Positions 1 through 64,000 of a stretch of 64,000 nucleotides of DNA are shown here, one piece after another. Numbering within the stretch: the first letter of the stretch is position 1; every line of letters starts with the position of its first letter. The notes beneath the pieces are model-generated. The model saw nothing but the letters and a program-made list of their open reading frames with translations. It had not been told where the DNA came from and ran no database searches. The DNA is from Azorhizobium caulinodans ORS 571 (lineage in GTDB: Bacteria > Pseudomonadota > Alphaproteobacteria > Rhizobiales > Xanthobacteraceae): assembly GCF_000010525.1 (NCBI RefSeq), contig NC_009937.1, forward strand, positions 2,051,501-2,115,500. Direction: 5' to 3'. Made by a program: the position numbers and the translations under genes.

Positions 1-1
1 C

Positions 2-289
2 GGCCTGCCCGGCCGCTGGCATACGGCCCACAGCATCGGCTCGCGGGTCTTCCGGGGCATGGTCCTCGGCCATCTGGAGCGGACGCCGGTGCTGGCGCCT
101 CTCGACGGCGTGCTGCGTGGTCTCGCGCGCGACGGCATCGAGGTGCCCGGCGGCGTGAAATTGCTGGAGATCGACCCCCGCAACCGCTGGCAGGCCCGCT
201 TTACCGGCATGGACGAGCGTGGCCGCGCCATCGCCGAGGCCACGCTCGCCGCCGCACGCGCCCACCGGGCACCGGCACCGCTGCACTGA
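2..289 (+). CDS. C-terminal part of a molybdenum-hydroxylase accessory protein (YqeB/EF2563-like), truncated by the window start
   Basis: The reading frame is open from base 2, so the gene begins before the window; the first internal ATG (59) is not its start. The visible 95 residues contain a run of the type PVLAPLDGVLRGLARDG followed by EIDPR. That resembles the C-terminal biotinyl-like segment of the EF2563/YqeB family, which accompanies molybdenum hydroxylases and is thought to act in maturation of their cofactor. The neighbours (carbonic anhydrase, NCS2 nucleobase permease) would fit purine or related heterocycle use. The identification rests on a short C-terminal segment only, so other proteins with a biotinyl-like fold remain possible. 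Confidence 0.55.
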   Translation, partial: GLPGRWHTAHSIGSRVFRGMVLGHLERTPVLAPLDGVLRGLARDGIEVPGGVKLLEIDPRNRWQARFTGMDERGRAIAEATLAAARAHRAPAPLH

Positions 290-589
290 GCCGCCACGCT
301 GCCGCTGCTTCGGTAGCCGTCGCCCGCGCCATCCCTGAGCGTGCTTTGCCGGCTCTGGCGGGTCATCGGCGCCCGTGCGCCACGGCGGCTTGCGGCCGCG
401 ACGCTTCGCTCAAAGCCGGCTGCGCTTTCTCTGAGGCGCGCGGTCTGCCGTCAGACACCTCATCTATTTCTGCGCGGATCGAAAGTTCTTCCTCGAACAT
501 TCCGGGGCGTGCAAAGGCACGAGATTCGAGGCATGATCGGCAATACTGCCCCGCTCGCCTCGATACGCGCGCATCTTGAGGAACATGGG
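290..589. other. Gene-free stretch upstream of the carbonic anhydrase gene
   Basis: About 300 bases lie between the partial accessory gene and the best carbonic anhydrase start. A frame continuous with carbonic anhydrase runs back to 341, but its translation is Arg/Ala-rich and unlike the family. I see no convincing terminator hairpin with a T-run and no clear sigma-70 promoter. The promoter for the carbonic anhydrase/permease pair presumably lies here. Confidence 0.4.
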
Positions 590-1300
590 ATGATCGACGA
601 CAGTCATACGGGTGATACTCCGTCCGCGTGCGCCGCCGAATGCCGGGATGTTGATCATCTTCTTGAGGGTGTCCGCCGCTTCAAGGCACGCTTCTACGAC
701 GAAGCGCCTGCGCTGATGCAGGGGCTGGTCGAGAAGGGCCAGAAGCCGGCGGTCCTGATGATCTCCTGTTCCGACTCGCGCGTCGATCCTGCGCTCCTGA
801 CGGGGGCCCTGCCGGGCGAACTGTTCGTCGTGCGGAACGTCGCCAATCTCGTGCCCGCCTATGCCCCGGACGACGGGCTGCACGGAACAGGCGCGGCGCT
901 GGAATATGCGGTGCGTGACCTCGGCGTCGATCACATCGTGGTGCTGGGGCACGCCCATTGCGGGGGCATCAAGGCGATGCTGGCGACCGCCGGTGGCGAG
1001 CGCCCGCCGCGCGAGTTCGTGGGGCCGTGGGTGGAGATGGCGCTCGCCGCCAGCCGCCTGCATCTGCCCGCCGAGGATGGCGAACAGCGCGAGATGCCCC
1101 TCGACCATCTCAAGGCCGTGCCCTTCCTTGCCGAGCGTGCCTCAATCCTCGGCTCGCTGGACAATCTCATGACCTATCCCTGGGTCCGCGAGCGCGTCGA
1201 GGCCGGATCGCTGAGCCTGCACGGCTGGTGGTTCGATCTCGAAAGCGGTGACCTCTGGGTCACGGATGCTCCCGGAACGCCTCTGATGCCGGCCACCTGA
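590..1300 (+). CDS. Beta-class carbonic anhydrase
   Basis: Catalyses interconversion of CO2 and bicarbonate. From the chosen ATG the protein has 236 residues, normal for the beta class. The zinc site is complete: Cys60 with the Asp62-Arg64 dyad (CSDSRVDP) and His121/Cys124 (GHAHCGG). The ATG at 590 is preceded by GAGGA at 578-582, a good ribosome binding site at 7 bases; the alternative ATG at 533 lacks one and adds residues unlike the family. The NCS2 permease gene starts 12 bases after the stop, so the two are probably co-transcribed. The in vivo partner reaction is unknown; bicarbonate supply or CO2 released by purine/urea breakdown are both reasonable. Confidence 0.93.
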   Translation: MIDDSHTGDTPSACAAECRDVDHLLEGVRRFKARFYDEAPALMQGLVEKGQKPAVLMISCSDSRVDPALLTGALPGELFVVRNVANLVPAYAPDDGLHGTGAALEYAVRDLGVDHIVVLGHAHCGGIKAMLATAGGERPPREFVGPWVEMALAASRLHLPAEDGEQREMPLDHLKAVPFLAERASILGSLDNLMTYPWVRERVEAGSLSLHGWWFDLESGDLWVTDAPGTPLMPAT

Positions 1301-1312
1301 GCCGGCCCCCCC

Positions 1313-3025
1313 ATGCGCAAACCCCAGAATCTCGTCTATGGCGTGGACGATCTGCCGCCCGCGCGCGTCGGCCTTTTGAGTGCGCTCCAGCAGGTGGCCT
1401 TCCTCAGCGCGCTGCTGAGCGTGCCCAGCATCGCGCTCGCAAACCTCGGGCTCGATGACGACCAGTTCCTGCGCCTGGCAGCGGCGACCCTGTTCTGTTC
1501 CGGCTTCGTGCTGGTCCTCCAGGGCTTTGGCATCGGCGGGGTCGGCGCCCGGCTGTTCTATCCGCTCCAGTGCACCACGGCGGCCATTCCAGCGCTCGTC
1601 TATGCCTCGTCCGCCGGCCTGTCGCTCGCCGAGAACTTCACCATGGTCGGCATGGTGGGCGTGTCCCAGGTGCTGTTTTCCTTTGTCATCTTCCGCCTGC
1701 GGGCGATCTTCACGGTGGAGGTGGCGGGGCTCGCGGTATTTCTCATCGGTGTCGGACTCGGCCAGCAGGGCCTCTTTCTCGTGCTGGACCTGCCGCCGGA
1801 CAGGCCCGACGCCATCGCCCATCTCACCATCGTCGGGGTGACGCTGGCGACGCTGGTCATCCTGCATGTGTATGTGCAAAGCCGGTTAAGGCTGTTCACC
1901 AACCTCATCGGCCTCTGCGTGGGGATGGTACTGAGCGTCGCGCTGGGCCAACTCGATCCCCATGACCTGCGCCTGTTCGCGGATGCGCGCGTCGTGGATT
2001 TCCCCCGTCCGCCGCTTTTCGGCTGGGCCTTCAACCTCGGCGCGGTCATCCCCTTCATGGTCACCGGCTTCGTCTTCGCGCTCACCTCCATGGGCGTGCA
2101 GACCATTGCCCAGCGCAACAATGACCGCGACTGGAAGAGCCCGGACCTGGTCTCCATCGGCCGGGGCATCCGTGCGGAAGGCGTGATGCATATGATGGCG
2201 GGTTTTCTGAACGCCATGCCCATGGTGGCGTCGGGCGGCGCAGTGGCGCTGGCGGCGGCCTCCGGCTGCACGGCACGAGCGCTCGCCTTCTGGACCGGCG
2301 GCCTGTTGATGACCTTCTCGCTCCTACCCAAGGTGATCGGCTTCTGGTTGCTGATGCCTGTCTCGGTCACAGGCGCGCTCTTCATCTTCCTGTCCACCTT
2401 CACGACGGTGAACGGCATCCAGCTTGTGGCGAGCCGGGTGCTGGATGCCCGCAAGGTGTTGGCGATCGGAATGGGCTTCGTCGCCGCCATCGCCTACGAG
2501 CCACTGCACCGGTTGCTGGACGGGCAGGTGCCGGGCCTGCGGCTGTTCACCTTCTCCGCCTTCGCGGTGTCCATCCTCGTCACGGTAGTGCTGCTCGCCA
2601 TCTTCCGCATCGGCGTCACCCGCAAGGTGGTGCGGCGCTTTCCGGCCAGCGGTGCCCGGCATGACGACGTGGCGAACTTCATCGAGGCCGAGGGCGCGCG
2701 GTGGAGCGCGCGGGTGGACGTGGTGCAGCGCGCCGCGCAGGTGACCTGGCATGCGCTGGAACTGATCGGCCGCGATTATGTGGATCCCGAACGGCCGGTG
2801 ATCGAGGTGACCACCCGCTATAACGATATCCTGTTCGACATCGTGCTGCGCTACGAGGGCACGGCGCCGGCCCTGGCGAGCCGCCCGCCGACGGCGGAGG
2901 AACTGCTGGAAAATCCTGCGCTGGCGGAGCAGTTGACGGGCTTCCTCATTACCCGCCTCGCGCCGGACCTGAAGATCCAGCGCATCGGCAGTTCGTGGGA
3001 ACTGCACTTCCGCCTGCCGGTATGA
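1313..3025 (+). CDS. NCS2-family nucleobase (xanthine/uracil) permease with a C-terminal cytosolic extension
   Basis: A 570-residue inner-membrane protein. The first ~440 residues carry the many hydrophobic segments of the nucleobase:cation symporter-2 family, including a central segment of the type ALTSMGVQTIAQRNN, where family members hold substrate-binding residues. The substrate is probably a purine or pyrimidine base; which one cannot be read here. After the last membrane segment (about residue 445) there is a ~120-residue soluble tail (roughly 450-570) not needed for transport in ordinary family members. Its pattern (ALELIGRDYV, EVTTRYNDILFDIVLRYEG) suggests a folded regulatory domain, possibly of the HATPase type. 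It follows carbonic anhydrase by 12 bases. Confidence 0.85.
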   Translation: MRKPQNLVYGVDDLPPARVGLLSALQQVAFLSALLSVPSIALANLGLDDDQFLRLAAATLFCSGFVLVLQGFGIGGVGARLFYPLQCTTAAIPALVYASSAGLSLAENFTMVGMVGVSQVLFSFVIFRLRAIFTVEVAGLAVFLIGVGLGQQGLFLVLDLPPDRPDAIAHLTIVGVTLATLVILHVYVQSRLRLFTNLIGLCVGMVLSVALGQLDPHDLRLFADARVVDFPRPPLFGWAFNLGAVIPFMVTGFVFALTSMGVQTIAQRNNDRDWKSPDLVSIGRGIRAEGVMHMMAGFLNAMPMVASGGAVALAAASGCTARALAFWTGGLLMTFSLLPKVIGFWLLMPVSVTGALFIFLSTFTTVNGIQLVASRVLDARKVLAIGMGFVAAIAYEPLHRLLDGQVPGLRLFTFSAFAVSILVTVVLLAIFRIGVTRKVVRRFPASGARHDDVANFIEAEGARWSARVDVVQRAAQVTWHALELIGRDYVDPERPVIEVTTRYNDILFDIVLRYEGTAPALASRPPTAEELLENPALAEQLTGFLITRLAPDLKIQRIGSSWELHFRLPV

Positions 3026-3026
3026 G

Positions 3027-3052
3027 GCGGGAGCGGGTGTACCCGCCCCCGC
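3027..3052. terminator. Bidirectional hairpin between convergent genes
   Basis: Two 12-base arms (3027-3038 and 3041-3052) pair with a single mismatch around a 2-base spacer. The hairpin sits exactly in the 33-base gap between the permease stop (+) and the dehydrogenase stop (-). There is no clear T-run, so it may work with Rho or as an RNA 3' end stabiliser. Confidence 0.5.
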
Positions 3053-3058
3053 ATAGGA

Positions 3059-4084
3059 TCAGCCGGCGATGGCCGTCAGCTTGTCCAGCAGCGCCTGAGG
3101 GATCTTCACGCCCTCGCGCGCGGTGCGCACCCGTGCCGCCGCGCGCCGCCCGCCGGGAAGGCGCGCACCCTCCTGATCGGTGATGGCGGCGAACAGATGG
3201 GCCATCCGCGCCGCCGCGCTCGGCCCGGCGAGCGGGCCGGGATCGACGGCGATGAACATCTGGCCCGTGCGCGGCGAGCCGCCCGTATTGTCCGCGAAGG
3301 AGGAGGCATCGATGGAGAGATGCGCGCCCGTGAGCCAGGCCGCGAACATCTCCACGATGAGCGCAAGCCCCGCGCCCTTGTAGCCGCCTGCGGGCACCAT
3401 GGTTCCGCCGGCGAGCGCCGCCTTCGGGTCCGTGGTGGGCTGGCCGGCCTTGTCCAGGGCCCAGCCGAGGGGAATGGCTTCTCCCCGCTGGTCGTGGACC
3501 ACGATCTCGCTTTTCGCCACCACGCTGGAGGACTGATCCAGCACCAGCGGTTCGCCATCGGCGCGGGGCACGGCGAAGGCGATCGGGTTGGTGCCGAACA
3601 CCGGCTTCGTGCCCCCCACGGGTGCGATGGAGGCGGGCGCATTCACGAAGCCGAGCGCCATCAGGCCTGCCTTCGCGATGCGCTCCACGTGATAGCCGAC
3701 AACGCCGCAATTGTAGGAGTTGGTCACCGCCAGCGCCGCGATGCCCTGTGCTCGCGCGGCATCGAGAAGGGCCGGCAGGCCGAGGTCGATGGCCGGATGG
3801 GCGAAGCCGTCCGCGGCATCCACGCGCACCAGGCCGGGGCGCGGGCGGGAGAGGGTGGGCGTGGCCTTGCCGTCGATCTTGCCCACCTTGGCATGGGCGC
3901 AATAGGTGGGCAGGCGGGCGAGGCCGTGGCTGTGCACGCCTTCCGCCTCTGCCGCCACGACCGAGGCGGTGACGGAGGGCTCATTGGCCGGGCTGACGCC
4001 GCTCGCCTGTAAGGCGGCTCGGGTGAGGGCCTCCACCTCGGCAAGGGAGAGGGAGGCCATGGGGACGGATGCCGGGGCGCTCAT
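3059..4084 (-). CDS. Ldh family oxidoreductase (malate/L-lactate/sulfolactate dehydrogenase type)
   Basis: A 341-residue NAD(P)-dependent 2-hydroxyacid dehydrogenase of the type-2 malate/L-lactate family, oxidising a 2-hydroxy acid to the 2-keto acid. Family signatures seen are VHSHGLARLPTY near residue 50, the GTNPIAFAVP segment and GGYKGAGLALIVE in the C-terminal half. It is the last gene of the long minus-strand catabolic block, and its ATG overlaps the hyuB stop by four bases (ATGA), so translation is probably coupled. In context it may process a hydroxy acid from ring opening or aldol cleavage. The substrate is not predictable; relatives act on sulfolactate, malate, ureidoglycolate or 2,3-diketogulonate. 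Confidence 0.88.
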   Translation of the reverse strand: MSAPASVPMASLSLAEVEALTRAALQASGVSPANEPSVTASVVAAEAEGVHSHGLARLPTYCAHAKVGKIDGKATPTLSRPRPGLVRVDAADGFAHPAIDLGLPALLDAARAQGIAALAVTNSYNCGVVGYHVERIAKAGLMALGFVNAPASIAPVGGTKPVFGTNPIAFAVPRADGEPLVLDQSSSVVAKSEIVVHDQRGEAIPLGWALDKAGQPTTDPKAALAGGTMVPAGGYKGAGLALIVEMFAAWLTGAHLSIDASSFADNTGGSPRTGQMFIAVDPGPLAGPSAAARMAHLFAAITDQEGARLPGGRRAAARVRTAREGVKIPQALLDKLTAIAG

Positions 4085-5826
4085 GCGGCGACCCCGGTCT
4101 TAGCGCGGGCAGGGCTCTTGCTGCCACAGGTCTTGACGGTGGCGGCCGCGGCGGCAAGCTCGGGCGCGCCATAGAGGGTGCGGGCCGCCTCGGGCGTCAC
4201 GAGGCCTTCCGCCAGATCCTCGGCGAGCTTGGCCCGGTCGCGGCCCTTCGGGTCGCCGAAGCCGCCGCCGCCGGACGTCTTGATGGTCACGAGATCACCG
4301 GCGGAGAGCGGAATGCCGGAGACCTTGGAATTGAGGCTCGCGGTGGTGCCGTCCGCATGGGTGACGGTGGTCGAAGAGAGCGAGCCCGGCTCGCCGCCCT
4401 TGATGCCATAGGGCGGGAAGCGGAAGCGCTCGAAATTGGTGGAGAGGGAGCCTTCCGCCGCCTCCAGCCGGAACTCGCGCACGAGGCCGAGGCCGCCGCG
4501 ATGGGTGCCGGCGCCGCCTGAATCCGGCAGCAGGCCGTAGCGGGTGAACACCACGGGGTATTTGGCTTCCACCATCTCGATGGGGGCATTGGTGTTGTTG
4601 TGGAGGCCGCAGGAGAGGGCGCTCGCGCCATCACCGCCCGCATGGCCGCCCCAGCCGCCCACCTCGATGTCGAAATAGACCTGGCGCTTGGCGTTCGGCT
4701 GCACCAGCGAGACCGCATAGACATAGGAGATGGCGTAATAGGCCGCTGGAATGCGCTCCGGCGCGATCTGGGCCAGCGCGCCGAAGACGCAGGTGGCGAT
4801 GCGGTGGTTCACCACCATGCGGCCGACGACGGGGGCGGGGAACTGGGCGTTCACGACGCTGCCTTTGGGCAGATTCACGCTCACGGGCCGGTAGCAGCCG
4901 GAATTGGCCGGAATGTCCGAGCCCAGTGCCGCCAGCAGGGCGTAATAGACCGCCGAGCAGGTCATGGCCGGCGTGTTGTTCACCGGGCCACGCACCTGCG
5001 GGCTGGAGCCGGCGAAGTCGAGCGCGATGGTGTCGCCCTTCTTGGTGATGGTGATCTCAAGGCGGATGGGCGTGTCCGACTGGCCGTCGTCATCCACCGT
5101 CTCCACGAAGGAGGCGGTGCCGTCCGGCAAAGCGGCGATGGCCGCGCGCATCATGCGCTCGGAGCCGTCGAGGATGGCGGACATGGCGGCGGAGAGGTTG
5201 GCGCTGCCATACTTCTTCGCGATGCGCGCCACTGCCCGCGCGCCGATGCCGAGCGCGGCGATCTGGGCGTTGAGGTCGCCGCGCGTCTCATCCGGCTGGC
5301 GCACGTTGTAGAGCAGCATCTCGAACACGCCGGTGTTGAGCGTGCCCTTGTCCACGAGGCGCAGTGGGGGAATGCGGATGCCTTCGTGGAAGATCTCGGT
5401 GGCCGCCGCATAATAGGAGCCGGCAGCTCCCCCGCCCACATCCACATGGTGGCAGAGGGTGCCGACGATGCCGACGCGCTCGCCATCCACGAACACCGGC
5501 CGGAAGGTCTGGATGTCCGGCAAATGCTGGCCGCCGGCATAGGGATCGTTGGTGACGATGACGTCGCCCTCGTTCCAGCTCTCCAGCGGAATGTACTGCT
5601 CCAGAATGGTCTTCAGGCAGTCCGACATGGAGTTGAGGTGCACCGGAATGCGCGCCGACTGGGCGATGTTGCGCCCCTGCGCATCAAAGACGGCGGTGGA
5701 GAAATCGAGGATCTCGCGTACGACCGTGGAGCGGCTGGTGCGCCAGATGGTGATGCTCATTTCCTCGGCGGCGGCGACCAGCGCATTGCGGATCACCTCG
5801 AGGCGGACGGGATCGATGGGGCTCAT
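4081..5826 (-). CDS. hyuB: Hydantoinase B / oxoprolinase family subunit
   Basis: A 581-residue subunit of an ATP-dependent cyclic-amide hydrolase, or of a related acetone/acetophenone carboxylase-type enzyme. It begins with the typical DPVRLEVIRNALVAAAEEM segment; ILDFSTAVFDAQGR and NDPYAGGQHLPDI follow, and a Gly-rich C-terminal segment (TSGGGGFGDPKGRD) closes the domain. It lies 21 bases after hyuA, its obligate partner, and overlaps the Ldh gene by four bases. Family members open hydantoins, 5-oxoproline, N-methylhydantoin or caprolactam, or carboxylate ketones. The neighbouring amidase favours a cyclic amide, but the substrate is inference. Confidence 0.9.
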   Translation of the reverse strand: MSPIDPVRLEVIRNALVAAAEEMSITIWRTSRSTVVREILDFSTAVFDAQGRNIAQSARIPVHLNSMSDCLKTILEQYIPLESWNEGDVIVTNDPYAGGQHLPDIQTFRPVFVDGERVGIVGTLCHHVDVGGGAAGSYYAAATEIFHEGIRIPPLRLVDKGTLNTGVFEMLLYNVRQPDETRGDLNAQIAALGIGARAVARIAKKYGSANLSAAMSAILDGSERMMRAAIAALPDGTASFVETVDDDGQSDTPIRLEITITKKGDTIALDFAGSSPQVRGPVNNTPAMTCSAVYYALLAALGSDIPANSGCYRPVSVNLPKGSVVNAQFPAPVVGRMVVNHRIATCVFGALAQIAPERIPAAYYAISYVYAVSLVQPNAKRQVYFDIEVGGWGGHAGGDGASALSCGLHNNTNAPIEMVEAKYPVVFTRYGLLPDSGGAGTHRGGLGLVREFRLEAAEGSLSTNFERFRFPPYGIKGGEPGSLSSTTVTHADGTTASLNSKVSGIPLSAGDLVTIKTSGGGGFGDPKGRDRAKLAEDLAEGLVTPEAARTLYGAPELAAAAATVKTCGSKSPARAKTGVAA

Positions 5827-5847
5827 GGCTCTTGTCCTTGGAGGCGA

Positions 5848-7896
5848 TCAGTGGGTGGCCGCGCGCTCGGCGATGAGCGCGCCCGTGGCATGGGCGCGGA
5901 TGGTCCAGCCGGCAGGCACATAAGTGGCCGTGTAGGTCTCCTCCACCACGGCCGGGCCGGGCACGCCCTCGGGGCCGATGGCCTCGCGCGCCCAAACCTT
6001 GGTCTCGACAAAGCCGCCGCGCCCATAGACGGGGCGGGTCTTCGAACCGGAGACCGTACCGGCCGAGGCGGGCGCCGGGGTCGGCTTGGCGAGGCGGCCG
6101 ATGGCGGTGAGGCGCAGGGCCACGATCTCCACCGGTACGGCGGGCTCGTCATAGGAGAAGCGCTGCTTGTGGATGGCGTGGAAGGCGCTCGTCGCCGCCG
6201 CGACACCACGGGGCGAGAAATCCGCCGTGTCCAGCGGCACGCGCAGGTCGAAGGCCTGGCCCGCATAGCGCAGGTCCACCGCCCATTCGAAGCCGCAGTT
6301 CTCCGGTCGCACGCCGTCTTCCGCCAGGAGGCGGTTGGCTTCGGCGGCGAGCGCCTGCGCCTTCTGGGCCATGGAGGGGGCGAGATCGGAGAACAAGCCG
6401 ATCTGCGTGGCGGAGAGGTCGTGGGTGATGTCCGACCACAGGATGCCCCAGGCGGACAGCGTGGAGGCGTGGGCGGGGAAGATCACCTTGCGCATCCCGA
6501 GTTCCTCGGCCACCTCGCAGGCGTGCACGCCGCCGGCGCCGCCGAAGGACAGGAGGGCGAAGTCCTCCGGGTCCATGCCCTTCTCGAACAGCGAGAGGCG
6601 GGTGGCGGTGGCCAGGCTCGAATTGGTGACGGCGATGACGCCTGCCGCCGTCTCCTCCGGCGAGAGGCCGAGCTTGGCGGAAACCGCCTCGGCGGCCTTG
6701 GCGGCGGCGTCCCGGTCGAGGCCCATCTTGCCGCCCATGAAGCTGGAGCCGTCCAGCCGGCCCAGCAACAGGTTGGCATCCGTCACGGTGAGCTGCTGGC
6801 CGCCGCGCCCGTAGCAGGCCGGGCCGGGTTCGGCGCCTGCGCTGTGCGGACCGATGCGCAGGCGTCCGCCGTCATCCACCCAGGCGATGGAGCCGCCGCC
6901 CGCGCCGATGGTGCGCATCTCGATCATGGGCAGGCGGACGGGCAGGCCATCCACCTCGCCCTCATTGACCATGGCGACGGCCCCTTCATGCACCACGGAG
7001 ACGTCGAAGCTGGTGCCGCCCATGTCCACCGCGACGAGGTTCGGCTCGTCGAGGTCGGCCGCGAGGCGCTTGGCCGCCGCCGCCCCGCCCGAGGGGCCGG
7101 AGAGCAGCAGCCGGGCGGGCTCGCGCCCGGCCTTGGCGAGGCCGGAGACGCCGCCGTTCGACTGCACGAGATAGACCTGCGTGGAGGGCACCTCTTCCTT
7201 GAGTTTGCCCGCGAGGCGGTCCGTATAGGTCTGCACCACGGGCACCAGCATGGCGTTGAGCACGGTGGTGGACATGCGCTCATATTCCCGCAGCTCCGGC
7301 GAAATATCGCTGGAGAGGGTGATGGCGACGCCCGGCAGCAGTTCGCGCAGGATTTCTCCGGCCCGGCGCTCATGGGCCGGGTTGGCATAAGCGTGCAGGA
7401 AGCAGATGGCGACCGACTTCACCTCCGCCTCGCGCAGCTTGCCGGCGAGGAAGGCGACGGAGCGGTCGTCCAGCGGCTTCAGCACGCGCCCGTCCGCGCC
7501 GATGCGCTCGGAGACGCCGAAGCACAGGCGGCGCTTCACCAGCGGCGCCGGGGGCGAGGCGGTGATGGCATAGACGTCGGTGCGGCCGTGCCGGCCGATC
7601 TGCATCACGTCCTCGAAGCCGGCCGTCGTCACCACTGCGCCGAGAGGCAGCTTGCGCTCCAGCACCGCGTTGGTGGCGATGGTGGTGCCGTGCAGCAGGT
7701 ACTGCACCTGATCCAGCGAAAAGCCGAAGCGGGCACTCGCTTCCTTGATGCCGGTGAGGAGACCGATGGACGGATCCGAGGGCGTGCTCGGCGTCTTCAT
7801 CTGGTGGATCTCACCCGTCGAGGCGTCGAGAATCTCGATGTCGGTGAAGGTGCCGCCGATGTCGACGGCGATGCGGATGGGGGCCTGGGAGGTCAT
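5848..7896 (-). CDS. hyuA: Hydantoinase A / oxoprolinase family subunit
   Basis: A 682-residue ATP-binding partner of HyuB with an actin-like ATPase fold. The phosphate-binding motif DIGGTFTD is at residues 12-19, followed by LLHGTTIATNAVLERK, VDMGGTSFDVSV in the second lobe and GAGGGSIAWVD. The ATG at 7896 starts 7 residues before the conserved strand; the frame continues upstream but into low-quality sequence antisense to the aldolase. ATP is expected to phosphorylate the amide (or enol) oxygen before hydrolysis or carboxylation. Spacing is tight on both sides (19 bases from the aldolase, 21 to hyuB), supporting one operon. Confidence 0.9.
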   Translation of the reverse strand: MTSQAPIRIAVDIGGTFTDIEILDASTGEIHQMKTPSTPSDPSIGLLTGIKEASARFGFSLDQVQYLLHGTTIATNAVLERKLPLGAVVTTAGFEDVMQIGRHGRTDVYAITASPPAPLVKRRLCFGVSERIGADGRVLKPLDDRSVAFLAGKLREAEVKSVAICFLHAYANPAHERRAGEILRELLPGVAITLSSDISPELREYERMSTTVLNAMLVPVVQTYTDRLAGKLKEEVPSTQVYLVQSNGGVSGLAKAGREPARLLLSGPSGGAAAAKRLAADLDEPNLVAVDMGGTSFDVSVVHEGAVAMVNEGEVDGLPVRLPMIEMRTIGAGGGSIAWVDDGGRLRIGPHSAGAEPGPACYGRGGQQLTVTDANLLLGRLDGSSFMGGKMGLDRDAAAKAAEAVSAKLGLSPEETAAGVIAVTNSSLATATRLSLFEKGMDPEDFALLSFGGAGGVHACEVAEELGMRKVIFPAHASTLSAWGILWSDITHDLSATQIGLFSDLAPSMAQKAQALAAEANRLLAEDGVRPENCGFEWAVDLRYAGQAFDLRVPLDTADFSPRGVAAATSAFHAIHKQRFSYDEPAVPVEIVALRLTAIGRLAKPTPAPASAGTVSGSKTRPVYGRGGFVETKVWAREAIGPEGVPGPAVVEETYTATYVPAGWTIRAHATGALIAERAATH

Positions 7897-7915
7897 GACA
7901 CGTTCCGGATGAGGA

Positions 7916-8659
7916 TCACAGGAGGCCTTCGGAGCCGAGGCTGTCCACGAGGCCGTGGAAGGCGGAGCGGATGAGGGCGTATTGCGCGCCCACAACCGTG
8001 ATGTCGGCGCGGTGCAGCTTGCCGAAGGCGCGCTCGGGCGCCGTCCAGGCGGGCAGCACCCAGGGCTTGCCAGCGGCGCGGGCGGCGGCGCCGATGCGGG
8101 CGATGTCGTTCTTGTCGCTTTCGCTGAAGCTGTAGCGCGGGTTGCCGGCGGCCATGGACAGGTCGGTGGGGCCGGCGAAGAGGCCGTCCACGGTGGGCAG
8201 AGCGGCGATGGCCTCCACGTCATTGAGGGCTTCGCGGCTCTCGATCATCGGCCAGCACTTGGTGCGGGCGTTCTCATTGGCGCTGAAGCTGTCGTCCACC
8301 GGGCCGTAGCCCATGGTGCGGCCACCCGCATAGGAGCGCACGCCAAGCGGGGGATATTTGGTGGCCGCCGTCACGGCCTTCGCATGATCGAGCGCGCCGA
8401 TGTGCGGGATGATGATGGCGTCCGCCCCGAAATCGAGCGCCTGCTGGATCGGCTCGGTGAGCGGGCCGAGCACCTTGGCATAGACCTTGATGCCGAGCGC
8501 CCGGCAGAAGGGGATCACCCGGTCGAGGTCATCGAGATTGAAGGTGCCGTGCTCGATGTCGAGCACCACCGCCGTGAAGCCCGCGCCCCGCGCAATCTCG
8601 ATGTGCGGGAAAGAGGGCGAGGAGAGCCAGAAGGCGAACTGGGCGAGCGACTGGGACAT
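7916..8659 (-). CDS. HpcH/HpaI-family aldolase (2-keto-3-deoxy acid class II aldolase)
   Basis: A 247-residue metal-dependent lyase with a TIM-barrel fold, cleaving a 4-hydroxy-2-oxo acid to pyruvate (or a related oxo acid) and an aldehyde. Seen: VLDIEHGTFN near residue 35, DFGADAIIIPHI, the substrate-loop segment GVRSYAGGRTMGYG, and GLFAGPTDLSMAAG near the metal and pyruvate site. The ATG at 8659 has GGAGAT upstream at good spacing; an in-frame ATG at 8734 adds 25 unlikely residues. It heads the catabolic sub-block aldolase-hyuA-hyuB-ldh, separated from the transporter genes by 133 bases containing a hairpin. The substrate is unknown. Confidence 0.88.
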   Translation of the reverse strand: MSQSLAQFAFWLSSPSFPHIEIARGAGFTAVVLDIEHGTFNLDDLDRVIPFCRALGIKVYAKVLGPLTEPIQQALDFGADAIIIPHIGALDHAKAVTAATKYPPLGVRSYAGGRTMGYGPVDDSFSANENARTKCWPMIESREALNDVEAIAALPTVDGLFAGPTDLSMAAGNPRYSFSESDKNDIARIGAAARAAGKPWVLPAWTAPERAFGKLHRADITVVGAQYALIRSAFHGLVDSLGSEGLL

Positions 8660-8768
8660 GAGCGATCTCCGGGCGAAAGGGTGAGTTCCCCCGTTCCCGC
8701 GCAGGGCGCAGGTTGGGGCGGACGGGTCTGGCAAGGTCAGGTGCGGGCGGATCCCGCGAACTTGGGGC

Positions 8769-8792
8769 CGGGCGGGCGCAAGGCCCGTCCGG
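8769..8792 (-). terminator. Hairpin directly after the last transporter gene
   Basis: Arms of about 10 bases pair with one G-T type mismatch around a short loop and begin at the permease stop codon (8793). There is no T-run on the minus strand, so it is better read as a partial terminator or RNA stabiliser, perhaps setting transporter transcripts apart from the downstream catabolic genes. Confidence 0.35.
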
Positions 8793-9587
8793 TCACTTCA
8801 CAAAGGTCTTCGCAAGTCCGGCGGTGCGGTCCACCACGATGACGACGGCAAGGGTGAGCACCACCAGGAGGACGGAGATGGCGGCGACCAAAGGATCGGC
8901 TTGCTGTTCCACATGGCGATACATGGCGACCGGAAGCGTGGAGATGCGCGGGCCGGTCATGAAGAGCGAGAGCACCACCTCGTCGAAGGAGACGAGGAAG
9001 CAGAGGGCGGCGGTGGACACCATGCCCGACCGCATCATCGGCAGGGTGACGCGGAAGAAGACGGTGAGCGGCGGCGCACCGAGCGTGGAGGCGGCCTCCT
9101 CCACCGGGATCGGCAGCGTGGCGAGCGCGGTGGAGAGCACGCGGATGGCATAGGGCAGGGTGACGATGAGATGCGCCACCACGAGCCCCTGGAAGGTGCC
9201 GAGCAGGCCGAGCGGGGCGAACACCAGCAGGATGGCGAGACCGAGCACGATGGTCGGCAGCAGCAGCGGGGCGGTGAACAGGCCGCCCAGCGCCTCGGCG
9301 CCCGGCGGCTTGAGCCGCACCAGCGCATAGGCCGCGGGCAGCCCGACCAGCAGGGAGATGACCGTCACCACCACCGCCAGCAGGAGGCTCACCGAGAAGG
9401 CGGCGGTCATCTTGCTGTCGGAGAAGATGGCGCCGTACCACTTCAGGCTCCAGCTCGACGGCGGGAAGTTGAGGTAGGCGTCCCCGCTCAGGGACATGGG
9501 CACGATGATAAGGATCGGCGCCAGCAGGAAGAGGAACATCACGCCGGCGGCGATCTTCAGCGCTGGGGAGACGGGGCGTTCATCCAT
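8793..9587 (-). CDS. ABC transporter permease, PotC-like
   Basis: A 264-residue inner-membrane permease with about six hydrophobic segments. The cytoplasmic coupling loop EEAASTLGAPPLTVFFRVTLP (around residues 165-185) is the EAA motif that contacts the ATPase. It belongs to the spermidine/putrescine/iron/opine class. It is the fourth gene of the importer set (binding protein, ATPase, permease, permease) and starts 12 bases after the first permease. In this cluster its job is to import the compound degraded by the surrounding enzymes. Confidence 0.88.
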   Translation of the reverse strand: MDERPVSPALKIAAGVMFLFLLAPILIIVPMSLSGDAYLNFPPSSWSLKWYGAIFSDSKMTAAFSVSLLLAVVVTVISLLVGLPAAYALVRLKPPGAEALGGLFTAPLLLPTIVLGLAILLVFAPLGLLGTFQGLVVAHLIVTLPYAIRVLSTALATLPIPVEEAASTLGAPPLTVFFRVTLPMMRSGMVSTAALCFLVSFDEVVLSLFMTGPRISTLPVAMYRHVEQQADPLVAAISVLLVVLTLAVVIVVDRTAGLAKTFVK

Positions 9588-9599
9588 GTGCCGTCTCCG

Positions 9600-10475
9600 T
9601 CAGGCAATGCGCCGCAGGGCGCGGGTGTAAAGGGCCAGCGCTGCGCCGAACAGCACCAGGATGATCATGGAGAGCGTCGCCGCAACCGGCCAGTTGAGGG
9701 TCACGATGGCCTGATCGTAGATCTCGGTGGCGAGCAGGAACACGCGCCCGCCGCCCAGCAGCTTCGGCGTGACGAAGGAGGAGATGGCGAGCACGAAGCA
9801 GAGCAGGCAACCCAGCGCCATGCCCGGCGCGGTGAGCGGCAGCACCACGCGCCAGAAGGTCTTCAGCGGTGTCGCGCCGAGCGTGAGCGCTGCTTCCTCG
9901 CAGCGCGGGTCGAGCCGGCCGAAGCCCGAGAGCAAGGCGAGGATCATGTAGGGCATCAGGATTTCGGTGAGCCCGATGATGACGCCCGTGAGGTTGAACA
10001 TGAGGCGCGGCGGCGTCAGTCCGACGAGGCCGATCACATTGGCGATGAGCCCCTGCGAGGACAGGATGGCGATCCAGCCATAGGTGCGCACAACGGCGGA
10101 GGTGAGCAGTGGCGCAATGACCAGCACCAGAAGGATGGTGCGCCACAGGCCGGACGAACGGTGCAGGTAGAGCGCGATGGGGTAGGAACACAGCAGCGTC
10201 AGCACCGTGATGAAGAGGCTGACGCCGATGCTGTTGCCGATCAGCTCCAGCGTGAAGCTGTCGCCGAGCACGCTGGACCAGGTGGTGAGCGAAAAGGTCT
10301 CCACCAGCGCGCCGGTCGCCTGCGATTCCTTGAAGGACATGCGCAGCAGGTTGAACACCGGCCATAGGAACCCCACCGCATTCACGAGCGCGATGGGCAG
10401 GAGCAGCAGCATGGCAACCGCGGTCGGGCTCATGGGGCGCGCCGCGCGGGGGGCGGGAACGGCGAGGGTGCTCAT
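9600..10475 (-). CDS. ABC transporter permease, PotB-like
   Basis: A 291-residue inner-membrane permease with an N-terminal hydrophobic segment (MLLLLPIALVNAVGFLW), a periplasmic region and further membrane spans. The EAA-type coupling loop is seen as EEAALTLGATPLKTFWRVVLP around residue 210. Its ATG overlaps the ATPase stop by four bases, so the two are translationally coupled. It should form a heterodimer with the following permease. Confidence 0.88.
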   Translation of the reverse strand: MSTLAVPAPRAARPMSPTAVAMLLLLPIALVNAVGFLWPVFNLLRMSFKESQATGALVETFSLTTWSSVLGDSFTLELIGNSIGVSLFITVLTLLCSYPIALYLHRSSGLWRTILLVLVIAPLLTSAVVRTYGWIAILSSQGLIANVIGLVGLTPPRLMFNLTGVIIGLTEILMPYMILALLSGFGRLDPRCEEAALTLGATPLKTFWRVVLPLTAPGMALGCLLCFVLAISSFVTPKLLGGGRVFLLATEIYDQAIVTLNWPVAATLSMIILVLFGAALALYTRALRRIA

Positions 10476-11572
10476 GATGCGGCGTACACGAAGGTGTCCT
10501 GCGGGCGCCAGGACAGGGTGACGGGGGTTCCCGGCGCCAGCACCTGCTCGCCGCCGCGCGTGGAGGCTTCCGTCTTCAGCAGGGTGCCGCCGGCCTCCAC
10601 CTCATATTCGAGGATGTCGCCGGCGAAGGTGGCCCGGGTGACGGTGCCGGAGAGGCTGTGAAGGTCGCCGCTTGCCGGCGCGGCGCCGGGAGAAAGCACG
10701 ATGCGATGCGGACGCACCATGACCTCAACCGGGCCGTTGAAGCCGGGCGCGGCGACCTTCACGCCCGCCACCTCTGCGATACCCCCCGCAGCGGTGCCGG
10801 ACAGGCGATTGATGCGGCCCACGAAGCCCGCCACGAAGGCGGTTTTCGGGTGTTCATAGATTTCGTGAGGCGTGCCGAGCTGCTCCAGACGGCCGTGGTT
10901 CATCACTGCCACCTTGTCGCAGATGGTGAGGGCTTCCATCTGGTCGTGGGTCACGAAAATGGCGGTGATGCCGAGCCGCTTCTGGATGTCGCGGATCTCG
11001 TTGCGCATCTCGTCGCGCAGCTTGGCGTCGAGGTTGGAGAGCGGTTCGTCGAGCAGCAGGATGGAGGGCCGCACGACGAGCGCGCGGGCGAGCGCCACGC
11101 GCTGCTGCTGGCCGCCGGAGAGCTGGGCGGGGCGGTGGTGCTCCTTGCCGGTGAGGCGCACCATGGCGATGGCCTCGCGCACCCGCTCCGCCGCCTCGGC
11201 TTTCGAGACCTTGCGCATCTCAAGGCCGAAGGCGACGTTCTTCGCCACGTCCATGTGCGGGAAGAGGGCATAGGACTGGAACACCAGCCCCATGTCGCGC
11301 CGGTAGGGCGGCACGCCCGTGATGTCGTGCCCGTCCACGACGATATGGCCGGAGGTGGAGGGAGCAAGGCCGGCGATCATCCGGAGCGAGGTGGTCTTGC
11401 CGCAGCCGGAGGGGCCGAGAAAGGCGACCAACTCGCCCTTGGCCACGTCGAGATTGAGGTCGTCCACGGCATTGAAAGTGCCGTAGCGGCGGGTGAGGCC
11501 GCGCAGGGAGAGGAAGCCCTCGCCCTGCGTCTGGCGCTGGATCTCGTCGGGCGAGGTGCGGATCATGGCCAT
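10472..11572 (-). CDS. ABC transporter ATP-binding protein, PotA-like
   Basis: Energises the importer. Walker A is GPSGCGKTT, the Q-loop segment reads VFQSYALFPHMDV, the signature is [15 protein letters not shown], and Walker B with D-loop is ILLLDEPLSNLDAKLRDE; the switch His follows in IFVTHDQMEAL. A C-terminal TOBE-type domain (about residues 270-366) is usual for polyamine/opine/iron importers and may bind a regulator. Two in-frame ATGs six bases apart (11572, 11566) are possible; a GAGG motif sits 9 bases before the second, which may be the true start. It lies about 5 bases after the binding-protein gene. Confidence 0.92.
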   Translation of the reverse strand: MAMIRTSPDEIQRQTQGEGFLSLRGLTRRYGTFNAVDDLNLDVAKGELVAFLGPSGCGKTTSLRMIAGLAPSTSGHIVVDGHDITGVPPYRRDMGLVFQSYALFPHMDVAKNVAFGLEMRKVSKAEAAERVREAIAMVRLTGKEHHRPAQLSGGQQQRVALARALVVRPSILLLDEPLSNLDAKLRDEMRNEIRDIQKRLGITAIFVTHDQMEALTICDKVAVMNHGRLEQLGTPHEIYEHPKTAFVAGFVGRINRLSGTAAGGIAEVAGVKVAAPGFNGPVEVMVRPHRIVLSPGAAPASGDLHSLSGTVTRATFAGDILEYEVEAGGTLLKTEASTRGGEQVLAPGTPVTLSWRPQDTFVYAAS

Positions 11573-11577
11573 GCGCC

Positions 11578-12624
11578 TCACCGGCTGGCGGGCAGCACGC
11601 GGCGGCGCCACTGTTCGCCGATGGCGTCACGCACCTTGGCAAGCGCGATCCAGTCCACCGGGATCACCTTGTCCATGAACTTCACGGCGGTGCGGTCGAG
11701 CGCTTCCGGCGAGATGTCCGCCTTGGCGTTGGTGGGGGCGTAGAACATGCTCTCTGTGAAGGCCTTCTGGGCCTCGGGGCTCAGGGCATAGTTCACGAAG
11801 GTCTTGGCCGCATCGCCGCCGGGGCCGTTGGCCACGAGGTTGATGGTGTTGATCTGGAACACCGTGCCTTCCTGCGGGATCGTGGCCTTGAGCTTGCCGC
11901 CGGAGGTCTGGCTGTTGACCTGCGCGCGGGCGTTCCAGCCGGCGCCGACGGCGGCCTGCCCCGTGACGATGGGCGCATAGACCTCGGGCTTGGGCTCCCA
12001 CGTCTGGACATTGGGGGCGATCTCGACCATGGCCGCGATGCCCTTGCTCACGTCCTTCAGATAGTCCGTGCCGCCGTTCGCCTTGTTGAGGATGATGACC
12101 AGCGAGAGGCCCTGGATGTCGGGCATGCCGGGGATCACCACCTTGCCCGCATAGCCCTTGTCCGCCATGGCCATCCAGGACTTCGGCGGCTCCTTCACCT
12201 GATCGGTGTTGTAGAGCATGACGAGGTTGTCGAAGGTCACCGCGACGCCCGCCACGTCCGGAATGCGGGCGTTGGGATAGAGATCCTTCACGTTGGGCGC
12301 GTTGGTCTCGTCGATCTTGGTGAAGAGGCCCTCGTCGGTGCCGGCCTTCGAGACCGAGACGTCCATGATGGCGACGTCGGTCTGCGGCGCGGCCTTCTGG
12401 GCACGCAGGTTGCCGAGCATGGCGGCGGAGGAGGGCAGGGGGAAATAGGTGACCTTGATATCCGGATGCGCCTTCATGAAGGGCTCGATCACGGCCTTCG
12501 TGTAACGCTCCTGGAACAGGCCCGAATAGGCCATGACGGTGATGTTGCTCTCGGCCCAGGCGGCCTGAGAGAAGAGACCGAGGGCGAGCGCCGCAGCGGC
12601 CCCGAACTTCGCAGACGTCGTCAT
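11578..12624 (-). CDS. Periplasmic substrate-binding protein of the PotD (polyamine/opine) class
   Basis: A 348-residue extracytoplasmic solute receptor. A Sec signal peptide covers residues 1-24 with cleavage likely after AWA. The mature part shows the PotD-type opening (ITVMAYSGLFQERYTKAVIEPF) and the hinge segment LVMLYNTDQVKEPPKSW. It feeds the ATPase and two permeases directly downstream. No lipobox is present, so it is a free periplasmic protein. The ligand is unknown; the class binds polyamines, opines, ferric ions and other small charged molecules, and here it is probably the substrate of the Hyu/amidase pathway. Confidence 0.9.
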   Translation of the reverse strand: MTTSAKFGAAAALALGLFSQAAWAESNITVMAYSGLFQERYTKAVIEPFMKAHPDIKVTYFPLPSSAAMLGNLRAQKAAPQTDVAIMDVSVSKAGTDEGLFTKIDETNAPNVKDLYPNARIPDVAGVAVTFDNLVMLYNTDQVKEPPKSWMAMADKGYAGKVVIPGMPDIQGLSLVIILNKANGGTDYLKDVSKGIAAMVEIAPNVQTWEPKPEVYAPIVTGQAAVGAGWNARAQVNSQTSGGKLKATIPQEGTVFQINTINLVANGPGGDAAKTFVNYALSPEAQKAFTESMFYAPTNAKADISPEALDRTAVKFMDKVIPVDWIALAKVRDAIGEQWRRRVLPASR

Positions 12625-12724
12625 GTGGATCCCCTCTGGAAAAGGTGTGGGACGGGCCGGTGGTCCAGCCTCGGTTTCATGGTGACGGCCGGGCGGCTGA
12701 GTGTTGGCTCAGCCGCCCTCATGT

Positions 12725-13396
12725 TCAGGTGGCGGGCGCGAGCTTGGCTTCCACCATCGCGCGGGCGCCGGTGATGTCCGGCAGCTTCTCGCCGGCGGCG
12801 AGGCGGGCGAGCAGCTTGATCTCGTTCTCCTGCATCTGGATGGCGCGGGCGGCGATGGCGGGCGCCTGCGCCGGCTTCAGCACCACCACGCCGCTCTCGT
12901 CGCAGAGCACGGCGTCGCCCGGCTCGATGGTCTGGCCGCCCACATTCACCGGCACGTTCATCGCGCCTTCGAGGCCGAGAAGCTTGGTGGTGATGGGCGA
13001 GGGGCCACGGCACCACATGGGCATGTCCACCTTCACGATCTCGGAGAAATCGGTGGCCGGGCCGTCGATGACGCCGGCCTTCACGCCGGCCATCTTCATG
13101 GCGTTGGTGATGACGCCGCCCCAGCAGGCGTGCTTGTCGTCGCCGCAGCGCTCGATCACCACCACGTCGCCGGGGCGCACATAAGCGGTGAGATAGTGCA
13201 GCAGCGTGGAATCCGCGTGCGGGATGCGCAGCGTCACGGCGGTGCCGGCGACGCGCTTGCCCGGCAGCACGGCGCGGATCTCGCGGTCCACGAAGCCGGA
13301 ATGCAGCACATGGCCGATGGTCGCCACCTCGCACTTCTCAAGCTCGGTCACGAGCTCGGGCGCGATCTGGGCGGGCATGGGATTGACGATGAACAT
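12725..13396 (-). CDS. RraA-like / 4-hydroxy-4-methyl-2-oxoglutarate aldolase-type protein
   Basis: A 223-residue protein of the RraA/HMG-aldolase fold. Catabolic members are divalent-metal aldolases or oxaloacetate decarboxylases that release pyruvate. Seen: VATIGHVLHSG near residue 27, RPGDVVVIERCGDD, WGGVITNAMKMAGVKAGVIDG (the family Gly-Gly and metal/phosphate loop, about residues 92-112) and PGDAVLCDESGVVVL. Placement inside a catabolic operon favours an enzyme over an RNase E inhibitor. It is the second pyruvate-type lyase in the block, alongside the HpaI-type aldolase. It starts 14 bases after the amidase stop. Confidence 0.82.
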   Translation of the reverse strand: MFIVNPMPAQIAPELVTELEKCEVATIGHVLHSGFVDREIRAVLPGKRVAGTAVTLRIPHADSTLLHYLTAYVRPGDVVVIERCGDDKHACWGGVITNAMKMAGVKAGVIDGPATDFSEIVKVDMPMWCRGPSPITTKLLGLEGAMNVPVNVGGQTIEPGDAVLCDESGVVVLKPAQAPAIAARAIQMQENEIKLLARLAAGEKLPDITGARAMVEAKLAPAT

Positions 13397-13410
13397 AAGT
13401 GCGCTTCCGC

Positions 13411-14217
13411 TCAGGCGAGAACGTGGTGATTGGCGACGGGGACGTTGGCCCGCACCTTCTCGGTGTAGCCGAACTCCAGACGGCCGGTGGTGAAGCCCAC
13501 CCCGTCGGAGGCCTGCGCGGTGATGTGGCCCCACGGGTCGATGACCATGGAATGGCCCCAGCACCACTTCTTGCCGCCCGCGTGCGGGCCGGTCTGGCCG
13601 ACCGCGAGGAACCAGGTCTGGGTCTCGATGGCGCGGGCGCGGGCGAGGATTTCCCAGTGATCCTTGCCGGTCATCAGCGTGAAGGCGGCGGGCAGGACGA
13701 TGATGTCCGCGCCCTTGTCGCGCAGCTTGCGGAACAGCTCGGGGAAGCGGATATCGTAGCAGATGGCGCAGCCGACCGTCTTGCCGCCGAGCTCGTACGT
13801 GACCACGTCCTCGCCGCGCGAGACGGTGTCGCTCTCGCGATAGACGGTGCCGCCGGTGATCTCCACGTCGAACAGGTGGATCTTGCGGTAGCGCGCCAGT
13901 TCCTCGCCATCGGGGCCGAAGACGACGGTGGTGTTGTAGAAGGAATTGCCCTCGCGCTCGGCGACGCTGCCGGCGTGGATCGCGACCTTCAGCTTTTTCG
14001 CGAGCCCCTTCATGAGCTGGTAGGACTCGCCATCCGGGAAGGTCTCGGCGGCGTCCTGCGCCTGCGCCGGCGTGTCGCCGAGGAAGGCGTAATATTCCGG
14101 CAGCACGACGAGGTCGGGCTTGTCGGCGGCGACAGCCGCTTCGATCAGGGAGGCGGCGGTCGCGAGATTCGCGGCCTTGTCCCCCTGCGTGTTCATCTGG
14201 ACCAGCGATACCTTCAC
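13411..14217 (-). CDS. Carbon-nitrogen hydrolase (nitrilase superfamily, Nit/omega-amidase type)
   Basis: A 268-residue amidase predicted to hydrolyse a carboxamide or N-carbamoyl group with release of ammonia. The triad is complete: Glu41 (LPEYY), Lys112 (YRKIHLF) and Cys153 (CAICYDIRFPE). A GTG at 14217 is chosen because AGGAG stands 7 bases upstream and the protein then begins with the family's first strand; an ATG at 14259 adds 14 unlikely residues. It is the first structural gene after the LysR gene, and the 118-base gap before it contains a strong dyad operator. It may finish hydrolysis of the linear amide made by HyuAB. Confidence 0.9.
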   Translation of the reverse strand: MKVSLVQMNTQGDKAANLATAASLIEAAVAADKPDLVVLPEYYAFLGDTPAQAQDAAETFPDGESYQLMKGLAKKLKVAIHAGSVAEREGNSFYNTTVVFGPDGEELARYRKIHLFDVEITGGTVYRESDTVSRGEDVVTYELGGKTVGCAICYDIRFPELFRKLRDKGADIIVLPAAFTLMTGKDHWEILARARAIETQTWFLAVGQTGPHAGGKKWCWGHSMVIDPWGHITAQASDGVGFTTGRLEFGYTEKVRANVPVANHHVLA

Positions 14218-14266
14218 GTCAGGTCTCCTGCCTTGGGTGACGGGAGCAGACCAGACCAAACCACGT

Positions 14267-14291
14267 CCGACAAACGCGAAATAATTGTCGG
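14267..14291 (-). promoter_or_regulatory. LysR-type operator dyad in front of the amidase operon
   Basis: Perfect inverted repeat with arms CCGACAA (14267-14273) and TTGTCGG (14285-14291) and an 11-base AT-rich spacer, centred about 62 bases upstream of the amidase GTG. The geometry matches LysR recognition sites. The LysR gene is immediately upstream on the same strand, so this is probably the activation site for the catabolic operon. Confidence 0.6.
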
Positions 14292-14335
14292 CGCTTACAA
14301 GAAATGCTTATGACAGCGGCACGGGCGGCGCGTGC

Positions 14336-15298
14336 CTATTTTGTGTGCGATGCAATGCGGATCTGGTTGCGGCGCGCATTGGCCGATGGCGTGAGCGTGG
14401 CCGCGTCTTCCGCCTTCGCCACTTGCGCCGCCATCCGGGCGATCAATGCCGGCAGGGTGCTGCCCGGCTCCTCGCGATAGACGGCGTGGAGGTGCAGGGG
14501 CGGCAGGTCCGCGTCCACGTCGAGCTGCATCAGTTCGCCCCGTTCCACCATCTCGCGGGCCACCTCAGTCGGCAGGACGGCGACGCCCATGCCGTCGCGG
14601 GCGAGGCGGGTGATGGTGGCGAGTGAGTTGGAATTGAGGATGCGCACCAGATTGAGGTTTGCATCGAGGCCGGCGGACTCCATCAGGCGCAGCACGTTCT
14701 GGTGGGGTTGCGAGCCCTTTGAGAAGGCGAAGATGGGGTTCGCCACGATGTCCACGAGCGAGAGGCGGCGCCCGTGCAGGCCGAGGTGTGGCGCGGCAAA
14801 CCAGTGGCACTGATAGGTGCACAGGTCGATATTGCTGCACTCGGCCGCCAGTACGGGCCCGGCGATCAGCGCCAGATTCACCTGCCGGTCCAGCAGCAGG
14901 CGGGAGACCGTGAGGCTGTTATCCACCGTGAGGTCGATGTCCACGTCCGGATAGGTGGCCTTCACGGCTTCGATCAGCTTGGGCAGCCACGCATAGACGA
15001 TGGAATCGATGGTGCCGATGGCGATGCGCCCGCGGAGGCTGCTGGCCTCGCTGACCCCGAGCCGCAATTCTTCGGTCAGGCGAACGATGGTTTCCGCCTG
15101 CGCCAGCGCCCGCTCGCCCTGCGGGGTCAGGCTCACATTGCGCAGGTCACGCTCGAACAGCCGCACGCCGAGATCGCGTTCGAGGGTCGCGATGCGGTTG
15201 GAAACAGCCGCCTGGGTCGTGCACAGCTTGTCCGCCGCGCTGGAGAAGCTCCGCAGCCGGGCGACCCACACAAAGGTTTCCAGGAAACGGATATTCAT
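14336..15298 (-). CDS. LysR-family transcriptional regulator of the catabolic block
   Basis: A 320-residue regulator. The winged HTH fills residues 1-60 (FLETFVWVARLRSFSSAADKL then QAAVSNRIATLERDLGVRLFERD), followed by an effector-binding domain of the periplasmic-binding fold (about residues 90-300). The ATG at 15298 places the HTH at the extreme N-terminus as in the family; an upstream ATG (15376) would add 26 unrelated residues. It is encoded in the same direction as the operon it probably controls, rather than divergently as is common for LysR genes. The likely effector is the imported substrate or an intermediate. Confidence 0.9.
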   Translation of the reverse strand: MNIRFLETFVWVARLRSFSSAADKLCTTQAAVSNRIATLERDLGVRLFERDLRNVSLTPQGERALAQAETIVRLTEELRLGVSEASSLRGRIAIGTIDSIVYAWLPKLIEAVKATYPDVDIDLTVDNSLTVSRLLLDRQVNLALIAGPVLAAECSNIDLCTYQCHWFAAPHLGLHGRRLSLVDIVANPIFAFSKGSQPHQNVLRLMESAGLDANLNLVRILNSNSLATITRLARDGMGVAVLPTEVAREMVERGELMQLDVDADLPPLHLHAVYREEPGSTLPALIARMAAQVAKAEDAATLTPSANARRNQIRIASHTK

Positions 15299-15405
15299 CG
15301 GCGTGCGCGGTCTCCGGCCAGTGGCGGAACAGACAGGCGCCGATGATGGGCTCTGGGGGACCGAACTGCAATGCAAGCGATGCGCTGCCGGTCCCCCATT
15401 TCGCC

Positions 15406-15615
15406 TCAGGGGCGCCTGCTCTGATCGGGCGGTACGCGCACGTCCGGCGGGCGACGATCGTCCGGAGCGCTGTCCTCATATTCGGCGTCGTTCGGCGCAA
15501 GTGGCCCCTCCAACGGCGGCCGGGCCGGCGAGGGGCGGTCATTGAGGACTGCATCCTCATTGGCCGGGTCGACCACGAGCGGGTTCTGGTCAAGGGTGCG
15601 CGGGTCGCGGGTCAT
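15406..15615 (-). CDS. Small proline- and aspartate-rich protein, probably disordered
   Basis: A 69-residue product with no hydrophobic core, about one fifth proline, and many Asp/Arg residues; it contains repeated short runs such as PSPARPPLEGP and PPDVRVPPDQ. The start is supported by GGGAGG four bases before the ATG. It lies between the LysR gene and a divergent alpha/beta hydrolase. I do not recognise a family. It could be a stress-related disordered protein; a spurious frame is less likely given the ribosome binding site. Confidence 0.55.
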   Translation of the reverse strand: MTRDPRTLDQNPLVVDPANEDAVLNDRPSPARPPLEGPLAPNDAEYEDSAPDDRRPPDVRVPPDQSRRP

Positions 15616-15721
15616 GAAGCCTCCCTGTCTGTGTTTGGGGCTTCAACGGAAGGCGGACGGCTTCGTTCCGCCATGTTGCACCGCGCCTTGATCCGGGGCG
15701 GGCATTCCGTAATGTTGTATT

Positions 15722-16414
15722 ATGGATGCCAATCTCGCCGGACGGCTCAATTTTACCCATCGCCCGCCCACCAAGGAGGCCCTCCCGCCGGGACGGCACG
15801 ACCTTGGGCTTTTCGAGCAGCGCGACGCGGTGCTCGTGGTGCCGGAGGGTGTCGATGCCAGCCGACCGACCCCTCTCGTGGTGCTGTTCCATGGCGGTGG
15901 CGGCAGTGCGCAGAAGATCCTACCCATGCTGGAGGCCCATGCCCAAGCCAACGGCTTCCTGCTGCTGGTGCCGCAATCCCTCTATCCCACCTGGGACATC
16001 GTGATCGCCGGCAACGGGCCGGACCGGGAGAGGCTCGACATTGCGCTCGCCGAAGTGGCGGACCGTTTCACCCTGGACCCGGAGCACCTCGCCTTCGCCG
16101 GCCATTCCGATGGCGGCAGCTACACGCTCTCGCTTGGCCTCACCAACGGGCAGTTCGTCACCCACCTCATCGTGTCGTCGGCGGGTTTCATGTCGGTGCA
16201 CCATCAGGAGGGTGCGCCGCGGATCTTCATCTCGCACGGCATCAATGACGAGCAGATCCCCATCGACCGCAGCGGCCGGGCGCATGCGGACCTGCTGAAG
16301 CGTGCCGGCTATGACGTGACCTATATCGAATATAACGGCCCGCACGCCTACCAGCCGCCCGTCGTGGCGCTGGCCGTGAACTTCTTCCTCGCCGATCTTC
16401 TCGCAACCGCCTGA
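15722..16414 (+). CDS. Alpha/beta hydrolase (esterase / phospholipase-like)
   Basis: A 230-residue serine hydrolase. The oxyanion segment VVLFHGGGGSAQ is at about residues 53-64; the nucleophile elbow is GHSDGGSYTL (Ser near 124), the Asp is expected in HGINDEQIP and the His in NGPHAYQPP near the C-terminus. There is no signal peptide, so it acts in the cytoplasm. It resembles the polyhydroxybutyrate-depolymerase/feruloyl-esterase branch often annotated as phospholipase. It stands alone; its substrate is not predictable. Confidence 0.82.
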   Translation: MDANLAGRLNFTHRPPTKEALPPGRHDLGLFEQRDAVLVVPEGVDASRPTPLVVLFHGGGGSAQKILPMLEAHAQANGFLLLVPQSLYPTWDIVIAGNGPDRERLDIALAEVADRFTLDPEHLAFAGHSDGGSYTLSLGLTNGQFVTHLIVSSAGFMSVHHQEGAPRIFISHGINDEQIPIDRSGRAHADLLKRAGYDVTYIEYNGPHAYQPPVVALAVNFFLADLLATA

Positions 16415-16465
16415 CCTCTCCGCCGGAAGCGGAGCCGCGAGCGGAGAACCGCCCGCAGCCCGCGC

Positions 16466-16891
16466 TCACGCGACCAACGCGGCGTCGAGGCTGATGTCGG
16501 CCTTGAGCAGCTTGGAGACGGGGCAGCCGGCCTTGGCCTTGGCGGCGAGCTGCTGGAAGGTTTCGGCGTCCGCGCCGGGGATGGTCGCCCGCAGCGTCAG
16601 GTGGACGGCAGTGATGGCGAAGCCGTCCGACTGCTTTTCGAGCGAGACTTCGGCTGTGGTCTCCATGTGCGTCGCCGTGAAGCCGGCCTCGCCGAGGATG
16701 AGCGACAGGGCCATTGTGAAACAGCCGGCGTGGGCGGCCCCGATGAGCTCCTCCGGATTGGTCCCCGGCTTGCCCTCGAAGCGGCTGGCGAAGCCATAAG
16801 GGTAGGCGGAGAGCGCGCCGCTCTTGGTGGAGATGGCGCCCTTGCCGTCCTTGATGCCGCCTTCCCAGACAGCAGAACCCTGGGTCTTCAT
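16466..16891 (-). CDS. OsmC-family peroxiredoxin
   Basis: A 141-residue thiol peroxidase that reduces organic hydroperoxides. The two reactive cysteines are Cys57 (AAHAGCFTMALS) and Cys124 (AKAGCPVSKLL), as in OsmC; the Arg-type segment after AYPYGFASRFEGKPGTNPEELI is also present. AAGGAG six bases before the ATG fixes the start at 16891. It is preceded by a 385-base region with two perfect dyads that may regulate it. Confidence 0.93.
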   Translation of the reverse strand: MKTQGSAVWEGGIKDGKGAISTKSGALSAYPYGFASRFEGKPGTNPEELIGAAHAGCFTMALSLILGEAGFTATHMETTAEVSLEKQSDGFAITAVHLTLRATIPGADAETFQQLAAKAKAGCPVSKLLKADISLDAALVA

Positions 16892-17080
16892 GCGTTGCTC
16901 CTTGCGTCGGTTCGGGCGCGCAACACGAAAGGGCCGTGCGCCACACCCTGTATAACGCGTAATTCGTGAAACGGGTGCGACCCACGGGAGGTTGATCGTG
17001 CGGGTGGGCAAAGCCGGCTGTTGAAGTCCAGTGGAAAAACGAGGGGAGAGATGTCTCTTTTACCGCCGCAGCGCGCTCCA

Positions 17081-17099
17081 TGTTCCACATGGTGGAACA
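17081..17099. promoter_or_regulatory. Perfect 8+3+8 dyad, candidate operator
   Basis: The arms TGTTCCAC and GTGGAACA surround the spacer ATG. The site lies about 190 bases upstream of the OsmC start. The TTCCA/TGGAA arrangement resembles sites of IclR-type regulators, but no such regulator gene is nearby. Confidence 0.45.
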
Positions 17100-17126
17100 C
17101 TTTCGGGCCCCGGCCTAACCTTTGTG

Positions 17127-17149
17127 AGCAAGTGATTTATTCACTTGCT
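17127..17149. promoter_or_regulatory. Perfect 9+5+9 dyad, candidate operator
   Basis: The arms AGCAAGTGA (17127-17135) and TCACTTGCT (17141-17149) enclose the AT-rich spacer TTTAT. Arm length and symmetry suit a TetR- or GntR-type dimer. It lies 27 bases from the other dyad. Target gene and regulator are unknown; OsmC is the closest downstream gene on the minus strand. Confidence 0.45.
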
Positions 17150-17228
17150 TCATATGCTTCGTCTCCCTTAGCTTCTGGCCATTGGACCATTCCCGCGTGA
17201 TGGTCTGGACGCCGGTCAGGCGCATCCT

Positions 17229-17261
17229 GCCGGTGAGGTTCAGGGGGGCAACCTCACCGGC
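17229..17261 (-). terminator. Strong hairpin after the enoyl-CoA hydratase gene
   Basis: Perfect 12-base arms (17229-17240, 17250-17261) with a 9-base loop begin 15 bases past the stop codon. There is no T-run, so termination may be Rho-assisted. Confidence 0.6.
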
Positions 17262-17276
17262 GGATGATTCCGCCGG

Positions 17277-18071
17277 TCAGCGGCCGCGCCAGTCCGGCCG
17301 CCGCTTTTCGAGGAAGGACGCGATGCCCTCCTTGAAGTCGGCACTGCCATAGACCTTGCGGATCAGATCCGAGTCCGAGGGCTGCAGTTCGGTGGCGAGA
17401 CGCCGCAGGGCTTCCTTGGCCGTCTGCATGGTGAGAGGGGCATGGCCCTTCAGCTGCGTACAGACCTCGACCAGCCTTGCCTCCAGCGCCTCGGGCGGGA
17501 CGATTTCCGCATAGCCGGGCGGCAAGGTTTCCACCGCCGGCATTTCGGCGAGCATGAGCATGCGCTTCACGAGGCCGACGCCCAGTGTCGACGTGAGGCG
17601 GCGCAGATTGCCGGCCGAAAGCCCGTTGCCGAGCGTCCGCGCAATAGGGGCACCGAACCGGCTGCCGGGCGTGGCGATCCTGAGATCGCAGGAATTGGCA
17701 AGGATGAAGCCGCCGCCTACCGCCCAGCCCTCGACTACCGCGAGGGTCGGCATGGGCAGGGCCTCAAGCGCGCTCACATAGGTCTCCACCCGCGCTTCGT
17801 AGGCAACGCCGTCCTGCCCGGAAAAATCGCGGAACTGCTCGATGTCCGTCCCGGCGACGAAGGCCTTGCCGCCGGCGCCGCGCAGCACGGCCACCTTGAT
17901 CTCGTCGGTGCGCGCCAAGATCTCGCGGCAGGCGGCGTAAAGCTCCTCATACATCCGCCAGGTCATGGCGTTGCGTGCCGCGGGACGGTCGAAGGTAAGG
18001 GTGGCGATGCCGTCGCCAATGGCGAGGCGGGTGGTGCCGGCGTCCAGCGAGAGGGGCGGGGTCGATGTCAT
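17277..18071 (-). CDS. Enoyl-CoA hydratase/isomerase family protein
   Basis: A 264-residue crotonase-fold enzyme acting on acyl-CoA thioesters. Seen: the N-terminal core TLTFDRPAARNAMTW, the first oxyanion-hole segment KAFVAGTDIEQF, and the second oxyanion segment LAVVEGWAVGGGFILANSCDLRIA. In true hydratases two Glu residues follow; here the first position falls in GGGFILANSCDL, where the usual Glu is not obvious, so another crotonase reaction (isomerase, hydrolase or lyase) is possible. It starts 9 bases after the acyl-CoA ligase gene, so both probably act on the same acid. Confidence 0.85.
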   Translation of the reverse strand: MTSTPPLSLDAGTTRLAIGDGIATLTFDRPAARNAMTWRMYEELYAACREILARTDEIKVAVLRGAGGKAFVAGTDIEQFRDFSGQDGVAYEARVETYVSALEALPMPTLAVVEGWAVGGGFILANSCDLRIATPGSRFGAPIARTLGNGLSAGNLRRLTSTLGVGLVKRMLMLAEMPAVETLPPGYAEIVPPEALEARLVEVCTQLKGHAPLTMQTAKEALRRLATELQPSDSDLIRKVYGSADFKEGIASFLEKRRPDWRGR

Positions 18072-18080
18072 GGCGTTTCC

Positions 18081-19694
18081 TCAACCGAGGCGGCGCAGCT
18101 CGCGGCGCAGGATCTTGCCGGTCGCCGTCATGGGCAGCGCGTCGGTGAAGGAAACGTAGCGGGGATATTCGTGCCCGGAAAGGCGGGTGCGCACATGGTC
18201 CTGAATTTCCGCCGCCAGCGCGTCTGAGCCGAGTTGACCCGGTTTCAGCACCACCCAGGCCTTGATGGCTTCCGTTCGGACCGGGTCCGGCACGCCCACG
18301 ACGCCCACCATGGCGACGGCCGGATGGCGCAGGATGCAGTCCTCGATCTCGCCGGGCCCGATGCGGTAGCCCGCGGACGTGATGACATCGTCCGAGCGGC
18401 TCATGTACCAGAGGTAGCCCTCCTCGTCCTGCCGGCCGAGGTCGCCGGTCAGGAGGAAGTCGCCGGCGTATTTGTCGGCGGTGGCCGCGGGGTTGTTCCA
18501 GTATTCCAGCATCATCACCGGGTCGCCCCGGCGCACGCCGATATGGCCCTGCTCGCCCGTCGGCACCTCCACGCCGTCCTCGTCCACGATGCGTACGTCG
18601 TGACCGGGAATCGGCTTGCCCATGGCGCCGGGGCGGATCGCGAAGAAGTTCGAGTTGGAGCCGACCACCAGATTGCATTCGGTCTGGCCGTAGATCTCCC
18701 GCGCTTCGACGCCCAGGCGCTCCTGCACGAAGGCGCCGAGCTCCGCGCCCAGTGTCTCGCCACCCGTCAGCAGGGAGCGCAGGACGAGGCCGGGGTGTCG
18801 TACGTCCGCCTGCCGCAGCAGCTTGAGCGCGGTGGGCGGCAGGAAGACGTTGCGCACCTTGTGCGTCGCCATCAGCGCCATCGCCGCATCGGGATCGAAC
18901 TTCTTCGCCCGGTGCGCGAGCACGGGCACGCCGAGATAGAGGGTCGGAAACAGCACGTCGAAAAGGCCGCCGATCCACGCCCAGTCCGCGGGCGTCCAGT
19001 GCAGGTCACCCGGCTGCGGCATCCCTTGGTGGATGAATTCGATGCACGGCAGATGCCCGAGCAGGATGCGGTGGCCGTGCAGAGCGCCCTTGGGATTTCC
19101 GGTGGTGCCCGAGGTGAAGATGATGATGGCTGGATCGTCCGGCCCTGTGTCGGAGGGGGTGAAGGCGTCCGATGCGCGGGCCATGGCGGCGTCGAAGGAG
19201 ATGGCCCGCCCGTCGCCCTGATCCGGACCGGTGACGAACACATGGGTGAGGTCGGGCACCTCGTGCCGGATACGGTCCAGTTTGGCGAGGCCCGCAAGGT
19301 CCGTCACCAGCGCCTTCGCGCCCGAATTGGCGAGCCGGAAGGAGAGTGCCTCATCGCCAAAGAGGGTGAACAGCGGCACCGAGACCAGCCCCGCCTTGAA
19401 GGCCGCCAGATGCGCGATGGCCGTCTCGGGCGCCTGCGGCAGGAACACAGCCAGCCGATCTCCCCGCTCCAGTCCGCAGGCGGCGAGCACATTGGCGAAG
19501 CGGTTGGTGAGGCGCTTCAGTTCGTCGAACGTGTAGGTGACGAGTGCGCCGCTTTCCTCCACGAACAGCAGCGCCGGCTTTCCCGATCCGTCCGCATGGG
19601 CATCGACGCAGGCGGTGCCGATGTTGAAGCGCTCGGGAATCCGCCAGCGGAAGGCTCGGACGAGATCGTCATAGCGCGCGGCCTCAGGCAGCAT
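18081..19694 (-). CDS. AMP-dependent acyl-CoA synthetase
   Basis: A 537-residue ligase converting a carboxylic acid, ATP and CoA to acyl-CoA. The P-loop IIIFTSGTTGNPKG (about residues 200-213), the REIYGQTECNLV segment, the LTGDLG motif and the C-terminal catalytic Lys in TATGKILRREL are all present. It is closest in pattern to medium-chain/benzoate/acetate-type ligases. GGAGG lies 8 bases before the ATG at 19694, favouring it over the ATG six bases upstream. It is paired with the crotonase gene 9 bases downstream, suggesting a small acid-activation operon. Confidence 0.9.
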   Translation of the reverse strand: MLPEAARYDDLVRAFRWRIPERFNIGTACVDAHADGSGKPALLFVEESGALVTYTFDELKRLTNRFANVLAACGLERGDRLAVFLPQAPETAIAHLAAFKAGLVSVPLFTLFGDEALSFRLANSGAKALVTDLAGLAKLDRIRHEVPDLTHVFVTGPDQGDGRAISFDAAMARASDAFTPSDTGPDDPAIIIFTSGTTGNPKGALHGHRILLGHLPCIEFIHQGMPQPGDLHWTPADWAWIGGLFDVLFPTLYLGVPVLAHRAKKFDPDAAMALMATHKVRNVFLPPTALKLLRQADVRHPGLVLRSLLTGGETLGAELGAFVQERLGVEAREIYGQTECNLVVGSNSNFFAIRPGAMGKPIPGHDVRIVDEDGVEVPTGEQGHIGVRRGDPVMMLEYWNNPAATADKYAGDFLLTGDLGRQDEEGYLWYMSRSDDVITSAGYRIGPGEIEDCILRHPAVAMVGVVGVPDPVRTEAIKAWVVLKPGQLGSDALAAEIQDHVRTRLSGHEYPRYVSFTDALPMTATGKILRRELRRLG

Positions 19695-19786
19695 GGGCAT
19701 GTCCTCCGGCGCCGCTTGCGGGCGCTTATCGTTCCTGTGCTGGCGCACAGCCGGCCGGAGCGTTGGCGCGCTCTGCCGGAGATCGG

Positions 19787-19802
19787 AAACGATCGAACGT
19801 TT
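19787..19802. promoter_or_regulatory. Imperfect palindrome upstream of the acyl-CoA ligase gene
   Basis: A 16-base element, AAACGATC followed by GAACGTTT, with one mismatch pair, next to a T-run and about 95 bases upstream of the ligase start. TetR-type regulators of acyl-CoA genes often use such sites, but no regulator is adjacent. Confidence 0.25.
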
Positions 19803-19882
19803 TTTTAATGCGGAGGTCAAGGCGGCAGGAGCGTGGCCCCGCCGCATGAGTGATCGTCGGGCCGTGCGCCCCTGTCGCCCTC

Positions 19883-20563
19883 TCAGGCCACGAGGCCGAG
19901 GGCGCTGGCGGCCGATCTGCGGATGGCGGCGATGTTGGCCCGATAGCCTTCGATGCCGCCCTTGAAGACGGCCGAACCGGCCACCAACACGTCCGCGCCC
20001 GCCTTGGCGCACAGCGCGCCGGTGGTGGGGTTCACGCCGCCGTCGATCTCAAGGCGGATGTCGCGGCCCCGGATCATGTCGCGGATGCGCTCCACCTTGG
20101 GCAGCACGTCGGGAATGAAGGCCTGCCCGCCGAAGCCGGGGTTGACCGTCATCACGCAGACAAGGTCGATCTTGTCGAGCAGGTAGGTGAGGACGCTCTC
20201 GTGGGTCGCCGGATTGAGCGCGACGCCCGCCTTCTTGCCGAGGCCCCGGATCACCTGAAGGCAGCGGTCCAGATGGTCGGTGGCTTCCGCCTGCACCGTG
20301 ATGATGTCCGCGCCCGCCGCCGCGAAGGCCTCGAGATACGGCTCCACGGGGGAGATCATCAGGTGCACGTCGAACACCTTGTCGGTGTGCGGGCGCAGCG
20401 CCTTGATGACGTCCGGGCCGAAGGTGATGTTGGGCACGAAATGGCCGTCCATCACGTCGAGATGGATGTAGTCAGCCCCGGCCGCCGCCACGTCACGCAC
20501 TTCCTCGCCCAGCCGGGAGAAGTCCGAGGCGAGGATGGAGGGGGCGATGAGGGGACCGGTCAT
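19883..20563 (-). CDS. rpe: Ribulose-phosphate 3-epimerase
   Basis: A 226-residue TIM-barrel enzyme interconverting ribulose 5-phosphate and xylulose 5-phosphate in the pentose-phosphate and Calvin cycles. Seen: [15 protein letters not shown] at the N-terminus, the metal/acid-base segment [38 protein letters not shown] and the second catalytic Asp in LEIDGGVNP. It lies 66 bases downstream of fbp, giving a Calvin-cycle-like pair although no RuBisCO or phosphoribulokinase gene is in the window. Confidence 0.96.
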
Positions 20564-20629
20564 GATGGGGCTCCGAGAAACAGCAGCGGGAGGCTCATGG
20601 CCTCCCGCATATGGGTGTGCTTTGCGCGT

Positions 20630-21616
20630 TCAGTAATAGCTGGCGATGTGCGCGACTTCCTCGCGCGAGCCGAACACCAGCGGGATGCGCTGGTGGATCT
20701 GCTTGGGCTGGATGTCGAGGATGCGGGTGGTGCCGTCGGTGGCCGCGCCGCCCGCCTGCTCGGTCACAAAGGCGATGGGGTTCGCCTCATAGATCAGGCG
20801 CAGGCGGCCGTCCGCATAGCCCTTCCGGCTGTCGCCCGGATAGAGATAGACGCCGCCGCGGGTGAAGATGCGGAAGGCATCCGCCACCAGCGAGCCCACC
20901 CAGCGCATGTTGAAGTCCTTGCCACGCGGGCCGTCCTTGCCGGCGAGGCAGTCGTCGATATAGCGCTGCGTGGCCTTGGCCCAGTGGCGCACGTTCGACT
21001 GGTTGATGCCGTATTCCTTGGTCGCGGCGGGGATCTCCACCTTCTCGCGGGCGAGGATGAAGGTCGCGGTGTCGTGGTCGAACACGAACACCTGCGTGCC
21101 CTGGCCGAGCGAGGAGACAAGGATGGTTGCCGGACCATAGACCAGGAAGCCGGCTGCGATCTGCGCCGAGCCGGGCTGGAGCAGCGCTGCGGCCGGGTCC
21201 GGATGCTGTTCCAGGTCGTAGGGCAGGATCGAGAAGATGGTGCCGATGGAGACGTTGGTGTCGATGTTGGAGGAGCCGTCGAGCGGGTCCACCGCCACCA
21301 CCACGCGGCCGTGCGGATCGAGCGGGATTGGCGTCTCGCTCTCCTCGGAGGCGAGGAAGGCCACCGGGGCGCGGCCGAGCGCGTCCACCAGTTCTTCCTC
21401 GGCGATCACGTCCAGTTCCTTCTGGGCGTCGCCGCCGGCATTGGCCTCGTCGCCGCGCACCTTGCCGAAATCCTCGGCGAGGGGGCCACGGGCCACGAGT
21501 TCGGCGATCGAGACGCCGGCCTCGGCCAGACGCTCCACGGTGGCGGCCACGGCGCACCGCAGCGGATCGGCACCGGCCCAGTCGTCCAGGAAGGCCTGCA
21601 GGGTCACCTCGCTCAC
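20630..21616 (-). CDS. fbp: Class I fructose-1,6-bisphosphatase
   Basis: A 328-residue Mg-dependent phosphatase making fructose 6-phosphate in gluconeogenesis and the Calvin cycle. Metal and phosphate motifs are intact: FLASEESET and VVVAVDPLDGSSNIDTNVSIGT, followed by RWVGSLVADAFRIFTRGGVYLYPGD and EANPIAFVTEQAGG. Length is normal. The region upstream leads to the FolB-like gene 106 bases away. A class II-type homologue begins at 63551, so the genome carries at least two FBPase-family genes. Confidence 0.96.
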   Translation of the reverse strand: MSEVTLQAFLDDWAGADPLRCAVAATVERLAEAGVSIAELVARGPLAEDFGKVRGDEANAGGDAQKELDVIAEEELVDALGRAPVAFLASEESETPIPLDPHGRVVVAVDPLDGSSNIDTNVSIGTIFSILPYDLEQHPDPAAALLQPGSAQIAAGFLVYGPATILVSSLGQGTQVFVFDHDTATFILAREKVEIPAATKEYGINQSNVRHWAKATQRYIDDCLAGKDGPRGKDFNMRWVGSLVADAFRIFTRGGVYLYPGDSRKGYADGRLRLIYEANPIAFVTEQAGGAATDGTTRILDIQPKQIHQRIPLVFGSREEVAHIASYY

Positions 21617-21722
21617 CGCGTCTCTCCTTTTACCGTTCGGACGGCGTCCTTATGGCCCAAGCCGGGCAGAAGGTCACGCCTCGCCCGGCCATAAAATGCG
21701 GCTGTGGCGGCGGTGGGGCGGC

Positions 21723-22160
21723 TCAACGGCCGCGGGTGATGTCGACGCCCACATCCCCGAACACGCCGGTGATGGGCGCTCCCGGCTTGCGCACCGCGAT
21801 CCGCACCTGCTCGATGAGCGGGAAATGGTCGAGGAGGCGGGTGGCGATGCGCTCGGCGAGCGTCTCGATCAGGCGCACCGTGTCGTCCTCCACCACCGCT
21901 TTGATGTGGGTGTAAACGTCCTGATAGGAGACGGTGAGATGGGCATCGTCGGCCCAGGCGGCGGGCCGGGTGTCGAGCCACCAGTCCGCATCCACGATGA
22001 AGCGCTGGCCGAGCACCTGCTCCTCGGGATGCACGCCGTGGCGGGCGAAGAAGGGCAGGTCGCGCAGGAACAGCCGGTCGTTGCGCCGGGGACGGGGGGC
22101 GGCCTGCGGGGCGCTGCTCTCTTGGGGGCTCGGGAAGGCTTCGGGATCGGGAGCGGACAT
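21723..22160 (-). CDS. folB: Dihydroneopterin aldolase family protein
   Basis: A 145-residue protein. After a ~25-residue Pro/Ala-rich lead it has the FolB fold: DRLFLRDLPFFARHGVHPEEQVLGQRF (first strand and pterin-binding part), VSYQDVYTHIKAVVEDDTVRLIETLAERIA (helix) and VRKPGAPI with the catalytic Lys. It would cleave dihydroneopterin or epimerise it. The ATG at 22160 has GAGG five bases upstream; an alternative ATG at 22217 overlaps the upstream ATP-grasp stop by four bases and adds 19 residues. The tight link to two ATP-grasp genes hints at a role in tetrahydromethanopterin rather than folate synthesis, which is inference. Confidence 0.85.
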   Translation of the reverse strand: MSAPDPEAFPSPQESSAPQAAPRPRRNDRLFLRDLPFFARHGVHPEEQVLGQRFIVDADWWLDTRPAAWADDAHLTVSYQDVYTHIKAVVEDDTVRLIETLAERIATRLLDHFPLIEQVRIAVRKPGAPITGVFGDVGVDITRGR

Positions 22161-22213
22161 GGACGCCTCGCGCAACGGGACAGCGGCCGCCGGTGGGCGG
22201 CCAGTCCCTTCCG

Positions 22214-23029
22214 TCATGCGCGCAATTTGAGCTCGATGGCAACCGGTTGCGGCAGATGGGGCATCTGGGGCGGGCGCCCGTTGCGGATGAAATCCGGCAG
22301 GAAGGCCACGGGATTGACCCCAAGCGACTTGTGCAGCCCCACATAGCTGAGGGCAAGTCCGGGCGAGATCGCGGTGACGCAGGGGCCATCCGGCGTCCGG
22401 CAGATATCGATGTCGAAGAGGCCGCTCAGCCCCGGCACGGCCCGGACGACCGACAGTGCGAGGGAGGCGAAGGGGCCGGAACGCTCCGCCGCGGCACCGA
22501 TGGTCATCGCCGCAAGCCGCCCGTCGGCGGCGAGATGCCGATGGTGGAGCGCCAGCACCGCCAACCCGTCCGAGCGGGCGAGGACCGAGAGCGACAGGGC
22601 ATCGCCCCGCGCATTGGGGTCGGCCGGGATGCCCGCGGCGGTCAGGGCGGCAGTCAGGCGGTCAGGGGCCGAGAGCAGTTCGAGTGCCTCCGCCCGATGG
22701 CCGATTACCCGCCGCCCGCACGCGCGGAAGGCACCGACGAGGGCGGCGGTGCGGCTCGCATCCCGCGACAGGGGCCAGACCAGATCCGCGTCTGCGCTCA
22801 GGGCGCGCCAGGCGGCGCGGGGATCGACCCCTTCTCCCACGGCGGCCATGATCCCGTCCCCGGCGCCGAGGCGGTCATCCTGTGCGACGGTCACGGAGAG
22901 GCCGGGCACCGATTCCAGATCATGCACGAGCACCGTCCGCAGCAGCAGCGCTTCGGCAACCGCTTCGCCGGGCAGGGGCTCGGCCCGCATGCCGCCGCCC
23001 GTGAGGAACTCGCAGACAAAGATCCGCAT
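22214..23029 (-). CDS. ATP-grasp family protein, MfnD-like (tyramine-glutamate ligase type)
   Basis: A 271-residue protein opening with MRIFVCEFLTGGG, the start typical of MfnD-like enzymes that join glutamate to tyramine in methanofuran synthesis, and of homologues in H4MPT gene clusters of methylotrophic bacteria. The central ATP-grasp region is somewhat eroded: no full set of ATP-binding Lys/Glu residues is obvious, though SGLFDIDICRTPDG near residue 208 resembles the metal-binding segment. It lies 84 bases after another ATP-grasp gene and overlaps the longest folB frame, forming a three-gene unit. Methylofuran or other C1-carrier assembly is the likely role, not proven. Confidence 0.65.
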   Translation of the reverse strand: MRIFVCEFLTGGGMRAEPLPGEAVAEALLLRTVLVHDLESVPGLSVTVAQDDRLGAGDGIMAAVGEGVDPRAAWRALSADADLVWPLSRDASRTAALVGAFRACGRRVIGHRAEALELLSAPDRLTAALTAAGIPADPNARGDALSLSVLARSDGLAVLALHHRHLAADGRLAAMTIGAAAERSGPFASLALSVVRAVPGLSGLFDIDICRTPDGPCVTAISPGLALSYVGLHKSLGVNPVAFLPDFIRNGRPPQMPHLPQPVAIELKLRA

Positions 23030-23113
23030 CCTCTTCCCCCGCTTCGAAGCGGCCTTGCGCGCCTGGAGAGCTACGGGGCCTGCCGTAATAAGGCCGGATC
23101 TGGCCGCCGGCGT

Positions 23114-24244
23114 TCAGACGGCGAGCGCGATCCGTTCGAGACCCAGCCATTCGCGCACCTCGTGCACGCGGTCCTCCAGCACCCGTTCTGCGGCTTCCGC
23201 GGTGGGGCCACCCGCCCGCACGGCGCAGATATGGGCACCGGCACGGACCGCGGTGCCCGGCGCCGGCCGGTCCACGGCCGCTGCGGGCCAGTCACTGTCC
23301 GGGATCAGCACGTCCTCTTCCGCATAAAGCAGGGCGCTGGCGCGATGTTCCGCTGGGACTGCGAGGGAGGAAGGCAGCTTTCCGCCGCAGGCGGCCAGAT
23401 GCAGCCCCATGAGCGGCGGCAGAGGATCGGTGTCGAGAATGTCCAGCATGGCGCTGAGGCGGGGCGTGACCTCCACCAGCCACCAGCCCTCGCGGCCCAC
23501 CACCACGTCGATGGAGACGAGGCCGACAAGGCCGCAGGCGCGCGCCACCGTCAGCGCCGCCGCGATCATCCGCCCCGCATGGGCGGTGGGCAGGGCGACC
23601 GGGCCCACCATGCCGCCATAGCGGAAGGGGTGGACATCGTCGGGATAGTGCCACTGCCGGCAGGCACCCACGAACAGGGCCTCCGTGCCGTTGGCCAGAA
23701 GCTGGATGGAATAGGTCTCGCCCGCCACCTCGCGCTGGAGGAAATGGCCGGGGGCAGGCGGCGTGAGGTCACCGAAATCGCGACGCCGGATATGCCCGCC
23801 GCCGGCCCCGCCGATCTTCTTCTCCAGCACCGGCCCGGCCGCAAAGCCGCTGTCGGGCGCCTCGATAGTGACAGCAGGGAAGGGAATCGAGAGCGCTCCG
23901 CACAAAGCGGCGAGGGCGAGCGGATCCTTCAGCACGCGCACGGTATCGGCCGTATTGCCGAGGATGGGATTGCGCGCGGCGATCCGTTCCATCAGGGCCG
24001 GATCGTCCTCAAGCCCGCTGCCGAGCACCACGGGCAGGCCAGCGGGAGCAAGGCCGGTGAGGGCGGCAATGAGGTCATCACCGTCGAAGGCATGGCCGTT
24101 GGCCCGGTGCACGCGCACGCAGCGCGCCGCCTTCGCGCAGGTGTCGAGATTGGCGAAAAGGTCCAGCGAGAGGGGCGATAGCCCCGCGCGCGCCGCGCTG
24201 GCAACGAGGGGACGGGCGCACAGAGAGATGATGGCAAGATCCAT
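23114..24244 (-). CDS. ATP-grasp carboligase-like protein, probable C1-carrier cofactor gene (OrfY-like)
   Basis: A 376-residue protein with the fold of biotin-carboxylase/PylC-type ligases. It has an N-terminal pre-ATP domain (ISLCARPLVASAARAG, then DLFANLDTCAKAA), a lid segment PVLEKKIGGAGGGHIRR (around residues 140-156) and the ATP/metal segment GLVSIDVVVGREGWWLVEVTPRLSAMLDI (around 235-262) with the Glu and Arg expected for Mg-ATP binding. Similar genes occur in tetrahydromethanopterin/methanofuran clusters of methylotrophs, and the next two genes (MfnD-like, FolB-like) fit that. Its exact ligation is unknown. Confidence 0.68.
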   Translation of the reverse strand: MDLAIISLCARPLVASAARAGLSPLSLDLFANLDTCAKAARCVRVHRANGHAFDGDDLIAALTGLAPAGLPVVLGSGLEDDPALMERIAARNPILGNTADTVRVLKDPLALAALCGALSIPFPAVTIEAPDSGFAAGPVLEKKIGGAGGGHIRRRDFGDLTPPAPGHFLQREVAGETYSIQLLANGTEALFVGACRQWHYPDDVHPFRYGGMVGPVALPTAHAGRMIAAALTVARACGLVGLVSIDVVVGREGWWLVEVTPRLSAMLDILDTDPLPPLMGLHLAACGGKLPSSLAVPAEHRASALLYAEEDVLIPDSDWPAAAVDRPAPGTAVRAGAHICAVRAGGPTAEAAERVLEDRVHEVREWLGLERIALAV

Positions 24245-24827
24245 GTTGCGTCGGTCCGTCAGGAGCGAAAACGCCGCCAGGCAGCGCTTTCGGGAAGAGG
24301 AGGCGGCCGCGGAGCGGCCGGCAGGTGGCTCGTGCGGCAGGCTGCCGGGCCCGATCCGCGCGATCTTTGATCGGACCGGGGAAAGGCCTGCGCCCTAACG
24401 TCGCTCGGCGTGGGAACCGATGCGCGTCCTGCCGGAGGCGCCTTCGCCCGCCCTGCACCGCAGCCGGATCGAAGACAGTCCTTCGGCATCCTTGAGACTG
24501 ACGGACCGATCAGACGGGTCTGACGGGATCAGGCTCGGCGGCGTTCTGCGGGCGTGTCGGTCCGGCCTCTGGCCGGAACCGCGACACCTGCGGGCCGGCG
24601 GCATGCGCCGCCCGCTTCCCGGAGTGCCACGCGGGACAGGCCTTCCACGAAGGCCATGCGCACCGGCGTGGAGACGATATCCGCGACGAGCCGGTCCATT
24701 CCGGCCGCCGCGTCAGATCCCCCCGCACGCGGTCAAGCACCATAATGGCTTGTTAAGCATACCGGCCAAGGGCCCACGGTGGGAAGGCCCCTTCCGTGCG
24801 GCGCAGCATAAGCCTGGCCGTAGGGGC
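24245..24827. other. Gene-sparse stretch between the ATP-grasp unit and the HIT gene
   Basis: About 580 bases. It contains one plausible 56-codon gene (24529-24699, minus strand) and a short perfect dyad, TCAGAC-GG-GTCTGA, at 24510-24523. The remainder shows no convincing coding frame, and I see no clear promoter for the ATP-grasp unit, although it should lie within the left half. Confidence 0.4.
24529..24699 (-). CDS. Possible 56-residue small protein
   Basis: The frame begins MDRLVADIVSTPVRMAFVEG and its first ~37 codons have almost exclusively G or C in the third position, like true genes here. This half also forms a sensible amphipathic helix pattern (LSRVALREAG). The C-terminal third is Arg/Ala-rich and less convincing, so the gene may be decayed or shorter. 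The Shine-Dalgarno sequence is weak (GGCCGGA directly before the ATG). It points towards the ATP-grasp unit on the same strand. I recognise no family. Confidence 0.35.
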   Translation of the reverse strand: MDRLVADIVSTPVRMAFVEGLSRVALREAGGACRRPAGVAVPARGRTDTPAERRRA

Positions 24828-25262
24828 TCAGCCGGCGAGGGCGGCCTTGAGCCGGGCCGCGTGGTCGGCCAGCACGTCATTGTTCTCCATTTCGTTGGCG
24901 GGCGGCTTCATGGCGACGCCGGCGACGCGCGGGATCACATGCACGTGCAAATGGAAGACCACCTGCCCGCCAGCTTCCTCGCTGAACTGCTGGAGGGTGA
25001 TGCCGTCGGCCTTGAACACGCCCTTGGCGGCTCTGGCCACCTTCTGCGCCACCTTGTGCACATAGGCGAGATCCTCGGGATCGATGTCGAGGATGTTGCG
25101 GGCGGGGGCCTTCGGGATGACGAGGGCATGGCCCGGCGCGCGCGGCATGATGTCGAGGAAGACGAGCGCCCGGTCGTCCTCATAGACCTTGTGGGCCGGC
25201 AGCTCGCCACGCAGGATCTTGGCAAAGACGTTGTTGGGATCGTAGGCGGGCGTCTCGCTCAT
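24828..25262 (-). CDS. HIT (histidine triad) family nucleotide hydrolase
   Basis: A 144-residue protein of the HINT branch, hydrolysing phosphoramidate or nucleotide-like bonds. The triad motif HLHVHVIPR lies at about residues 103-111; the earlier segments FAKILRGELPAHKVYEDD and VFLDIMPRAPGHALVIPK are typical. It has normal length and a single domain. It stands 164 bases downstream of the transglutaminase-like gene and is probably a separate unit. Confidence 0.94.
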   Translation of the reverse strand: MSETPAYDPNNVFAKILRGELPAHKVYEDDRALVFLDIMPRAPGHALVIPKAPARNILDIDPEDLAYVHKVAQKVARAAKGVFKADGITLQQFSEEAGGQVVFHLHVHVIPRVAGVAMKPPANEMENNDVLADHAARLKAALAG

Positions 25263-25426
25263 GGTCTGTCCTCCGGGGACGGTCCCAGCGGGCCACGTCC
25301 CTTGCTCTTGTCATGGAAAGCGGCCGGCCGGACTGCGGCGCCCGCATCGGGAGATGCGCATCGCAGGCGCGGGCGGGCGGGTCAAGGTGCGCCCGCGCCG
25401 CGCCGGATCATGCTGCCGTTGCCGGG

Positions 25427-26269
25427 CTATTGCTGGCGCTGTTTCTGGCTTTGCTTGGCGGGCGAAGCCGGGCGTGCCTTCTGCAAGGCGTCGCAGGCCA
25501 CCGCCTTGTTCTGCGCGCTGATGCCGGTGGAGAGCATGGGCGCGACGCCGTGGGAATCGAGCCCGGCGGCGAGGCGCACATAGGATTCCGTCGGGCAGAG
25601 GTTGGCGCCGCAGTCGAAGCCGACCCAGCCGATGCCGGGCACATGGGCTTCCGCCCATTCGCGGTAGGCCGCGGAGGCATCGTCCTGCGCCGCATAGCCG
25701 GAGACCTGCCGCGCCGGGATGCGCAGGGCGCGGGCCGCGCTCAGGAATAGGTGGCTCAGCTCCGCCGAGGTGCCGGTCCCGGCCGCCAGCACCTTGGCGG
25801 CGGGAAGGGCGGTGGTCTCCGCGTCGGCGGCGGCCTCGGGGAAGCGCTCGTGCAGGCCCACCATGAGAGCATGCAGCCGCGCCAGCGGCTCCTTCGCCTC
25901 GGCGGCGATCTCCGCCGCCAGCGCGTGGATGGCCTCGTCCGGCTCGGTGAGCATGGTCTGGCGCAGGAACAGGGACGGCGGAAAGCGCTCGGCGCTGCCG
26001 GCAACGATGCCCGTGGTGTCCTGCGCGTCCACCTCCCCCTCGGCGACCACCGTCATGGCCTCCACCGTGCCTTCGGCGGAAAAGCTATGGACCAGATTGC
26101 CGAAGGCATCCTCCTCCGCCATCAGCCGGGCGTCCGGCGTGACATCGAGCGTCCATCGCAGGATGTGCTGGCCCACATGGCTGCGCGGCGTCAGCCGCAA
26201 CGTGGCAATGGCCTGCCGGGCTGCCGGCTCGAACCGATGCGTGATCTCATGGCGCACGCGCACCCGCAT
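25427..26269 (-). CDS. Transglutaminase-like protein lacking the catalytic Cys and His
   Basis: A 280-residue protein with the N-terminal beta-sandwich (MRVRVRHEITHRFEPAARQAI, then LRLTPRSHVGQHI) and core of bacterial transglutaminase-like enzymes found with alpha-E proteins. The motif that normally holds the nucleophilic Cys (GVCQDFAHL-like) reads GTSAELSHL, with Ser168 in place of Cys. The His motif (SHAW-like) reads YREW, with Arg203 in place of His. The Asp (GWVGFD, Asp219) remains. Catalysis by the normal mechanism is therefore unlikely. The frame is intact and codon use is normal, so this looks like a maintained pseudoenzyme. It follows the alpha-E gene by 101 bases. Confidence 0.85.
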   Translation of the reverse strand: MRVRVRHEITHRFEPAARQAIATLRLTPRSHVGQHILRWTLDVTPDARLMAEEDAFGNLVHSFSAEGTVEAMTVVAEGEVDAQDTTGIVAGSAERFPPSLFLRQTMLTEPDEAIHALAAEIAAEAKEPLARLHALMVGLHERFPEAAADAETTALPAAKVLAAGTGTSAELSHLFLSAARALRIPARQVSGYAAQDDASAAYREWAEAHVPGIGWVGFDCGANLCPTESYVRLAAGLDSHGVAPMLSTGISAQNKAVACDALQKARPASPAKQSQKQRQQ

Positions 26270-26370
26270 TCCTGCTCCCCCTCGCTCCGGCCGCGCCTTT
26301 CGTGCGGTCCGAATCCCAAGACCTCTGTATCCGGCGGGTATCCCATGCCCCTGGCCGGAGATCCGGCCCG

Positions 26371-27321
26371 TCAGGTCAGGTACTGCTCGGTGATCTCGTT
26401 GCCCAGTTTATAGTTGTCGACGATGAAATCGCTGATGAATTCGTGCAGTCCCGCCTGAAAGATGTCCTCGATGGAATGGTTTGACAGCTTGGCGAGCGTA
26501 GCACGGGCGAGGCGCTGGGCCGGGCCCTGCCGGCCATAGGCGCCGGCGATGTCGTCGAGGCTGCGTGACAGGTTGTCGTAGCAGGCGGCGAGCGAGCGCG
26601 GCATCTGGCGGTTCAGGATCAGCAGATCCGCCACCAGCCACGGCTTCACGCTGTCGCGATAGACCCAGTGGAAGGCGGTCAGCGCCGAGACAGAGCGCAG
26701 GATCGAGGCCCACTGGAAGTAATCGAGCGGCCCGCCGACGTGCTCCTTCTCGGGCAGCAGCACGTGGTACTTCACGTCGAGGATGCGCGCGGTGTTGTCC
26801 GCCCGCTCCACATGGGCGCCGACACGGGAGAACCAGTAGGCGTCGTTGCGCAGCATGGTGCGGAAGGTGGCGCCGTCGAAGCGCAGGGACGTCTCCTTCA
26901 CGAAGGCGAGGAAACGCGCCAACTCTTCCCTGGTCATCGCCTTGTCGGGGAAGGCCCGCAGCTCGATCCAGGCCGAATTGATCACGTCCCACATCTCGGA
27001 GGTCAGCGCGGTGCGCACCGAGCGCGCATTGGTGCGGGCGACCTCGAAGGAATTGCGGATGGACGAGGGATTGGCGGGATCGAAGGCGAGGAAGGAGACT
27101 ACATTCTCCTCGGTCGCATTCTCCAGCGGTCCATGGCGGGCAATGAAGCCGTCCGTGCAGCCGGCGGTCAGCACGGCCGAACTCCACTCATTGGTGGAGC
27201 CGCCGTAGGTCACCGGCGTATGGGACAAGCGCTGGGCCACGTCGAGGATGCGCGCGAGGCAGTCGGCGCGTTCCACATAGCGGCTCAGCCAGTAGAGGTT
27301 GTCGGCAGTACGGGAGAGCAT
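26371..27321 (-). CDS. Alpha-E domain protein (DUF403 family)
   Basis: A 316-residue mostly helical protein. The N-terminus MLSRTADNLYWLSRYVERADCLARILDV is the family hallmark, and a related second copy, FSRVGAHVERADNTARILDVKYH, occurs around residue 175. Such proteins are encoded with circularly permuted ATP-grasp enzymes and transglutaminase-like proteins, and are thought to take part in making or modifying small peptides. Here all three partners occur in that order on one strand with gaps of about 100 bases. The molecular function is not established. Confidence 0.92.
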   Translation of the reverse strand: MLSRTADNLYWLSRYVERADCLARILDVAQRLSHTPVTYGGSTNEWSSAVLTAGCTDGFIARHGPLENATEENVVSFLAFDPANPSSIRNSFEVARTNARSVRTALTSEMWDVINSAWIELRAFPDKAMTREELARFLAFVKETSLRFDGATFRTMLRNDAYWFSRVGAHVERADNTARILDVKYHVLLPEKEHVGGPLDYFQWASILRSVSALTAFHWVYRDSVKPWLVADLLILNRQMPRSLAACYDNLSRSLDDIAGAYGRQGPAQRLARATLAKLSNHSIEDIFQAGLHEFISDFIVDNYKLGNEITEQYLT

Positions 27322-27424
27322 GACCAGCCCATCTCACAGGAAGAAGGCGTGCGGCGCCAGAGGTGCCGCGGCGTTGTGACGGTTGCGTCCGCAGGACGGG
27401 ACATGCGGACGCGCCCACCGGTCC

Positions 27425-28840
27425 TCAGGTATCCAGCACCCAGGTGTCCTTGGTGCCGCCGCCCTGGCTGGAGTTCACCACCAGCGAACCCTCCTTCATG
27501 GCAACGCGGGTGAGGCCGCCGGGCACGATGCGCACCTTGTCCGAGCCGGACAGGATGAAGGGCCGCAGGTCCACGTGGCGCGGGGCGATGCCCTGATCCA
27601 CCAGCGTCGGGCAGGTGGAGAGCGCCAGTGTGGGCTGGGCGATGAAATTGGAGGGATCGGCCTTCAGCTTGGCGCGGAAGGCTTCGATCTGCGCCTTGTC
27701 CGACTTCGGCCCCACCAGCATGCCGTAGCCGCCGGACCCGTGGACTTCCTTCACCACCAGCTCTTCGAGGTGCTCCAGCACATACTTCAGGTGATCCGCC
27801 TCGCGGCAACGCCATGTCGGCACGTTTGCGAGCAACGGTTCTTCCCCGAGATAGAATTTGATGATCTCGGGCATGTAGCTGTAGACGGCCTTGTCGTCCG
27901 CGACGCCGGTGCCCACCGCATTGGTGAGGGTGACGTTGCCGGCCTTGTAGGCGCTCATCAGCCCCGGCACGCCGAGCACACTGTCGGGCCGGAAGGCGAG
28001 AGGATCGAGGAAGTCGTCGTCGAGGCGGCGGTAGATCACGTCCACGCGCTTCGGCCCCTCGGTCGTGCGCATGTAGACGATGCTGTCCTTCACGAAGAGG
28101 TCGCGCCCCTCCACCAGATCGACGCCCAGCTTGTCGGCGAGGAAGGAGTGCTCGTAATAGGCCGAATTGTAGATGCCGGGAGTGAGGATCACCACGTTCG
28201 GCTCGTGCGCGCCGTTGGGCGAGAGCGAGCGCAGGGTGGCGAGGAGATCGTCGGCATAATTCTCCACCGGCGCCACGCGATGGAGCGAGAACAGTTCCGG
28301 GAACAGCCGCAGCATGATCTCCCGGTTCTCCAGCATGTAGGAGACGCCGGAAGGCGTGCGCGCATTGTCCTCGAGCACGTAGAAGGTGTCGGGATCGGTG
28401 CGCACGATGTCGATGCCGGCGATGTGCACGTAGAGATCATGCGGCACCGGCTGGCCGTTCATCTCCGGCCGGAAGGCGGGGTTCTGATAGACGAGATCCT
28501 CCGGCACGATGCCGGCGCGCAGCACCTCGCGCTTGGAATAGACGTCCTTGATGTAGAGGTTGAGCGCCTTGACCCGCTGCTCAAGGCCGCGCGCGAGCCG
28601 CGTCCACTCGTCATTGGTGATGATGCGCGGAACGATGTCGAAGGGAATCAGGCGTTCCTGGGCGTTCTGCTCGCCATAGACCGCGAACGTGATGCCGATT
28701 CGGCGGAAGATGAATTCCGCTTCCTTGCGCCGATGGTCCAGCACGTCGTGCGGAACGTTGGACAACCAACGGTTTAGCGTTTCATAGGCTTTACGAACGC
28801 TGCCGTCGTCACTGGACATCTCGTCGAACGCACGCGCCAT
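27425..28840 (-). CDS. Circularly permuted type 2 ATP-grasp protein
   Basis: A 471-residue predicted peptide-bond-forming ligase. Seen: FDIVPRIITNDEWTRLARGLEQRVKALN near residue 70, VLEDNARTPSGVSYMLENR (ATP/metal segment, about residues 155-173), LVEGRDLFVKD, and the permuted nucleotide-binding part VVKEVHGSGGYGMLVGP near residue 365. The ATG at 28840 is used; the frame runs 14 codons further up without support. It is the first gene of the ATP-grasp / alpha-E / transglutaminase-like set. The product of such systems is unknown; amino-acid ligation to a protein or small peptide is the prevailing inference. Confidence 0.92.
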   Translation of the reverse strand: MARAFDEMSSDDGSVRKAYETLNRWLSNVPHDVLDHRRKEAEFIFRRIGITFAVYGEQNAQERLIPFDIVPRIITNDEWTRLARGLEQRVKALNLYIKDVYSKREVLRAGIVPEDLVYQNPAFRPEMNGQPVPHDLYVHIAGIDIVRTDPDTFYVLEDNARTPSGVSYMLENREIMLRLFPELFSLHRVAPVENYADDLLATLRSLSPNGAHEPNVVILTPGIYNSAYYEHSFLADKLGVDLVEGRDLFVKDSIVYMRTTEGPKRVDVIYRRLDDDFLDPLAFRPDSVLGVPGLMSAYKAGNVTLTNAVGTGVADDKAVYSYMPEIIKFYLGEEPLLANVPTWRCREADHLKYVLEHLEELVVKEVHGSGGYGMLVGPKSDKAQIEAFRAKLKADPSNFIAQPTLALSTCPTLVDQGIAPRHVDLRPFILSGSDKVRIVPGGLTRVAMKEGSLVVNSSQGGGTKDTWVLDT

Positions 28841-29002
28841 CGGGACTGCCACTCCGCTTCGTTTCAGCCTATGTACAAACATCGTGCCAAGGAAGGGCTA
28901 ACGCGCCAGCGCCATCCTTATTCCAGCGCAATGATGAAACGTGTGACTAATATTTAGGCTGCAGCGGGCGGTATGGCCGTGCTGCGGGCAGGAGAGCGGA
29001 CC

Positions 29003-29752
29003 ATGACGGAGGCACTCGGCACGCGAACGATCACCGCAGCGGTGCTGGTGATTGGCGACGAGATCCTTTCGGGGCGGACGAAGGACAAGAATGTCGGCCA
29101 TATCGCGGAGCGTCTGACCGAGATCGGCGTCGATCTGCGCGAAGTGCGGGTTGTGCCCGATGTGGAGGAAGAGATCGTCGCGGCGCTCAACGGGCTGCGC
29201 CATCGCTATACTTACGTCTTCACCACCGGCGGCATCGGCCCGACCCATGACGACATCACCGCCGACAGCGTGGCGAAAGCGTTCGGCGTCTCCATCGATG
29301 TCGATCCCCGTGCCCGCGCGATGCTTCTCGAATACATTGCCGAGAAAGATCTCAATGAAGCCCGCCTGCGCATGGCGCGCATTCCGGCCGGCGCCGATCT
29401 CATCGTCAACGAGGTGTCCAAGGCGCCAGGCTTCAAGATCGGCAATGTCATCGTGATGGCCGGCGTGCCGCGCATCATGCACGCCATGCTGGAGGCGGTG
29501 CTGCCGACCCTCGACACCGGACCGAAGATGCTGTCGGAAACCATCCTGGCCAACGCCAAGGAGGGCGACATCGCCGGCCCGCTGCGGGAGATCGCCGAGC
29601 GCTTCCCCGGTGTGTCCATCGGCTCCTATCCCTTCCTGTCGGAGACGGGCCCCAACACCAATCTCGTGGTGCGGTCGCGCGATCCCGAGCTGCTGGCCAA
29701 GGCCGCCAGAGAGGTGGCCGACATGGTGGCGGCGCGTCAGCCGGCGGCCTGA
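29003..29752 (+). CDS. CinA-type molybdopterin-binding-fold protein
   Basis: A 249-residue protein with the MoaB/Mog-like domain of competence/damage-inducible protein A: AAVLVIGDEILSGRTKDKN at the start and FTTGGIGPTHDDITADSVAKAFG around residue 72, matching the family's binding loop. The C-terminal deamidase domain of full-length CinA is absent, so this is the short form common in alphaproteobacteria. GGAG 8 bases before ATG 29003 sets the start. The molybdenum hydroxylase gene begins 128 bases downstream on the same strand, so a cofactor link is possible but unproven. Confidence 0.88.
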   Translation: MTEALGTRTITAAVLVIGDEILSGRTKDKNVGHIAERLTEIGVDLREVRVVPDVEEEIVAALNGLRHRYTYVFTTGGIGPTHDDITADSVAKAFGVSIDVDPRARAMLLEYIAEKDLNEARLRMARIPAGADLIVNEVSKAPGFKIGNVIVMAGVPRIMHAMLEAVLPTLDTGPKMLSETILANAKEGDIAGPLREIAERFPGVSIGSYPFLSETGPNTNLVVRSRDPELLAKAAREVADMVAARQPAA

Positions 29753-29880
29753 TACCGCAAGGCATGCCGGAGGTTCATGGGCTTCCGGCCCGCCATGCGG
29801 CGGCGCATCATCGCGCCTGCGCATGGGCGTGCTACCGATGAGCATGCTACCCATGGGCGGCAGAAACGGTGGAGGTGCGG

Positions 29881-32181
29881 ATGAAGTTCGGCGTCGGTCA
29901 GCCCCACACGCGCGTCGAGGACGCGGCCCTGCTCTCCGGTGCCGGCCGCTATGTGGGCGATGCTGCCGCCCGTGCGCAGGCCTACGCCGCTTTCGTGGTC
30001 CGCTCCCCCCACGCCCATGCGCGTTTCTCCTTCCCCGATCTCGGGGCGGCGCGCGTGCTGCCGGGGGTGAAGCTCGTCCTGACCGCCGAGGACATTGCCG
30101 AGTTCGGCTCCATGCCCGTGGCGGCCACCATCACCGTCACCGGTGAGGACCGGCTCTGGATCCCGCCCCATCCGGCGCTGGCGGACGGCATTGCCCGCCA
30201 CGTGGGCGATCCGGTCGCTGTCATCGTGGCCGAGACGCTGGACATGGCGCGGGATGCGGCCGAGGCGATGGAGATCGACTGGGAGTCGCTTCCCGCCGTC
30301 GCCGAGCTTGCCGCAGCCGCCGAGGACGAGGCACCGCTTGTCTGGACGGAGCGGCCCGGCAACATCGCCTTCACTTCGGAATTCGGAGACGCGGCGGCCG
30401 CCGACACCGCCTTCGCCGGCGCGGCGCATGTGGCGCGGCTGCGGCTCGTCAACAATCGCATCGTCACCAATTACATGGAGACGCGGGGCGTCTTGGCGGA
30501 GGTGGAGGAGACGGGACGCATCCGTCTCACCCTCGGCAGCCAGGGCAGCCACCTGCTGCGCAATGCCATCGCCGACAAGGTGCTGAAGTGGGACCGCGAG
30601 GACCTGCGCGTGGTCACGCCGGACGTTGGCGGTGGCTTCGGCACCAAGATGTTCCCCTTCAGCGAATATCCGCTCATCGCCTTTGCCGCCCGCGTTCTGG
30701 GCCATGCGGTGGCGTGGATCGGCGACCGCAGCGAGCATTTCCTCGCCGACAGCCAGGGCCGCGACAACATCACCGACGTGGCGCTGGCGCTCGACGCCGA
30801 TGGCCACTTCATCGGCCTTGAGGTCGATACGATTGCCAATATGGGCGCCTACCTCTCCTATTACGGCCCGTTCGTGCCGTGGGGCGGCGCCTCCATGCTG
30901 CCCGGCGTCTATCGCATCGGCGCCTTCCATGCGCGGGTGCGCGGCGTCTATTCCCATTCGGCCCCGGTGGATGCCTATCGCGGGGCGGGCCGTCCCGAGG
31001 CGGCCTATGTGATCGAGCGCATCGTGGATGCGGCCGCGCGCGAGACGGGCATCCCGCCCGAGGAACTGCGCCGGCGCAACTTCATCCACCCCGAGGAGAT
31101 GCCGTTCCGCACGAAGACGGGGCGGCTCTATGACAGCGGCGAGTTCGATGGCCACATGACCCGTGCGCTGGAAGTGGCCGACCATGCCGGCTTTTCGGAA
31201 CGGGCGGAACGCTCGGCGGCGGCCGGCAAGATGCGCGGCTTCGGCTTTGCCTGCTACATTGAGGCCTGCGGCGGGGGCACGGCCGAGCCGGCCTTCCTCA
31301 CGCTCGGCACGGATGGCGGCGTTACCGTGAAGATCGGCAGCCAGTCGAGCGGGCAGGGCCATCAGACGGCCTATGCCCAGCTCGTCGCCTCCGAGCTGCA
31401 ACTGCCGCTCGAACAGGTACGGGTGCTCCAGGGCGACACCGACGATCTGCCGGCCGGTTCCGGCACAGGCGGCTCGCGCTCCATCCCCATCGGCGGCGCG
31501 GCCGTGAAGGGCGCGGCGCGGCACATGGCCGAGAAGCTCAAATCCCTCGGGGCCGAGGCGCTGGAGGCGGATGCGGCGGACCTCGAATTCCTTGATGGCG
31601 CCCTCGTGGTGGCAGGCACCGACCGGCGCCTGACGCTGGCCGAACTCGCCAACCATCCGGCGGCGACCGCCGAACATCTGTCGGCGACCGACGCCTTCTC
31701 GGCCTCCGAGGCCACCTATCCCAACGGCACCCATGCCTGCGAGGTGGAGATCGATCCCGACACCGGCTCCGTCGAGATCCTGCGCTATGTGGTGGTGGAC
31801 GATTTCGGCGTGACGCTGAACCCGCTGCTGCTGGCCGGACAGGTGCACGGCGGCATCGTGCAGGGGGTGGGGCAGGCGTTGCACGAACGCACCGTCTATG
31901 ACGAGGACGGCCAGCTCCTCACCGCCAGCTTCATGGACTATGCCTTGCCGCGCGCAGCGGACCTGCCGGACATCCATTTCGAGACCCGCAACGTGCCCTG
32001 CCGCACCAATCCGCTGGGTGTGAAGGGCGCGGGCGAGGCGGGCGCCATCGGCTCGTGCCCGGCAGTCATGAACGCAGTGGTGGACGCGCTGGCGCGGGGC
32101 TGCGGCGTGACGCACATCGACATGCCGGCGACGCCGCTTGCGGTGTTCGACGCCATTACGAGCGTACAGCCGGCAACCTGA
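29881..32181 (+). CDS. Molybdopterin-binding large subunit, xanthine dehydrogenase / CoxL family
   Basis: A 766-residue molybdenum hydroxylase large subunit. Seen: GAGRYVGDA at the N-terminus, DVGGGFGTKMFPF near residue 252, the active-site loop AYRGAGRPEAAYVIER (about residue 367), SSGQGHQTAYAQL, and GVKGAGEAGAIG with the conserved catalytic Glu near the C-terminus. The AYRGAGR loop is the form II type, not the AYRCSFR loop of form I CO dehydrogenase, so CO oxidation should not be assumed. GGAGG five bases upstream supports ATG 29881. No FAD or 2Fe-2S subunit gene lies nearby, so partners must be encoded elsewhere. Confidence 0.9.
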   Translation: MKFGVGQPHTRVEDAALLSGAGRYVGDAAARAQAYAAFVVRSPHAHARFSFPDLGAARVLPGVKLVLTAEDIAEFGSMPVAATITVTGEDRLWIPPHPALADGIARHVGDPVAVIVAETLDMARDAAEAMEIDWESLPAVAELAAAAEDEAPLVWTERPGNIAFTSEFGDAAAADTAFAGAAHVARLRLVNNRIVTNYMETRGVLAEVEETGRIRLTLGSQGSHLLRNAIADKVLKWDREDLRVVTPDVGGGFGTKMFPFSEYPLIAFAARVLGHAVAWIGDRSEHFLADSQGRDNITDVALALDADGHFIGLEVDTIANMGAYLSYYGPFVPWGGASMLPGVYRIGAFHARVRGVYSHSAPVDAYRGAGRPEAAYVIERIVDAAARETGIPPEELRRRNFIHPEEMPFRTKTGRLYDSGEFDGHMTRALEVADHAGFSERAERSAAAGKMRGFGFACYIEACGGGTAEPAFLTLGTDGGVTVKIGSQSSGQGHQTAYAQLVASELQLPLEQVRVLQGDTDDLPAGSGTGGSRSIPIGGAAVKGAARHMAEKLKSLGAEALEADAADLEFLDGALVVAGTDRRLTLAELANHPAATAEHLSATDAFSASEATYPNGTHACEVEIDPDTGSVEILRYVVVDDFGVTLNPLLLAGQVHGGIVQGVGQALHERTVYDEDGQLLTASFMDYALPRAADLPDIHFETRNVPCRTNPLGVKGAGEAGAIGSCPAVMNAVVDALARGCGVTHIDMPATPLAVFDAITSVQPAT

Positions 32182-32330
32182 CGCAACGTTCCCGGTTTCC
32201 TGGAAGAAACGTACCGGCGGACGGGAAAGGCAAAATAACCTGCAACTCTTCCGGGATGATCTGTGTCTTTACCATCACGCTTTCGAGAGTCGTCGCGAAG
32301 GCGGATGGTGACTGTCATGTGAGCAGTCTA

Positions 32331-32345
32331 GAACCAGTCTGGTTC
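32331..32345. promoter_or_regulatory. Perfect dyad just upstream of the cytochrome c' gene
   Basis: The arms GAACCA and TGGTTC flank the spacer GTC, ending 23 bases before the start codon. It could be an operator or a 5' leader hairpin. No FNR/NnrR-like site is visible in the 187-base intergenic region. Confidence 0.3.
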
Positions 32346-32368
32346 CAATCGACTCGCAGGAGTTGTCG

Positions 32369-32797
32369 ATGCGCATTGCGGTGCTTGCCGCCCTTCTCGT
32401 CCCCCTCGCCGCGACGGTGGTTGTCGCCCAGACCGATCCGATCGCCCAGCGCAAGGCCGTCATGAAGGAGATCGGCGAACAGACCAAGGCCGCCGGTGCC
32501 ATCGTGAAGGGCGAGGCGCCCTACGATGCGGCCAAGGCCGCCGCCATCTTCAAGACCTATTCGGAAGGCGCGGACAAGTTCGGCGCGCTGTTCCCCGCGG
32601 GCTCCGACAAGGGCGACACCAAGGCCGCTCCGGCCATCTGGTCCGACCGCGCCGGGTTCGACGCCGCGCTCGCCAAGTTCAAGGCGGCGGTGGCGGCCAA
32701 TATCGACAAGGTCGGCACCGCCGACGGCTTCAAGACCGCCATGGCGGCCGTCGGCCCCGAGTGCCGCGCCTGCCACCAGAGCTACCAGCAGCGCTGA
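32369..32797 (+). CDS. Cytochrome c' (periplasmic haem protein)
   Basis: A 142-residue protein with a signal peptide (about residues 1-20, VVVA then QTDPI) and a C-terminal CRACH haem-binding motif (Cys132, Cys135, His136), as expected for the four-helix cytochrome c' family. Members bind NO and can protect against nitrosative stress. AGGAG six bases before ATG 32369 selects the start over the upstream TTG. A cytochrome b561 gene faces it across 62 bases; the two are often electron partners. Confidence 0.92.
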   Translation: MRIAVLAALLVPLAATVVVAQTDPIAQRKAVMKEIGEQTKAAGAIVKGEAPYDAAKAAAIFKTYSEGADKFGALFPAGSDKGDTKAAPAIWSDRAGFDAALAKFKAAVAANIDKVGTADGFKTAMAAVGPECRACHQSYQQR

Positions 32798-32821
32798 GCG
32801 CATTCACCGGTCAGGGCAATC

Positions 32822-32849
32822 GGGCCGCGCCTTCGGGTGCGGCCCTTTT
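32822..32849 (+). terminator. Rho-independent terminator of the cytochrome c' gene
   Basis: A 10-bp GC-rich stem (32822-32831 with 32836-32845, one G-T pair) closed by a TTCG tetraloop and followed directly by TTTT. It lies between two converging genes and ends 11 bases before the b561 stop. Confidence 0.85.
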
Positions 32850-32859
32850 CGTTTGGGCC

Positions 32860-33525
32860 TCAGCCGAGGGTCGAGATGAACCAGGCGATGCCCGCCGCCA
32901 CCGCGAACAGGACGACCGCGAGCCCGGCATTGGCCATGCGCGGCGCGGGCATGCTCTCCGGCAGGCGCTTCCAGCCCGTCACCATGGGCCGGACCAGATC
33001 GTGGCGCTTCACCAGCGCATAGGCCATCACGGCCAGGACGTGCAGGATCACCGCGATCAGGATCAGGTTGAAATTGAGCTCGTGTAGGCCCGTGAGACGG
33101 TCGCTCATGGCGGAGCCCACATATTTGGCGAGCGGGCCTTCCGAGAAGACCTGATCGTTCGAGAACAGGCCCGTGCCCACCTGGATGAGCAGCAGCGCCA
33201 GCAGGACCAGCACCATCCAGCCGCCGGCGGCGTTGTGGCCGATCTCGGTGTCCGGCTCGCGGCGGGTGAAGTGGGCGAGGTGCTGGATGGCCTTCAGCGG
33301 GTTCTGGAGGAAGCGCGAGAAGCGCGCCGTGTCGCTGCCCACGAATCCCCAGGCCAGACGGAACAGCAGCAAAGCGATGATCGCGTAGCCGGCGCGGAAG
33401 TGCCAGTCGATCAGGCCGAACTCGGCCGTCAGATAGGCGGCGGCGATCAGCAGGACCAGCGACCAGTGGAACAGGCGCGTGGGCGCGTCCCAGACCGTGA
33501 CCTTGCGCAGCGGCGTGCTCGACAT
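32860..33525 (-). CDS. Cytochrome b561-family membrane protein
   Basis: A 221-residue inner-membrane di-haem protein of the Ni/Fe-hydrogenase cyt b/b561 type. The N-terminus VWDAPTRLFHWSLVLLIAAAYL holds the first haem His in the first of about four membrane helices; other likely His ligands are in DWHFRAGY, GLHELNFN and ILHVLAVMAY. It passes electrons from the quinone pool or to a periplasmic cytochrome c, and the neighbouring cytochrome c' is the obvious candidate. ATG 33525 is chosen because the upstream 18 codons do not fit the family. Confidence 0.88.
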   Translation of the reverse strand: MSSTPLRKVTVWDAPTRLFHWSLVLLIAAAYLTAEFGLIDWHFRAGYAIIALLLFRLAWGFVGSDTARFSRFLQNPLKAIQHLAHFTRREPDTEIGHNAAGGWMVLVLLALLLIQVGTGLFSNDQVFSEGPLAKYVGSAMSDRLTGLHELNFNLILIAVILHVLAVMAYALVKRHDLVRPMVTGWKRLPESMPAPRMANAGLAVVLFAVAAGIAWFISTLG

Positions 33526-33589
33526 CAGAACCCCTCTCGTTTCGAGACCGTCTCTTGCGTATCCCTCTCGCGCCGCCAAGCGACAAAAG

Positions 33590-33602
33590 CGTGAATTTCA
33601 CG
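33590..33602. promoter_or_regulatory. 13-base palindrome between the b561 and stress-protein genes
   Basis: CGTGAATTTCACG is perfectly symmetric about its central T. It lies 65 bases upstream of the b561 start and 175 bases upstream of the stress-protein start, so it could serve either divergent gene. Confidence 0.3.
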
Positions 33603-33776
33603 GCCTTTGGCGCGCGCACGTCGAAATGATCGGCGGCCGGCATCGCCCTTGTCCCATATCAAGGGAGGCGACGTTACGTCATCTAGAGTGCGGTCGATAC
33701 CACGGCGCGGAAAGCGGAACCGTGGGTCCATCGATCCGGCTCCCAGGTCGAGGCAAATCCCGAGCGGAGGCGCGCC

Positions 33777-34619
33777 ATGCTCTACAATCTCAAGAACATT
33801 TTCACCGCCCTGTGCTGCTCCACCGAGGAGACGGAAACCTCCAGCGCGCTGGCCTATGCCCTGTCGCTGGCGCAGGAGGCGGGCGCGCGGCTGACCGTCC
33901 AGGCGTCGGCGCAGAAGCTGTCGCTCCCTCACACCCGCGTCAGTTCCACCATCGGCGGCCTCGTGGCGGCGGAGAACGAGCGTCTGGCGCAACTCGCCGG
34001 AAAGCTCGCGGACGATGCCCGCGCCGCCGCTGAGCTCGGCGGCGTGGCGGTGCGCACCGAAGTGCCCCTGCTGCCGCACCTCGAACTGGTGGAGCGCTTC
34101 GTGGCCGAGGCCCGTGTCCATGACCTGACCGTCGTGGATGCGGAGAGCAGCGCCCTGTCGCCGGACCGCGCCCTCATCGAGGCGGCGCTGTTCCAGTCCG
34201 GCCGCCCGCTGCTGATCGTGCCGGAGGGCCACCCCGTGTTCCGCGGCCGCCGTATCCTCGTGGCCTGGGATGGCAGCGCGCGGGTGGCGCGGGCGGTCAA
34301 CGAGGCCTTGCCGCTGCTGCGGGCCGCCGCCATGGTGGAGGTCCTCTCCATCATCGGCGAGAAGGATCTGTCCAAGGCCGTCCCCGGCGCGGGCATCGCC
34401 CCCCACCTCTCCGCCCATGGCGTCACCTTCGAACTGAAGGAGATCGCTGCGCCGGATGGCGATGCGGGCGAGGCGTTGCGCCTGCACGCGGTGGCGAGTG
34501 GCGCCGATCTGATCGTGATGGGCGCCTATGCCCATTCCTGGCTGCGGCAGATCACTTTCGGAGGCGTCACGCAGTCGCTGCTGCGCGCCGCCCCGCTGCC
34601 GCTGTTCCTGTCCTACTGA
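33777..34619 (+). CDS. Universal stress protein, two tandem domains
   Basis: A 280-residue protein with two UspA-like halves. The first (residues 1-145) begins LKNIFTALCCSTEE and is degenerate. The second begins RRILVAWDGSARVARAVNEALPLL (about 158-181) and ends with MGAYAHSWLRQITFGGVTQSLL, matching the ATP-binding G-x2-G-x9-G type region loosely. GGAGG four bases before the ATG fixes the start. Its 3' end overlaps the convergent P-type ATPase gene by 7 bases. It probably responds to energy or membrane stress. Confidence 0.88.
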   Translation: MLYNLKNIFTALCCSTEETETSSALAYALSLAQEAGARLTVQASAQKLSLPHTRVSSTIGGLVAAENERLAQLAGKLADDARAAAELGGVAVRTEVPLLPHLELVERFVAEARVHDLTVVDAESSALSPDRALIEAALFQSGRPLLIVPEGHPVFRGRRILVAWDGSARVARAVNEALPLLRAAAMVEVLSIIGEKDLSKAVPGAGIAPHLSAHGVTFELKEIAAPDGDAGEALRLHAVASGADLIVMGAYAHSWLRQITFGGVTQSLLRAAPLPLFLSY

Positions 34620-37162
34620 GGAGCCGGCCCCAGGCGGCGGACGATGCCCGTCCAGCCGCCTGCGAGCGCCGCAACGGCAAGCACCAGCAGGCACTGGCCG
34701 GCCGTCGGCCGCACGAGGCGGAAGATGTCCGTCAGCGTGGGGACCAGCAGGATCGCCGCGAGGACGCCGGCCGCCACGGTGCCGATGATCCAGAACGCGG
34801 CCCGCCGAAGATCGAAGAATGCGGTGTCGGCCTCCGCCGATTCGGCGAAGGCGAGCACGAGATTTCCCAGCAGCAGCGCGCAGAAGGCGAGGGTGCGGGC
34901 TTCGCGTTCCGGGTGGCCGGCGTAGGACGACCACAGATAAAGTCCCAGCACCGCCGCCAGCAGCACCCCGCCCTGAAGACAGCCGAAGGCGATCTGCCGC
35001 AGGCCGAACAGCGTTTCTGAGGCGGGACGCGGCGGGCGTTCCATGGCGTGTCGCTCGCTGGGCTCGCTTTCGAAGACGAGGGCCGAGAGCGGGTCCACCA
35101 CCAGTTCCAGCAGCACCACATGCACCGGATAGAGCAGGGGCGGCAGCCCCAGCAGCACCGGCAGCAGGGCGAGGCCGGCGATAGGGATGTGGATGGCGGT
35201 TACGTAAGTGAGCGCCTTGCGCAGGTTGGCGAAGATGCGCCGCCCGAGCCGGATCCCGGACAGGATCGAGACGAAGCGATCGTCCAGCAGCACGAGGTCC
35301 GCCGCCTCGCGCGCGACATCGGTGCCGCGCTGGCCCATGGCGATGCCGATATGGGCGGCCTCCAATGCGGGCGCATCGTTGACCCCGTCTCCGGTCATCG
35401 CCACCACCGCCCCACCGGCCTTCAATGCTTCGATGATGGCGAGCTTCTGTTCGGGCATGATGCGGGCGAACACGTGCACGCCCTGCACCCGCTGCGGGAG
35501 GGCGTCTTGCGGGAGCGCGGCAAGTTCAGGGCCGGTCAGGACGCCTGCCGCACTTTCGATCCCGGCCTGCCGGGCAATGGCGAGCGCGGTTGTGGGATAA
35601 TCGCCGGTGATCATCACCACCGAGATGCCGGCGCGGCGGGCCTCCGCAATGGCGCCGGGAACATCCGGACGCACCGGATCCGCGAAGGCGATCAGGCCGC
35701 CAAAGGCGAAGGGCCGGTCCTCGGGCGCCTCCGAAGCGTCCTGTGCCGCCCGGCTCGCCACCGCCAGCACCCGCAGCCCCTGCGCCGCCAGGCCGGAGAC
35801 GTCGCGGTCGAGATCGGCGTGCTCGCCCGGGGTGAGCCCGCACAGACGTGCGATCGCCTCCGGCGCGCCCTTGGCGGCGAACAGGAGCCCGTCCGGCAGA
35901 TGCCAGAGCTGGAGGAAAGCGAGACGGTCAGGCTGCAAGGGAAAGGTGGACAGGAGCGCCAGCGTCTCGCTTTCCGGCGCCGGCACCGCCGCATGCACAG
36001 CGCGGTCCATGGGATCGACGGGCTGGGGGGCGCTGGCAAGGCGTGCAAGGCGCAGCAGATCGCCCGCCGCGCTGGCAGGCGGGCCTGCGGGCGCGACCGG
36101 GACCGTTCGCCCGGCGACCTGCGCCGCGACGAGCGCCATGCGGTTCTCCGTCAGCGTCCCGGTCTTGTCGGTGCACAGGATGGTTGCGGCCCCCAGCGTC
36201 TCGATGACCGCGCTCCGCCGCACCAGCACCTTCTGCCGGGCCAGCCGGAAGGCCCCGAGCGCGAGGAAGATGGCGAGCACCATCGGGAATTCCTCGGGAA
36301 CCAGCGCGATGGAGAGCGTGATGCCGGCAAGCGCACCCTCGATCCAGTCGTGCCGCAGCAGGCCGTAGACCAGCGTGACGAGACCACAGAAGCCGATGGC
36401 GAGGAGGCCGAGCTTGCCGATGAGGCGGCTCATGGTCTGCTGGAGCGGCGTGGCTGCGGTCTCGATGGTGGCGAGGGAGGCGCCGATGCGCCCGAGACGG
36501 GTGTCTGCTCCGGTGCGCACCACCTGCACCACGCCCTGTCCGCGGACGTTGAGGGTGCCGGCGAAGATGGCGCAACTGTCCTCGCCGCCCGGCACGCGGC
36601 TGAGCGCCTCGGCCATGCCGTCTGGGGCGACACGCTTTATGACGGGCACGGATTCCCCCGTGAGGGCGGATTCGTCCACGGTGAGGGCATCGCCAGCCAC
36701 CACGGCCCCGTCGGCCGGCACGCGGTCGCCTTCGCCGATCAGCAGAAGGTCTCCGGGCACGATCTCGCGGGCCGGGATCCGCAGGTGGTCGCCGTCGCGG
36801 AGGACGCGTGCCACCGGCTCGGCCAGCGCCCGGAGCGCAGTGAGGGCGCGTTCGCTGCGGGCTTCCTGGAGGACCACGAGGCCGATGGAGACCAGCGCAC
36901 CGGCGCTGAGAAGCAGGCCCTCGCCGATGTCGCCGAGGAGGAGATAAAGCCCCGCGGCGAGCAGCAGCAGCAGGAAGAGCGGCTCGCGCAGGGTTCCGCC
37001 GATGATAGCGGCGAAGGAACGCGTCCGGCTCTGCTGGAGCGCATTCGGCCCGTGGCGCACGAGACGCTGGCGCGCCTCCTCGGCGGACAGTCCGGTCGGC
37101 GGAGTGGCGGCGGGGGGAGGCTGCGGCACGGAGGCAGCGGGAGAACGGGTGGCGAGCGGCAT
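34613..37162 (-). CDS. Cation-transporting P-type ATPase (P2/Ca2+-type)
   Basis: An 849-residue inner-membrane pump. Seen: the actuator TGES loop (168-171), the phosphorylated Asp332 in CTDKTGTLTE, the hinge motif TGDGVNDAPALE and a fourth-helix ion site SIALVPEEFPMVL. There are about ten hydrophobic segments and no heavy-metal CxxC domain, so it belongs to the P2-type pumps (Ca2+, Na+ or other cation) and not the copper/zinc group. ATG 37162 is used; 25 Arg-rich codons upstream lack support. It converges on the stress-protein gene with a 7-base overlap of coding ends. The transported ion cannot be read with certainty. Confidence 0.9.
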   Translation of the reverse strand: MPLATRSPAASVPQPPPAATPPTGLSAEEARQRLVRHGPNALQQSRTRSFAAIIGGTLREPLFLLLLLAAGLYLLLGDIGEGLLLSAGALVSIGLVVLQEARSERALTALRALAEPVARVLRDGDHLRIPAREIVPGDLLLIGEGDRVPADGAVVAGDALTVDESALTGESVPVIKRVAPDGMAEALSRVPGGEDSCAIFAGTLNVRGQGVVQVVRTGADTRLGRIGASLATIETAATPLQQTMSRLIGKLGLLAIGFCGLVTLVYGLLRHDWIEGALAGITLSIALVPEEFPMVLAIFLALGAFRLARQKVLVRRSAVIETLGAATILCTDKTGTLTENRMALVAAQVAGRTVPVAPAGPPASAAGDLLRLARLASAPQPVDPMDRAVHAAVPAPESETLALLSTFPLQPDRLAFLQLWHLPDGLLFAAKGAPEAIARLCGLTPGEHADLDRDVSGLAAQGLRVLAVASRAAQDASEAPEDRPFAFGGLIAFADPVRPDVPGAIAEARRAGISVVMITGDYPTTALAIARQAGIESAAGVLTGPELAALPQDALPQRVQGVHVFARIMPEQKLAIIEALKAGGAVVAMTGDGVNDAPALEAAHIGIAMGQRGTDVAREAADLVLLDDRFVSILSGIRLGRRIFANLRKALTYVTAIHIPIAGLALLPVLLGLPPLLYPVHVVLLELVVDPLSALVFESEPSERHAMERPPRPASETLFGLRQIAFGCLQGGVLLAAVLGLYLWSSYAGHPEREARTLAFCALLLGNLVLAFAESAEADTAFFDLRRAAFWIIGTVAAGVLAAILLVPTLTDIFRLVRPTAGQCLLVLAVAALAGGWTGIVRRLGPAPQ

Positions 37163-37271
37163 CGGGGACCTGTCTGGTCTCGGCACCGTCACCCTTGCCC
37201 TCGGGCGCACCGGGCGCCTTGATCCGACGCAACGCATGATGACGCTGCGTCGGAAGGCGGATCGGGACTGC

Positions 37272-37508
37272 TCAGAACGCCTTGAAGGTGATGATGGTGC
37301 GGGTGTCCTGGATGCCCGGCAGCTTCTGCACCTTCTCGTTCACGAAGTGCCCGATGTCGGTGGCGTCGGGCACGTAGAACTTCACCAGCAGGTCGAAATC
37401 CCCGGCGGTGGAATAGATCTCCGAGGCGATCTCGGCATCGGCGAGGGCGTTCGCCACTTCATAGGACTTGCCGAGCTGGCACTTGATCTGAACGAAGAAA
37501 GGGGTCAC
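37272..37508 (-). CDS. Stand-alone Lrp/AsnC ligand-binding (RAM) domain protein
   Basis: A 78-residue protein from a GTG start preceded by GAGGAG at 6 bases. The whole protein matches the effector-binding half of Lrp regulators: PFFVQIKCQLGKSYEVANALAD, then EIYSTAGDFDLLVKFYV and LPGIQDTRTIITFKAF. The DNA-binding half is missing, so it cannot bind DNA itself. Such proteins form rings binding amino acids and may modulate full-length Lrp proteins or enzymes. It stands alone between the ATPase and thiD genes. Confidence 0.88.
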   Translation of the reverse strand: MTPFFVQIKCQLGKSYEVANALADAEIASEIYSTAGDFDLLVKFYVPDATDIGHFVNEKVQKLPGIQDTRTIITFKAF

Positions 37509-37732
37509 CGCGAACTCCTCAGGGCATTTCAGGCGAAGCGGCGCGCGTGAAGAAAATGCAGCCGGCCATGGGCGGGAGCCTTGCCGCGATTCGCCTGACG
37601 GCGGAAAGCCCCGCGCGCCAGCGGGCTCCGTCCGGCGCCGGCACACGTTGGACAAAAGCCTCGCCCCTGACAAGGGACAGCCGCCGCCGCCCACCTTGAA
37701 GCGGCGGGGGGCGGCGGCTACATCTCCTTCCA

Positions 37733-37823
37733 TCTCGTCGGGGTGCCGTCCGTCACGGGCGGCTGAGAGGCCAACGCCAACCCGCGAACCTGATCCGGAT
37801 CATGCCGGCGGAGGGAACCGAGA
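37733..37823 (+). ncRNA. TPP riboswitch (THI element) controlling thiD
   Basis: The conserved elements appear in order: GGGGTGCC (about 37739-37746), GGCTGAGAGG (37760-37769), then CCCGCGAACCTGATCCGGAT (37781-37800) and the closing GCCGGCGGAGGGAA (37804-37817). TCTCG (37733-37737) pairs with CGAGA (37819-37823) as the base stem. The thiD start codon is 50 bases downstream, so control of translation initiation or early termination by thiamine pyrophosphate is expected. Confidence 0.95.
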
Positions 37824-37873
37824 CTGCGGCGCGCTTGCGTCCGCGCTCCCCGTCCGTGGAAGCGAGGCGCCAG

Positions 37874-38698
37874 ATGAGCCAGAAGTCTCCCCCCATCGCC
37901 GTGACCATCGCCGGCTCGGATTCCAGCGGCGGCGCCGGCATCCAGGCGGACCTCAAGACCTTCTCCGCCCTCGGCGTCTATGGGGCGAGCGTCATCACCG
38001 CGCTGACCGCGCAGAATACGCTCGGTGTCACCGCCATCCACGACGCGCCGCCCGATTTCATCACCGCCCAGATGGACGCCGTCTTCTCCGACCTGAAGGT
38101 CGCGGCGGTGAAGATCGGCATGCTCTCGCGCCCCGCCACCATCGCGGCGGTGGCGGACGCGCTTGAACGGCTCGGGGCGCGCAACATCGTGCTCGATCCG
38201 GTGATGGTCGCCGCCTCCGGTGCCCGCCTGCTGGAAGACGCGGCCATCGCCACCCTCAAGGCGCGCCTGCTGCCGCTCGCCGACGTGGTGACCCCCAATC
38301 TGCCGGAAGCGGCCGCTCTGCTGGACGTGCCGGTCGCAGCGGACGAGGCCGCCATGCGGGCGCAGGGCGAGGCTCTGCTGGCGCTGGGCGCCAAGGCGGT
38401 GCTCATGAAGGGCGGCCATGGCGAGGGCGCGGAAAGCGTCGATCTTCTGGTGACGCGCGACGCCGTTCTGCGCCTGCCGGCGCCGCGCCACGCCACGCGC
38501 AACACCCATGGCACCGGCTGCACCCTCTCCTCGGCCATTGCCTCGGGCCTCGCGCGCGGGCTGACGCTCGCCGAGGCCGTGCGGGCGGCCAAGACCTATA
38601 TCACCGGTGCCATTGCCGCCGCCGATCAACTGGAGGTGGGGCAGGGGCATGGTCCCGTCCACCACTTCCATGCCCTGTGGGGGCAGGCGGGGCTCTGA
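37874..38698 (+). CDS. thiD: Hydroxymethylpyrimidine/phosphomethylpyrimidine kinase
   Basis: A 274-residue ribokinase-family enzyme phosphorylating HMP and HMP-P in thiamine synthesis or salvage. Seen: [21 protein letters not shown] at residues 9-30 (substrate loop), [33 protein letters not shown], and the nucleotide/anion-hole motif [14 protein letters not shown] near residue 212. The start at 37874 has GAGG six bases upstream and follows the TPP riboswitch; the frame is open further upstream but runs into the riboswitch. No other thi gene is adjacent, suggesting a salvage kinase in a single-gene unit. Confidence 0.96.
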
Positions 38699-38779
38699 GG
38701 GCCGCTTTTGCTTGCTCCGTGCCGCTCCTTGCCGCTATCGTCCGAGGAAACGGACAAGTGTTCGGTAAAAGGGAGCGTC

Positions 38780-39403
38780 ATGGCGCAGCGCGAGAAACCC
38801 CCGGAGCGGGGCAGCGGATTGGAACCGGGCGCCCATGCGATCACGGGCCAGCTTGGCAAGACCATCCAGCGGCTGCGGAAGGCCTATAATCTCTCGCTGT
38901 CGGACCTCGCCGAACAGTCGGGCGTGGCCAAGTCCATCATCAGCCAGATCGAGCGCAACGAGACCAATCCGACGCTCGCCACCGTCTGGCGCCTGTCGCA
39001 GGCGCTGGATGTGACGGTGGAGCGGGTTTTGGCCTCCTCCGACGAGGCGCCCTTCGTCGAGAAGCTGACCCGCGCCGACACGCCCATGCTCCAGTCGGAG
39101 GACGGCCTGTGCCGCCTCGCCATCATCGGCTGGATCAAGACGGTGGAGTGGCTGCAATATTACGACTTCCACGCAGAGCCTGGCGGCGTCCTCGATTCCG
39201 AGGGGCATCAGCTCGGGTCCATCGAGTGCCTCTCCGTGCTGGAGGGCGAGCTTGAGGTGGAAGTGGGCGGCGTGATCGAGACCGCCAAGGCCGGTGAGAC
39301 GCTGCGCTATCGCTGCGACCGCCAGCACGTCATCCGCAATGTCGGCGGCGGGCACGCCCATGCGCTGATGGTCTGCCTGCTCAAGGCAGCTGTGCTCGAC
39401 TGA
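38780..39403 (+). CDS. XRE-family regulator with C-terminal cupin domain
   Basis: A 207-residue regulator. The HTH (about residues 27-85) contains LGKTIQRLRKAYNLSLSDLAEQSGVAKSIISQIERNETNPTLATVWRLSQALD. A cupin sensor (about residues 120-205) follows, with SVLEGELEVEVGG and the later AGETLRYRCDRQHVIRN. GGGAG four bases before ATG 38780 defines the start. Homologues sense small metabolites, often amino acids or polyamines, and repress uptake or degradation genes. Its target is not evident locally; it is 81 bases downstream of thiD. Confidence 0.92.
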   Translation: MAQREKPPERGSGLEPGAHAITGQLGKTIQRLRKAYNLSLSDLAEQSGVAKSIISQIERNETNPTLATVWRLSQALDVTVERVLASSDEAPFVEKLTRADTPMLQSEDGLCRLAIIGWIKTVEWLQYYDFHAEPGGVLDSEGHQLGSIECLSVLEGELEVEVGGVIETAKAGETLRYRCDRQHVIRNVGGGHAHALMVCLLKAAVLD

Positions 39404-39409
39404 GCGGCC

Positions 39410-39435
39410 CGATGGCGGCGCGGGCGCCGCCATCG
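39410..39435. terminator. Perfect hairpin between convergent genes
   Basis: Two perfect 12-base arms (39410-39421, 39424-39435) with a 2-base spacer fill the 54-base gap between the XRE-cupin gene (+) and the reductase fusion gene (-). GC-rich with no long T-run; it probably acts for both strands. Confidence 0.65.
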
Positions 39436-39457
39436 CGTTCTTCCGGGTCCATTCGGA

Positions 39458-42154
39458 TCAGTACACGTCCCGCCGGTAACGGCCGTCCTGCGCGATGGCT
39501 TCCAGCGCATCGGCCCCGAGGATGTCGGTCAGCGCCTGATGCACCGCCGGCGCCATCCCCTTGAGGCTCCCGCAGACATAGATGGCCGCGCCCTCGGCGA
39601 CCCACGCCTTCACGCGGTCGGCCTCGCGCTTCAGCACATCCTGCACGTAGAGCTTCTCCGCATCGCGCGAGAAGGCGGTGTCGAGCCGCTCCAGCGCGCC
39701 GGAGGCGGTCCAGCCGGCCAGTTCCTCGCGGAAATAGAAGTCCTTGTCCGCATTGCGCTCGCCGAAGATCAGCCAGTTGCGGTCCTGCCCCGCGTGAATG
39801 CGAGCCTTCAGCAGGCTGCGCAGGCCGGCAAGACCGGTGCCGTTGCCGATGAGGATCAGTGGGCGCCCGTCCGACGGGGCATGGAAGCCGGAGTTCGGAC
39901 GGATGCGCAGGGCCACCGTGCCGCCGATGGGTGCGTGGACCGTGAGCCAGCCGGAGCCGAGGCCATAGCCCTCCGGCGTGCGCGCCTGCCGCACGACGAG
40001 TTCCAGCCGTCCGTCCTGCGGGATGGAGGCGATGGAATATTCGCGGTGCGGCAACGGCTTCAGCCGCTCGGCGAAGTCCTGCGTCTGCCAGCCCGCGGCC
40101 TCCGCGGGAGCGGGCAGGTGGCGGCGGGCGAGGACCTGCCGCAGTTCCCCGTGGCTCTCCGCCACCGCAAGCTCCGCCGGCGCCGCCTTCTCCCAGTCGG
40201 CGAAGAAGGCATCGAGCGTGGCGGGTGCGTTCTCCGGCCCCACCTCCGCGACGTCGCCGGCACTCCAGTCGAGATCGGCGCCGTCGGCAGGCTCCAGCAC
40301 CACATGGAAGGTGGGCAGGCCGACGCTGCCGGGATTGAGTTCCCGCCGCGAGACGAGGCGCCAGCTGCGATAGGCCGGCGCGGTCCAGTCCGCCTCTATG
40401 GAGGTTCCCGTCAGCGCGCCGAGTTCGGCCTGCCAGTGGCGCAGCGCGGCCGCGTCCTCATGGTCCGCCTCGACGCGGTCGAACAGCGGCGTGGCGCCGC
40501 TGGTGCGCAGCCAGGCATCGAGATCGCGGCCGAAGCCGCAGAAATGGGCATAGCTGCGTTCGCCCAGCGCCAGCACACCGTATGTGATCCCCGCCAGCGC
40601 TGCCGGCCCAGCCTGCATCAGCTTGGCGAAGGGGCGGGCGCTGTCCGGCGCCTCGCCCTCGCCGAAGGTGGACACCACGAACAGCACCTGCCGCGCGGCG
40701 ACCAGATCCTGCGGCCGCAGCGTGCCAAGGGGAGTGACCCGCACCGGGCGGCCGGCGGCCTTCAGGAGGCCGGCGCTCTGCCACGCGAGGCGCTCGGCGG
40801 TGCCGCTCTGGCTGGCGAAGGCGATGAGGACGGGCGCGGCATCGGAGGTGACGCCGTCCGAAAGGGCCGCCGCCTGCCGGGCGACCTCCTTCTTCTTGCG
40901 GCGCCGGTCGAGATAGAGGAGCCAGCCGGTGATGGTGAACAGCGGCATCAGCAGGCTGGCGATCATCATCAGGATGAGGCCCGGCATGCCGAAGAAGCTG
41001 CCGGCGTGAAGGGGAAAGATGCTGCCCGCCAGCTTCAGGTTCAGCGGCAGGTCGGAATAGCGCTTGTGCTCGCGCACCTTGCCGCTCGCATCCAGCACGA
41101 GGGTGTTGCTGGCCCGCTCATGGTCCGCATTGAGCGGGATGTATTGGATGCTCAGGCTGGCGCCCTGCACCGGCAGGCGAAGCGAGGCCTGCGTGAAGCC
41201 GCCGCTTTCCTTCACGAACACCGGCCACAGCGTCGCGAGGTCCGCGCGTCCGCCGGCCTGTCCGCCTTGACCGCCCGCGCCTCCGGGGCCGCGCTGTCCG
41301 CGCTCTCCGCCGGGCTGGCCATTCTGTCCGCGCGCGCCCGCTTCGCCGGCCGGTGGCGTTCCGGTCTGGCCGGCCTGCGGTGGCGCACCCTGCGCGCCAT
41401 TCGCCGCCTGCTGGCCTTGGCCCTGCTGGCCCTGAGCCTGCTGCGGCGGGGCGCCGCCGGGTCCACGCTGGGCCGGCCGCGGGGCGCCGAGCACGTCGTA
41501 ATAGGCGTTCCGATACCAGTCGTACGACCACGTGAGGCCGGTGAGCGCCGCCAGGAGATAGAAGGGCAGAACCCAGGTGCCGACGATGGAATGCAGTTCC
41601 CAGAACAGGGAGCGGCCGCGCCGGCTGAAATCGATGAAGACCCACGTCTTCAGCGAGGCCCAGTTGCGCGGCCAGCGCAGATAGAGGCCGCTGAGCGCGA
41701 AGAAGATGAGGATGGCGGTGGAGGCCCCGACGATCTGCTTGCCCACCTCGCCCGCCGCCAGCCAACGGTGGATGAACATGATGGTGAACATGGCATCCTC
41801 GCCCCGCGGCCGGGGCAGGAGCTTGCCGTCATAGGGGTTCACATAGAGGAATTCGCCGCGCCGCTCTCCGGGCGGGGGCGCGAACATCACGCGGGCGGAG
41901 CGCTCGGGATCGCCGTAGACGGTGAGGCTCGTGACCGTCTTGTCCGGGGCCTGCGCCCGGATGCGCTGAATGAGCGCGTCCGGGGCGAGCGGCGCCGTTT
42001 CGGCCTTGCCGACGGTGAGGATGCCGGGGTTCAGAGCGACGAGGATCTCTCTCTCGAAGGAGAGCATGCCGCCGGTCACGCCCACCACCGCCAGCACGAT
42101 GCCGGCCGTGATGCCGAAGAACCAATGCAGCTGAAACAGAACCCACTTCACCAT
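39458..42154 (-). CDS. PepSY-domain / flavodoxin / NADPH-reductase fusion protein
   Basis: An 898-residue membrane flavoprotein. Residues 1-220 and 310-420 form the PepSY/PiuB-type membrane part (MVKWVLFQLHWFFGITAGIVLAVVG at the start, FIHRWLAAGEVGKQIVG, further spans to about 413). A flavodoxin domain starts near 441 (VLIAFASQSGTAERLA). The CysJ-like FAD/NADPH reductase fills the C-terminus (REYSIASIPQDG, LILIGNGTGLAGLRSLL, and a terminal Tyr-containing RYRRDVY). It is expected to move electrons from NADPH across the membrane, probably for ferric-siderophore or metal reduction. An 80-residue Gly/Gln/Pro/Ala-rich insert sits at 224-303. ATG 42154 fits the family start. Confidence 0.9.
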   Translation of the reverse strand: MVKWVLFQLHWFFGITAGIVLAVVGVTGGMLSFEREILVALNPGILTVGKAETAPLAPDALIQRIRAQAPDKTVTSLTVYGDPERSARVMFAPPPGERRGEFLYVNPYDGKLLPRPRGEDAMFTIMFIHRWLAAGEVGKQIVGASTAILIFFALSGLYLRWPRNWASLKTWVFIDFSRRGRSLFWELHSIVGTWVLPFYLLAALTGLTWSYDWYRNAYYDVLGAPRPAQRGPGGAPPQQAQGQQGQGQQAANGAQGAPPQAGQTGTPPAGEAGARGQNGQPGGERGQRGPGGAGGQGGQAGGRADLATLWPVFVKESGGFTQASLRLPVQGASLSIQYIPLNADHERASNTLVLDASGKVREHKRYSDLPLNLKLAGSIFPLHAGSFFGMPGLILMMIASLLMPLFTITGWLLYLDRRRKKKEVARQAAALSDGVTSDAAPVLIAFASQSGTAERLAWQSAGLLKAAGRPVRVTPLGTLRPQDLVAARQVLFVVSTFGEGEAPDSARPFAKLMQAGPAALAGITYGVLALGERSYAHFCGFGRDLDAWLRTSGATPLFDRVEADHEDAAALRHWQAELGALTGTSIEADWTAPAYRSWRLVSRRELNPGSVGLPTFHVVLEPADGADLDWSAGDVAEVGPENAPATLDAFFADWEKAAPAELAVAESHGELRQVLARRHLPAPAEAAGWQTQDFAERLKPLPHREYSIASIPQDGRLELVVRQARTPEGYGLGSGWLTVHAPIGGTVALRIRPNSGFHAPSDGRPLILIGNGTGLAGLRSLLKARIHAGQDRNWLIFGERNADKDFYFREELAGWTASGALERLDTAFSRDAEKLYVQDVLKREADRVKAWVAEGAAIYVCGSLKGMAPAVHQALTDILGADALEAIAQDGRYRRDVY
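41246..41485 (-). repeat. Low-complexity Gly/Gln/Pro-rich insert within the reductase fusion
   Basis: Residues 224-303 of the PepSY fusion protein consist almost only of G, Q, P, A, with R and T (for example QQAQGQQGQGQQAANG and GERGQRGPGGAGGQGGQ). It is collagen-like in composition, without strict triplets, and falls in a predicted periplasmic loop between membrane segments. Confidence 0.85.
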
Positions 42155-42347
42155 CGGCGTCACGCCCCTCGACCTTGCGTGACTTGAACCCTGCCGTAAC
42201 GGGAATCCTGCGGTGCCGGCGCAAAAAAGAATGCAGCGGCAGAAGGGATGCGGCGACGTGCTCAAGAACACCGCACAGGCATAGCAACGGGGAAAACACA
42301 GCTCAACGAGCCGGCCGATCAATGGAATAGTTATAAGTAAAAACAGG

Positions 42348-42382
42348 AGCGCCGCGCCCGGTAAAATCTCCGGCGCGGCGCT
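42348..42382 (-). terminator. Rho-independent terminator of the ferredoxin-NADP reductase gene
   Basis: Perfect 11-base arms (42348-42358, 42372-42382) with a 13-base loop. On the minus strand the stem is followed by CCTGTTTTTAC, giving a T5 run. It lies 40 bases past the reductase stop. Confidence 0.8.
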
Positions 42383-42421
42383 TTCCTTTTCGAGCCATCC
42401 TGTCTGCCGACGGATGCGGGG

Positions 42422-43195
42422 TCAGCGCTCCACGAACGCCTTCTCGATCACGTATTCCGCCGGGCTCGACTGGCTGCCCTCGTTGAAGCCGCGCGCTTCG
42501 AGCTGCTCCACCACATCCTTCAGCATCTGTGGGCTGCCGCAGAGCATCAGGCGGTCCTCGGCCGGGTTCAGGACGGGCACACCGATGTCCGTGAACAGCT
42601 TGCCGCTCTCGATGAGGGCCGTGATGCGCCCCTGGTTGCGGAAGGGCTCGCGGGTCACGGTGGGGTAGTAGATCAGCTTCTCGCGGACCTGCTCGCCGAT
42701 ATATTCGTCGTTCGGCAGGTCCTTGGTCAGGAAGTCGTCATAGGCGAGTTCCGCCACCGTGCGGCAGCCGTGGATGAGGATGATCTGCTCGAAGCGCTCG
42801 TAGGCGTCCGGATCCTTCACCACGGACAGAAACGGGGCGAGGCCCGTTCCGGTGGAGAGCAGATAGAGCCGCTTGCCGGGGGTGAGATTGTCCTGGATCA
42901 GCGTGCCCGTAGCCTTGCGGCCGACGAGGATCTTGTCGCCGGGCTTGAGATGCTGGAGGCGGGAGGTGAGGGGGCCGTTCTGCACCTTGATGGAGAAGAA
43001 CTGGAGGTCCTCCTCATAATTGGCGCTGGCCAGAGAATAGGCCCGCAGCAGCGGCTTGCCCTCCACCATCAGGCCGATCATCACGAACTGGCCGTTGAGG
43101 AAGCGGAAGCCCGGATCGCGGGTGGTGGTGAAGGTGAAGAGGTTGTCCGTCCAGTGGTGGACGCTCTTGACCGTCTCTTCGTTGAGATTGCTCAT
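42422..43195 (-). CDS. fpr: Ferredoxin--NADP+ reductase
   Basis: A 257-residue flavoenzyme of the short bacterial FPR type, exchanging electrons between NADPH and ferredoxin or flavodoxin. FAD-binding RAYSLASANYEE near residue 52, LSTGTGLAPFLSVVKD near 114, the NADP region LIHGCRTVAELAY and MLCGSPQMLKD are present, and the C-terminus ends AFVER in the position of the terminal aromatic/charged tail typical of the group. It starts at ATG 43195, 78 bases from an operator-like palindrome, and ends in a strong terminator, so it is a single-gene unit, perhaps under oxidative or iron stress control. Confidence 0.93.
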   Translation of the reverse strand: MSNLNEETVKSVHHWTDNLFTFTTTRDPGFRFLNGQFVMIGLMVEGKPLLRAYSLASANYEEDLQFFSIKVQNGPLTSRLQHLKPGDKILVGRKATGTLIQDNLTPGKRLYLLSTGTGLAPFLSVVKDPDAYERFEQIILIHGCRTVAELAYDDFLTKDLPNDEYIGEQVREKLIYYPTVTREPFRNQGRITALIESGKLFTDIGVPVLNPAEDRLMLCGSPQMLKDVVEQLEARGFNEGSQSSPAEYVIEKAFVER

Positions 43196-43272
43196 GAAAC
43201 CCACTCGAACTGAAAGCCGGCCGGCGCGGGGCCGGTCTCCGTCTGGCGCACACCCAATCACGGCCGTGCACT

Positions 43273-43291
43273 GTGAAAGCATTGCTTTCAC
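43273..43291. promoter_or_regulatory. Perfect 19-base palindrome upstream of fpr
   Basis: The arms GTGAAAGCA and TGCTTTCAC around a single T, 78-96 bases upstream of the fpr start. On the minus strand it abuts the AT-rich GTGCTATAGA, a possible promoter element. It looks like a dimeric repressor or activator site; the regulator is unknown. Confidence 0.5.
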
Positions 43292-43336
43292 TCTATAGCA
43301 CGTATTTCCCGCGCTGCACTGCGGCGGCGCGTCTTT

Positions 43337-44380
43337 TTAACCGCTGCAAGGAGCGCCGGTCAGATGCGACGCCACCAGGGCATCCAGATCGCCGCCCGTG
43401 AAGAGGAGGCCGCGCACACCCGCTGCCGCTCCGGCAGCGATATCGCTGTCCTTGTCGCCCACCATGAGGCTGATCTCGCGCACTGTGGGCCAGTGCGCCA
43501 TGAGGTCGATCAACATGCCCGGCTCGGGTTTGCGCCAGCCGGTGGCGATGCGATAGCGCGGCTCCTCCGCCTCCGGATGGTCGGCGGCATAGCGGATGTC
43601 GTCCAGATGGGCGCCATGGGCGCGCAGCATCTCCTGGAGTGCCGCATTGCAGGCAATGGCATCGGCCTCCGCATAATAGCCGCGCCCGATGCCGGACTGG
43701 TTGGTGACGAGAAAGACGTTCCAGCCGAGATCGTTGGCCCGCTTCACCGCCTGCGCCGCGCCGGGCAACAGGACGAGCCGGGCGGGGTCGCTCACATAGC
43801 CATAGTCCTCGTTCAACGTGCCGTCGCGGTCGAGGAAGAGGGCGGGGCGCTCCGGACGCGCTGGGGTCGCCGGACGGCTGTCGCAGACGGCATCTGCCGG
43901 CAGCCGGAGACGGCCGACACCGTAGACGGTGCCGAGACGGGCCAATACATCTCGTGGCGCATCCGCACCGGAGAGCGCGGGCAGGAGGTCGCGGTCGAGG
44001 CCCGCGAGGCCTGCCGGCGCCGCGCCGTCGGTCCCCGCCACGATGGCTTGGGCGGGCGTTGCGAACAGATCGAGCCAGTTGGCCTGGATCACGCGGCCGG
44101 GATCGACCAAGAGGAAGCGGCGATCGAGCGGCAAAGCGGAGAGACCGCTCAGCCTGTCGAGCGCGTGGACGGCGATCCGCGCCAGATGGGGCAGGGGCGG
44201 CAGGGCCGCGATGATCGCATGGGCCCGTCCGGCGTGGTCCGGCGGCACAGGCACCAGAAGGCGGGTGAAGCCGAAGCGGGCGGCGTCGGTGAGGGCGCGG
44301 GCGAGACCCGCGGCGTCCTCCCGGGCAAAGCCCCATGGGATCACCGCCTGCGTTGGCGGGGAAAACGCTCCGTCGCCCAT
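43337..44380 (-). CDS. HAD-IIIA phosphatase (GmhB-like) fused to a degenerate nucleotidyltransferase-like domain
   Basis: A 347-residue protein. The C-terminal half (about 178-340) is a HAD phosphatase with the catalytic pair Asp184/Asp186 in LFLDRDGTLNEDYGYV, then LVTNQSGIGRGYY, GWRKPEPGMLID and MVGDKDSDIAAG, as in heptose 1,7-bisphosphate phosphatase. The zinc-binding Cys/His loop of GmhB is reduced: the segment reads AADHPEAEEP then ATGWRKPEP, without the usual cysteines. Residues 1-165 resemble a worn-out sugar nucleotidyltransferase (FLLVDPGRVIQANWLDL in place of an LLNGDS-type motif) and lack the GxGTR loop. It lies downstream of the rfb genes and may serve surface polysaccharide synthesis. 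Confidence 0.8.
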   Translation of the reverse strand: MGDGAFSPPTQAVIPWGFAREDAAGLARALTDAARFGFTRLLVPVPPDHAGRAHAIIAALPPLPHLARIAVHALDRLSGLSALPLDRRFLLVDPGRVIQANWLDLFATPAQAIVAGTDGAAPAGLAGLDRDLLPALSGADAPRDVLARLGTVYGVGRLRLPADAVCDSRPATPARPERPALFLDRDGTLNEDYGYVSDPARLVLLPGAAQAVKRANDLGWNVFLVTNQSGIGRGYYAEADAIACNAALQEMLRAHGAHLDDIRYAADHPEAEEPRYRIATGWRKPEPGMLIDLMAHWPTVREISLMVGDKDSDIAAGAAAGVRGLLFTGGDLDALVASHLTGAPCSG

Positions 44381-44528
44381 GGCTCAGGCGCCCGGCTGCC
44401 GCGCCTGCGGCGATAGGAACGGTTCGCGGAGGATCGGGCCCACGGGCGGCTTCTTTCATGCTGCCCCGGCGAAGGCCGCCGGGGGTGATCGTTGGGGTGC
44501 GGGCCGCGCCCGAGCCGGGCAGGCTCCG

Positions 44529-45404
44529 TCAGAGGAGGGCGCCGGAGGCGAGCTTGCCGAGATACTGGCCGTAGGTGGACTTCGCCTGCTCCTGCGCGAG
44601 CTTGGCCAGTTGCTCGCGGCTGATGAAGCCGGAGCGGAAGGCGATTTCCTCGGGCGAGGAAATACGCAGGCCCTGACGCTGCTCGAGGATCTGCACGAAC
44701 TGTGCGGCTTCCACCAGCGAGGCCGGCGTGCCGGTGTCGAGCCAGGCAAAGCCCCGGCCCATGATGCTCACATTGAGCTCGCCGAGGTCGAGATAGGCCT
44801 TGTTCACGTCGGTGATCTCGATCTCGCCCCGCGGCGAGGGCGCGAGATTGGCGGCGATGTCCACGACGCGGTTGTCGTAGAAATAAAGGCCGGTCACCGC
44901 GAGGTTGGACTTGGGCTTCAGCGGCTTCTCTTCGAGGGAGAGCACCTTGCCGGTCTCGTCCATCTCGACGACGCCGTAGCGCTCGGGATCGGTCACGGGA
45001 TAGCCGAAGACGGTCGCGCCGGTCTCGCGCGCCTGCGCGGTCTTGAGCAATTCCGGCAGGCCGTGGCCGAAGAACAGGTTGTCGCCCAGCACCAGCGCCA
45101 CCCGGTCATTGCCGACGAACTCGCGGCCGACGATGAAGGCGTCCGCGAGACCGCGCGGAGAGGGCTGCACCGCATAGGAAATGTTCAGGCCGAACTGGCT
45201 GCCGTCCTTCAGCAGCTTCTGGAACAGCTCGCTGTCATGTGGCGTGGTGATGATCAGGATGTCCCGGATGCCCGCCATCATCAGGGTGCACAGGGGGTAA
45301 TAGATCATCGGCTTGTCGTAGACCGGCAGCAGCTGCTTGGACACGACGAGCGTGATGGGGTGGAGACGGGTGCCGGAACCTCCGGCGAGTATGATGCCTT
45401 TCAC
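44529..45404 (-). CDS. rfbA: Glucose-1-phosphate thymidylyltransferase
   Basis: A 291-residue enzyme making dTDP-glucose from dTTP and glucose 1-phosphate. The catalytic loop [18 protein letters not shown] opens the protein; [21 protein letters not shown] and [13 protein letters not shown] follow. It has normal length. Its ATG overlaps the rfbD stop by four bases. It is the last of four contiguous dTDP-L-rhamnose genes transcribed in the order rfbC, rfbB, rfbD, rfbA. Confidence 0.97.
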
Positions 45405-46294
45405 GATGCCTCCACGGGGCTCTTGGCGAGCAGCGTGTCCACCACCTCGACCGTGCGCTGCTGCCAGGGCGCGGCGCGGAAGTGGAATGTCCGCTCGAAC
45501 AGGCTGGAATCAAGTTCGGAATTGGCCGGCCGTCGGGCCGGGGTGGGATACTCGGCGGTGGTGATGGCCGCCACCTCCGGCCTGCGGCCGGTGTAGGTCG
45601 CCGCCCGGTCGATGATCGCCTGCGCGAAGCCGTGCCACGTGGTGACGCCCGTGCCGCCCAGATGATAGGTGCCCCAGCGGGCACTTCCCGCCACGGCGGG
45701 CGCTGCCGCCGCGAGGATGCCCTCGGCGATGTCGCGGGTGGCGGTCGGGCAGCCGCGCTGGTCGGCGACGATGGTCAGCCGGTCCCGGTCCTTGGCGAGC
45801 CGCAGCATTGTCTTGAGGAAATTGTTGCCGTAGATGCCATAGACCCAGGCGGTGCGCAGGATGAGGTGCTTCTCGCCGGCGGCGCGGATGGCCGCCTCGC
45901 CCGCCGCCTTGGTGCGCCCGTAGACGCCGAGCGGCGCGAGCGGATCGCTCTCCACATAGGCGCCGGTCTTGGTGCCGTCGAAGACGTAATCCGTCGAGAC
46001 GTGGATCAGCGGCACGCCCGCGCTGGCGCAGCGCTCGGCGATGAGGCCGGGCGCCACCGCATTCACCTTCGCGGCGAGATCCGGCTCGCTCTCGGCCTTG
46101 TCCACGGCCGTATAGGCGGCGGCATTCACCACCACGTCCGGCTTATGCGCCTCCAGCGCCTTTGCCACCGCCACCGGATCGGTGATGTCTGTGGCGGCGC
46201 GGTTGAGCGCCGCGAGCGCAAGGCCCCGCTCGACCGCAAGAGCCGTGAGTTCCCGGCCGAGCTGACCGTCAGCGCCGAGCAGGAGGACGCGCAT
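45401..46294 (-). CDS. rfbD: dTDP-4-dehydrorhamnose reductase
   Basis: A 297-residue short-chain dehydrogenase/reductase doing the last step to dTDP-L-rhamnose with NAD(P)H. It begins with the Rossmann motif [28 protein letters not shown], the STDYVFDG segment and the catalytic pair in YGRTKAAGE follow. The ATG at 46294 shares one base with the rfbB stop (TGATG), and the gene overlaps rfbA by four bases, indicating coupled translation. Confidence 0.96.
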
Positions 46295-47349
46295 CAGGAG
46301 GCGAGCCCCAGACGCTGGCCGGCATAGCGGTTGCGCAGCGGCTCCCACCAGGCGCGGTTGTCGAGATACCAGTGCACCGTCTTGCGCAGGCCGGTCTCGA
46401 AGGTCTCGCGCGCCTTCCAGCCGAGCTCGGTGGTGAGCTTGGTGGCATCGATGGCATAGCGCGCATCATGCCCCGGCCGATCGGTCACGAAGGTGATGAG
46501 GTTTTCGCGCGGGCCGATCTTCGCGTCGGGGCGGATCTCGTCGAGGATGGCGCAGATGGTGCGCACCACGTCGATGTTCCGGCGCTCGTTGAGGCCGCCC
46601 ACATTGTAGCTCTCGCCCGGCGTGCCGGTGGCGGCAATCAGGGCGAGGGCCTCCGCATGGTCTTCCACATAGAGCCAGTCGCGGATGTTCTCGCCGGTGC
46701 CGTAGACGGGCAGCTTGAGGCCGTCGAGCGCGTTGAGGATGGTGAGCGGGATCAGCTTCTCGGGGAAATGGTACGGCCCGTAATTGTTCGAGCAGTTCGA
46801 CATCACCGTGGGCAGGCCGTAGGTGTGGTGCCAGGCCCGCACCAGATGATCGGACGCCGCCTTGGAGGCGGAATAGGGCGAATTGGGCTGATACGGCGTG
46901 TCCTCGCGGAACAGGCCCTCGGCCCCGAGGCTTCCGAACACCTCGTCGGTGGAGATGTGGTGGAAGCGGAAGCCCTCCTGCGCGGCGCTGCCGAGCGTGC
47001 GCCAGTAGCGCAGCGCCTCCTGCAGCATCACGTAAGTGCCGTTGATGTTGGTGGTGATGAAGGCGCCCGGCCCGTCGATGGAGCGGTCCACATGGGACTC
47101 GGCGGCGAGGTGCATCACCGTGTCCGGCTTGAAGCCCTCCAGCGCACCGCGCACCGCCTCGGCATCGCAGATGTCGGCCTGTACGAACTGATAGTTGGGA
47201 TGATCCGCGACCGGGCCGACGGAGGCGAGATTGCCCGCATAGGTCAGCTTGTCGAAGTTGAGGACCGTGGCGCCGGTGGCGACGAGATGGCGCACCACGG
47301 CCGATCCGATGAAGCCGGCGCCGCCGGTGACGAGAACACGCTTGGCCAT
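46294..47349 (-). CDS. rfbB: dTDP-glucose 4,6-dehydratase
   Basis: A 351-residue extended short-chain dehydrogenase with bound NAD+. Seen: [18 protein letters not shown] at the start, [15 protein letters not shown] around residue 80, the catalytic region [12 protein letters not shown] (with the DE pair) and [19 protein letters not shown] eight bases before ATG 47349 sets the start over an in-frame GTG nine bases upstream. It lies 10 bases after rfbC. Confidence 0.97.
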
Positions 47350-47359
47350 GTTGTCCACC

Positions 47360-47917
<558 letters not shown>

Positions 47918-48111
47918 GTGGTCCAGCGTCTCCGCCAAATCGAGGACGACGGGTCAAGCCCGGCGCGGTTTGTCGATTACGGCCGTGTTTAGCGTCAAGC
48001 CGTCCATCTGTCTAAGCGATGTCGGGCAGGGGGCCTGCCGACGATGTCGCGCTCGTGCACCGGCTGATCGGCGTCCTTTCCGGCGTTTTGGCGGCAGCGG
48101 GCCTCCTGTCT

Positions 48112-48978
48112 TCAGGCGGCGTCCACCTCCAGCGCGAATTCGCAGGTGATGCACACGGGGTTGCGCCCCTGCGCCAGCCAGCCCTCCCGCAGCGTGCCGC
48201 TGAGGCCGACTATGGCGATCTTCAGCCGCGTCCGCAGGTCGCCCGTCTCGTCGGGAGCGACCGTGCCATCGAGGATAAGGAATTCCGTCGCATAGTCCGC
48301 AAGGTCCGGCCCGTCCTCGAACTCGGCCCCGATGATGCTCCCGAGGCTGCCTCGCACCCGCGCCCGGCTCACGCCGTGGGCGCGGCAGACGTCGGCGAGC
48401 GCCGCGCCGATTTCCACGTTCGGCCGCAGCCGGGCGAGGATGAGGCGGCGGCCGCTCTCCGGGGCAGGGGCGTCGCTCTCCGGCGTGAACAGGGTGAAAT
48501 TGGTCTCTGCGTCGGGCCGAGCGGCGATGCGCGCGGTGCGCGAGCCGAAGGCGCGGGCGGTGATGGGGCGGGAGACCTGCGTTTCCAGCGGCAGGATATG
48601 GCCGCCGCCGCGCACGCCGTCCGCCGTCCGCCATGTGGCATGGCAATGGGTGAAGGGGCCCCGGTCACGAAATCCGAAGGTGATGTTGGCCTGCTCGATC
48701 AGCGCCTCGCCGTCCGGCGAATGGGTCTGGCTGTACCAGGCGGCATGGGTTTCGTCCGGCGCCGGCGCGGGCATCACGAAATGGAAGGGCGCAAGCCAAC
48801 CGTCCGTGAAGCACACGCTGCCGCCGGTCCATCCGGCGGCCAGCAAGGGCCGCGCGATGGCCTCGTTGAGGCTGAGACCAGGTTCGAGGGTGATGTCCAT
48901 TTCTTCAAGACCGGTGCACACGCTTTCGAAGCGGCGCGCGGCAGCCGGTCCCGGCTGTTTCAGGGCCCTCAGCGACAC
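48112..48978 (-). CDS. Tandem PCC/DUF296-domain protein
   Basis: A 288-residue protein from a GTG start with GAGGA seven bases upstream. The C-terminal half (about 165-285) is a clear PCC domain: LILARLRPNVEIGAALADVCRAHGVSRARVRGSLGSI, then ILDGTVAPDETGDLRTRLKIAIVGLSG. The N-terminal half (about 27-150) has the same layout (ITLEPGLSLNEAIARPLLAAGWTGGSV, then FTHCHATWRTADG and GGGHILPLETQV), giving a pseudo-dimer. The His residues in FTHCHATW and GGGHILP resemble the metal-site histidines of single-domain members. Function is unknown; it lacks the AT-hook of plant homologues, so DNA binding is not implied. Confidence 0.75.
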   Translation of the reverse strand: MSLRALKQPGPAAARRFESVCTGLEEMDITLEPGLSLNEAIARPLLAAGWTGGSVCFTDGWLAPFHFVMPAPAPDETHAAWYSQTHSPDGEALIEQANITFGFRDRGPFTHCHATWRTADGVRGGGHILPLETQVSRPITARAFGSRTARIAARPDAETNFTLFTPESDAPAPESGRRLILARLRPNVEIGAALADVCRAHGVSRARVRGSLGSIIGAEFEDGPDLADYATEFLILDGTVAPDETGDLRTRLKIAIVGLSGTLREGWLAQGRNPVCITCEFALEVDAA

Positions 48979-49043
48979 AGGCGGTTCCTCACGACGTTCT
49001 TGTTCTTTGGACACTCTTGGCACCCCAGACGGGAATTCAAGAG

Positions 49044-49793
49044 TTAGGTCGCGATGGCAGCGGTGTCCATGGCCCGCGTCCGGGTCGCGCGATCGCTCGC
49101 CCACATCCAGAGCGCCGCTGCCAGCAGCAGCGAAAAGCCGATGGGGCCGTGCGGGGCGGCATGCGCCACCTGGATCTCCCAGCCGAAGCCCACGAGCAGC
49201 AGGGCCGCAGGCCAAGGCGCGCGGCGCGTGAGAACCAGCGCCAGCGCGGCGCTGACGGCGGCGACGAAGATGGCCCACGAGCCGCCGAGACTGATGACCG
49301 AGCCGATGCCGCCGGTGAGCGGATCCACCCAGTCGGTATTCAGCAGCTTGATGGCGCCGGCCGCCTCGTCCGCGGTCATGGCGCCGGAGGTGCGCATGGA
49401 TTCCACATTGAGGATCGAGCGGCCGAGGCCGATGCCGCCGATGGAATCAAGCGCCGTGTAGAAAATGAGGAACGCGAAGGTGGCGATGCGGGCCAGCCAG
49501 GCGAGGCCGCCCGCCACACCGCCCTCGATCGGCGCCATCAGGCGCCACAGGCCGATGGAGACGAGGCCGATCATCGGCAACTGGATGACGTGCAGCGTCA
49601 CCCACCAGCGGGGGCCGAAATAGGCCAGCGCCATATGCTCGGGCTTGTAGGGCTGCTCGACGCACAGGAAGGCGAACATGCCGGGATCTCGGGTGAAGTT
49701 CGCCGGATGGAAAAGCTGGATGGACACAAGGACGATTGGTGCAATCACCAGCGTCAGCCAGAACAGAAGTCGATCCGAAAGCCTGTGTCCCAT
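49044..49793 (-). CDS. Multi-span membrane protein of unknown function
   Basis: A 249-residue product with about six hydrophobic segments (for example LLFWLTLVIAPIVLVSI near the N-terminus, VTLHVIQLPMIGLVSIGLW, ATFAFLIFYTALDSIGGIGLG, GSWAIFVAAVSAALALVL and FSLLLAAALWMW). I do not recognise the family and see no catalytic motif or signal peptide. Codon use is like the neighbours. It lies 65 bases upstream of the PCC-protein gene on the same strand, so the two may be co-transcribed. Confidence 0.7.
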   Translation of the reverse strand: MGHRLSDRLLFWLTLVIAPIVLVSIQLFHPANFTRDPGMFAFLCVEQPYKPEHMALAYFGPRWWVTLHVIQLPMIGLVSIGLWRLMAPIEGGVAGGLAWLARIATFAFLIFYTALDSIGGIGLGRSILNVESMRTSGAMTADEAAGAIKLLNTDWVDPLTGGIGSVISLGGSWAIFVAAVSAALALVLTRRAPWPAALLLVGFGWEIQVAHAAPHGPIGFSLLLAAALWMWASDRATRTRAMDTAAIAT

Positions 49794-50094
49794 GCCGACT
49801 CCATCGCATCTGCTGGTTGAATCTTAATGGCTTGCGGCCACCCGTCCATCATGCAGTGTGCACGGACGGTTGTATTCATGGCTGCATATTTTTTGTGCGC
49901 GACGACCGCCGCCATGTCATGCTGGAAAGGCGGATGCCGTAAGGTCCGGTTCGGCGGGAGCGTTGCATGAGGCGCGCGCTCGACTGGCTTGGTTCTTGCT
50001 GTGGCGTCGGCAGTCCCGCGTGAGTCTCGCCTCGCCGGTTCTGAATAATCGCGGCTCGGGGAGCTCAGCCCTCGGCCCAGGATGGGGATCCTCC
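49794..50094. other. Intergenic region upstream of the amino acid importer operon
   Basis: About 300 bases between divergent genes, locally AT-richer (including a T6 run near 49886). It holds a possible sigma-54 promoter at 49985-50000. No small gene with a credible start was found. Confidence 0.45.
49985..50000 (+). promoter_or_regulatory. Possible sigma-54 (-24/-12) promoter
   Basis: TGGCTTGGTTCTTGCT has GG and GC exactly ten bases apart as sigma-54 requires, and matches TGGC at -24 and TTGC at -12. It lies 95 bases before the amino-acid-binding-protein start. Nitrogen-controlled amino acid importers often use sigma-54, but no NtrC site was recognised. Confidence 0.35.
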
Positions 50095-50901
50095 ATGAAA
50101 AAGCTTCTGATTGCGTCCGCCCTTGCCCTGCTCGCGGGCACCGTGGCGGCTTCCGCCGACGTGCTGGACAAGATCAAGGAGAAGGGCGTCCTGACGGTTG
50201 GCGTGAAGGCCGACTACAAGCCGTTCGGCTTCCGCGATCCCTCGGGCGCCATCGTCGGCATCGAGCCGGATCTGGCCGCCGACGTGGCCAAGCGCCTCGG
50301 CGTGAAGCTGGAGCTGGTGCCGGTGGTCTCCGCCAACCGCATCGAGTTCCTCCAGCAGGGCAAGATCGACCTGATGATCGCCACCATGTCCGACAAGCCG
50401 GAGCGCCGGAAGGTCGTGCTGGCCATCGACCCGCCCTATTATTCCGACGCGGTGAACATCCTTCTCTCCAAGAAGGTGAAGAACGTCACTAAGTGGGAAG
50501 ACCTGAAGGGCAAGGTGCTCTGCGGCACTTCGGGCGCCTGGTACAACAAGGACGTGTCCACGAAGTACGGCGCCGAGGTGAAGGCCTTCGACGGCTCCGA
50601 GAAGCCGCTGTTCGCGCTCAAGGGCGGCGAGTGCATCGGCTACCTGTATGACCAGACCTTCATTCAGGGCAAGCTGCTCGACGCCGAGTGGACCGCCGAC
50701 TACGCGATGCCGCTGCCTGGCGTGATGGAAGCCCCGTGGATTCTCGCGGTGGCGCCGGGCGAGGACAAGTTCGCCAAGTTCATGACCGACACCACCCTCG
50801 ACTGGATGAAGACCGGCTTCATCGTGAACGAGGAGAAGAAGTGGGGCATCGAGCCGACCGACTATTCCAAGCGCATGCACGAAGAGAAGAAGGGCTCCTG
50901 A
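50095..50901 (+). CDS. Amino acid ABC transporter, periplasmic binding protein
   Basis: A 268-residue family 3 solute-binding protein. The signal peptide covers about residues 1-21 (MKKLLIASALALLAG to VAASA). The mature part has the expected VLDKIKEKGVLTVGVKADYKPFGF and IVGIEPDLAADVAKRLGVKLELV, and an ERRKVVLAIDPPYY segment. The binding-site Arg/Asp pattern suggests a polar or basic/acidic amino acid, but the ligand cannot be set. The permease and ATPase genes follow on the same strand after a hairpin, giving a complete importer. Confidence 0.93.
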   Translation: MKKLLIASALALLAGTVAASADVLDKIKEKGVLTVGVKADYKPFGFRDPSGAIVGIEPDLAADVAKRLGVKLELVPVVSANRIEFLQQGKIDLMIATMSDKPERRKVVLAIDPPYYSDAVNILLSKKVKNVTKWEDLKGKVLCGTSGAWYNKDVSTKYGAEVKAFDGSEKPLFALKGGECIGYLYDQTFIQGKLLDAEWTADYAMPLPGVMEAPWILAVAPGEDKFAKFMTDTTLDWMKTGFIVNEEKKWGIEPTDYSKRMHEEKKGS

Positions 50902-50909
50902 GCCCAAAG

Positions 50910-50935
50910 GGGCGCGCGGCTTCGGCGGCGCGCCC
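50910..50935 (+). terminator. Intra-operon hairpin after the binding-protein gene
   Basis: 8-base GC-rich arms (50910-50917, 50928-50935) enclose a nested small stem-loop with TTCG. It begins 9 bases past the stop codon. It is followed by TTCTG, not a strong T-run, so partial termination or 3' protection is likely, letting binding protein be made in excess over the permeases. Confidence 0.55.
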
Positions 50936-51076
50936 TTCTGTGTACAGAACCGGCTTTCCGGACGCCCTCGCGGGCAAGCGGGTTTCCTGATGGTGAAAAA
51001 TGTGTCAGGGGCCAAGCCTGCGGCAGGCTCCGGCCACCCGCCGCTCTCCCTCCTTCCCTGATCGACGGGCTGATCC

Positions 51077-51835
51077 ATGGATCTCGTCGCGGAGTGGTTC
51101 CGCAACCTCTACGACACGACCGGCATCAACCTGACCATCGTCTATGATGCCTACGACCGGCAGCGCTTCGTGTCCGGCGTCGGCATGACGATCTATCTGT
51201 CGGTGGTGTCGATCCTCATCTCCATCGTCATCGGTGCCATCGGCGCCTGGGCGCAGGGCTCGCCCGTGCGCGCCATCCGCGCGCTGGTGAACGGCTTCGT
51301 CGTCCTGTTCCGCAACACCCCGCCGCTGGTGCAGATCTTCTTCTTCTACTTCGGTCTCGGGCAGATCCTGCCGCGGGTGGAGAATGACGACGGCATGATG
51401 GTGCAGATGATCTCCAACGTGCAGTGGGCGATCATCTCTCTGTCCCTGTTCGCGGGGGCCTATAACGTCGAGATCTTCCGCTCCGGCCTTGAGGCCGTGC
51501 CGCGCACCACGTCGGAGGCCGCCGAGGCGCTGGGCTATACGCGCATCGGCGTCTATCGCCACGTGCTGCTGCCGCTCGCTTTGCGCATCTGCCTGCCGGC
51601 GCTGAACAACAATCTCGTCAATCTGCTCAAGACCACCACGCTCGCTTATGCCATCGCCGTGCCGGAGACGCTCTATGTCTCCAAGCAGATCTGGAACGAC
51701 AGCCAGAACGTGCCGGTGATGATGGTGGTTCTGCTGCTGGTCTACACCGGCCTCGTGGGCATCCTCGTCTACATCATGCATCGCTGGGAGCGGGCACTCG
51801 CCATTCCCGGCTATGGCCAGGGAGCGGCCTCATGA
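51077..51835 (+). CDS. Amino acid ABC transporter permease (HisM/GlnP type), first
   Basis: A 252-residue inner-membrane permease. Seen: VGMTIYLSVVSILISIVIGAIGAW in the first spans, LFRNTPPLVQIFFFYFGLG, and the coupling loop VPRTTSEAAEALGYTRIGVYRHVLLP (about residues 138-163). It overlaps the second permease by four bases (ATGA), so they are translated together and should form a heterodimer. Confidence 0.93.
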   Translation: MDLVAEWFRNLYDTTGINLTIVYDAYDRQRFVSGVGMTIYLSVVSILISIVIGAIGAWAQGSPVRAIRALVNGFVVLFRNTPPLVQIFFFYFGLGQILPRVENDDGMMVQMISNVQWAIISLSLFAGAYNVEIFRSGLEAVPRTTSEAAEALGYTRIGVYRHVLLPLALRICLPALNNNLVNLLKTTTLAYAIAVPETLYVSKQIWNDSQNVPVMMVVLLLVYTGLVGILVYIMHRWERALAIPGYGQGAAS

Positions 51836-52704
51836 GCGGCGCGCCGTCCTCCACCGGCACCCTGCCGGCCAGCCCTCTTCCCGTCCTGCTACCGTTCCGG
51901 CTCGGCGAACGCCGGCGGCGCTTTCCGCCATGGCGGATCACTTTGCTCCATGCGGTCGGCATCGTCGGCATCGGCCTCGTTGTCGCCGGCGGCGCCCATG
52001 CGCAGGGCGCACCGGGCCAGCTTTCCGCCTTCGGGGTGATCTGGAAGTGGTTCCCGCTGCTCATGTGGGGCTTCGGGTTCAACATCCTGATCTCGGTGCT
52101 GTCCATGGCGCTGGGCACGGTGGCGGGTCTCGGCCTCGGCCTTGCCGCCATCAGCCAGTCGGCGCCGCTGCGCCAGACGGCGTGGGGCGCGACGCAGTTC
52201 TTCCGCAACGCGCCGTGGCTGGTGCTGCTGTTCTTCGCCATGTTCATGATCCCGTTCCAGTTCACCATCCTGGGCAAGACCATCCCCTTCCCGGACTGGG
52301 TGAAGGCGGTGATCGGCTTTGCTTTGCCGGTGATGGCGAACATGGCGGAGATCGTGCGCGGCGCCGTGAAGTCGCTGCCGAGCGGGCAGTGGGAGGCGGC
52401 GGAATCGCTCGCCTTCTCCCGCCGCCAGACGCTGTGGATGATCATCCTGCCGCAGTGCGTGAAGCGCATGCTGCCGCCGTGGATGAACCTCTACACCCTG
52501 GTCACCATGGCGACCGTGCAGGCCTCCATCGTGGGCGTCACGGAAATGCTCACCCTCATCGCGCAGGTGCATGCGGCCGAGGGCGGCCGGCCGGACCTGC
52601 TGGCGCCGCTCTACGGCTTCGCCATGCTCTGCTTCTTTGTCTACTGCTACCCCATCGAGCGCTTCACGCTTTACCTTGAGCGGCGCTTCCAACTTCACCA
52701 ATGA
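51832..52704 (+). CDS. Amino acid ABC transporter permease, second
   Basis: A 290-residue inner-membrane permease with an extended N-terminus (about 65 residues including a hydrophobic segment IGLVVAGGAHAQ) ahead of the usual core. The core has FNILISVLSMALGTVAGLGLGL, FFRNAPWLVLLFFAMFM and the coupling loop LPSGQWEAAESLAFSRRQTLWMIILP. Its stop is 21 bases before the ATPase start. Confidence 0.92.
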   Translation: MSGAPSSTGTLPASPLPVLLPFRLGERRRRFPPWRITLLHAVGIVGIGLVVAGGAHAQGAPGQLSAFGVIWKWFPLLMWGFGFNILISVLSMALGTVAGLGLGLAAISQSAPLRQTAWGATQFFRNAPWLVLLFFAMFMIPFQFTILGKTIPFPDWVKAVIGFALPVMANMAEIVRGAVKSLPSGQWEAAESLAFSRRQTLWMIILPQCVKRMLPPWMNLYTLVTMATVQASIVGVTEMLTLIAQVHAAEGGRPDLLAPLYGFAMLCFFVYCYPIERFTLYLERRFQLHQ

Positions 52705-52725
52705 TTGCCGTGCCGGAGACGCGCC

Positions 52726-53505
52726 TTGGCCGCCCCCACTTCCACTCCTGAGAATGAATTCGGCTGGACCCCGGACCAGCCGCTCGTCCGCGTGGTGGAC
52801 GTGCACAAGTCCTTCGGCTCGCTCGAGGTGCTCAAGGGCGTCTCGCTCGACGTGCGCAAGGGCGAGGTGATCTGCATCATCGGCCCGTCCGGCTCGGGCA
52901 AGTCTACGCTGATCCGCTGCATCAACGCCCTCGTGCCCATTGATAGCGGCACCATCCGCGTGGAAGGGCAGGAGGTGAACGATCCCAAGCTCGACAAGCT
53001 GGCGCTCCGCCGCAAGGTCGGCATGGTGTTCCAGCAATACAACCTCTTCCCCCACCGCACGGCGCTGCAGAATGTGATGATGGCGCCCGTCCACGTGCTG
53101 AAGCAGAACCGCAAGGAAGTGGAGGAGCGCGCCCGGGCGCTGCTGGCCAAGGTGCGCCTTCAGGGCAAGGAGAATGCCTATCCGGGTCAGCTTTCCGGCG
53201 GCCAGCAGCAGCGCGTCGCCATCGCCCGCTCGCTCGCCATGAAGCCGGACGTGATGCTGTTCGACGAGGTGACGGCGGCGCTGGATCCTGAGACGGTGAA
53301 GGAGGTGCTCGTCACCATCCGCGAACTGGCGGAAGAGGGCATGACCTGCATCCTCGTGACCCACGAGATGGGCTTTGCCCGCGAGGTGGCGGACCACATC
53401 TATTTCACCGACAAGGGCCTCATCGTGGAACACGGCCCGCCGGCCGAGTTCTTCGCCAATCCCAAGGACGAGCGCACCAAGGCCTTCCTCGGCCAGGTGC
53501 TCTGA
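52726..53505 (+). CDS. Amino acid ABC transporter ATP-binding protein
   Basis: A 259-residue ATPase of the GlnQ/HisP group. Walker [15 protein letters not shown]-loop [15 protein letters not shown], signature [15 protein letters not shown], Walker [15 protein letters not shown] and the switch His in [12 protein letters not shown] are all present. A TTG start at 52726 is used because GGAG stands 7 bases upstream; the frame is open from 52705. It completes the importer. Confidence 0.93.
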
Positions 53506-53529
53506 GAGCCGTCGCGCCGAGGCCGGCGC

Positions 53530-54540
53530 TCAGGGCTGCGGCACGAGAGCCCGCCGGCCCGCTTCGGCGAACAGGGGACGGCGCGCGGGCGCGGTGGCGA
53601 ACTGCGTTTCCGCATGCGCCACCTCGTCGATGGCGGCCATCACCTCGGCCTGCGCGAAGTGGTGCACCATGTGACCCGCGTTCGGGATGACGCGGAGCGT
53701 GCTCTGGCGGATCTGCGCATGCAGGCGCTCGGAATGATAGGAGGCCGAGACCAGCCGGTCCTCGCCCCCCACCACGATGGCCACCGGCATGTCGAGGCCG
53801 TGATAGCGCAGCATGTTCTCCTGCGTGGCCGCGTTGAGGCGGGAGACGTCATCCGCCACCGCCACCAACTGCCAGGGCCGGAGCGTCATGCCCTGCATGA
53901 CCGGAGTGAACAGGGCGGGCACGGGGTTTGGGCCGTAGATGTCCTCCATCATCTGCGGCCAGAAAAGACGCAGCAGCGGCGGCATCAGCGTGTAGTTGAG
54001 GGCCTCGTTGAGGCCGGGCGTCGCCAGCGCGCTGGTCAGCTTCATGTCCAGGCGCGGATCGGGGTAATAAAAGCCGGAGATCAGCACGAGCCCGCCCGCG
54101 AGGGAGGGGTCCTGCAGGGCCATGTTGACGGCCACCTGCGCGCCGAAGGAATGCCCGACCAGAATGGCATGGGAGACGCCGAGCCGGGCCAGCGCCCCGC
54201 GCAGAAGTTCGGCCTGCCGCTGCGGCGTCCAGGCGATGTCGCGCGGGCGCGGCGTGGTGCCATAGCCCGGCCGGTCGAAGGCGATGACCCGATAGCGCCG
54301 CGCCGCTTCCTTCAGAAGCCCCGCCAGGGCAAAATCGTTGAGGGATGAGCCGGCGCCGTGGATGAAGACCACCGCATCGCCTTCGCCCATCTCCACATAA
54401 TGCACCGGCACCCCATCGATGCTCACCTCCTGCCCCACATAGGGGCGGGCCGCTTCCGCCTGCCGCGCGCTATAGGTGTTGTAGCCGGCGAGCAAGGCGA
54501 GGGCGACGAGCACGAAGGCAAGGATACGGGCGAGGCGCAT
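53530..54540 (-). CDS. Membrane-anchored alpha/beta hydrolase
   Basis: A 336-residue serine hydrolase with an N-terminal hydrophobic anchor (RILAFVLVALALLAGYNTY). Seen: VVFIHGAGSSLNDFALAG (oxyanion His-Gly near residue 60), the nucleophile elbow ILVGHSFGAQVAVN (Ser near 134), Asp in VVGGEDRLVSASY and His in IPNAGHMVHHFA. It resembles haloperoxidase/esterase-type hydrolases. The start is supported by GGAG five bases upstream. It converges on the importer ATPase across 24 bases. The substrate is unknown. Confidence 0.85.
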   Translation of the reverse strand: MRLARILAFVLVALALLAGYNTYSARQAEAARPYVGQEVSIDGVPVHYVEMGEGDAVVFIHGAGSSLNDFALAGLLKEAARRYRVIAFDRPGYGTTPRPRDIAWTPQRQAELLRGALARLGVSHAILVGHSFGAQVAVNMALQDPSLAGGLVLISGFYYPDPRLDMKLTSALATPGLNEALNYTLMPPLLRLFWPQMMEDIYGPNPVPALFTPVMQGMTLRPWQLVAVADDVSRLNAATQENMLRYHGLDMPVAIVVGGEDRLVSASYHSERLHAQIRQSTLRVIPNAGHMVHHFAQAEVMAAIDEVAHAETQFATAPARRPLFAEAGRRALVPQP

Positions 54541-54617
54541 GGGAACTCCGGACCGCCCGCCGGTGCGGGCGGCGCCACCATGCCACGGGAGCGCGGCCGA
54601 CGCGAAATGCCTGCCGC

Positions 54618-55427
54618 TCAGCCGATCTCCGCACGCTTCAGGATCTGCTCGGCCCGAATCCGGACCGGCGCATCCACCATGGCGCCATCCACCTTCACCG
54701 CCCCTTCGGATGCCGCAGCGAGGATGCGCTGGGCCCATGCGATGTCCGAGGGGCTGGGGGCAAAGCCGGCCAGCACCGGCGCGATCTGGCTCGGATGGAT
54801 GCACAGCTTGCCGGCGAAGCCGAGCCCGGCCGCATAAGCGGCATCGTCCCGCGCCAGCGTTGCGTCCGCGACCGTCGCCGTGACGCCGTCGATGGGGCCG
54901 GCGCGGCGGGCAAGGCGGGAGGCGAGCACGAGTTCCGAGCGCGCCATCAGCAAGGCCTCGCGGCTGTGGCTGCTGCCGAGATCGGCGCAATAGTCGATGG
55001 AGCCGAAGGCGAGCCGGGCGACCCCATGGGTGGCCGCGAGCGCGCGCGCATTGGCAAGGCCCAGCGCGCTCTCGATGAGCGCGATCACCGGCACGTCCGG
55101 CACGGCCGCATGGACGGTCGAGATGTTCTGCGCCTGCTCGGCCTTGGGCAGGATGATGCCGCTGAGGCGCAGCCGGCGGGCGAGGGCGAGGTCGTCCGCG
55201 AGGAAGGGGGTGCCGCAGCCATTGATGCGCAGCAGAAGCCGGCCCTCTGTCGGCCAGTGGGCGGCGATGGCGTCGCGGGCCTTGCCCTTGTCGCCGGGCG
55301 CCACCGCATCCTCCAGATCGACGATCACCGCATCGGCCCCGGCGGCGAGCGCCTTGCCGAAGCGTTCCGGCCGATCACCGGGCACGAAGAGCGCCACGAG
55401 GCGCTCGGTATGAAGGAAGGTGGTCAT
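54618..55427 (-). CDS. HpcH/HpaI-family CoA ester lyase (CitE / malyl- or citramalyl-CoA lyase-like)
   Basis: A 269-residue TIM-barrel lyase. Seen: RLVALFVPGDRPERFGKALAAGADAVIVDLEDAVAPGDK (about residues 9-47), LLLRINGCGTPF, VIALIESALGLANARAL, LAFGSIDYCADLG and KLCIHPSQIAPV, with the Arg, Glu and Asp residues that bind Mg2+ and the hydroxyacyl-CoA. Relatives cleave malyl-CoA, citramalyl-CoA or citryl-CoA. It is divergent from a CaiB/BaiF CoA-transferase across 149 bases; together they could activate and split a hydroxy-dicarboxylic acid. Confidence 0.88.
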   Translation of the reverse strand: MTTFLHTERLVALFVPGDRPERFGKALAAGADAVIVDLEDAVAPGDKGKARDAIAAHWPTEGRLLLRINGCGTPFLADDLALARRLRLSGIILPKAEQAQNISTVHAAVPDVPVIALIESALGLANARALAATHGVARLAFGSIDYCADLGSSHSREALLMARSELVLASRLARRAGPIDGVTATVADATLARDDAAYAAGLGFAGKLCIHPSQIAPVLAGFAPSPSDIAWAQRILAAASEGAVKVDGAMVDAPVRIRAEQILKRAEIG

Positions 55428-55576
55428 GGGCAGCCCCCCGCTGTCGGACGGCGCCTAAAGTGCCGTGCGCGGACGCCGGGGCAAATAGCAAAATCAAAGC
55501 GCCGCCATCGCAAAGTCCTATGGGCGCGCACAGGCACTGGGCCGCTAGCTTTCGCGGGGGTGTGAGGAGAACGGAC

Positions 55577-56716
55577 ATGGCGGGCGATCTCGACGGCCTC
55601 CTGGTGGTCAGCGTGGAGCAGGCGGTGGCGGCGCCCTATGTCTCCGGGCGGCTGGCCGAGGCAGGGGCGCGGGTCATCAAGGTGGAGCGGCCCGAGGGCG
55701 ATTTCGCCCGGGGCTACGACCATCTCGTACAGGGGGAGAGCGCCTATTTCGTCTGGCTGAACCGGGGCAAGGAATCGGTCTGCCTCGACCTGCGCCTCGA
55801 AGCGGACAAGGCCCTGCTGGCGGATCTCATCGCAAAGGCCGACGTCTTCATCCAGAATCTCGCCCCCGGCGCGGTGGCCCGCCTCGGCTTCGATCCGGAG
55901 GCGTTGCGGGCCGCGCATCCGCGCCTCATCACCTGCTCCATCTCCGGCTATGGGGAGGAGGGGCCGTACCGCGATCTCAAGGCCTACGACCTGCTCGTGC
56001 AGGCGGAGACGGGTCTGTCCTCCATTACCGGCACGGCGGAGGAGATGGCGCGGGTCGGCGTGTCCGTCTGTGACATTGCCGCCGGCATGACCGCCTTCCA
56101 GTCCATCCTTCAGGCCCTCTATGCGCGCGAGCGGACGGGGCTGGGGCGGCACATCGCCGTGTCGCTCTTCCATGCGCTCGCCGACTGGATGAACGTGCCT
56201 TATCTCCAGTACGCCTATGGCGGCCGGACGGCGCCGCGCGCCGGCCTCTCCCATCCCACCATCGCGCCCTATGGCGCCTATGCCTGCGGCGACGGGCGTT
56301 CGGTGCTCTTCTCCATCCAGAACGAGCGGGAATGGGCGGCCTTCTGCGGCGAGGTGCTGCGCGCGCCGCAGCTCGCGGACGATCCGCGCTTCCGGGACAA
56401 TTCCGCCCGCGTCGCGGCCCGGCCGGCGCTCGATGCCGTCATCGCCGAGGTGTTCGGAACCCTTGGCCGGGACGAGGTGGTGGCGCGGCTGGAGGCGGCC
56501 CGCATCGCTTATGGCCGGGTTTCCACCCTGGCCGACCTCGCGGCGCATCCACAAAACCGATATGTGTCTGTGGAAACGCCGTCCGGCCCGGTGCGCATGC
56601 TGGGAGCGGGTGCGCTTGTGGATGGAATGTTGCCGCAGCCCGGTCCCGTGCCGGCCCTCGGCGCCCAGACGCAGGCCGTCCGCGCGGAGTTCGGCGGAAG
56701 AGGGAGCACAGAATGA
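55577..56716 (+). CDS. CaiB/BaiF-family CoA-transferase
   Basis: A 379-residue class III CoA-transferase moving CoA between acyl-CoA and a free acid through an aspartyl-CoA intermediate. Seen: VVSVEQAVAAPYVSGRLAEAGARVIKVERPEGDFAR at the N-terminus, FVWLNRGKESVCLDLR, and KAYDLLVQAETGLSS, whose Asp (near residue 139) is the catalytic one. GAGGAG seven bases before ATG 55577 supports the start. Its stop overlaps the methyltransferase start by four bases. The acid is unknown. Confidence 0.92.
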   Translation: MAGDLDGLLVVSVEQAVAAPYVSGRLAEAGARVIKVERPEGDFARGYDHLVQGESAYFVWLNRGKESVCLDLRLEADKALLADLIAKADVFIQNLAPGAVARLGFDPEALRAAHPRLITCSISGYGEEGPYRDLKAYDLLVQAETGLSSITGTAEEMARVGVSVCDIAAGMTAFQSILQALYARERTGLGRHIAVSLFHALADWMNVPYLQYAYGGRTAPRAGLSHPTIAPYGAYACGDGRSVLFSIQNEREWAAFCGEVLRAPQLADDPRFRDNSARVAARPALDAVIAEVFGTLGRDEVVARLEAARIAYGRVSTLADLAAHPQNRYVSVETPSGPVRMLGAGALVDGMLPQPGPVPALGAQTQAVRAEFGGRGSTE

Positions 56717-57396
56717 GCCGTCCGGTCCGTACCAGCCTGTCCGTCATCGAAGACGCTCTGGGCCCGCTCGAAGGCAAGCATGTCCTCGACCTTGGCTGCG
56801 GCCACGGCGCGCTTGCCAAGGCGCTGGTGCGGCGCGGGGCGGAGGTGACGGGTGTCGATCCCCAGATCGAGGCGGTGGAGGCAGCCGAACAGGCGGTGCC
56901 GGAAGCGCGCTTCGTCCAGGCGGGCGCGGAGCATCTGCCCCATCGCGATGGCCTGTTCGATGCTGTGGTGATCCTCAATGCCCTGCACCACGTGCCGGCG
57001 CCCCTCATGCGCGCGGCGCTGCGCGAGGCGGTGCGGGTGAGCGCCGGGCCGGTGCTGGTGATCGAGCCCTTGGCCGAAGGCTCCTTCTTCGAGGCGGTGC
57101 GGCTGGTGGACGACGAGACCGAAATCCGCGCGCTGGCGCAGGCGGCGCTCACCGATGCGATTGCCGCGGGCGACGTCACCCTCGTGCGCATGGAGGAGTA
57201 TGAGGACCACCGCGCTTTTTCCGGTCCCGAAGCCCTGTTGCGCAAGATCGTGGAGGTGGACCCCGCCCGCGCTGAGATCGCCGCCCGCCGGGCGCCCGAA
57301 GTGGTGGAGGTGGTGCGCGCGGTGGCCGAGCCGCAGGGCGAGGGCTTCGTTCTCATCCAGCCCCACCGCGCCCATCTGCTGCGTCGGCCGTCATAG
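56713..57396 (+). CDS. SAM-dependent class I methyltransferase
   Basis: A 227-residue enzyme. The SAM-binding motif VLDLGCGHGALAKAL is at residues 24-38; the acidic end of strand 2 is in VTGVDPQIEAVEAAEQ, and a motif-II-like segment FDAVVILNALHHVP follows. Its ATG overlaps the CoA-transferase stop (ATGA), so the two are co-translated. The methyl acceptor is not predictable; a small carboxylic acid or its CoA ester would fit the operon, but this is inference. Confidence 0.88.
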   Translation: MSRPVRTSLSVIEDALGPLEGKHVLDLGCGHGALAKALVRRGAEVTGVDPQIEAVEAAEQAVPEARFVQAGAEHLPHRDGLFDAVVILNALHHVPAPLMRAALREAVRVSAGPVLVIEPLAEGSFFEAVRLVDDETEIRALAQAALTDAIAAGDVTLVRMEEYEDHRAFSGPEALLRKIVEVDPARAEIAARRAPEVVEVVRAVAEPQGEGFVLIQPHRAHLLRRPS

Positions 57397-57458
57397 GTTT
57401 GCGCGCCGTTCCGGCGCGGGGGTAGACTGAAAATCTATCCCCCGCCGGAGCCTGATCC

Positions 57459-58397
57459 TTGGACCTGCGCCAGCTTCGTTACTTTCTCGGCATCGTGGAG
57501 GCGGGCTCCTTCTCCAAGGCCGCGCAGCGTCTGCATGTGGCCCAGCCGGCGCTGAGCCAGCATGTGCGCAACATGGAACTGGACCTCGGCGTCGAGCTGC
57601 TGTTCCGCACGCCGCAGGGCGTCACCGTGACCGAGGCGGGCGAGACGCTGCTGCGCCATGCCCGCGCCGTGCTCGCCCAAGTGGCGGTGGCCCGCGAGGA
57701 GGTGATCGCCCGGCAGGCGGAGCCGGAAGGCGAGGTGCGCTTCGGCCTGCCGGGCACCATTTCCGAGCGCATCTGCGTGCCGCTGATTCTGGAGGCCCGC
57801 CGCCGCTTTCCGAAGGTGAAGCTGCGGATCGCCGAGGCCATGAGCGGCTTCGTGCTGGACTGGCTGCGCGAGGGCAAGATCGACCTCGGCGTGCTCTATC
57901 GCACGGTCTCGGATCGCAGGCTGGGCGCTCGTCTCGTGCTGCGCGAGGATCTGTGCCTGCTCGGCCCGGTAGCGCCCCTCGCTCCCGAGCCACGCCTGAG
58001 CAAGGGCCATGTGTCGCTGGCCGCCGTGGGCGCGCTGCCGCTCATCCTGCCGAGCCCCGGCCACGGCCTGCGCGATCTTCTGGATGAGAGCGCGGCGGCG
58101 GCTGGCGCCGAACTCTCCACCGTCACCGATCTCGACACCTACGGCCAGATCAAGCTGCTGGTGGAGGCGGGGGTCGGCTATTCCATCCTGCCGGTGGCGG
58201 CCGTGCGCCGCGAGGTGGACGAGGGACGGTTGCGCACCTGGCCCATCGGCACCCCCGCGCTCACCCGCGACCTGCATCTGGTGCACCCCGCCGATCGTCC
58301 GCTGGGCAATGCGGTGCGGGCGGTGGAGCAACTGGCGCTCACCATCCTTCAGCAGCAGGTGCGCGACGGCACATGGCCGGCGACGCTAGCCGATTAA
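57459..58397 (+). CDS. LysR-family transcriptional regulator
   Basis: A 312-residue regulator beginning at a TTG with GGAG eight bases upstream. The N-terminal HTH reads DLRQLRYFLGIVEAGSFSKAAQRLHVAQPALSQHVRNMELDLGVELLFR. The effector domain follows from about residue 90 (EVRFGLPGTISERICVPLI). The pattern resembles the nitrogen-assimilation-control/benzoate-type branch. It lies 62 bases downstream of the methyltransferase and may control the CoA-transferase operon and the divergent lyase. Confidence 0.9.
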   Translation: MDLRQLRYFLGIVEAGSFSKAAQRLHVAQPALSQHVRNMELDLGVELLFRTPQGVTVTEAGETLLRHARAVLAQVAVAREEVIARQAEPEGEVRFGLPGTISERICVPLILEARRRFPKVKLRIAEAMSGFVLDWLREGKIDLGVLYRTVSDRRLGARLVLREDLCLLGPVAPLAPEPRLSKGHVSLAAVGALPLILPSPGHGLRDLLDESAAAAGAELSTVTDLDTYGQIKLLVEAGVGYSILPVAAVRREVDEGRLRTWPIGTPALTRDLHLVHPADRPLGNAVRAVEQLALTILQQQVRDGTWPATLAD

Positions 58398-58417
58398 GGC
58401 AGGTGACAGCCTGCGGC

Positions 58418-60220
58418 TCAGGACTTCTCGCGTACGTAGCGGCCGGGGGCATCCTCGATGGGATTGAACGCGCTGCCGCCTGGCTCGCGGGCAGGGACCT
58501 CGTCCGGATGCAGGGCGCTGAACCACTGCGCCCAATCCGGCCACCACGAGCCCTTGTGCTCCTGCGCCCCCTTCAGCCAGACGTCATAGTCCCCGCCGGT
58601 CGGACCGCCGGTCCAGTACTGGTACTTGTGCTTCACCGGCGGATTGACCACGCCCGCAATATGGCCGGACCCGGCCAGCACGAAGCGCACGGGGCCGCCG
58701 AGCAGGCCTGCACCGATATAAGCGGAGTTGGGCGGCGCGATATGGTCCTCGCGGGTGGCGAGCGAATAGACCGGGATCGTCACCTTGCCCATGTCGATCT
58801 TGACGCCCGCGATCTCCGCCAGCCCCTTGGCGATGTTGTTCTGGAGATAGCAGTTGCGCAGGTAATAGGAGTGGTTCGCCGCCGGCATGCGGGTGGAATC
58901 GGCATTCCAGAACAGAAGATCGAAGGGGAACGGCTGCTTCCCCTTGAGATAATTGTTCACCACATAGGGCCAGATCAGGTCGTTGGACCGCAGCATGTTG
59001 AAGGCGTCGGCCATCTTGCGTCCTTCAAGATAGCCCATCTCCTTCATGCGACGCTCGATGACCGAGAGCTGCGCCTCGTCCACGAAGACCTTGAGATCGC
59101 CCGCGTGGGTGAAGTCGATCTGGGTGGTGAGGAAGGTGGAGCTCGCCACCCGGTCATCGCCGGTCGCCGCCATGTAGGCAAGCGTGACCGCGAGCAGCGT
59201 GCCGCCCACGCAATAGCCGATGGTGTGCGCCTGATGCTCGCCGGTCGCCTTCTCCACCGCATCGAGCGCGGCGAAGATGCCATCGCGCATGTAGTCGTCG
59301 AAGCCCTTGTCGGCGAGACGGGCGTCCGGATTGACCCACGAGATGACGAAGACCGTCAGCCCCTGATCCACCATCCACTTGATGAGGGATTTCTCGGGCG
59401 TCAGGTCGAGGATGTAGAACTTGTTGATCCAGGGCGGCACGATCAGCACCGGCGTCTTCTTCACGCTGGGCGTCGAGGGCGCATACTGGATGAGCTGCAT
59501 CAGCTCGGTCTCGAAGATGACCTTGCCGGGGCTGAGCGCCAGATTGCGGCCCACCTCGAAGGCGCTCATGTCCGTCTGGCGGATCTTGAGATCGCCTTTG
59601 CCCTCCACCAGATCCTCGGCCAGATTCTTCATGCCGCGCACGAGGTTCTCGCCGCTGGAGGAGAGCGTTTCGCGGATCAGCTCCGGGTTGGTCATGAGGA
59701 AGTTCGAGGGCGCCACCGCATTCGAGAGCTGGCGCACCAGGAATTCGGCCTTGTGCTTGGTGTGGGGATCGAGCCCCTCGGCCTCCTTGACCATGGACTC
59801 GGCCCAGTTGCTGGTCACGAGATAGGTCTGCTTCAGGGCGTCGAAGAACGGGCTTTCCCATTCCGGGTCCTTGAAGCGGCCGTCCTTGGGGTCGGCCTTC
59901 GCGATGGGCTCGGCCTTCTCGCCGGAGAGCTTCTGGAGCGCCCCCGCCCAGACGCCCATGTAGCCCATCATGAGGCGCGACTGGGCCTCGAAGGAGCGCT
60001 TTGGATCGGACATCCAGTAATTGGCCACCTCGCCGATGGTCTTGAGCGCATCGGCGATATCGTCCGTCATGTCGTCCGGCTTGCCCTCCTCGCGCGGACG
60101 CATGTAAGCGGCGACGGCCTTGCCGCCTTCCTCCACCATCTTCGCAAGGTTCTGGGCGAACGCCTCCATGTTTACGGAGGCAGGGCGCTCTGTCGTGGTC
60201 ACGTCGCTCGGCGAGGCCAT
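58418..60220 (-). CDS. phaC: Class I poly(3-hydroxyalkanoate) synthase
   Basis: A 600-residue polymerase that builds PHB from (R)-3-hydroxybutyryl-CoA on granule surfaces. The active-site box is GYCVGG with Cys337; the other triad members are Asp492 (TREDHIAPP) and His520 ([12 protein letters not shown]). N-terminal class I features are present, including [16 protein letters not shown] near residue 118. No phaA, phaB or phasin genes lie nearby. It converges on the LysR gene. Confidence 0.97.
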
Positions 60221-60368
60221 GGGGATTCCTTGAGACGATTCCGTCCTTTATAGATCGTTTTCCCGACGGATCTGTTTCGCGCCGTCAGCTTTGGCCATAT
60301 TAATGCGGCCAGCAAGCGGGGGCGAGTGGCAGACGGGCGCAGGTCCGTCGAGACGCGTGAGGGATAGG

Positions 60369-60710
60369 ATGGTCATGAGGCCACAAGGGGGCGCGCTGCG
60401 CCGGGCGGACAGGACGACGGGCGCGCGCCGGCTGGCGCTGCGGGCCGGGCGATTCGCCGCGGTCGTCGCTGCCGCCGCGCTGCTCGCCGGGTGTGCTGCG
60501 GGGCCGGATTCGCCCTTCGCCGTCTTCCAGCCGCGGGTGCCGGATCTGCCGAAGGTGGACCCCGCTGCCTATCCCAACCTCTCGACCCCGGATGTCGCTC
60601 GCAAGCCCACCCTCACGCCCGAGGCGCAGGCCAAGCTCCAGAAGGATCTGGAGCGGGTGTCCAAGGATCAGGGCAACAGTGTCCTTCAGTCCATCGAGAA
60701 GGGCCCCTAG
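60369..60710 (+). CDS. Small predicted lipoprotein
   Basis: A 113-residue protein with an Arg-rich N-terminus, a hydrophobic segment (RFAAVVAAAALLAGC) and a lipobox LLAGC, so it should be lipidated and anchored in an outer or inner membrane. The mature part is short and Pro/Lys-rich (KPTLTPEAQAKLQKDLERVSKDQG). GAGGG five bases upstream of ATG 60369 supports the start; ATG 60375 is also possible. I do not recognise a family. Confidence 0.7.
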   Translation: MVMRPQGGALRRADRTTGARRLALRAGRFAAVVAAAALLAGCAAGPDSPFAVFQPRVPDLPKVDPAAYPNLSTPDVARKPTLTPEAQAKLQKDLERVSKDQGNSVLQSIEKGP

Positions 60711-60894
60711 AGGCTCAAGCTCCATTGCGCGCAATGACCCGCCGTGCGGCGGGCTTCGTTGCGTTGCAGCATGCCGAAGCGGGGTTCGAGGCCCTGAATG
60801 CACCGCTTTGGGTGGTTTTTGATTCACGGAAGAGTGCTAAAAGGGCCGTTCGCCGCGCCGGGAGGACAAGCGCGCGGCCTTTGGAGCTCGTGTC

Positions 60895-62112
60895 ATGACT
60901 GACTTTCACCGTATTCGCCGGCTGCCGCCTTATGTCTTCGAGCAGGTGAACCGTGTGAAGGCCGCCGCCCGCAACAACGGCGTGGACATCATCGACCTCG
61001 GCATGGGCAATCCCGATCTGGACGCGCCGGCGCACGTGATCGAGAAGCTCAAGGAAACCATCGGCAAGCCGCGCACCGACCGTTACTCGGCCTCGAAGGG
61101 CATCCCCGGCCTGCGCCGCGCGCAGGCGGCCTATTACGAGCGCCGCTTCGGCGTGAAGCTCAATCCCGAGACGCAGGTGGTGGCGACGCTCGGCTCGAAG
61201 GAAGGCTTCGCCAACATGGCGCAGGCCATCACCGCCCCGGGCGACGTGATCCTGACCCCGAACCCGTCCTATCCCATCCACGCCTTCGGCTTCCTCATGG
61301 CCGGCGGCGTCATCCGCTCGGTGCCGGTGGAGCCCGATGCGCAGTTCTTCCACGCCATGGAGCGGGCGGTTCAGCACTCGATCCCGAAGCCCATCGCGGT
61401 GGTGGTGTGCTATCCGTCAAACCCCACGGCCACCGTGGCGAACCTCGATTTCTACAAGGACGTGGTGGCGTTCGCGAAGAAGAACGACCTCATCGTTCTC
61501 TCGGATCTCGCTTATGCCGAGCTCTATTTCGACGACAACGAACCGCCGCCCTCCGTGCTCCAGGTGCCGGGCGCCATGGATGTGACGGTGGAGTTCACCT
61601 CCATGTCGAAGACCTTCTCCATGGCCGGCTGGCGTATGGGCTTTGCGGTGGGCAATGAGCGGCTCATCGCCGCGCTCGCCCGCGTGAAGTCCTATCTCGA
61701 TTACGGCGCCTACACGCCCATCCAGGTAGCGGCCACTGCCGCGCTGAACGGCCCGCAGGAGTGCATCGCCGAGATGCGCGAGACCTACAAGCGCCGCCGG
61801 GATGCCATGGTGGACAGCTTCGGCCGCGCCGGCTGGACCATTCCCGTGCCTAAGGCTTCCATGTTCGCCTGGGCGCCGATCCCGGAGCCCTTCCGGGCCA
61901 TGGGCAGCGTGGAATTCTCCAAGCTGCTGATCGAGAAGGCGGAAGTGGCGGTGGCGCCAGGCGTCGGCTTCGGCGAGCACGGCGACGAATATGTGCGCAT
62001 CGCGGTCGTCGAGAACGAGCAGCGCATCCGCCAGGCGGCGCGCAACATCCGCCGCTTCTTCGAGCAGGCCGGCACCCTGCACAATGTGGTGCCGCTGTCC
62101 GCCGCCCGTTGA
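60895..62112 (+). CDS. PLP-dependent aminotransferase, AlaC / diaminopimelate-type
   Basis: A 405-residue fold-type I aminotransferase. Seen: IIDLGMGNPDLDAPAHVIEKL at the N-terminus, ATLGSKEGFANM, NPSYPIHAFGF, VCYPSNPTATV, and Lys239 in FTSMSKTFSMAGWRMGF, which forms the internal aldimine with PLP. It resembles glutamate-pyruvate aminotransferase AlaC and LL-diaminopimelate aminotransferases. Homoserine dehydrogenase follows 120 bases downstream, giving an aspartate/alanine-family amino acid group that is often conserved in alphaproteobacteria. Confidence 0.93.
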   Translation: MTDFHRIRRLPPYVFEQVNRVKAAARNNGVDIIDLGMGNPDLDAPAHVIEKLKETIGKPRTDRYSASKGIPGLRRAQAAYYERRFGVKLNPETQVVATLGSKEGFANMAQAITAPGDVILTPNPSYPIHAFGFLMAGGVIRSVPVEPDAQFFHAMERAVQHSIPKPIAVVVCYPSNPTATVANLDFYKDVVAFAKKNDLIVLSDLAYAELYFDDNEPPPSVLQVPGAMDVTVEFTSMSKTFSMAGWRMGFAVGNERLIAALARVKSYLDYGAYTPIQVAATAALNGPQECIAEMRETYKRRRDAMVDSFGRAGWTIPVPKASMFAWAPIPEPFRAMGSVEFSKLLIEKAEVAVAPGVGFGEHGDEYVRIAVVENEQRIRQAARNIRRFFEQAGTLHNVVPLSAAR

Positions 62113-62147
62113 TCCGCTGACGGAAGGGGCGTCCCACAGGGCGTCCC

Positions 62148-62168
62148 GTGCCAGCCTCGCGCTGGCAC
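62148..62168 (+). terminator. Hairpin after the aminotransferase gene, first of two
   Basis: Perfect 8-base arms (62148-62155, 62161-62168) with a 5-base loop, 36 bases past the stop codon. No T-run follows. Confidence 0.45.
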
Positions 62169-62183
62169 CGTGTCTATGATCCC

Positions 62184-62209
62184 GCCGCGGCCGTGAAGGT
62201 CGCGGCTTT
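62184..62209 (+). terminator. Hairpin with short T-run, second of two, upstream of homoserine dehydrogenase
   Basis: A nine-pair stem (62184-62192 with 62198-62206, one G-T pair), a 5-base loop and TTT directly after. It ends 24 bases before the homoserine dehydrogenase start. It may terminate the aminotransferase transcript or act as a leader attenuator. Confidence 0.5.
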
Positions 62210-62232
62210 CTCACAGGACATATGTTCGTTCC

Positions 62233-63543
62233 ATGAGCCAGTTGAAGATTGGTCTGGCCGGCCTCGGCACGGTCGGCGCCGCCGTGGTTGGGATGCTGGA
62301 GCGCCGCGCCGGCGAGATCGCGGCCCGCACCGGCCGTACCGTCAAGGTGGTCGCCGTCTCCGCCCGCTCGAAGTCCAAGGACCGCGGCGTCGATCTCTCC
62401 GCCGTGCGCTGGTATGACGACCCGGTGGAACTCGCCCGCGACCCGGACATCGACGTCTTCGTCGAGCTGATGGGCGGCGAGGGCGATCCGGCCAGGGCGG
62501 CGGTTACCGCCGCGCTTCAGGCCGGCCGCGCGGTCGTAACCGCCAACAAGGCGCTGCTTGCCCGCCACGGCCTTGAGCTGGCGAAGATCGCCGAAGCCTC
62601 CGGTGGCAGCCTGCATTTCGAGGCGGCGGTGGCCGGCGGTATCCCCATCGTGAAGACGCTGCGCGAGGCGCTGGGCGGCAATCGCATCGGCCGCGTGTCC
62701 GGCATCCTCAACGGCACCTGCAACTACATTCTCACCCGCATGGCGGACGAGAAGCTGGCCTTCGACACCTGCCTGTCGGAAGCCCAGCGCCTCGGCTATG
62801 CGGAGGCCGATCCCACCTTCGACATCGACGGCCACGACACCGCCCACAAGCTGGCGCTGCTCACGAGCCTCGCCTTCGGCACGCAGGTGGACGCCGATTC
62901 CATCTATGTGGAGGGCATCCGCTCCCTGACCCTGGCCGATCTGGAAGCGGCCGACGAACTCGGCTTCAACGTGAAGCTGCTGGGCGTTGCCGTGCGCACG
63001 GACGAAGGCATCGAGCAGCGCGTGCATCCGACCATGGTGCCCAAGGGCTGGCCCATCGCGCAGGTCTCCGGCGTCACCAATGCGGTGGCGGTGGATGGGG
63101 ACGCGGTGAACCTCACCCTTGTCGGTCCCGGTGCCGGCGGCGCGGCCACCGCTTCTGCCGTGGTGGGTGATCTCATCGATGTGGCCAAGGGCAACCGGGG
63201 CTTTGCCTTCGGCCTGCCGGTTTCGGCGCTTGAGCCCTGCGAGCGCGCGCCCATGCAGCGCCACGGCGGGGGCTACTACATCCGCCTGGCCGCCGTGAAC
63301 AAGCCGGGCACCGCCGCCACCATCGCCGGCCGTATGGCGGAGGAGGGCATCTCGCTCGCCTCCATCGTGCAGCGCCAGCCGGCCCGGGCCGCCGGCGCCA
63401 AGACGGTGGGGCCCGAGGACGTGGCGGTGATCCTCATCACCTACGCCACCACCGAGGATGCCGTGCGCAAGGCCATCGACGCCATAGAGGCGGACGGGGT
63501 CATCGTCGGCCGCCCGCAGGTGATCCGCATCGAGAAGGACTGA
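62233..63543 (+). CDS. hom: Homoserine dehydrogenase
   Basis: A 436-residue enzyme reducing aspartate semialdehyde to homoserine for threonine and methionine. It begins with the NAD(P) motif KIGLAGLGTVGAAVV; VFVELMGGEGDPA, TANKALLARHG, GGIPIVKTLREALGG and SGILNGTCNYILTRM follow, then the catalytic region YAEADPTFDIDGHDTAHKL. The C-terminal ACT domain (about 350-430) begins YYIRLAAVNKPGTAATIA and allows feedback control by threonine. A GlpX-type gene starts 7 bases after the stop. Confidence 0.97.
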   Translation: MSQLKIGLAGLGTVGAAVVGMLERRAGEIAARTGRTVKVVAVSARSKSKDRGVDLSAVRWYDDPVELARDPDIDVFVELMGGEGDPARAAVTAALQAGRAVVTANKALLARHGLELAKIAEASGGSLHFEAAVAGGIPIVKTLREALGGNRIGRVSGILNGTCNYILTRMADEKLAFDTCLSEAQRLGYAEADPTFDIDGHDTAHKLALLTSLAFGTQVDADSIYVEGIRSLTLADLEAADELGFNVKLLGVAVRTDEGIEQRVHPTMVPKGWPIAQVSGVTNAVAVDGDAVNLTLVGPGAGGAATASAVVGDLIDVAKGNRGFAFGLPVSALEPCERAPMQRHGGGYYIRLAAVNKPGTAATIAGRMAEEGISLASIVQRQPARAAGAKTVGPEDVAVILITYATTEDAVRKAIDAIEADGVIVGRPQVIRIEKD

Positions 63544-63550
63544 CGTCTCC

Positions 63551-64000
63551 ATGTCCCGTGTCCCGCCCCAGCTCGACCGCCGTCTCGCCCTCGAACTCGC
63601 CCGCGTGACCGAGCGCGCGGCGGTGGCGGCGGCCGTCTATCGCGGGCGTGGCGACGAGCAGGCGGCGGACGAGGCGGCGGCCAACGGCGCCTTCAGCGAA
63701 CTGTGCGACATGCCCATCTCGGGCGAGGTGGTCATCGGCCCCGGCCTTGAGGGCGAGGTGGCGCACCTGTTCCAGGGCGAGACGGTGGGCCGGGGCGGCG
63801 AGGCGGTGGAGATCGCCGCCGATGCCCTTGAAGGCACCACCTTGTGCGCCAAGAACATGCCGGGCTCCATGTCCGTCATGGTCATGGCGGCGCCCGGCGC
63901 GCTGCTGAAAGTGCCGCCGGTCTATATGGACAAGGTGGCGGTGGGGCCAGGTTATCCCAAGGGTGTGGTCTCGCTCGCGGCCAAGCCCGAGGAGAACATC
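63551..64000 (+). CDS. Class II fructose-1,6-bisphosphatase (GlpX) family protein, truncated by the window end
   Basis: The visible 150 residues match the N-terminal half of GlpX: LALELARVTERAAVAAAVYRGRGDEQAAD, then VEIAADALEGTTLCAKN and YMDKVAVGPGYPKGVVSLAA. Relative to E. coli GlpX, metal ligands equivalent to Asp33 (Asp40 here), Asp85 and Glu88 (Asp91, Glu94) are kept, but the Glu57 position is Pro64 within VIGPGLEGEVAHL (normally IGEGEIDEAPML). Activity is therefore uncertain. It starts 7 bases after hom, so it is in the same operon. A full class I FBPase is encoded at 20630-21616. Confidence 0.85.
   Translation, partial: MSRVPPQLDRRLALELARVTERAAVAAAVYRGRGDEQAADEAAANGAFSELCDMPISGEVVIGPGLEGEVAHLFQGETVGRGGEAVEIAADALEGTTLCAKNMPGSMSVMVMAAPGALLKVPPVYMDKVAVGPGYPKGVVSLAAKPEENI

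Follow-up and report, generated by a model that had tools for sequence, protein, structure and literature searches.

Gene content and probable control region

Eleven intact open reading frames without internal stops lie on the minus strand within positions 3059-15298 of the window (the whole 64-kb stretch of DNA that was analysed), in the order lysR, amidase, rraA, binding protein, ATPase, two permeases, hpaI, hyuA, hyuB and ldh. All of the families that an earlier note on this DNA had assigned to these same-strand genes are present, each matched by Pfam. The first gene, lysR (14336..15298), encodes a LysR-type regulator of 320 aa (LysR_substrate/HTH_1) and is followed by an amidase gene (13411..14217; 268 aa, CN_hydrolase) of the Nit1/Nit2 branch of the nitrilase superfamily and by rraA (12725..13378; 217 aa, RraA-like, PF03737), which encodes an RraA-fold enzyme. 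An importer is encoded by genes for a periplasmic solute-binding protein (11578..12624; SBP_bac_8), an ABC ATPase with a TOBE domain (10472..11566; ABC_tran+TOBE), which overlaps the next gene by 4 bases, and two permeases (9600..10475 and 8793..9587; both BPD_transp_1). The remaining genes are hpaI (7916..8659; 247 aa, HpcH_HpaI, PF03328), for an HpaI/GarL-like enzyme; hyuA (5848..7896; 682 aa, Hydantoinase_A) and hyuB (4081..5826; 581 aa, Hydantoinase_B), for the ATP-binding and metal-dependent subunits of an ATP-dependent lactamase/hydantoinase; and ldh (3059..4084; 341 aa, Ldh_2), for an NAD(P) dehydrogenase. The starts of RraA and HyuA are most likely at 13378 (or 13396) and 7896, respectively, rather than at the longest-ORF starts.

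The genes had been described as mostly tightly spaced, and "mostly" is fair: the ten junctions include two 4-base overlaps, four gaps of 11-21 bases and one of 32. Three gaps are wider, however, at 100, 118 and 133 bases, and these could hold extra promoters. A scan for sigma-70 promoters gave 0 matches against 0.8 expected, and no riboswitch or other RNA element was found in positions 1-20000 with Rfam gathering thresholds. The terminator scan found 7 candidates against a mean of 4.0 in shuffled sequences. As the GC content of the block (0.682) equals that of its surroundings (0.679), nothing marks it as foreign.

The gap between lysR and the amidase gene contains an inverted repeat, GACAA-N11-TTGTC (14269..14289, minus strand), which is invariant in all five aligned lysR-amidase gaps and is probably the LysR operator of the amidase promoter. 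The pattern, which was built from this site itself, has no other match in the window (0.01 expected); the repeat also occurs in loci L122 and L123, and L101-L106 have only degenerate forms recognised by eye. An upstream box of this probable operator, CATAAGCATTTCTTGT (14297..14312, minus strand), is kept in five of five aligned gaps with one variable base; its pattern matches in L104, and related boxes were seen by eye in L101-L103, L105 and L106.

Conservation and modular relatives

Four further genomes, those of Azorhizobium doebereinerae and three Xanthobacter, keep all 11 genes in synteny (L013-L016, of which L009-L012 are duplicates). In the Xanthobacter loci the DNA similarity stops about 75 bp or less from both ends of the block, and blastn found no similarity in the flanks of the three. 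Another family of the same order has a full copy (L104); ten of the genes are found in L105-L106 and nine in L101-L102. The position of lysR is unchanged in L013-L016 and L101-L106. The earlier note's proposal that these genes form one conserved unit is supported by this synteny and by the sharp edges, and the co-occurrence of homologues in other genomes, on which that proposal had been staked, is indeed found.

The operon is modular in its relatives, with a core of LysR, importer, amidase and RraA, often joined by HpaI. In a biased sample of 51 loci (the window, L013-L016, 15 stretches with 16 of 21 other-genome matches, 20 of 25 and 2 of 2 matches from two further searches and nine plasmid loci hand-picked from 95 RraA and 26 HpaI records), 25 have a same-strand amidase adjoining RraA, the window and its four near relatives among them. 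No amidase adjoins RraA in another 25, some of which end at contig ends; HpaI lies between the two genes in L064, and the amidase is farther off in L044 and L128. Some of the loci without an adjoining amidase instead have genes for GGT, creatininase or N-formylglutamate amidohydrolase, and the role of RraA may therefore be wider. Outside this tally, no RraA was found in the HpaI-seeded L017 and L067-L072, the HyuA-seeded L066 or the amidase-seeded L073-L075, these three with an amidase at 56-58% and, in L073, a cut beside it; L135 and L136 have an amidase-HpaI pair without RraA.

Plasmids of Aminobacter and Shinella carry LysR, the ABC importer, amidase and RraA and lack HyuAB, HpaI and Ldh. 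HyuAB and Ldh thus look like add-ons, and the fixed series of steps envisaged in the earlier note is not general. Linkage of RraA to HyuAB orthologues above 60% is confined to Azorhizobium/Xanthobacter and the f255 and f260 loci, and its linkage to Ldh is confined to Azorhizobium/Xanthobacter and f260. TRAP genes replace the ABC importer in L040-L042, L107 and L108, and MFS genes replace it in Paraburkholderia; the importer labels on the tree were assigned by hand from the gene content of the loci.

Residues of the importer and enzymes

The model of the binding protein (pLDDT 86.8) has a PotD/PhnS/Fut-type fold by Foldseek. Polyamine uptake is unsupported by score, at 56 bits against a PotD equivalog cut-off of 582. 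In the alignment, Asn259 stands at the Asp of the FWMD stretch of PotD, which we take to be the acidic polyamine-binding residue, and is invariant in 11 of 11 sequences, as is Arg233. The TRAP replacements and Asn259 would fit an acid ligand rather than a polyamine.

The amidase has the complete Glu-Lys-Cys triad that had been predicted (Glu41, Lys112, Cys153), present in all 26 loci checked. Its best NCBIfam model is deaminated glutathione amidase, and its nearest solved structure is Nit2 (2w1v). Human omega-amidase is reported to act on L-2-hydroxy-succinamate and -glutaramate and that of rat liver on the 2-oxo counterparts, of which 2-oxoglutaramate is mostly present as a lactam (PMC5485471). 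HyuA keeps the ATP-site aspartates and the GxxPGP motif (Asp12, Asp291, GAEPGP), and HyuB, aligned to CapB (6yra_B), keeps four metal ligands (Asp41, His101, Asp104 and His127); the residues described as needed in CapAB are Asp11/Asp295, GxxPGP and the ligands Asp41, His99, Asp102 and His124 (PMC8453981). The assignment of an ATP-dependent lactamase-type HyuAB, alongside an importer, a complete amidase and a dehydrogenase, is thus borne out. Against the caprolactamase equivalogs HyuAB scores 525 and 319 bits, each with a cut-off of 1000, and every equivalog model examined for the block enzymes scores under its cut-off, including, for Ldh, the sulfolactate, ureidoglycolate, malate/lactate and 3-dehydro-gulonate dehydrogenase models.

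The AlphaFold2 model of RraA (pLDDT 94.8) has 3noj as its best Foldseek match (TMq 0.93). Alignment and mapping place Thr109 at the position of the catalytic Arg123 of HMG/CHA aldolase. This arginine stabilises the enolate and is described as essential in HMG aldolase, activity of the Ala mutant being under detection and kcat of R123K 181-fold lower (PMC5065237). Among 53 RraA copies the position is Thr in 51, Ala in one and Arg in one, the last being only 28% identical and annotated as CHA aldolase. The metal-ligand positions are kept in the window protein (Asp110 and Glu186, for Asp124 and Glu199) and, across 51 rows of relatives, in 50 for Asp and 37 for Glu; Arg77, Asp80 and Gly88 are invariant in the subfamily (51 rows), and His83 and Cys85 nearly so. 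In the genomes from which L101-L103 and L112 come, one TGA was flagged within the match to RraA; as the 214-215 aligned residues are stop-free, it marks the gene end.

HpaI, whose best solved match is GarL (1dxe, 83 bits), has Lys62 at the position of the pyruvate-binding Arg70 of class II aldolases. His37, the catalytic histidine, and Glu140 and Asp166, the metal ligands, are kept in 22 of 22 copies examined, and the Arg70 position is Lys in 13 of these and Arg in the other nine. Within 12 kb of a Thr-type RraA it is Lys in 12 of 14 copies; two Arg-type copies near RraA (L044, L049) count against a perfect linkage rule; they are only 31-33% identical to the window HpaI. The Lys-type copies form one clade (support 84/93), so that the lysine reflects a single event that stayed linked rather than many independent ones. 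The plasmid sample covers 12 of 26 HpaI records, the second places of some being left out, and the 14 others include five from Sinorhizobium fredii that, at 46%, are level with the single Arg-type record; hence, Arg-type copies are probably under-counted.

Proposed function and related systems

Both supposed aldolases lack a key catalytic arginine, and their chemistry probably departs from that of the textbook aldolase. We give even chances to the reading that these genes form a transferable catabolic operon under LysR control, directed at a small carboxylic acid with a side-chain amide, and that the lyase step is non-canonical. The substrate is most likely the omega-amide of a 2-oxo- or 2-hydroxy-dicarboxylic acid, or a close relative. 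The binding protein and ABC importer would take this compound up, HyuAB would open a ring-closed amide with ATP, and Ldh may interconvert the 2-oxo and 2-hydroxy (or reduced imine) forms; the Nit2-like amidase would release ammonia and a carboxylate, and RraA, alone or together with the HpaI-like protein, would carry out a metal-dependent lyase or isomerase step on a compound for which the pyruvate-enolate arginine is not required. Amidase, RraA and importer would be the core, and HyuAB, Ldh and HpaI may widen the substrate range. More tentatively, the amidase, Thr-type RraA and Lys-type HpaI may constitute an undescribed catabolic route in soil- and plant-associated proteobacteria for oxo/hydroxy diacid omega-amides and their lactams, two unrelated pyruvate-aldolase folds jointly performing a new lyase chemistry that dispenses with the enolate arginine.

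The chain suggested in the earlier note, with ring opening by HyuAB, removal of ammonia by the amidase, oxidation by Ldh and retro-aldol cleavage to pyruvate by an ordinary RraA and HpaI, is unlikely: the HMG/CHA-aldolase fold, the metal-ligand positions and the HpaI active-site residues speak for it, but an aldol step in which two ordinary aldolases yield pyruvate-level products is not supported, given the loss of an arginine from each, kept through linked subfamilies and, for RraA, at a position where even lysine is costly in HMG aldolase. It is possible, though doubtful, that RraA is a carbinolamide (C-N) lyase, splitting an N-acyl-alpha-hydroxy acid or opening a hydroxylactam such as cyclic 2-oxoglutaramate to give a primary amide for the amidase, while Ldh or a 2-hydroxyacid dehydrogenase reduces or oxidises a glyoxylate-type product. 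The smallest enzyme set seen, amidase-RraA, is consistent with this, as are the prevalence of the 2-oxoglutaramate lactam and the loss of the enolate arginine, which suits a reaction that involves no pyruvate enolate. Near RraA in L050 and L065 there are also D-2-hydroxyacid dehydrogenases (NCBIfam matches, including glyoxylate reductase, below cut-off), with a 75% relative in L109; however, dehydrogenases are absent from some operons, the L050 gene is on the opposite strand, and cleavage of a C-N bond is not known to us from any RraA-fold protein.

A catabolic route for an N-substituted lactam of the opine or Amadori type, with an opine-type binding protein, is improbable. MotA (mannopine) and AgtB (agropinic acid) are among the Foldseek neighbours of the binding-protein model, and a fructoselysine-kinase-like and deglycase-like pair adjoins another HyuAB in L065, but the Foldseek list (16-25% identity) is headed by proteins whose ligands are different or unknown, spermidine and metal-citrate binders among them, the block has no sugar enzymes and HyuAB is missing from many core operons. 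It is very improbable that these are neighbours without a common pathway, brought together by chance or selfish clustering: the unremarkable GC content and the separate occurrence of the parts would allow it, but conservation stops at the block edges, the pairings recur across several families, and a control site is shared. Among known pathways, the partner genes that we take to belong to caprolactam, creatinine/N-methylhydantoin, allantoin and indole-acetate (IaaCE) degradation are absent from the eleven, as is any nicotinate-type enzyme of the nicotinate catabolism presumably found in Azorhizobium. The oxamate/oxalurate route, weighed for the GGT genes near RraA elsewhere, presumably uses the GGT-type HpxW, and the window block has no GGT.

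No description of this gene combination was found in the open-access literature searched; the searches brought up PMC10040529 and a metformin paper (PMC9699525), and the main text of the latter contains neither "RraA" nor "aldolase". Public annotations of the core genes read "RraA family protein", "4-hydroxy-4-methyl-2-oxoglutarate aldolase" and "aldolase/citrate lyase family protein"; RraA relatives annotated as aldolases lack an essential residue, and the name is thus borne by proteins without the residue for that activity. The amidase and altered RraA, often with the altered HpaI, form a defined and testable core. If the proposed function is right, soil and nodule bacteria have a route for reclaiming the carbon and nitrogen of amides or lactams that is absent from pathway maps, and the operon variants point to the steps that are indispensable and to those that are extras.

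RraA shares with the HMG/CHA aldolases (LigK/GalC type) their fold and the Asp124/Glu199 metal-ligand positions but differs at Arg123, and HpaI matches the class II pyruvate aldolases of the HpaI/GarL type in its active-site His, Glu and Asp and has a lysine for their pyruvate-binding arginine. The amidase is closest to the Nit2/Nit1 branch, with the triad in a nitrilase fold, but it scores under both cut-offs for deaminated glutathione amidase (186 of 500 and 128 of 355 bits). The nearest solved relative of Ldh is the delta1-piperideine-2-carboxylate reductase DpkA (1wtj; 231 bits versus 152 for the next). HyuAB keeps the ATP-site and metal residues of CapAB from Pseudomonas jessenii and of the ATP-dependent lactamase/hydantoinase/5-oxoprolinase family but, unlike CapAB, is partnered here by an amidase, RraA, HpaI and Ldh.

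Conservation of the block as one unit

Window 3059-15298 carries eleven intact minus-strand genes, which run from lysR through the amidase, rraA, binding-protein, ATPase and two permease genes to hpaI, hyuA, hyuB and ldh; this confirms the gene block, single strand and families named in the earlier note. The intergenic gaps from lysR to ldh are 118, 32, 100, 11, -4, 12, 133, 19, 21 and -4 bases. The window is a 64-kb part of a genome that consists of one contig of 5,369,772 bases, and the GC content of the block (0.682) is the same as that of the remaining window (0.679). No Rfam family was matched in window 1-20000. Downstream, the plus strand carries at 341-3025 a carbonic anhydrase gene and then one for a xanthine/uracil-type permease (1313-3025), the latter pointing toward ldh and convergent with it; upstream, on the minus strand (16466-20012), are OsmC-like, enoyl-CoA hydratase and AMP-binding genes.

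The block HpaI was matched in 5 of 149 family genomes and, at E<=1e-45, in 5 of 385 class genomes, the own genome being counted in each case and the other four of the class-level matches being only 41-46% identical. Its closest named matches are from Azorhizobium doebereinerae and Xanthobacter. A. doebereinerae (L013) and three Xanthobacter genomes (L014-L016) keep the full eleven-gene synteny, with protein identities of 75-97%, and similarity by blastn runs from lysR to ldh in each (window 15303-3056, 15303-3063, 15298-3132 and 15298-3131, respectively). Beyond the block, the A. doebereinerae locus has one more similar stretch (window 16902-15426), and the Xanthobacter flanks have no blastn similarity to the window save for a flanking ATPase gene in L015, which resembles the block's own ATPase (66-69%). 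In two Xanthobacter-Xanthobacter comparisons, the block was the sole common DNA. Elsewhere in the order, L104 has the complete eleven-gene set; L105 and L106 have the block without hpaI; L101 and L102 also lack hpaI and have no ldh within 1.9 kb past hyuB; and L103 ends at a contig edge within the block. The block is a real conserved unit, and this distribution of similarity is consistent with a cassette that may have been transferred as a unit.

There is also a conserved site ahead of the amidase. The repeat GACAA-N11-TTGTC (14269-14289) in the lysR-amidase gap is the same in all five gaps that were aligned, whose start and 3' part are variable; elsewhere in the window it has 0 matches (0.01 expected), for a pattern derived from this site itself. 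A second box lies in the same gap at 14297-14312. Pattern searches located the repeat in Aminobacter and Shinella gaps (L122 and L123) and, for the second box, a match in L104; L101-L103, L105 and L106 have degenerate forms only, as judged by eye. Neither repeat nor box was found by pattern search of the gaps of L040, L042, L107 and L121; in L040 and L042 the gene preceding the amidase encodes a TRAP permease. Repeat and box together form the pattern expected for a LysR operator and probably serve as one.

Complete hydrolases and altered lyases

The hydrolases look competent, as judged from their active-site residues. HyuA has Asp12, Asp291 and the GAEPGP motif, and HyuB has Asp41, His101, Asp104 and His127; these are equivalents of the activity-critical residues of caprolactamase, whose mutation is reported to abolish or nearly abolish activity (PMC8453981). 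The same genome has six more HyuA matches (31-41%). One HyuA-like match elsewhere in this genome (G000:C1:2434621-2436666) has one TGA inside and may be either a broken gene or a match overrunning the gene end. The amidase residues Glu41, Lys112 and Cys153 are kept in 26 of 26 loci, and its best solved match is nitrilase homolog 2 (2w1v). For Ldh, the best solved match is delta1-piperideine-2-carboxylate reductase (1wtj). The binding protein has a PotD/Fut-type fold, which does not name the ligand because its neighbours among solved structures include binders of polyamines, GABA, opines, metal-citrate, sugar phosphate and iron.

The two lyase-family proteins are altered. The RraA model (pLDDT, 94.8; TM, 0.93 to 3noj) has the HMG/CHA aldolase fold, and by alignment Arg123, Asp124 and Glu199 of 3noj, a structure numbered in print as in PMC5065237, correspond to Thr109, Asp110 and Glu186. 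In the HMG/CHA aldolase, R123K is reported to lower kcat 181-fold and replacement of Arg123 by Ala, cited there from earlier work, to bring activity below detection (PMC5065237). Position 109 is Thr in 51 of 53 RraA copies (T-type), Ala in one and Arg in one, the last being a 28% identical protein annotated as CHA aldolase. Since these relatives were retrieved by similarity to a T-type query, Thr109 is a subfamily trait and not a set of independent events. No substitution occurs at Arg77, Asp80, Gly88, Thr130 or Asp160 in any of the 51 rows, and position 186 is Glu in 37 of 51. In L054 (9752-11066), two tandem RraA copies have Thr109, with the metal-ligand Asp110 replaced by Gly.

The block HpaI keeps His37, Glu140 and Asp166 and has Lys62 at the position of aldolase Arg70, which is described as important for cleaving C-C bonds, for stabilising the enolate and for specificity (PMC8560999). 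Among 22 HpaI copies, a sample biased by the many K-type (Lys) copies reached via RraA, 13 have Lys and 9 Arg, and 12 of the 13 K-type copies versus 2 of the 9 R-type copies lie within 12 kb of a T-type RraA. In an HpaI-seeded plasmid sample (12 of 26 records), all 11 K-type copies had an amidase and/or a T-type RraA in the stretch and the single R-type copy had neither; R-type HpaI is probably under-counted, because five S. fredii records outside this sample match the R copy's identity level. K-type HpaI forms one clade (support, 84/93), and therefore Lys represents one change that remained linked.

The earlier note had suggested that the block could act as a series of steps ending in aldol cleavage. 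Of this interpretation, the conserved unit and the catalytically complete hydrolases stand, but the replacement of Arg123 by Thr109 and of Arg70 by Lys62 means that two-aldolase chemistry for RraA and HpaI is not supported by the residues that these proteins carry.

Modularity of the operon in relatives

Neighbourhoods were compared for RraA relatives found at E<=1e-50 in 17 of 385 class genomes and 26 of 297 order genomes and at E<=1e-60 in 3 of 398 phylum genomes, the own genome being counted each time; the 51 loci tallied include the window and four near relatives. The amidase directly adjoins RraA on the same strand in 25 of 51 loci, hpaI sits between the two in L064, and the 25 other loci have no amidase beside RraA, with L044 and L128 carrying one at greater distance. 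Cases that speak against strict amidase-RraA pairing are L073-L075, which have a 56-58% identical amidase and no RraA seen, and L135 and L136, which have an amidase-HpaI pair without RraA. The first of these, a Thalassospira plasmid (L135, 5084-12070), has the amidase, a K-type HpaI and a TRAP transporter followed by ethanolamine ammonia-lyase genes. On an Agrobacterium plasmid (L128, 14761-15559), the amidase adjoining a K-type HpaI matches in two pieces with no annotated gene there, as if interrupted.

Aminobacter and Shinella plasmids have the LysR-amidase-RraA-ABC set alone, and Ochrobactrum, Ensifer and Microvirga plasmids (L132-L134) have the order ABC-hpaI-amidase-rraA-lysR. TRAP genes replace the ABC importer in L040-L042, L107, L108 and Roseinatronobacter, and MFS genes are next in the row in Paraburkholderia. 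With importer classes assigned by us (this ABC, TRAP, other), the 51-row RraA tree requires 12 changes (minimum possible, 2; shuffle mean, 24.5). L109 has, in a single direction, ABC, hpaI, amidase and rraA genes together with genes for a GGT-family protein and a 2-hydroxyacid dehydrogenase; other RraA neighbourhoods have GGT, creatininase or N-formylglutamate amidohydrolase genes nearby. A Shinella plasmid (L138, 1-16612) has two divergent operons, each with a T-type RraA; creatininase and a serine hydrolase accompany one copy, and the LysR-amidase-ABC set accompanies the other.

Eleven of the 51 loci, namely the window, L013-L016 and L101-L106, have HyuAB orthologues (>60%) linked to RraA, with L103 contributing hyuA only as the contig end cuts off the remainder. 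Different HyuAB genes (32-39% identical) lie nearby in L065, L107 and L111, on the opposite strand in L065 and L111. In L065 (1542-7157), HyuA and HyuB come after SIS-domain deglycase-like and fructoselysine-kinase-like genes, and an ABC-RraA-GGT-dehydrogenase operon lies opposite. In L066 (8012-12516), HyuA and HyuB, which share 52% and 54% identity with those of the window, are split by a TauE-family membrane protein gene. An alphaproteobacterial MAG (L017, 232-11975) has, in one direction, HyuA-HyuB (only 39% identical), an oligopeptide-type ABC importer, a K-type HpaI and a mandelate-racemase-family gene.

Proposed working and known systems

No published description of this operon was found in targeted searches of an open-access library. 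We infer that the imported compound would be a small acid bearing a side-chain amide. Its lactam form would be the substrate of HyuAB, the opened amide that of the amidase, and a hydroxy/oxo (or cyclic imine) pair that of Ldh, while RraA and HpaI may perform a metal-dependent lyase or isomerase step independent of an enolate arginine. Candidate substrates for HyuAB, the amidase and Ldh follow from the omega-amidases: the human enzyme, which falls in the same branch as the block amidase, is reported to accept L-2-hydroxysuccinamate and L-2-hydroxyglutaramate, that of rat liver takes the 2-oxo forms, and 2-oxoglutaramate is mostly a lactam (PMC5485471). In kind, the block is a familiar type of catabolic operon whose core has gone unrecognised.
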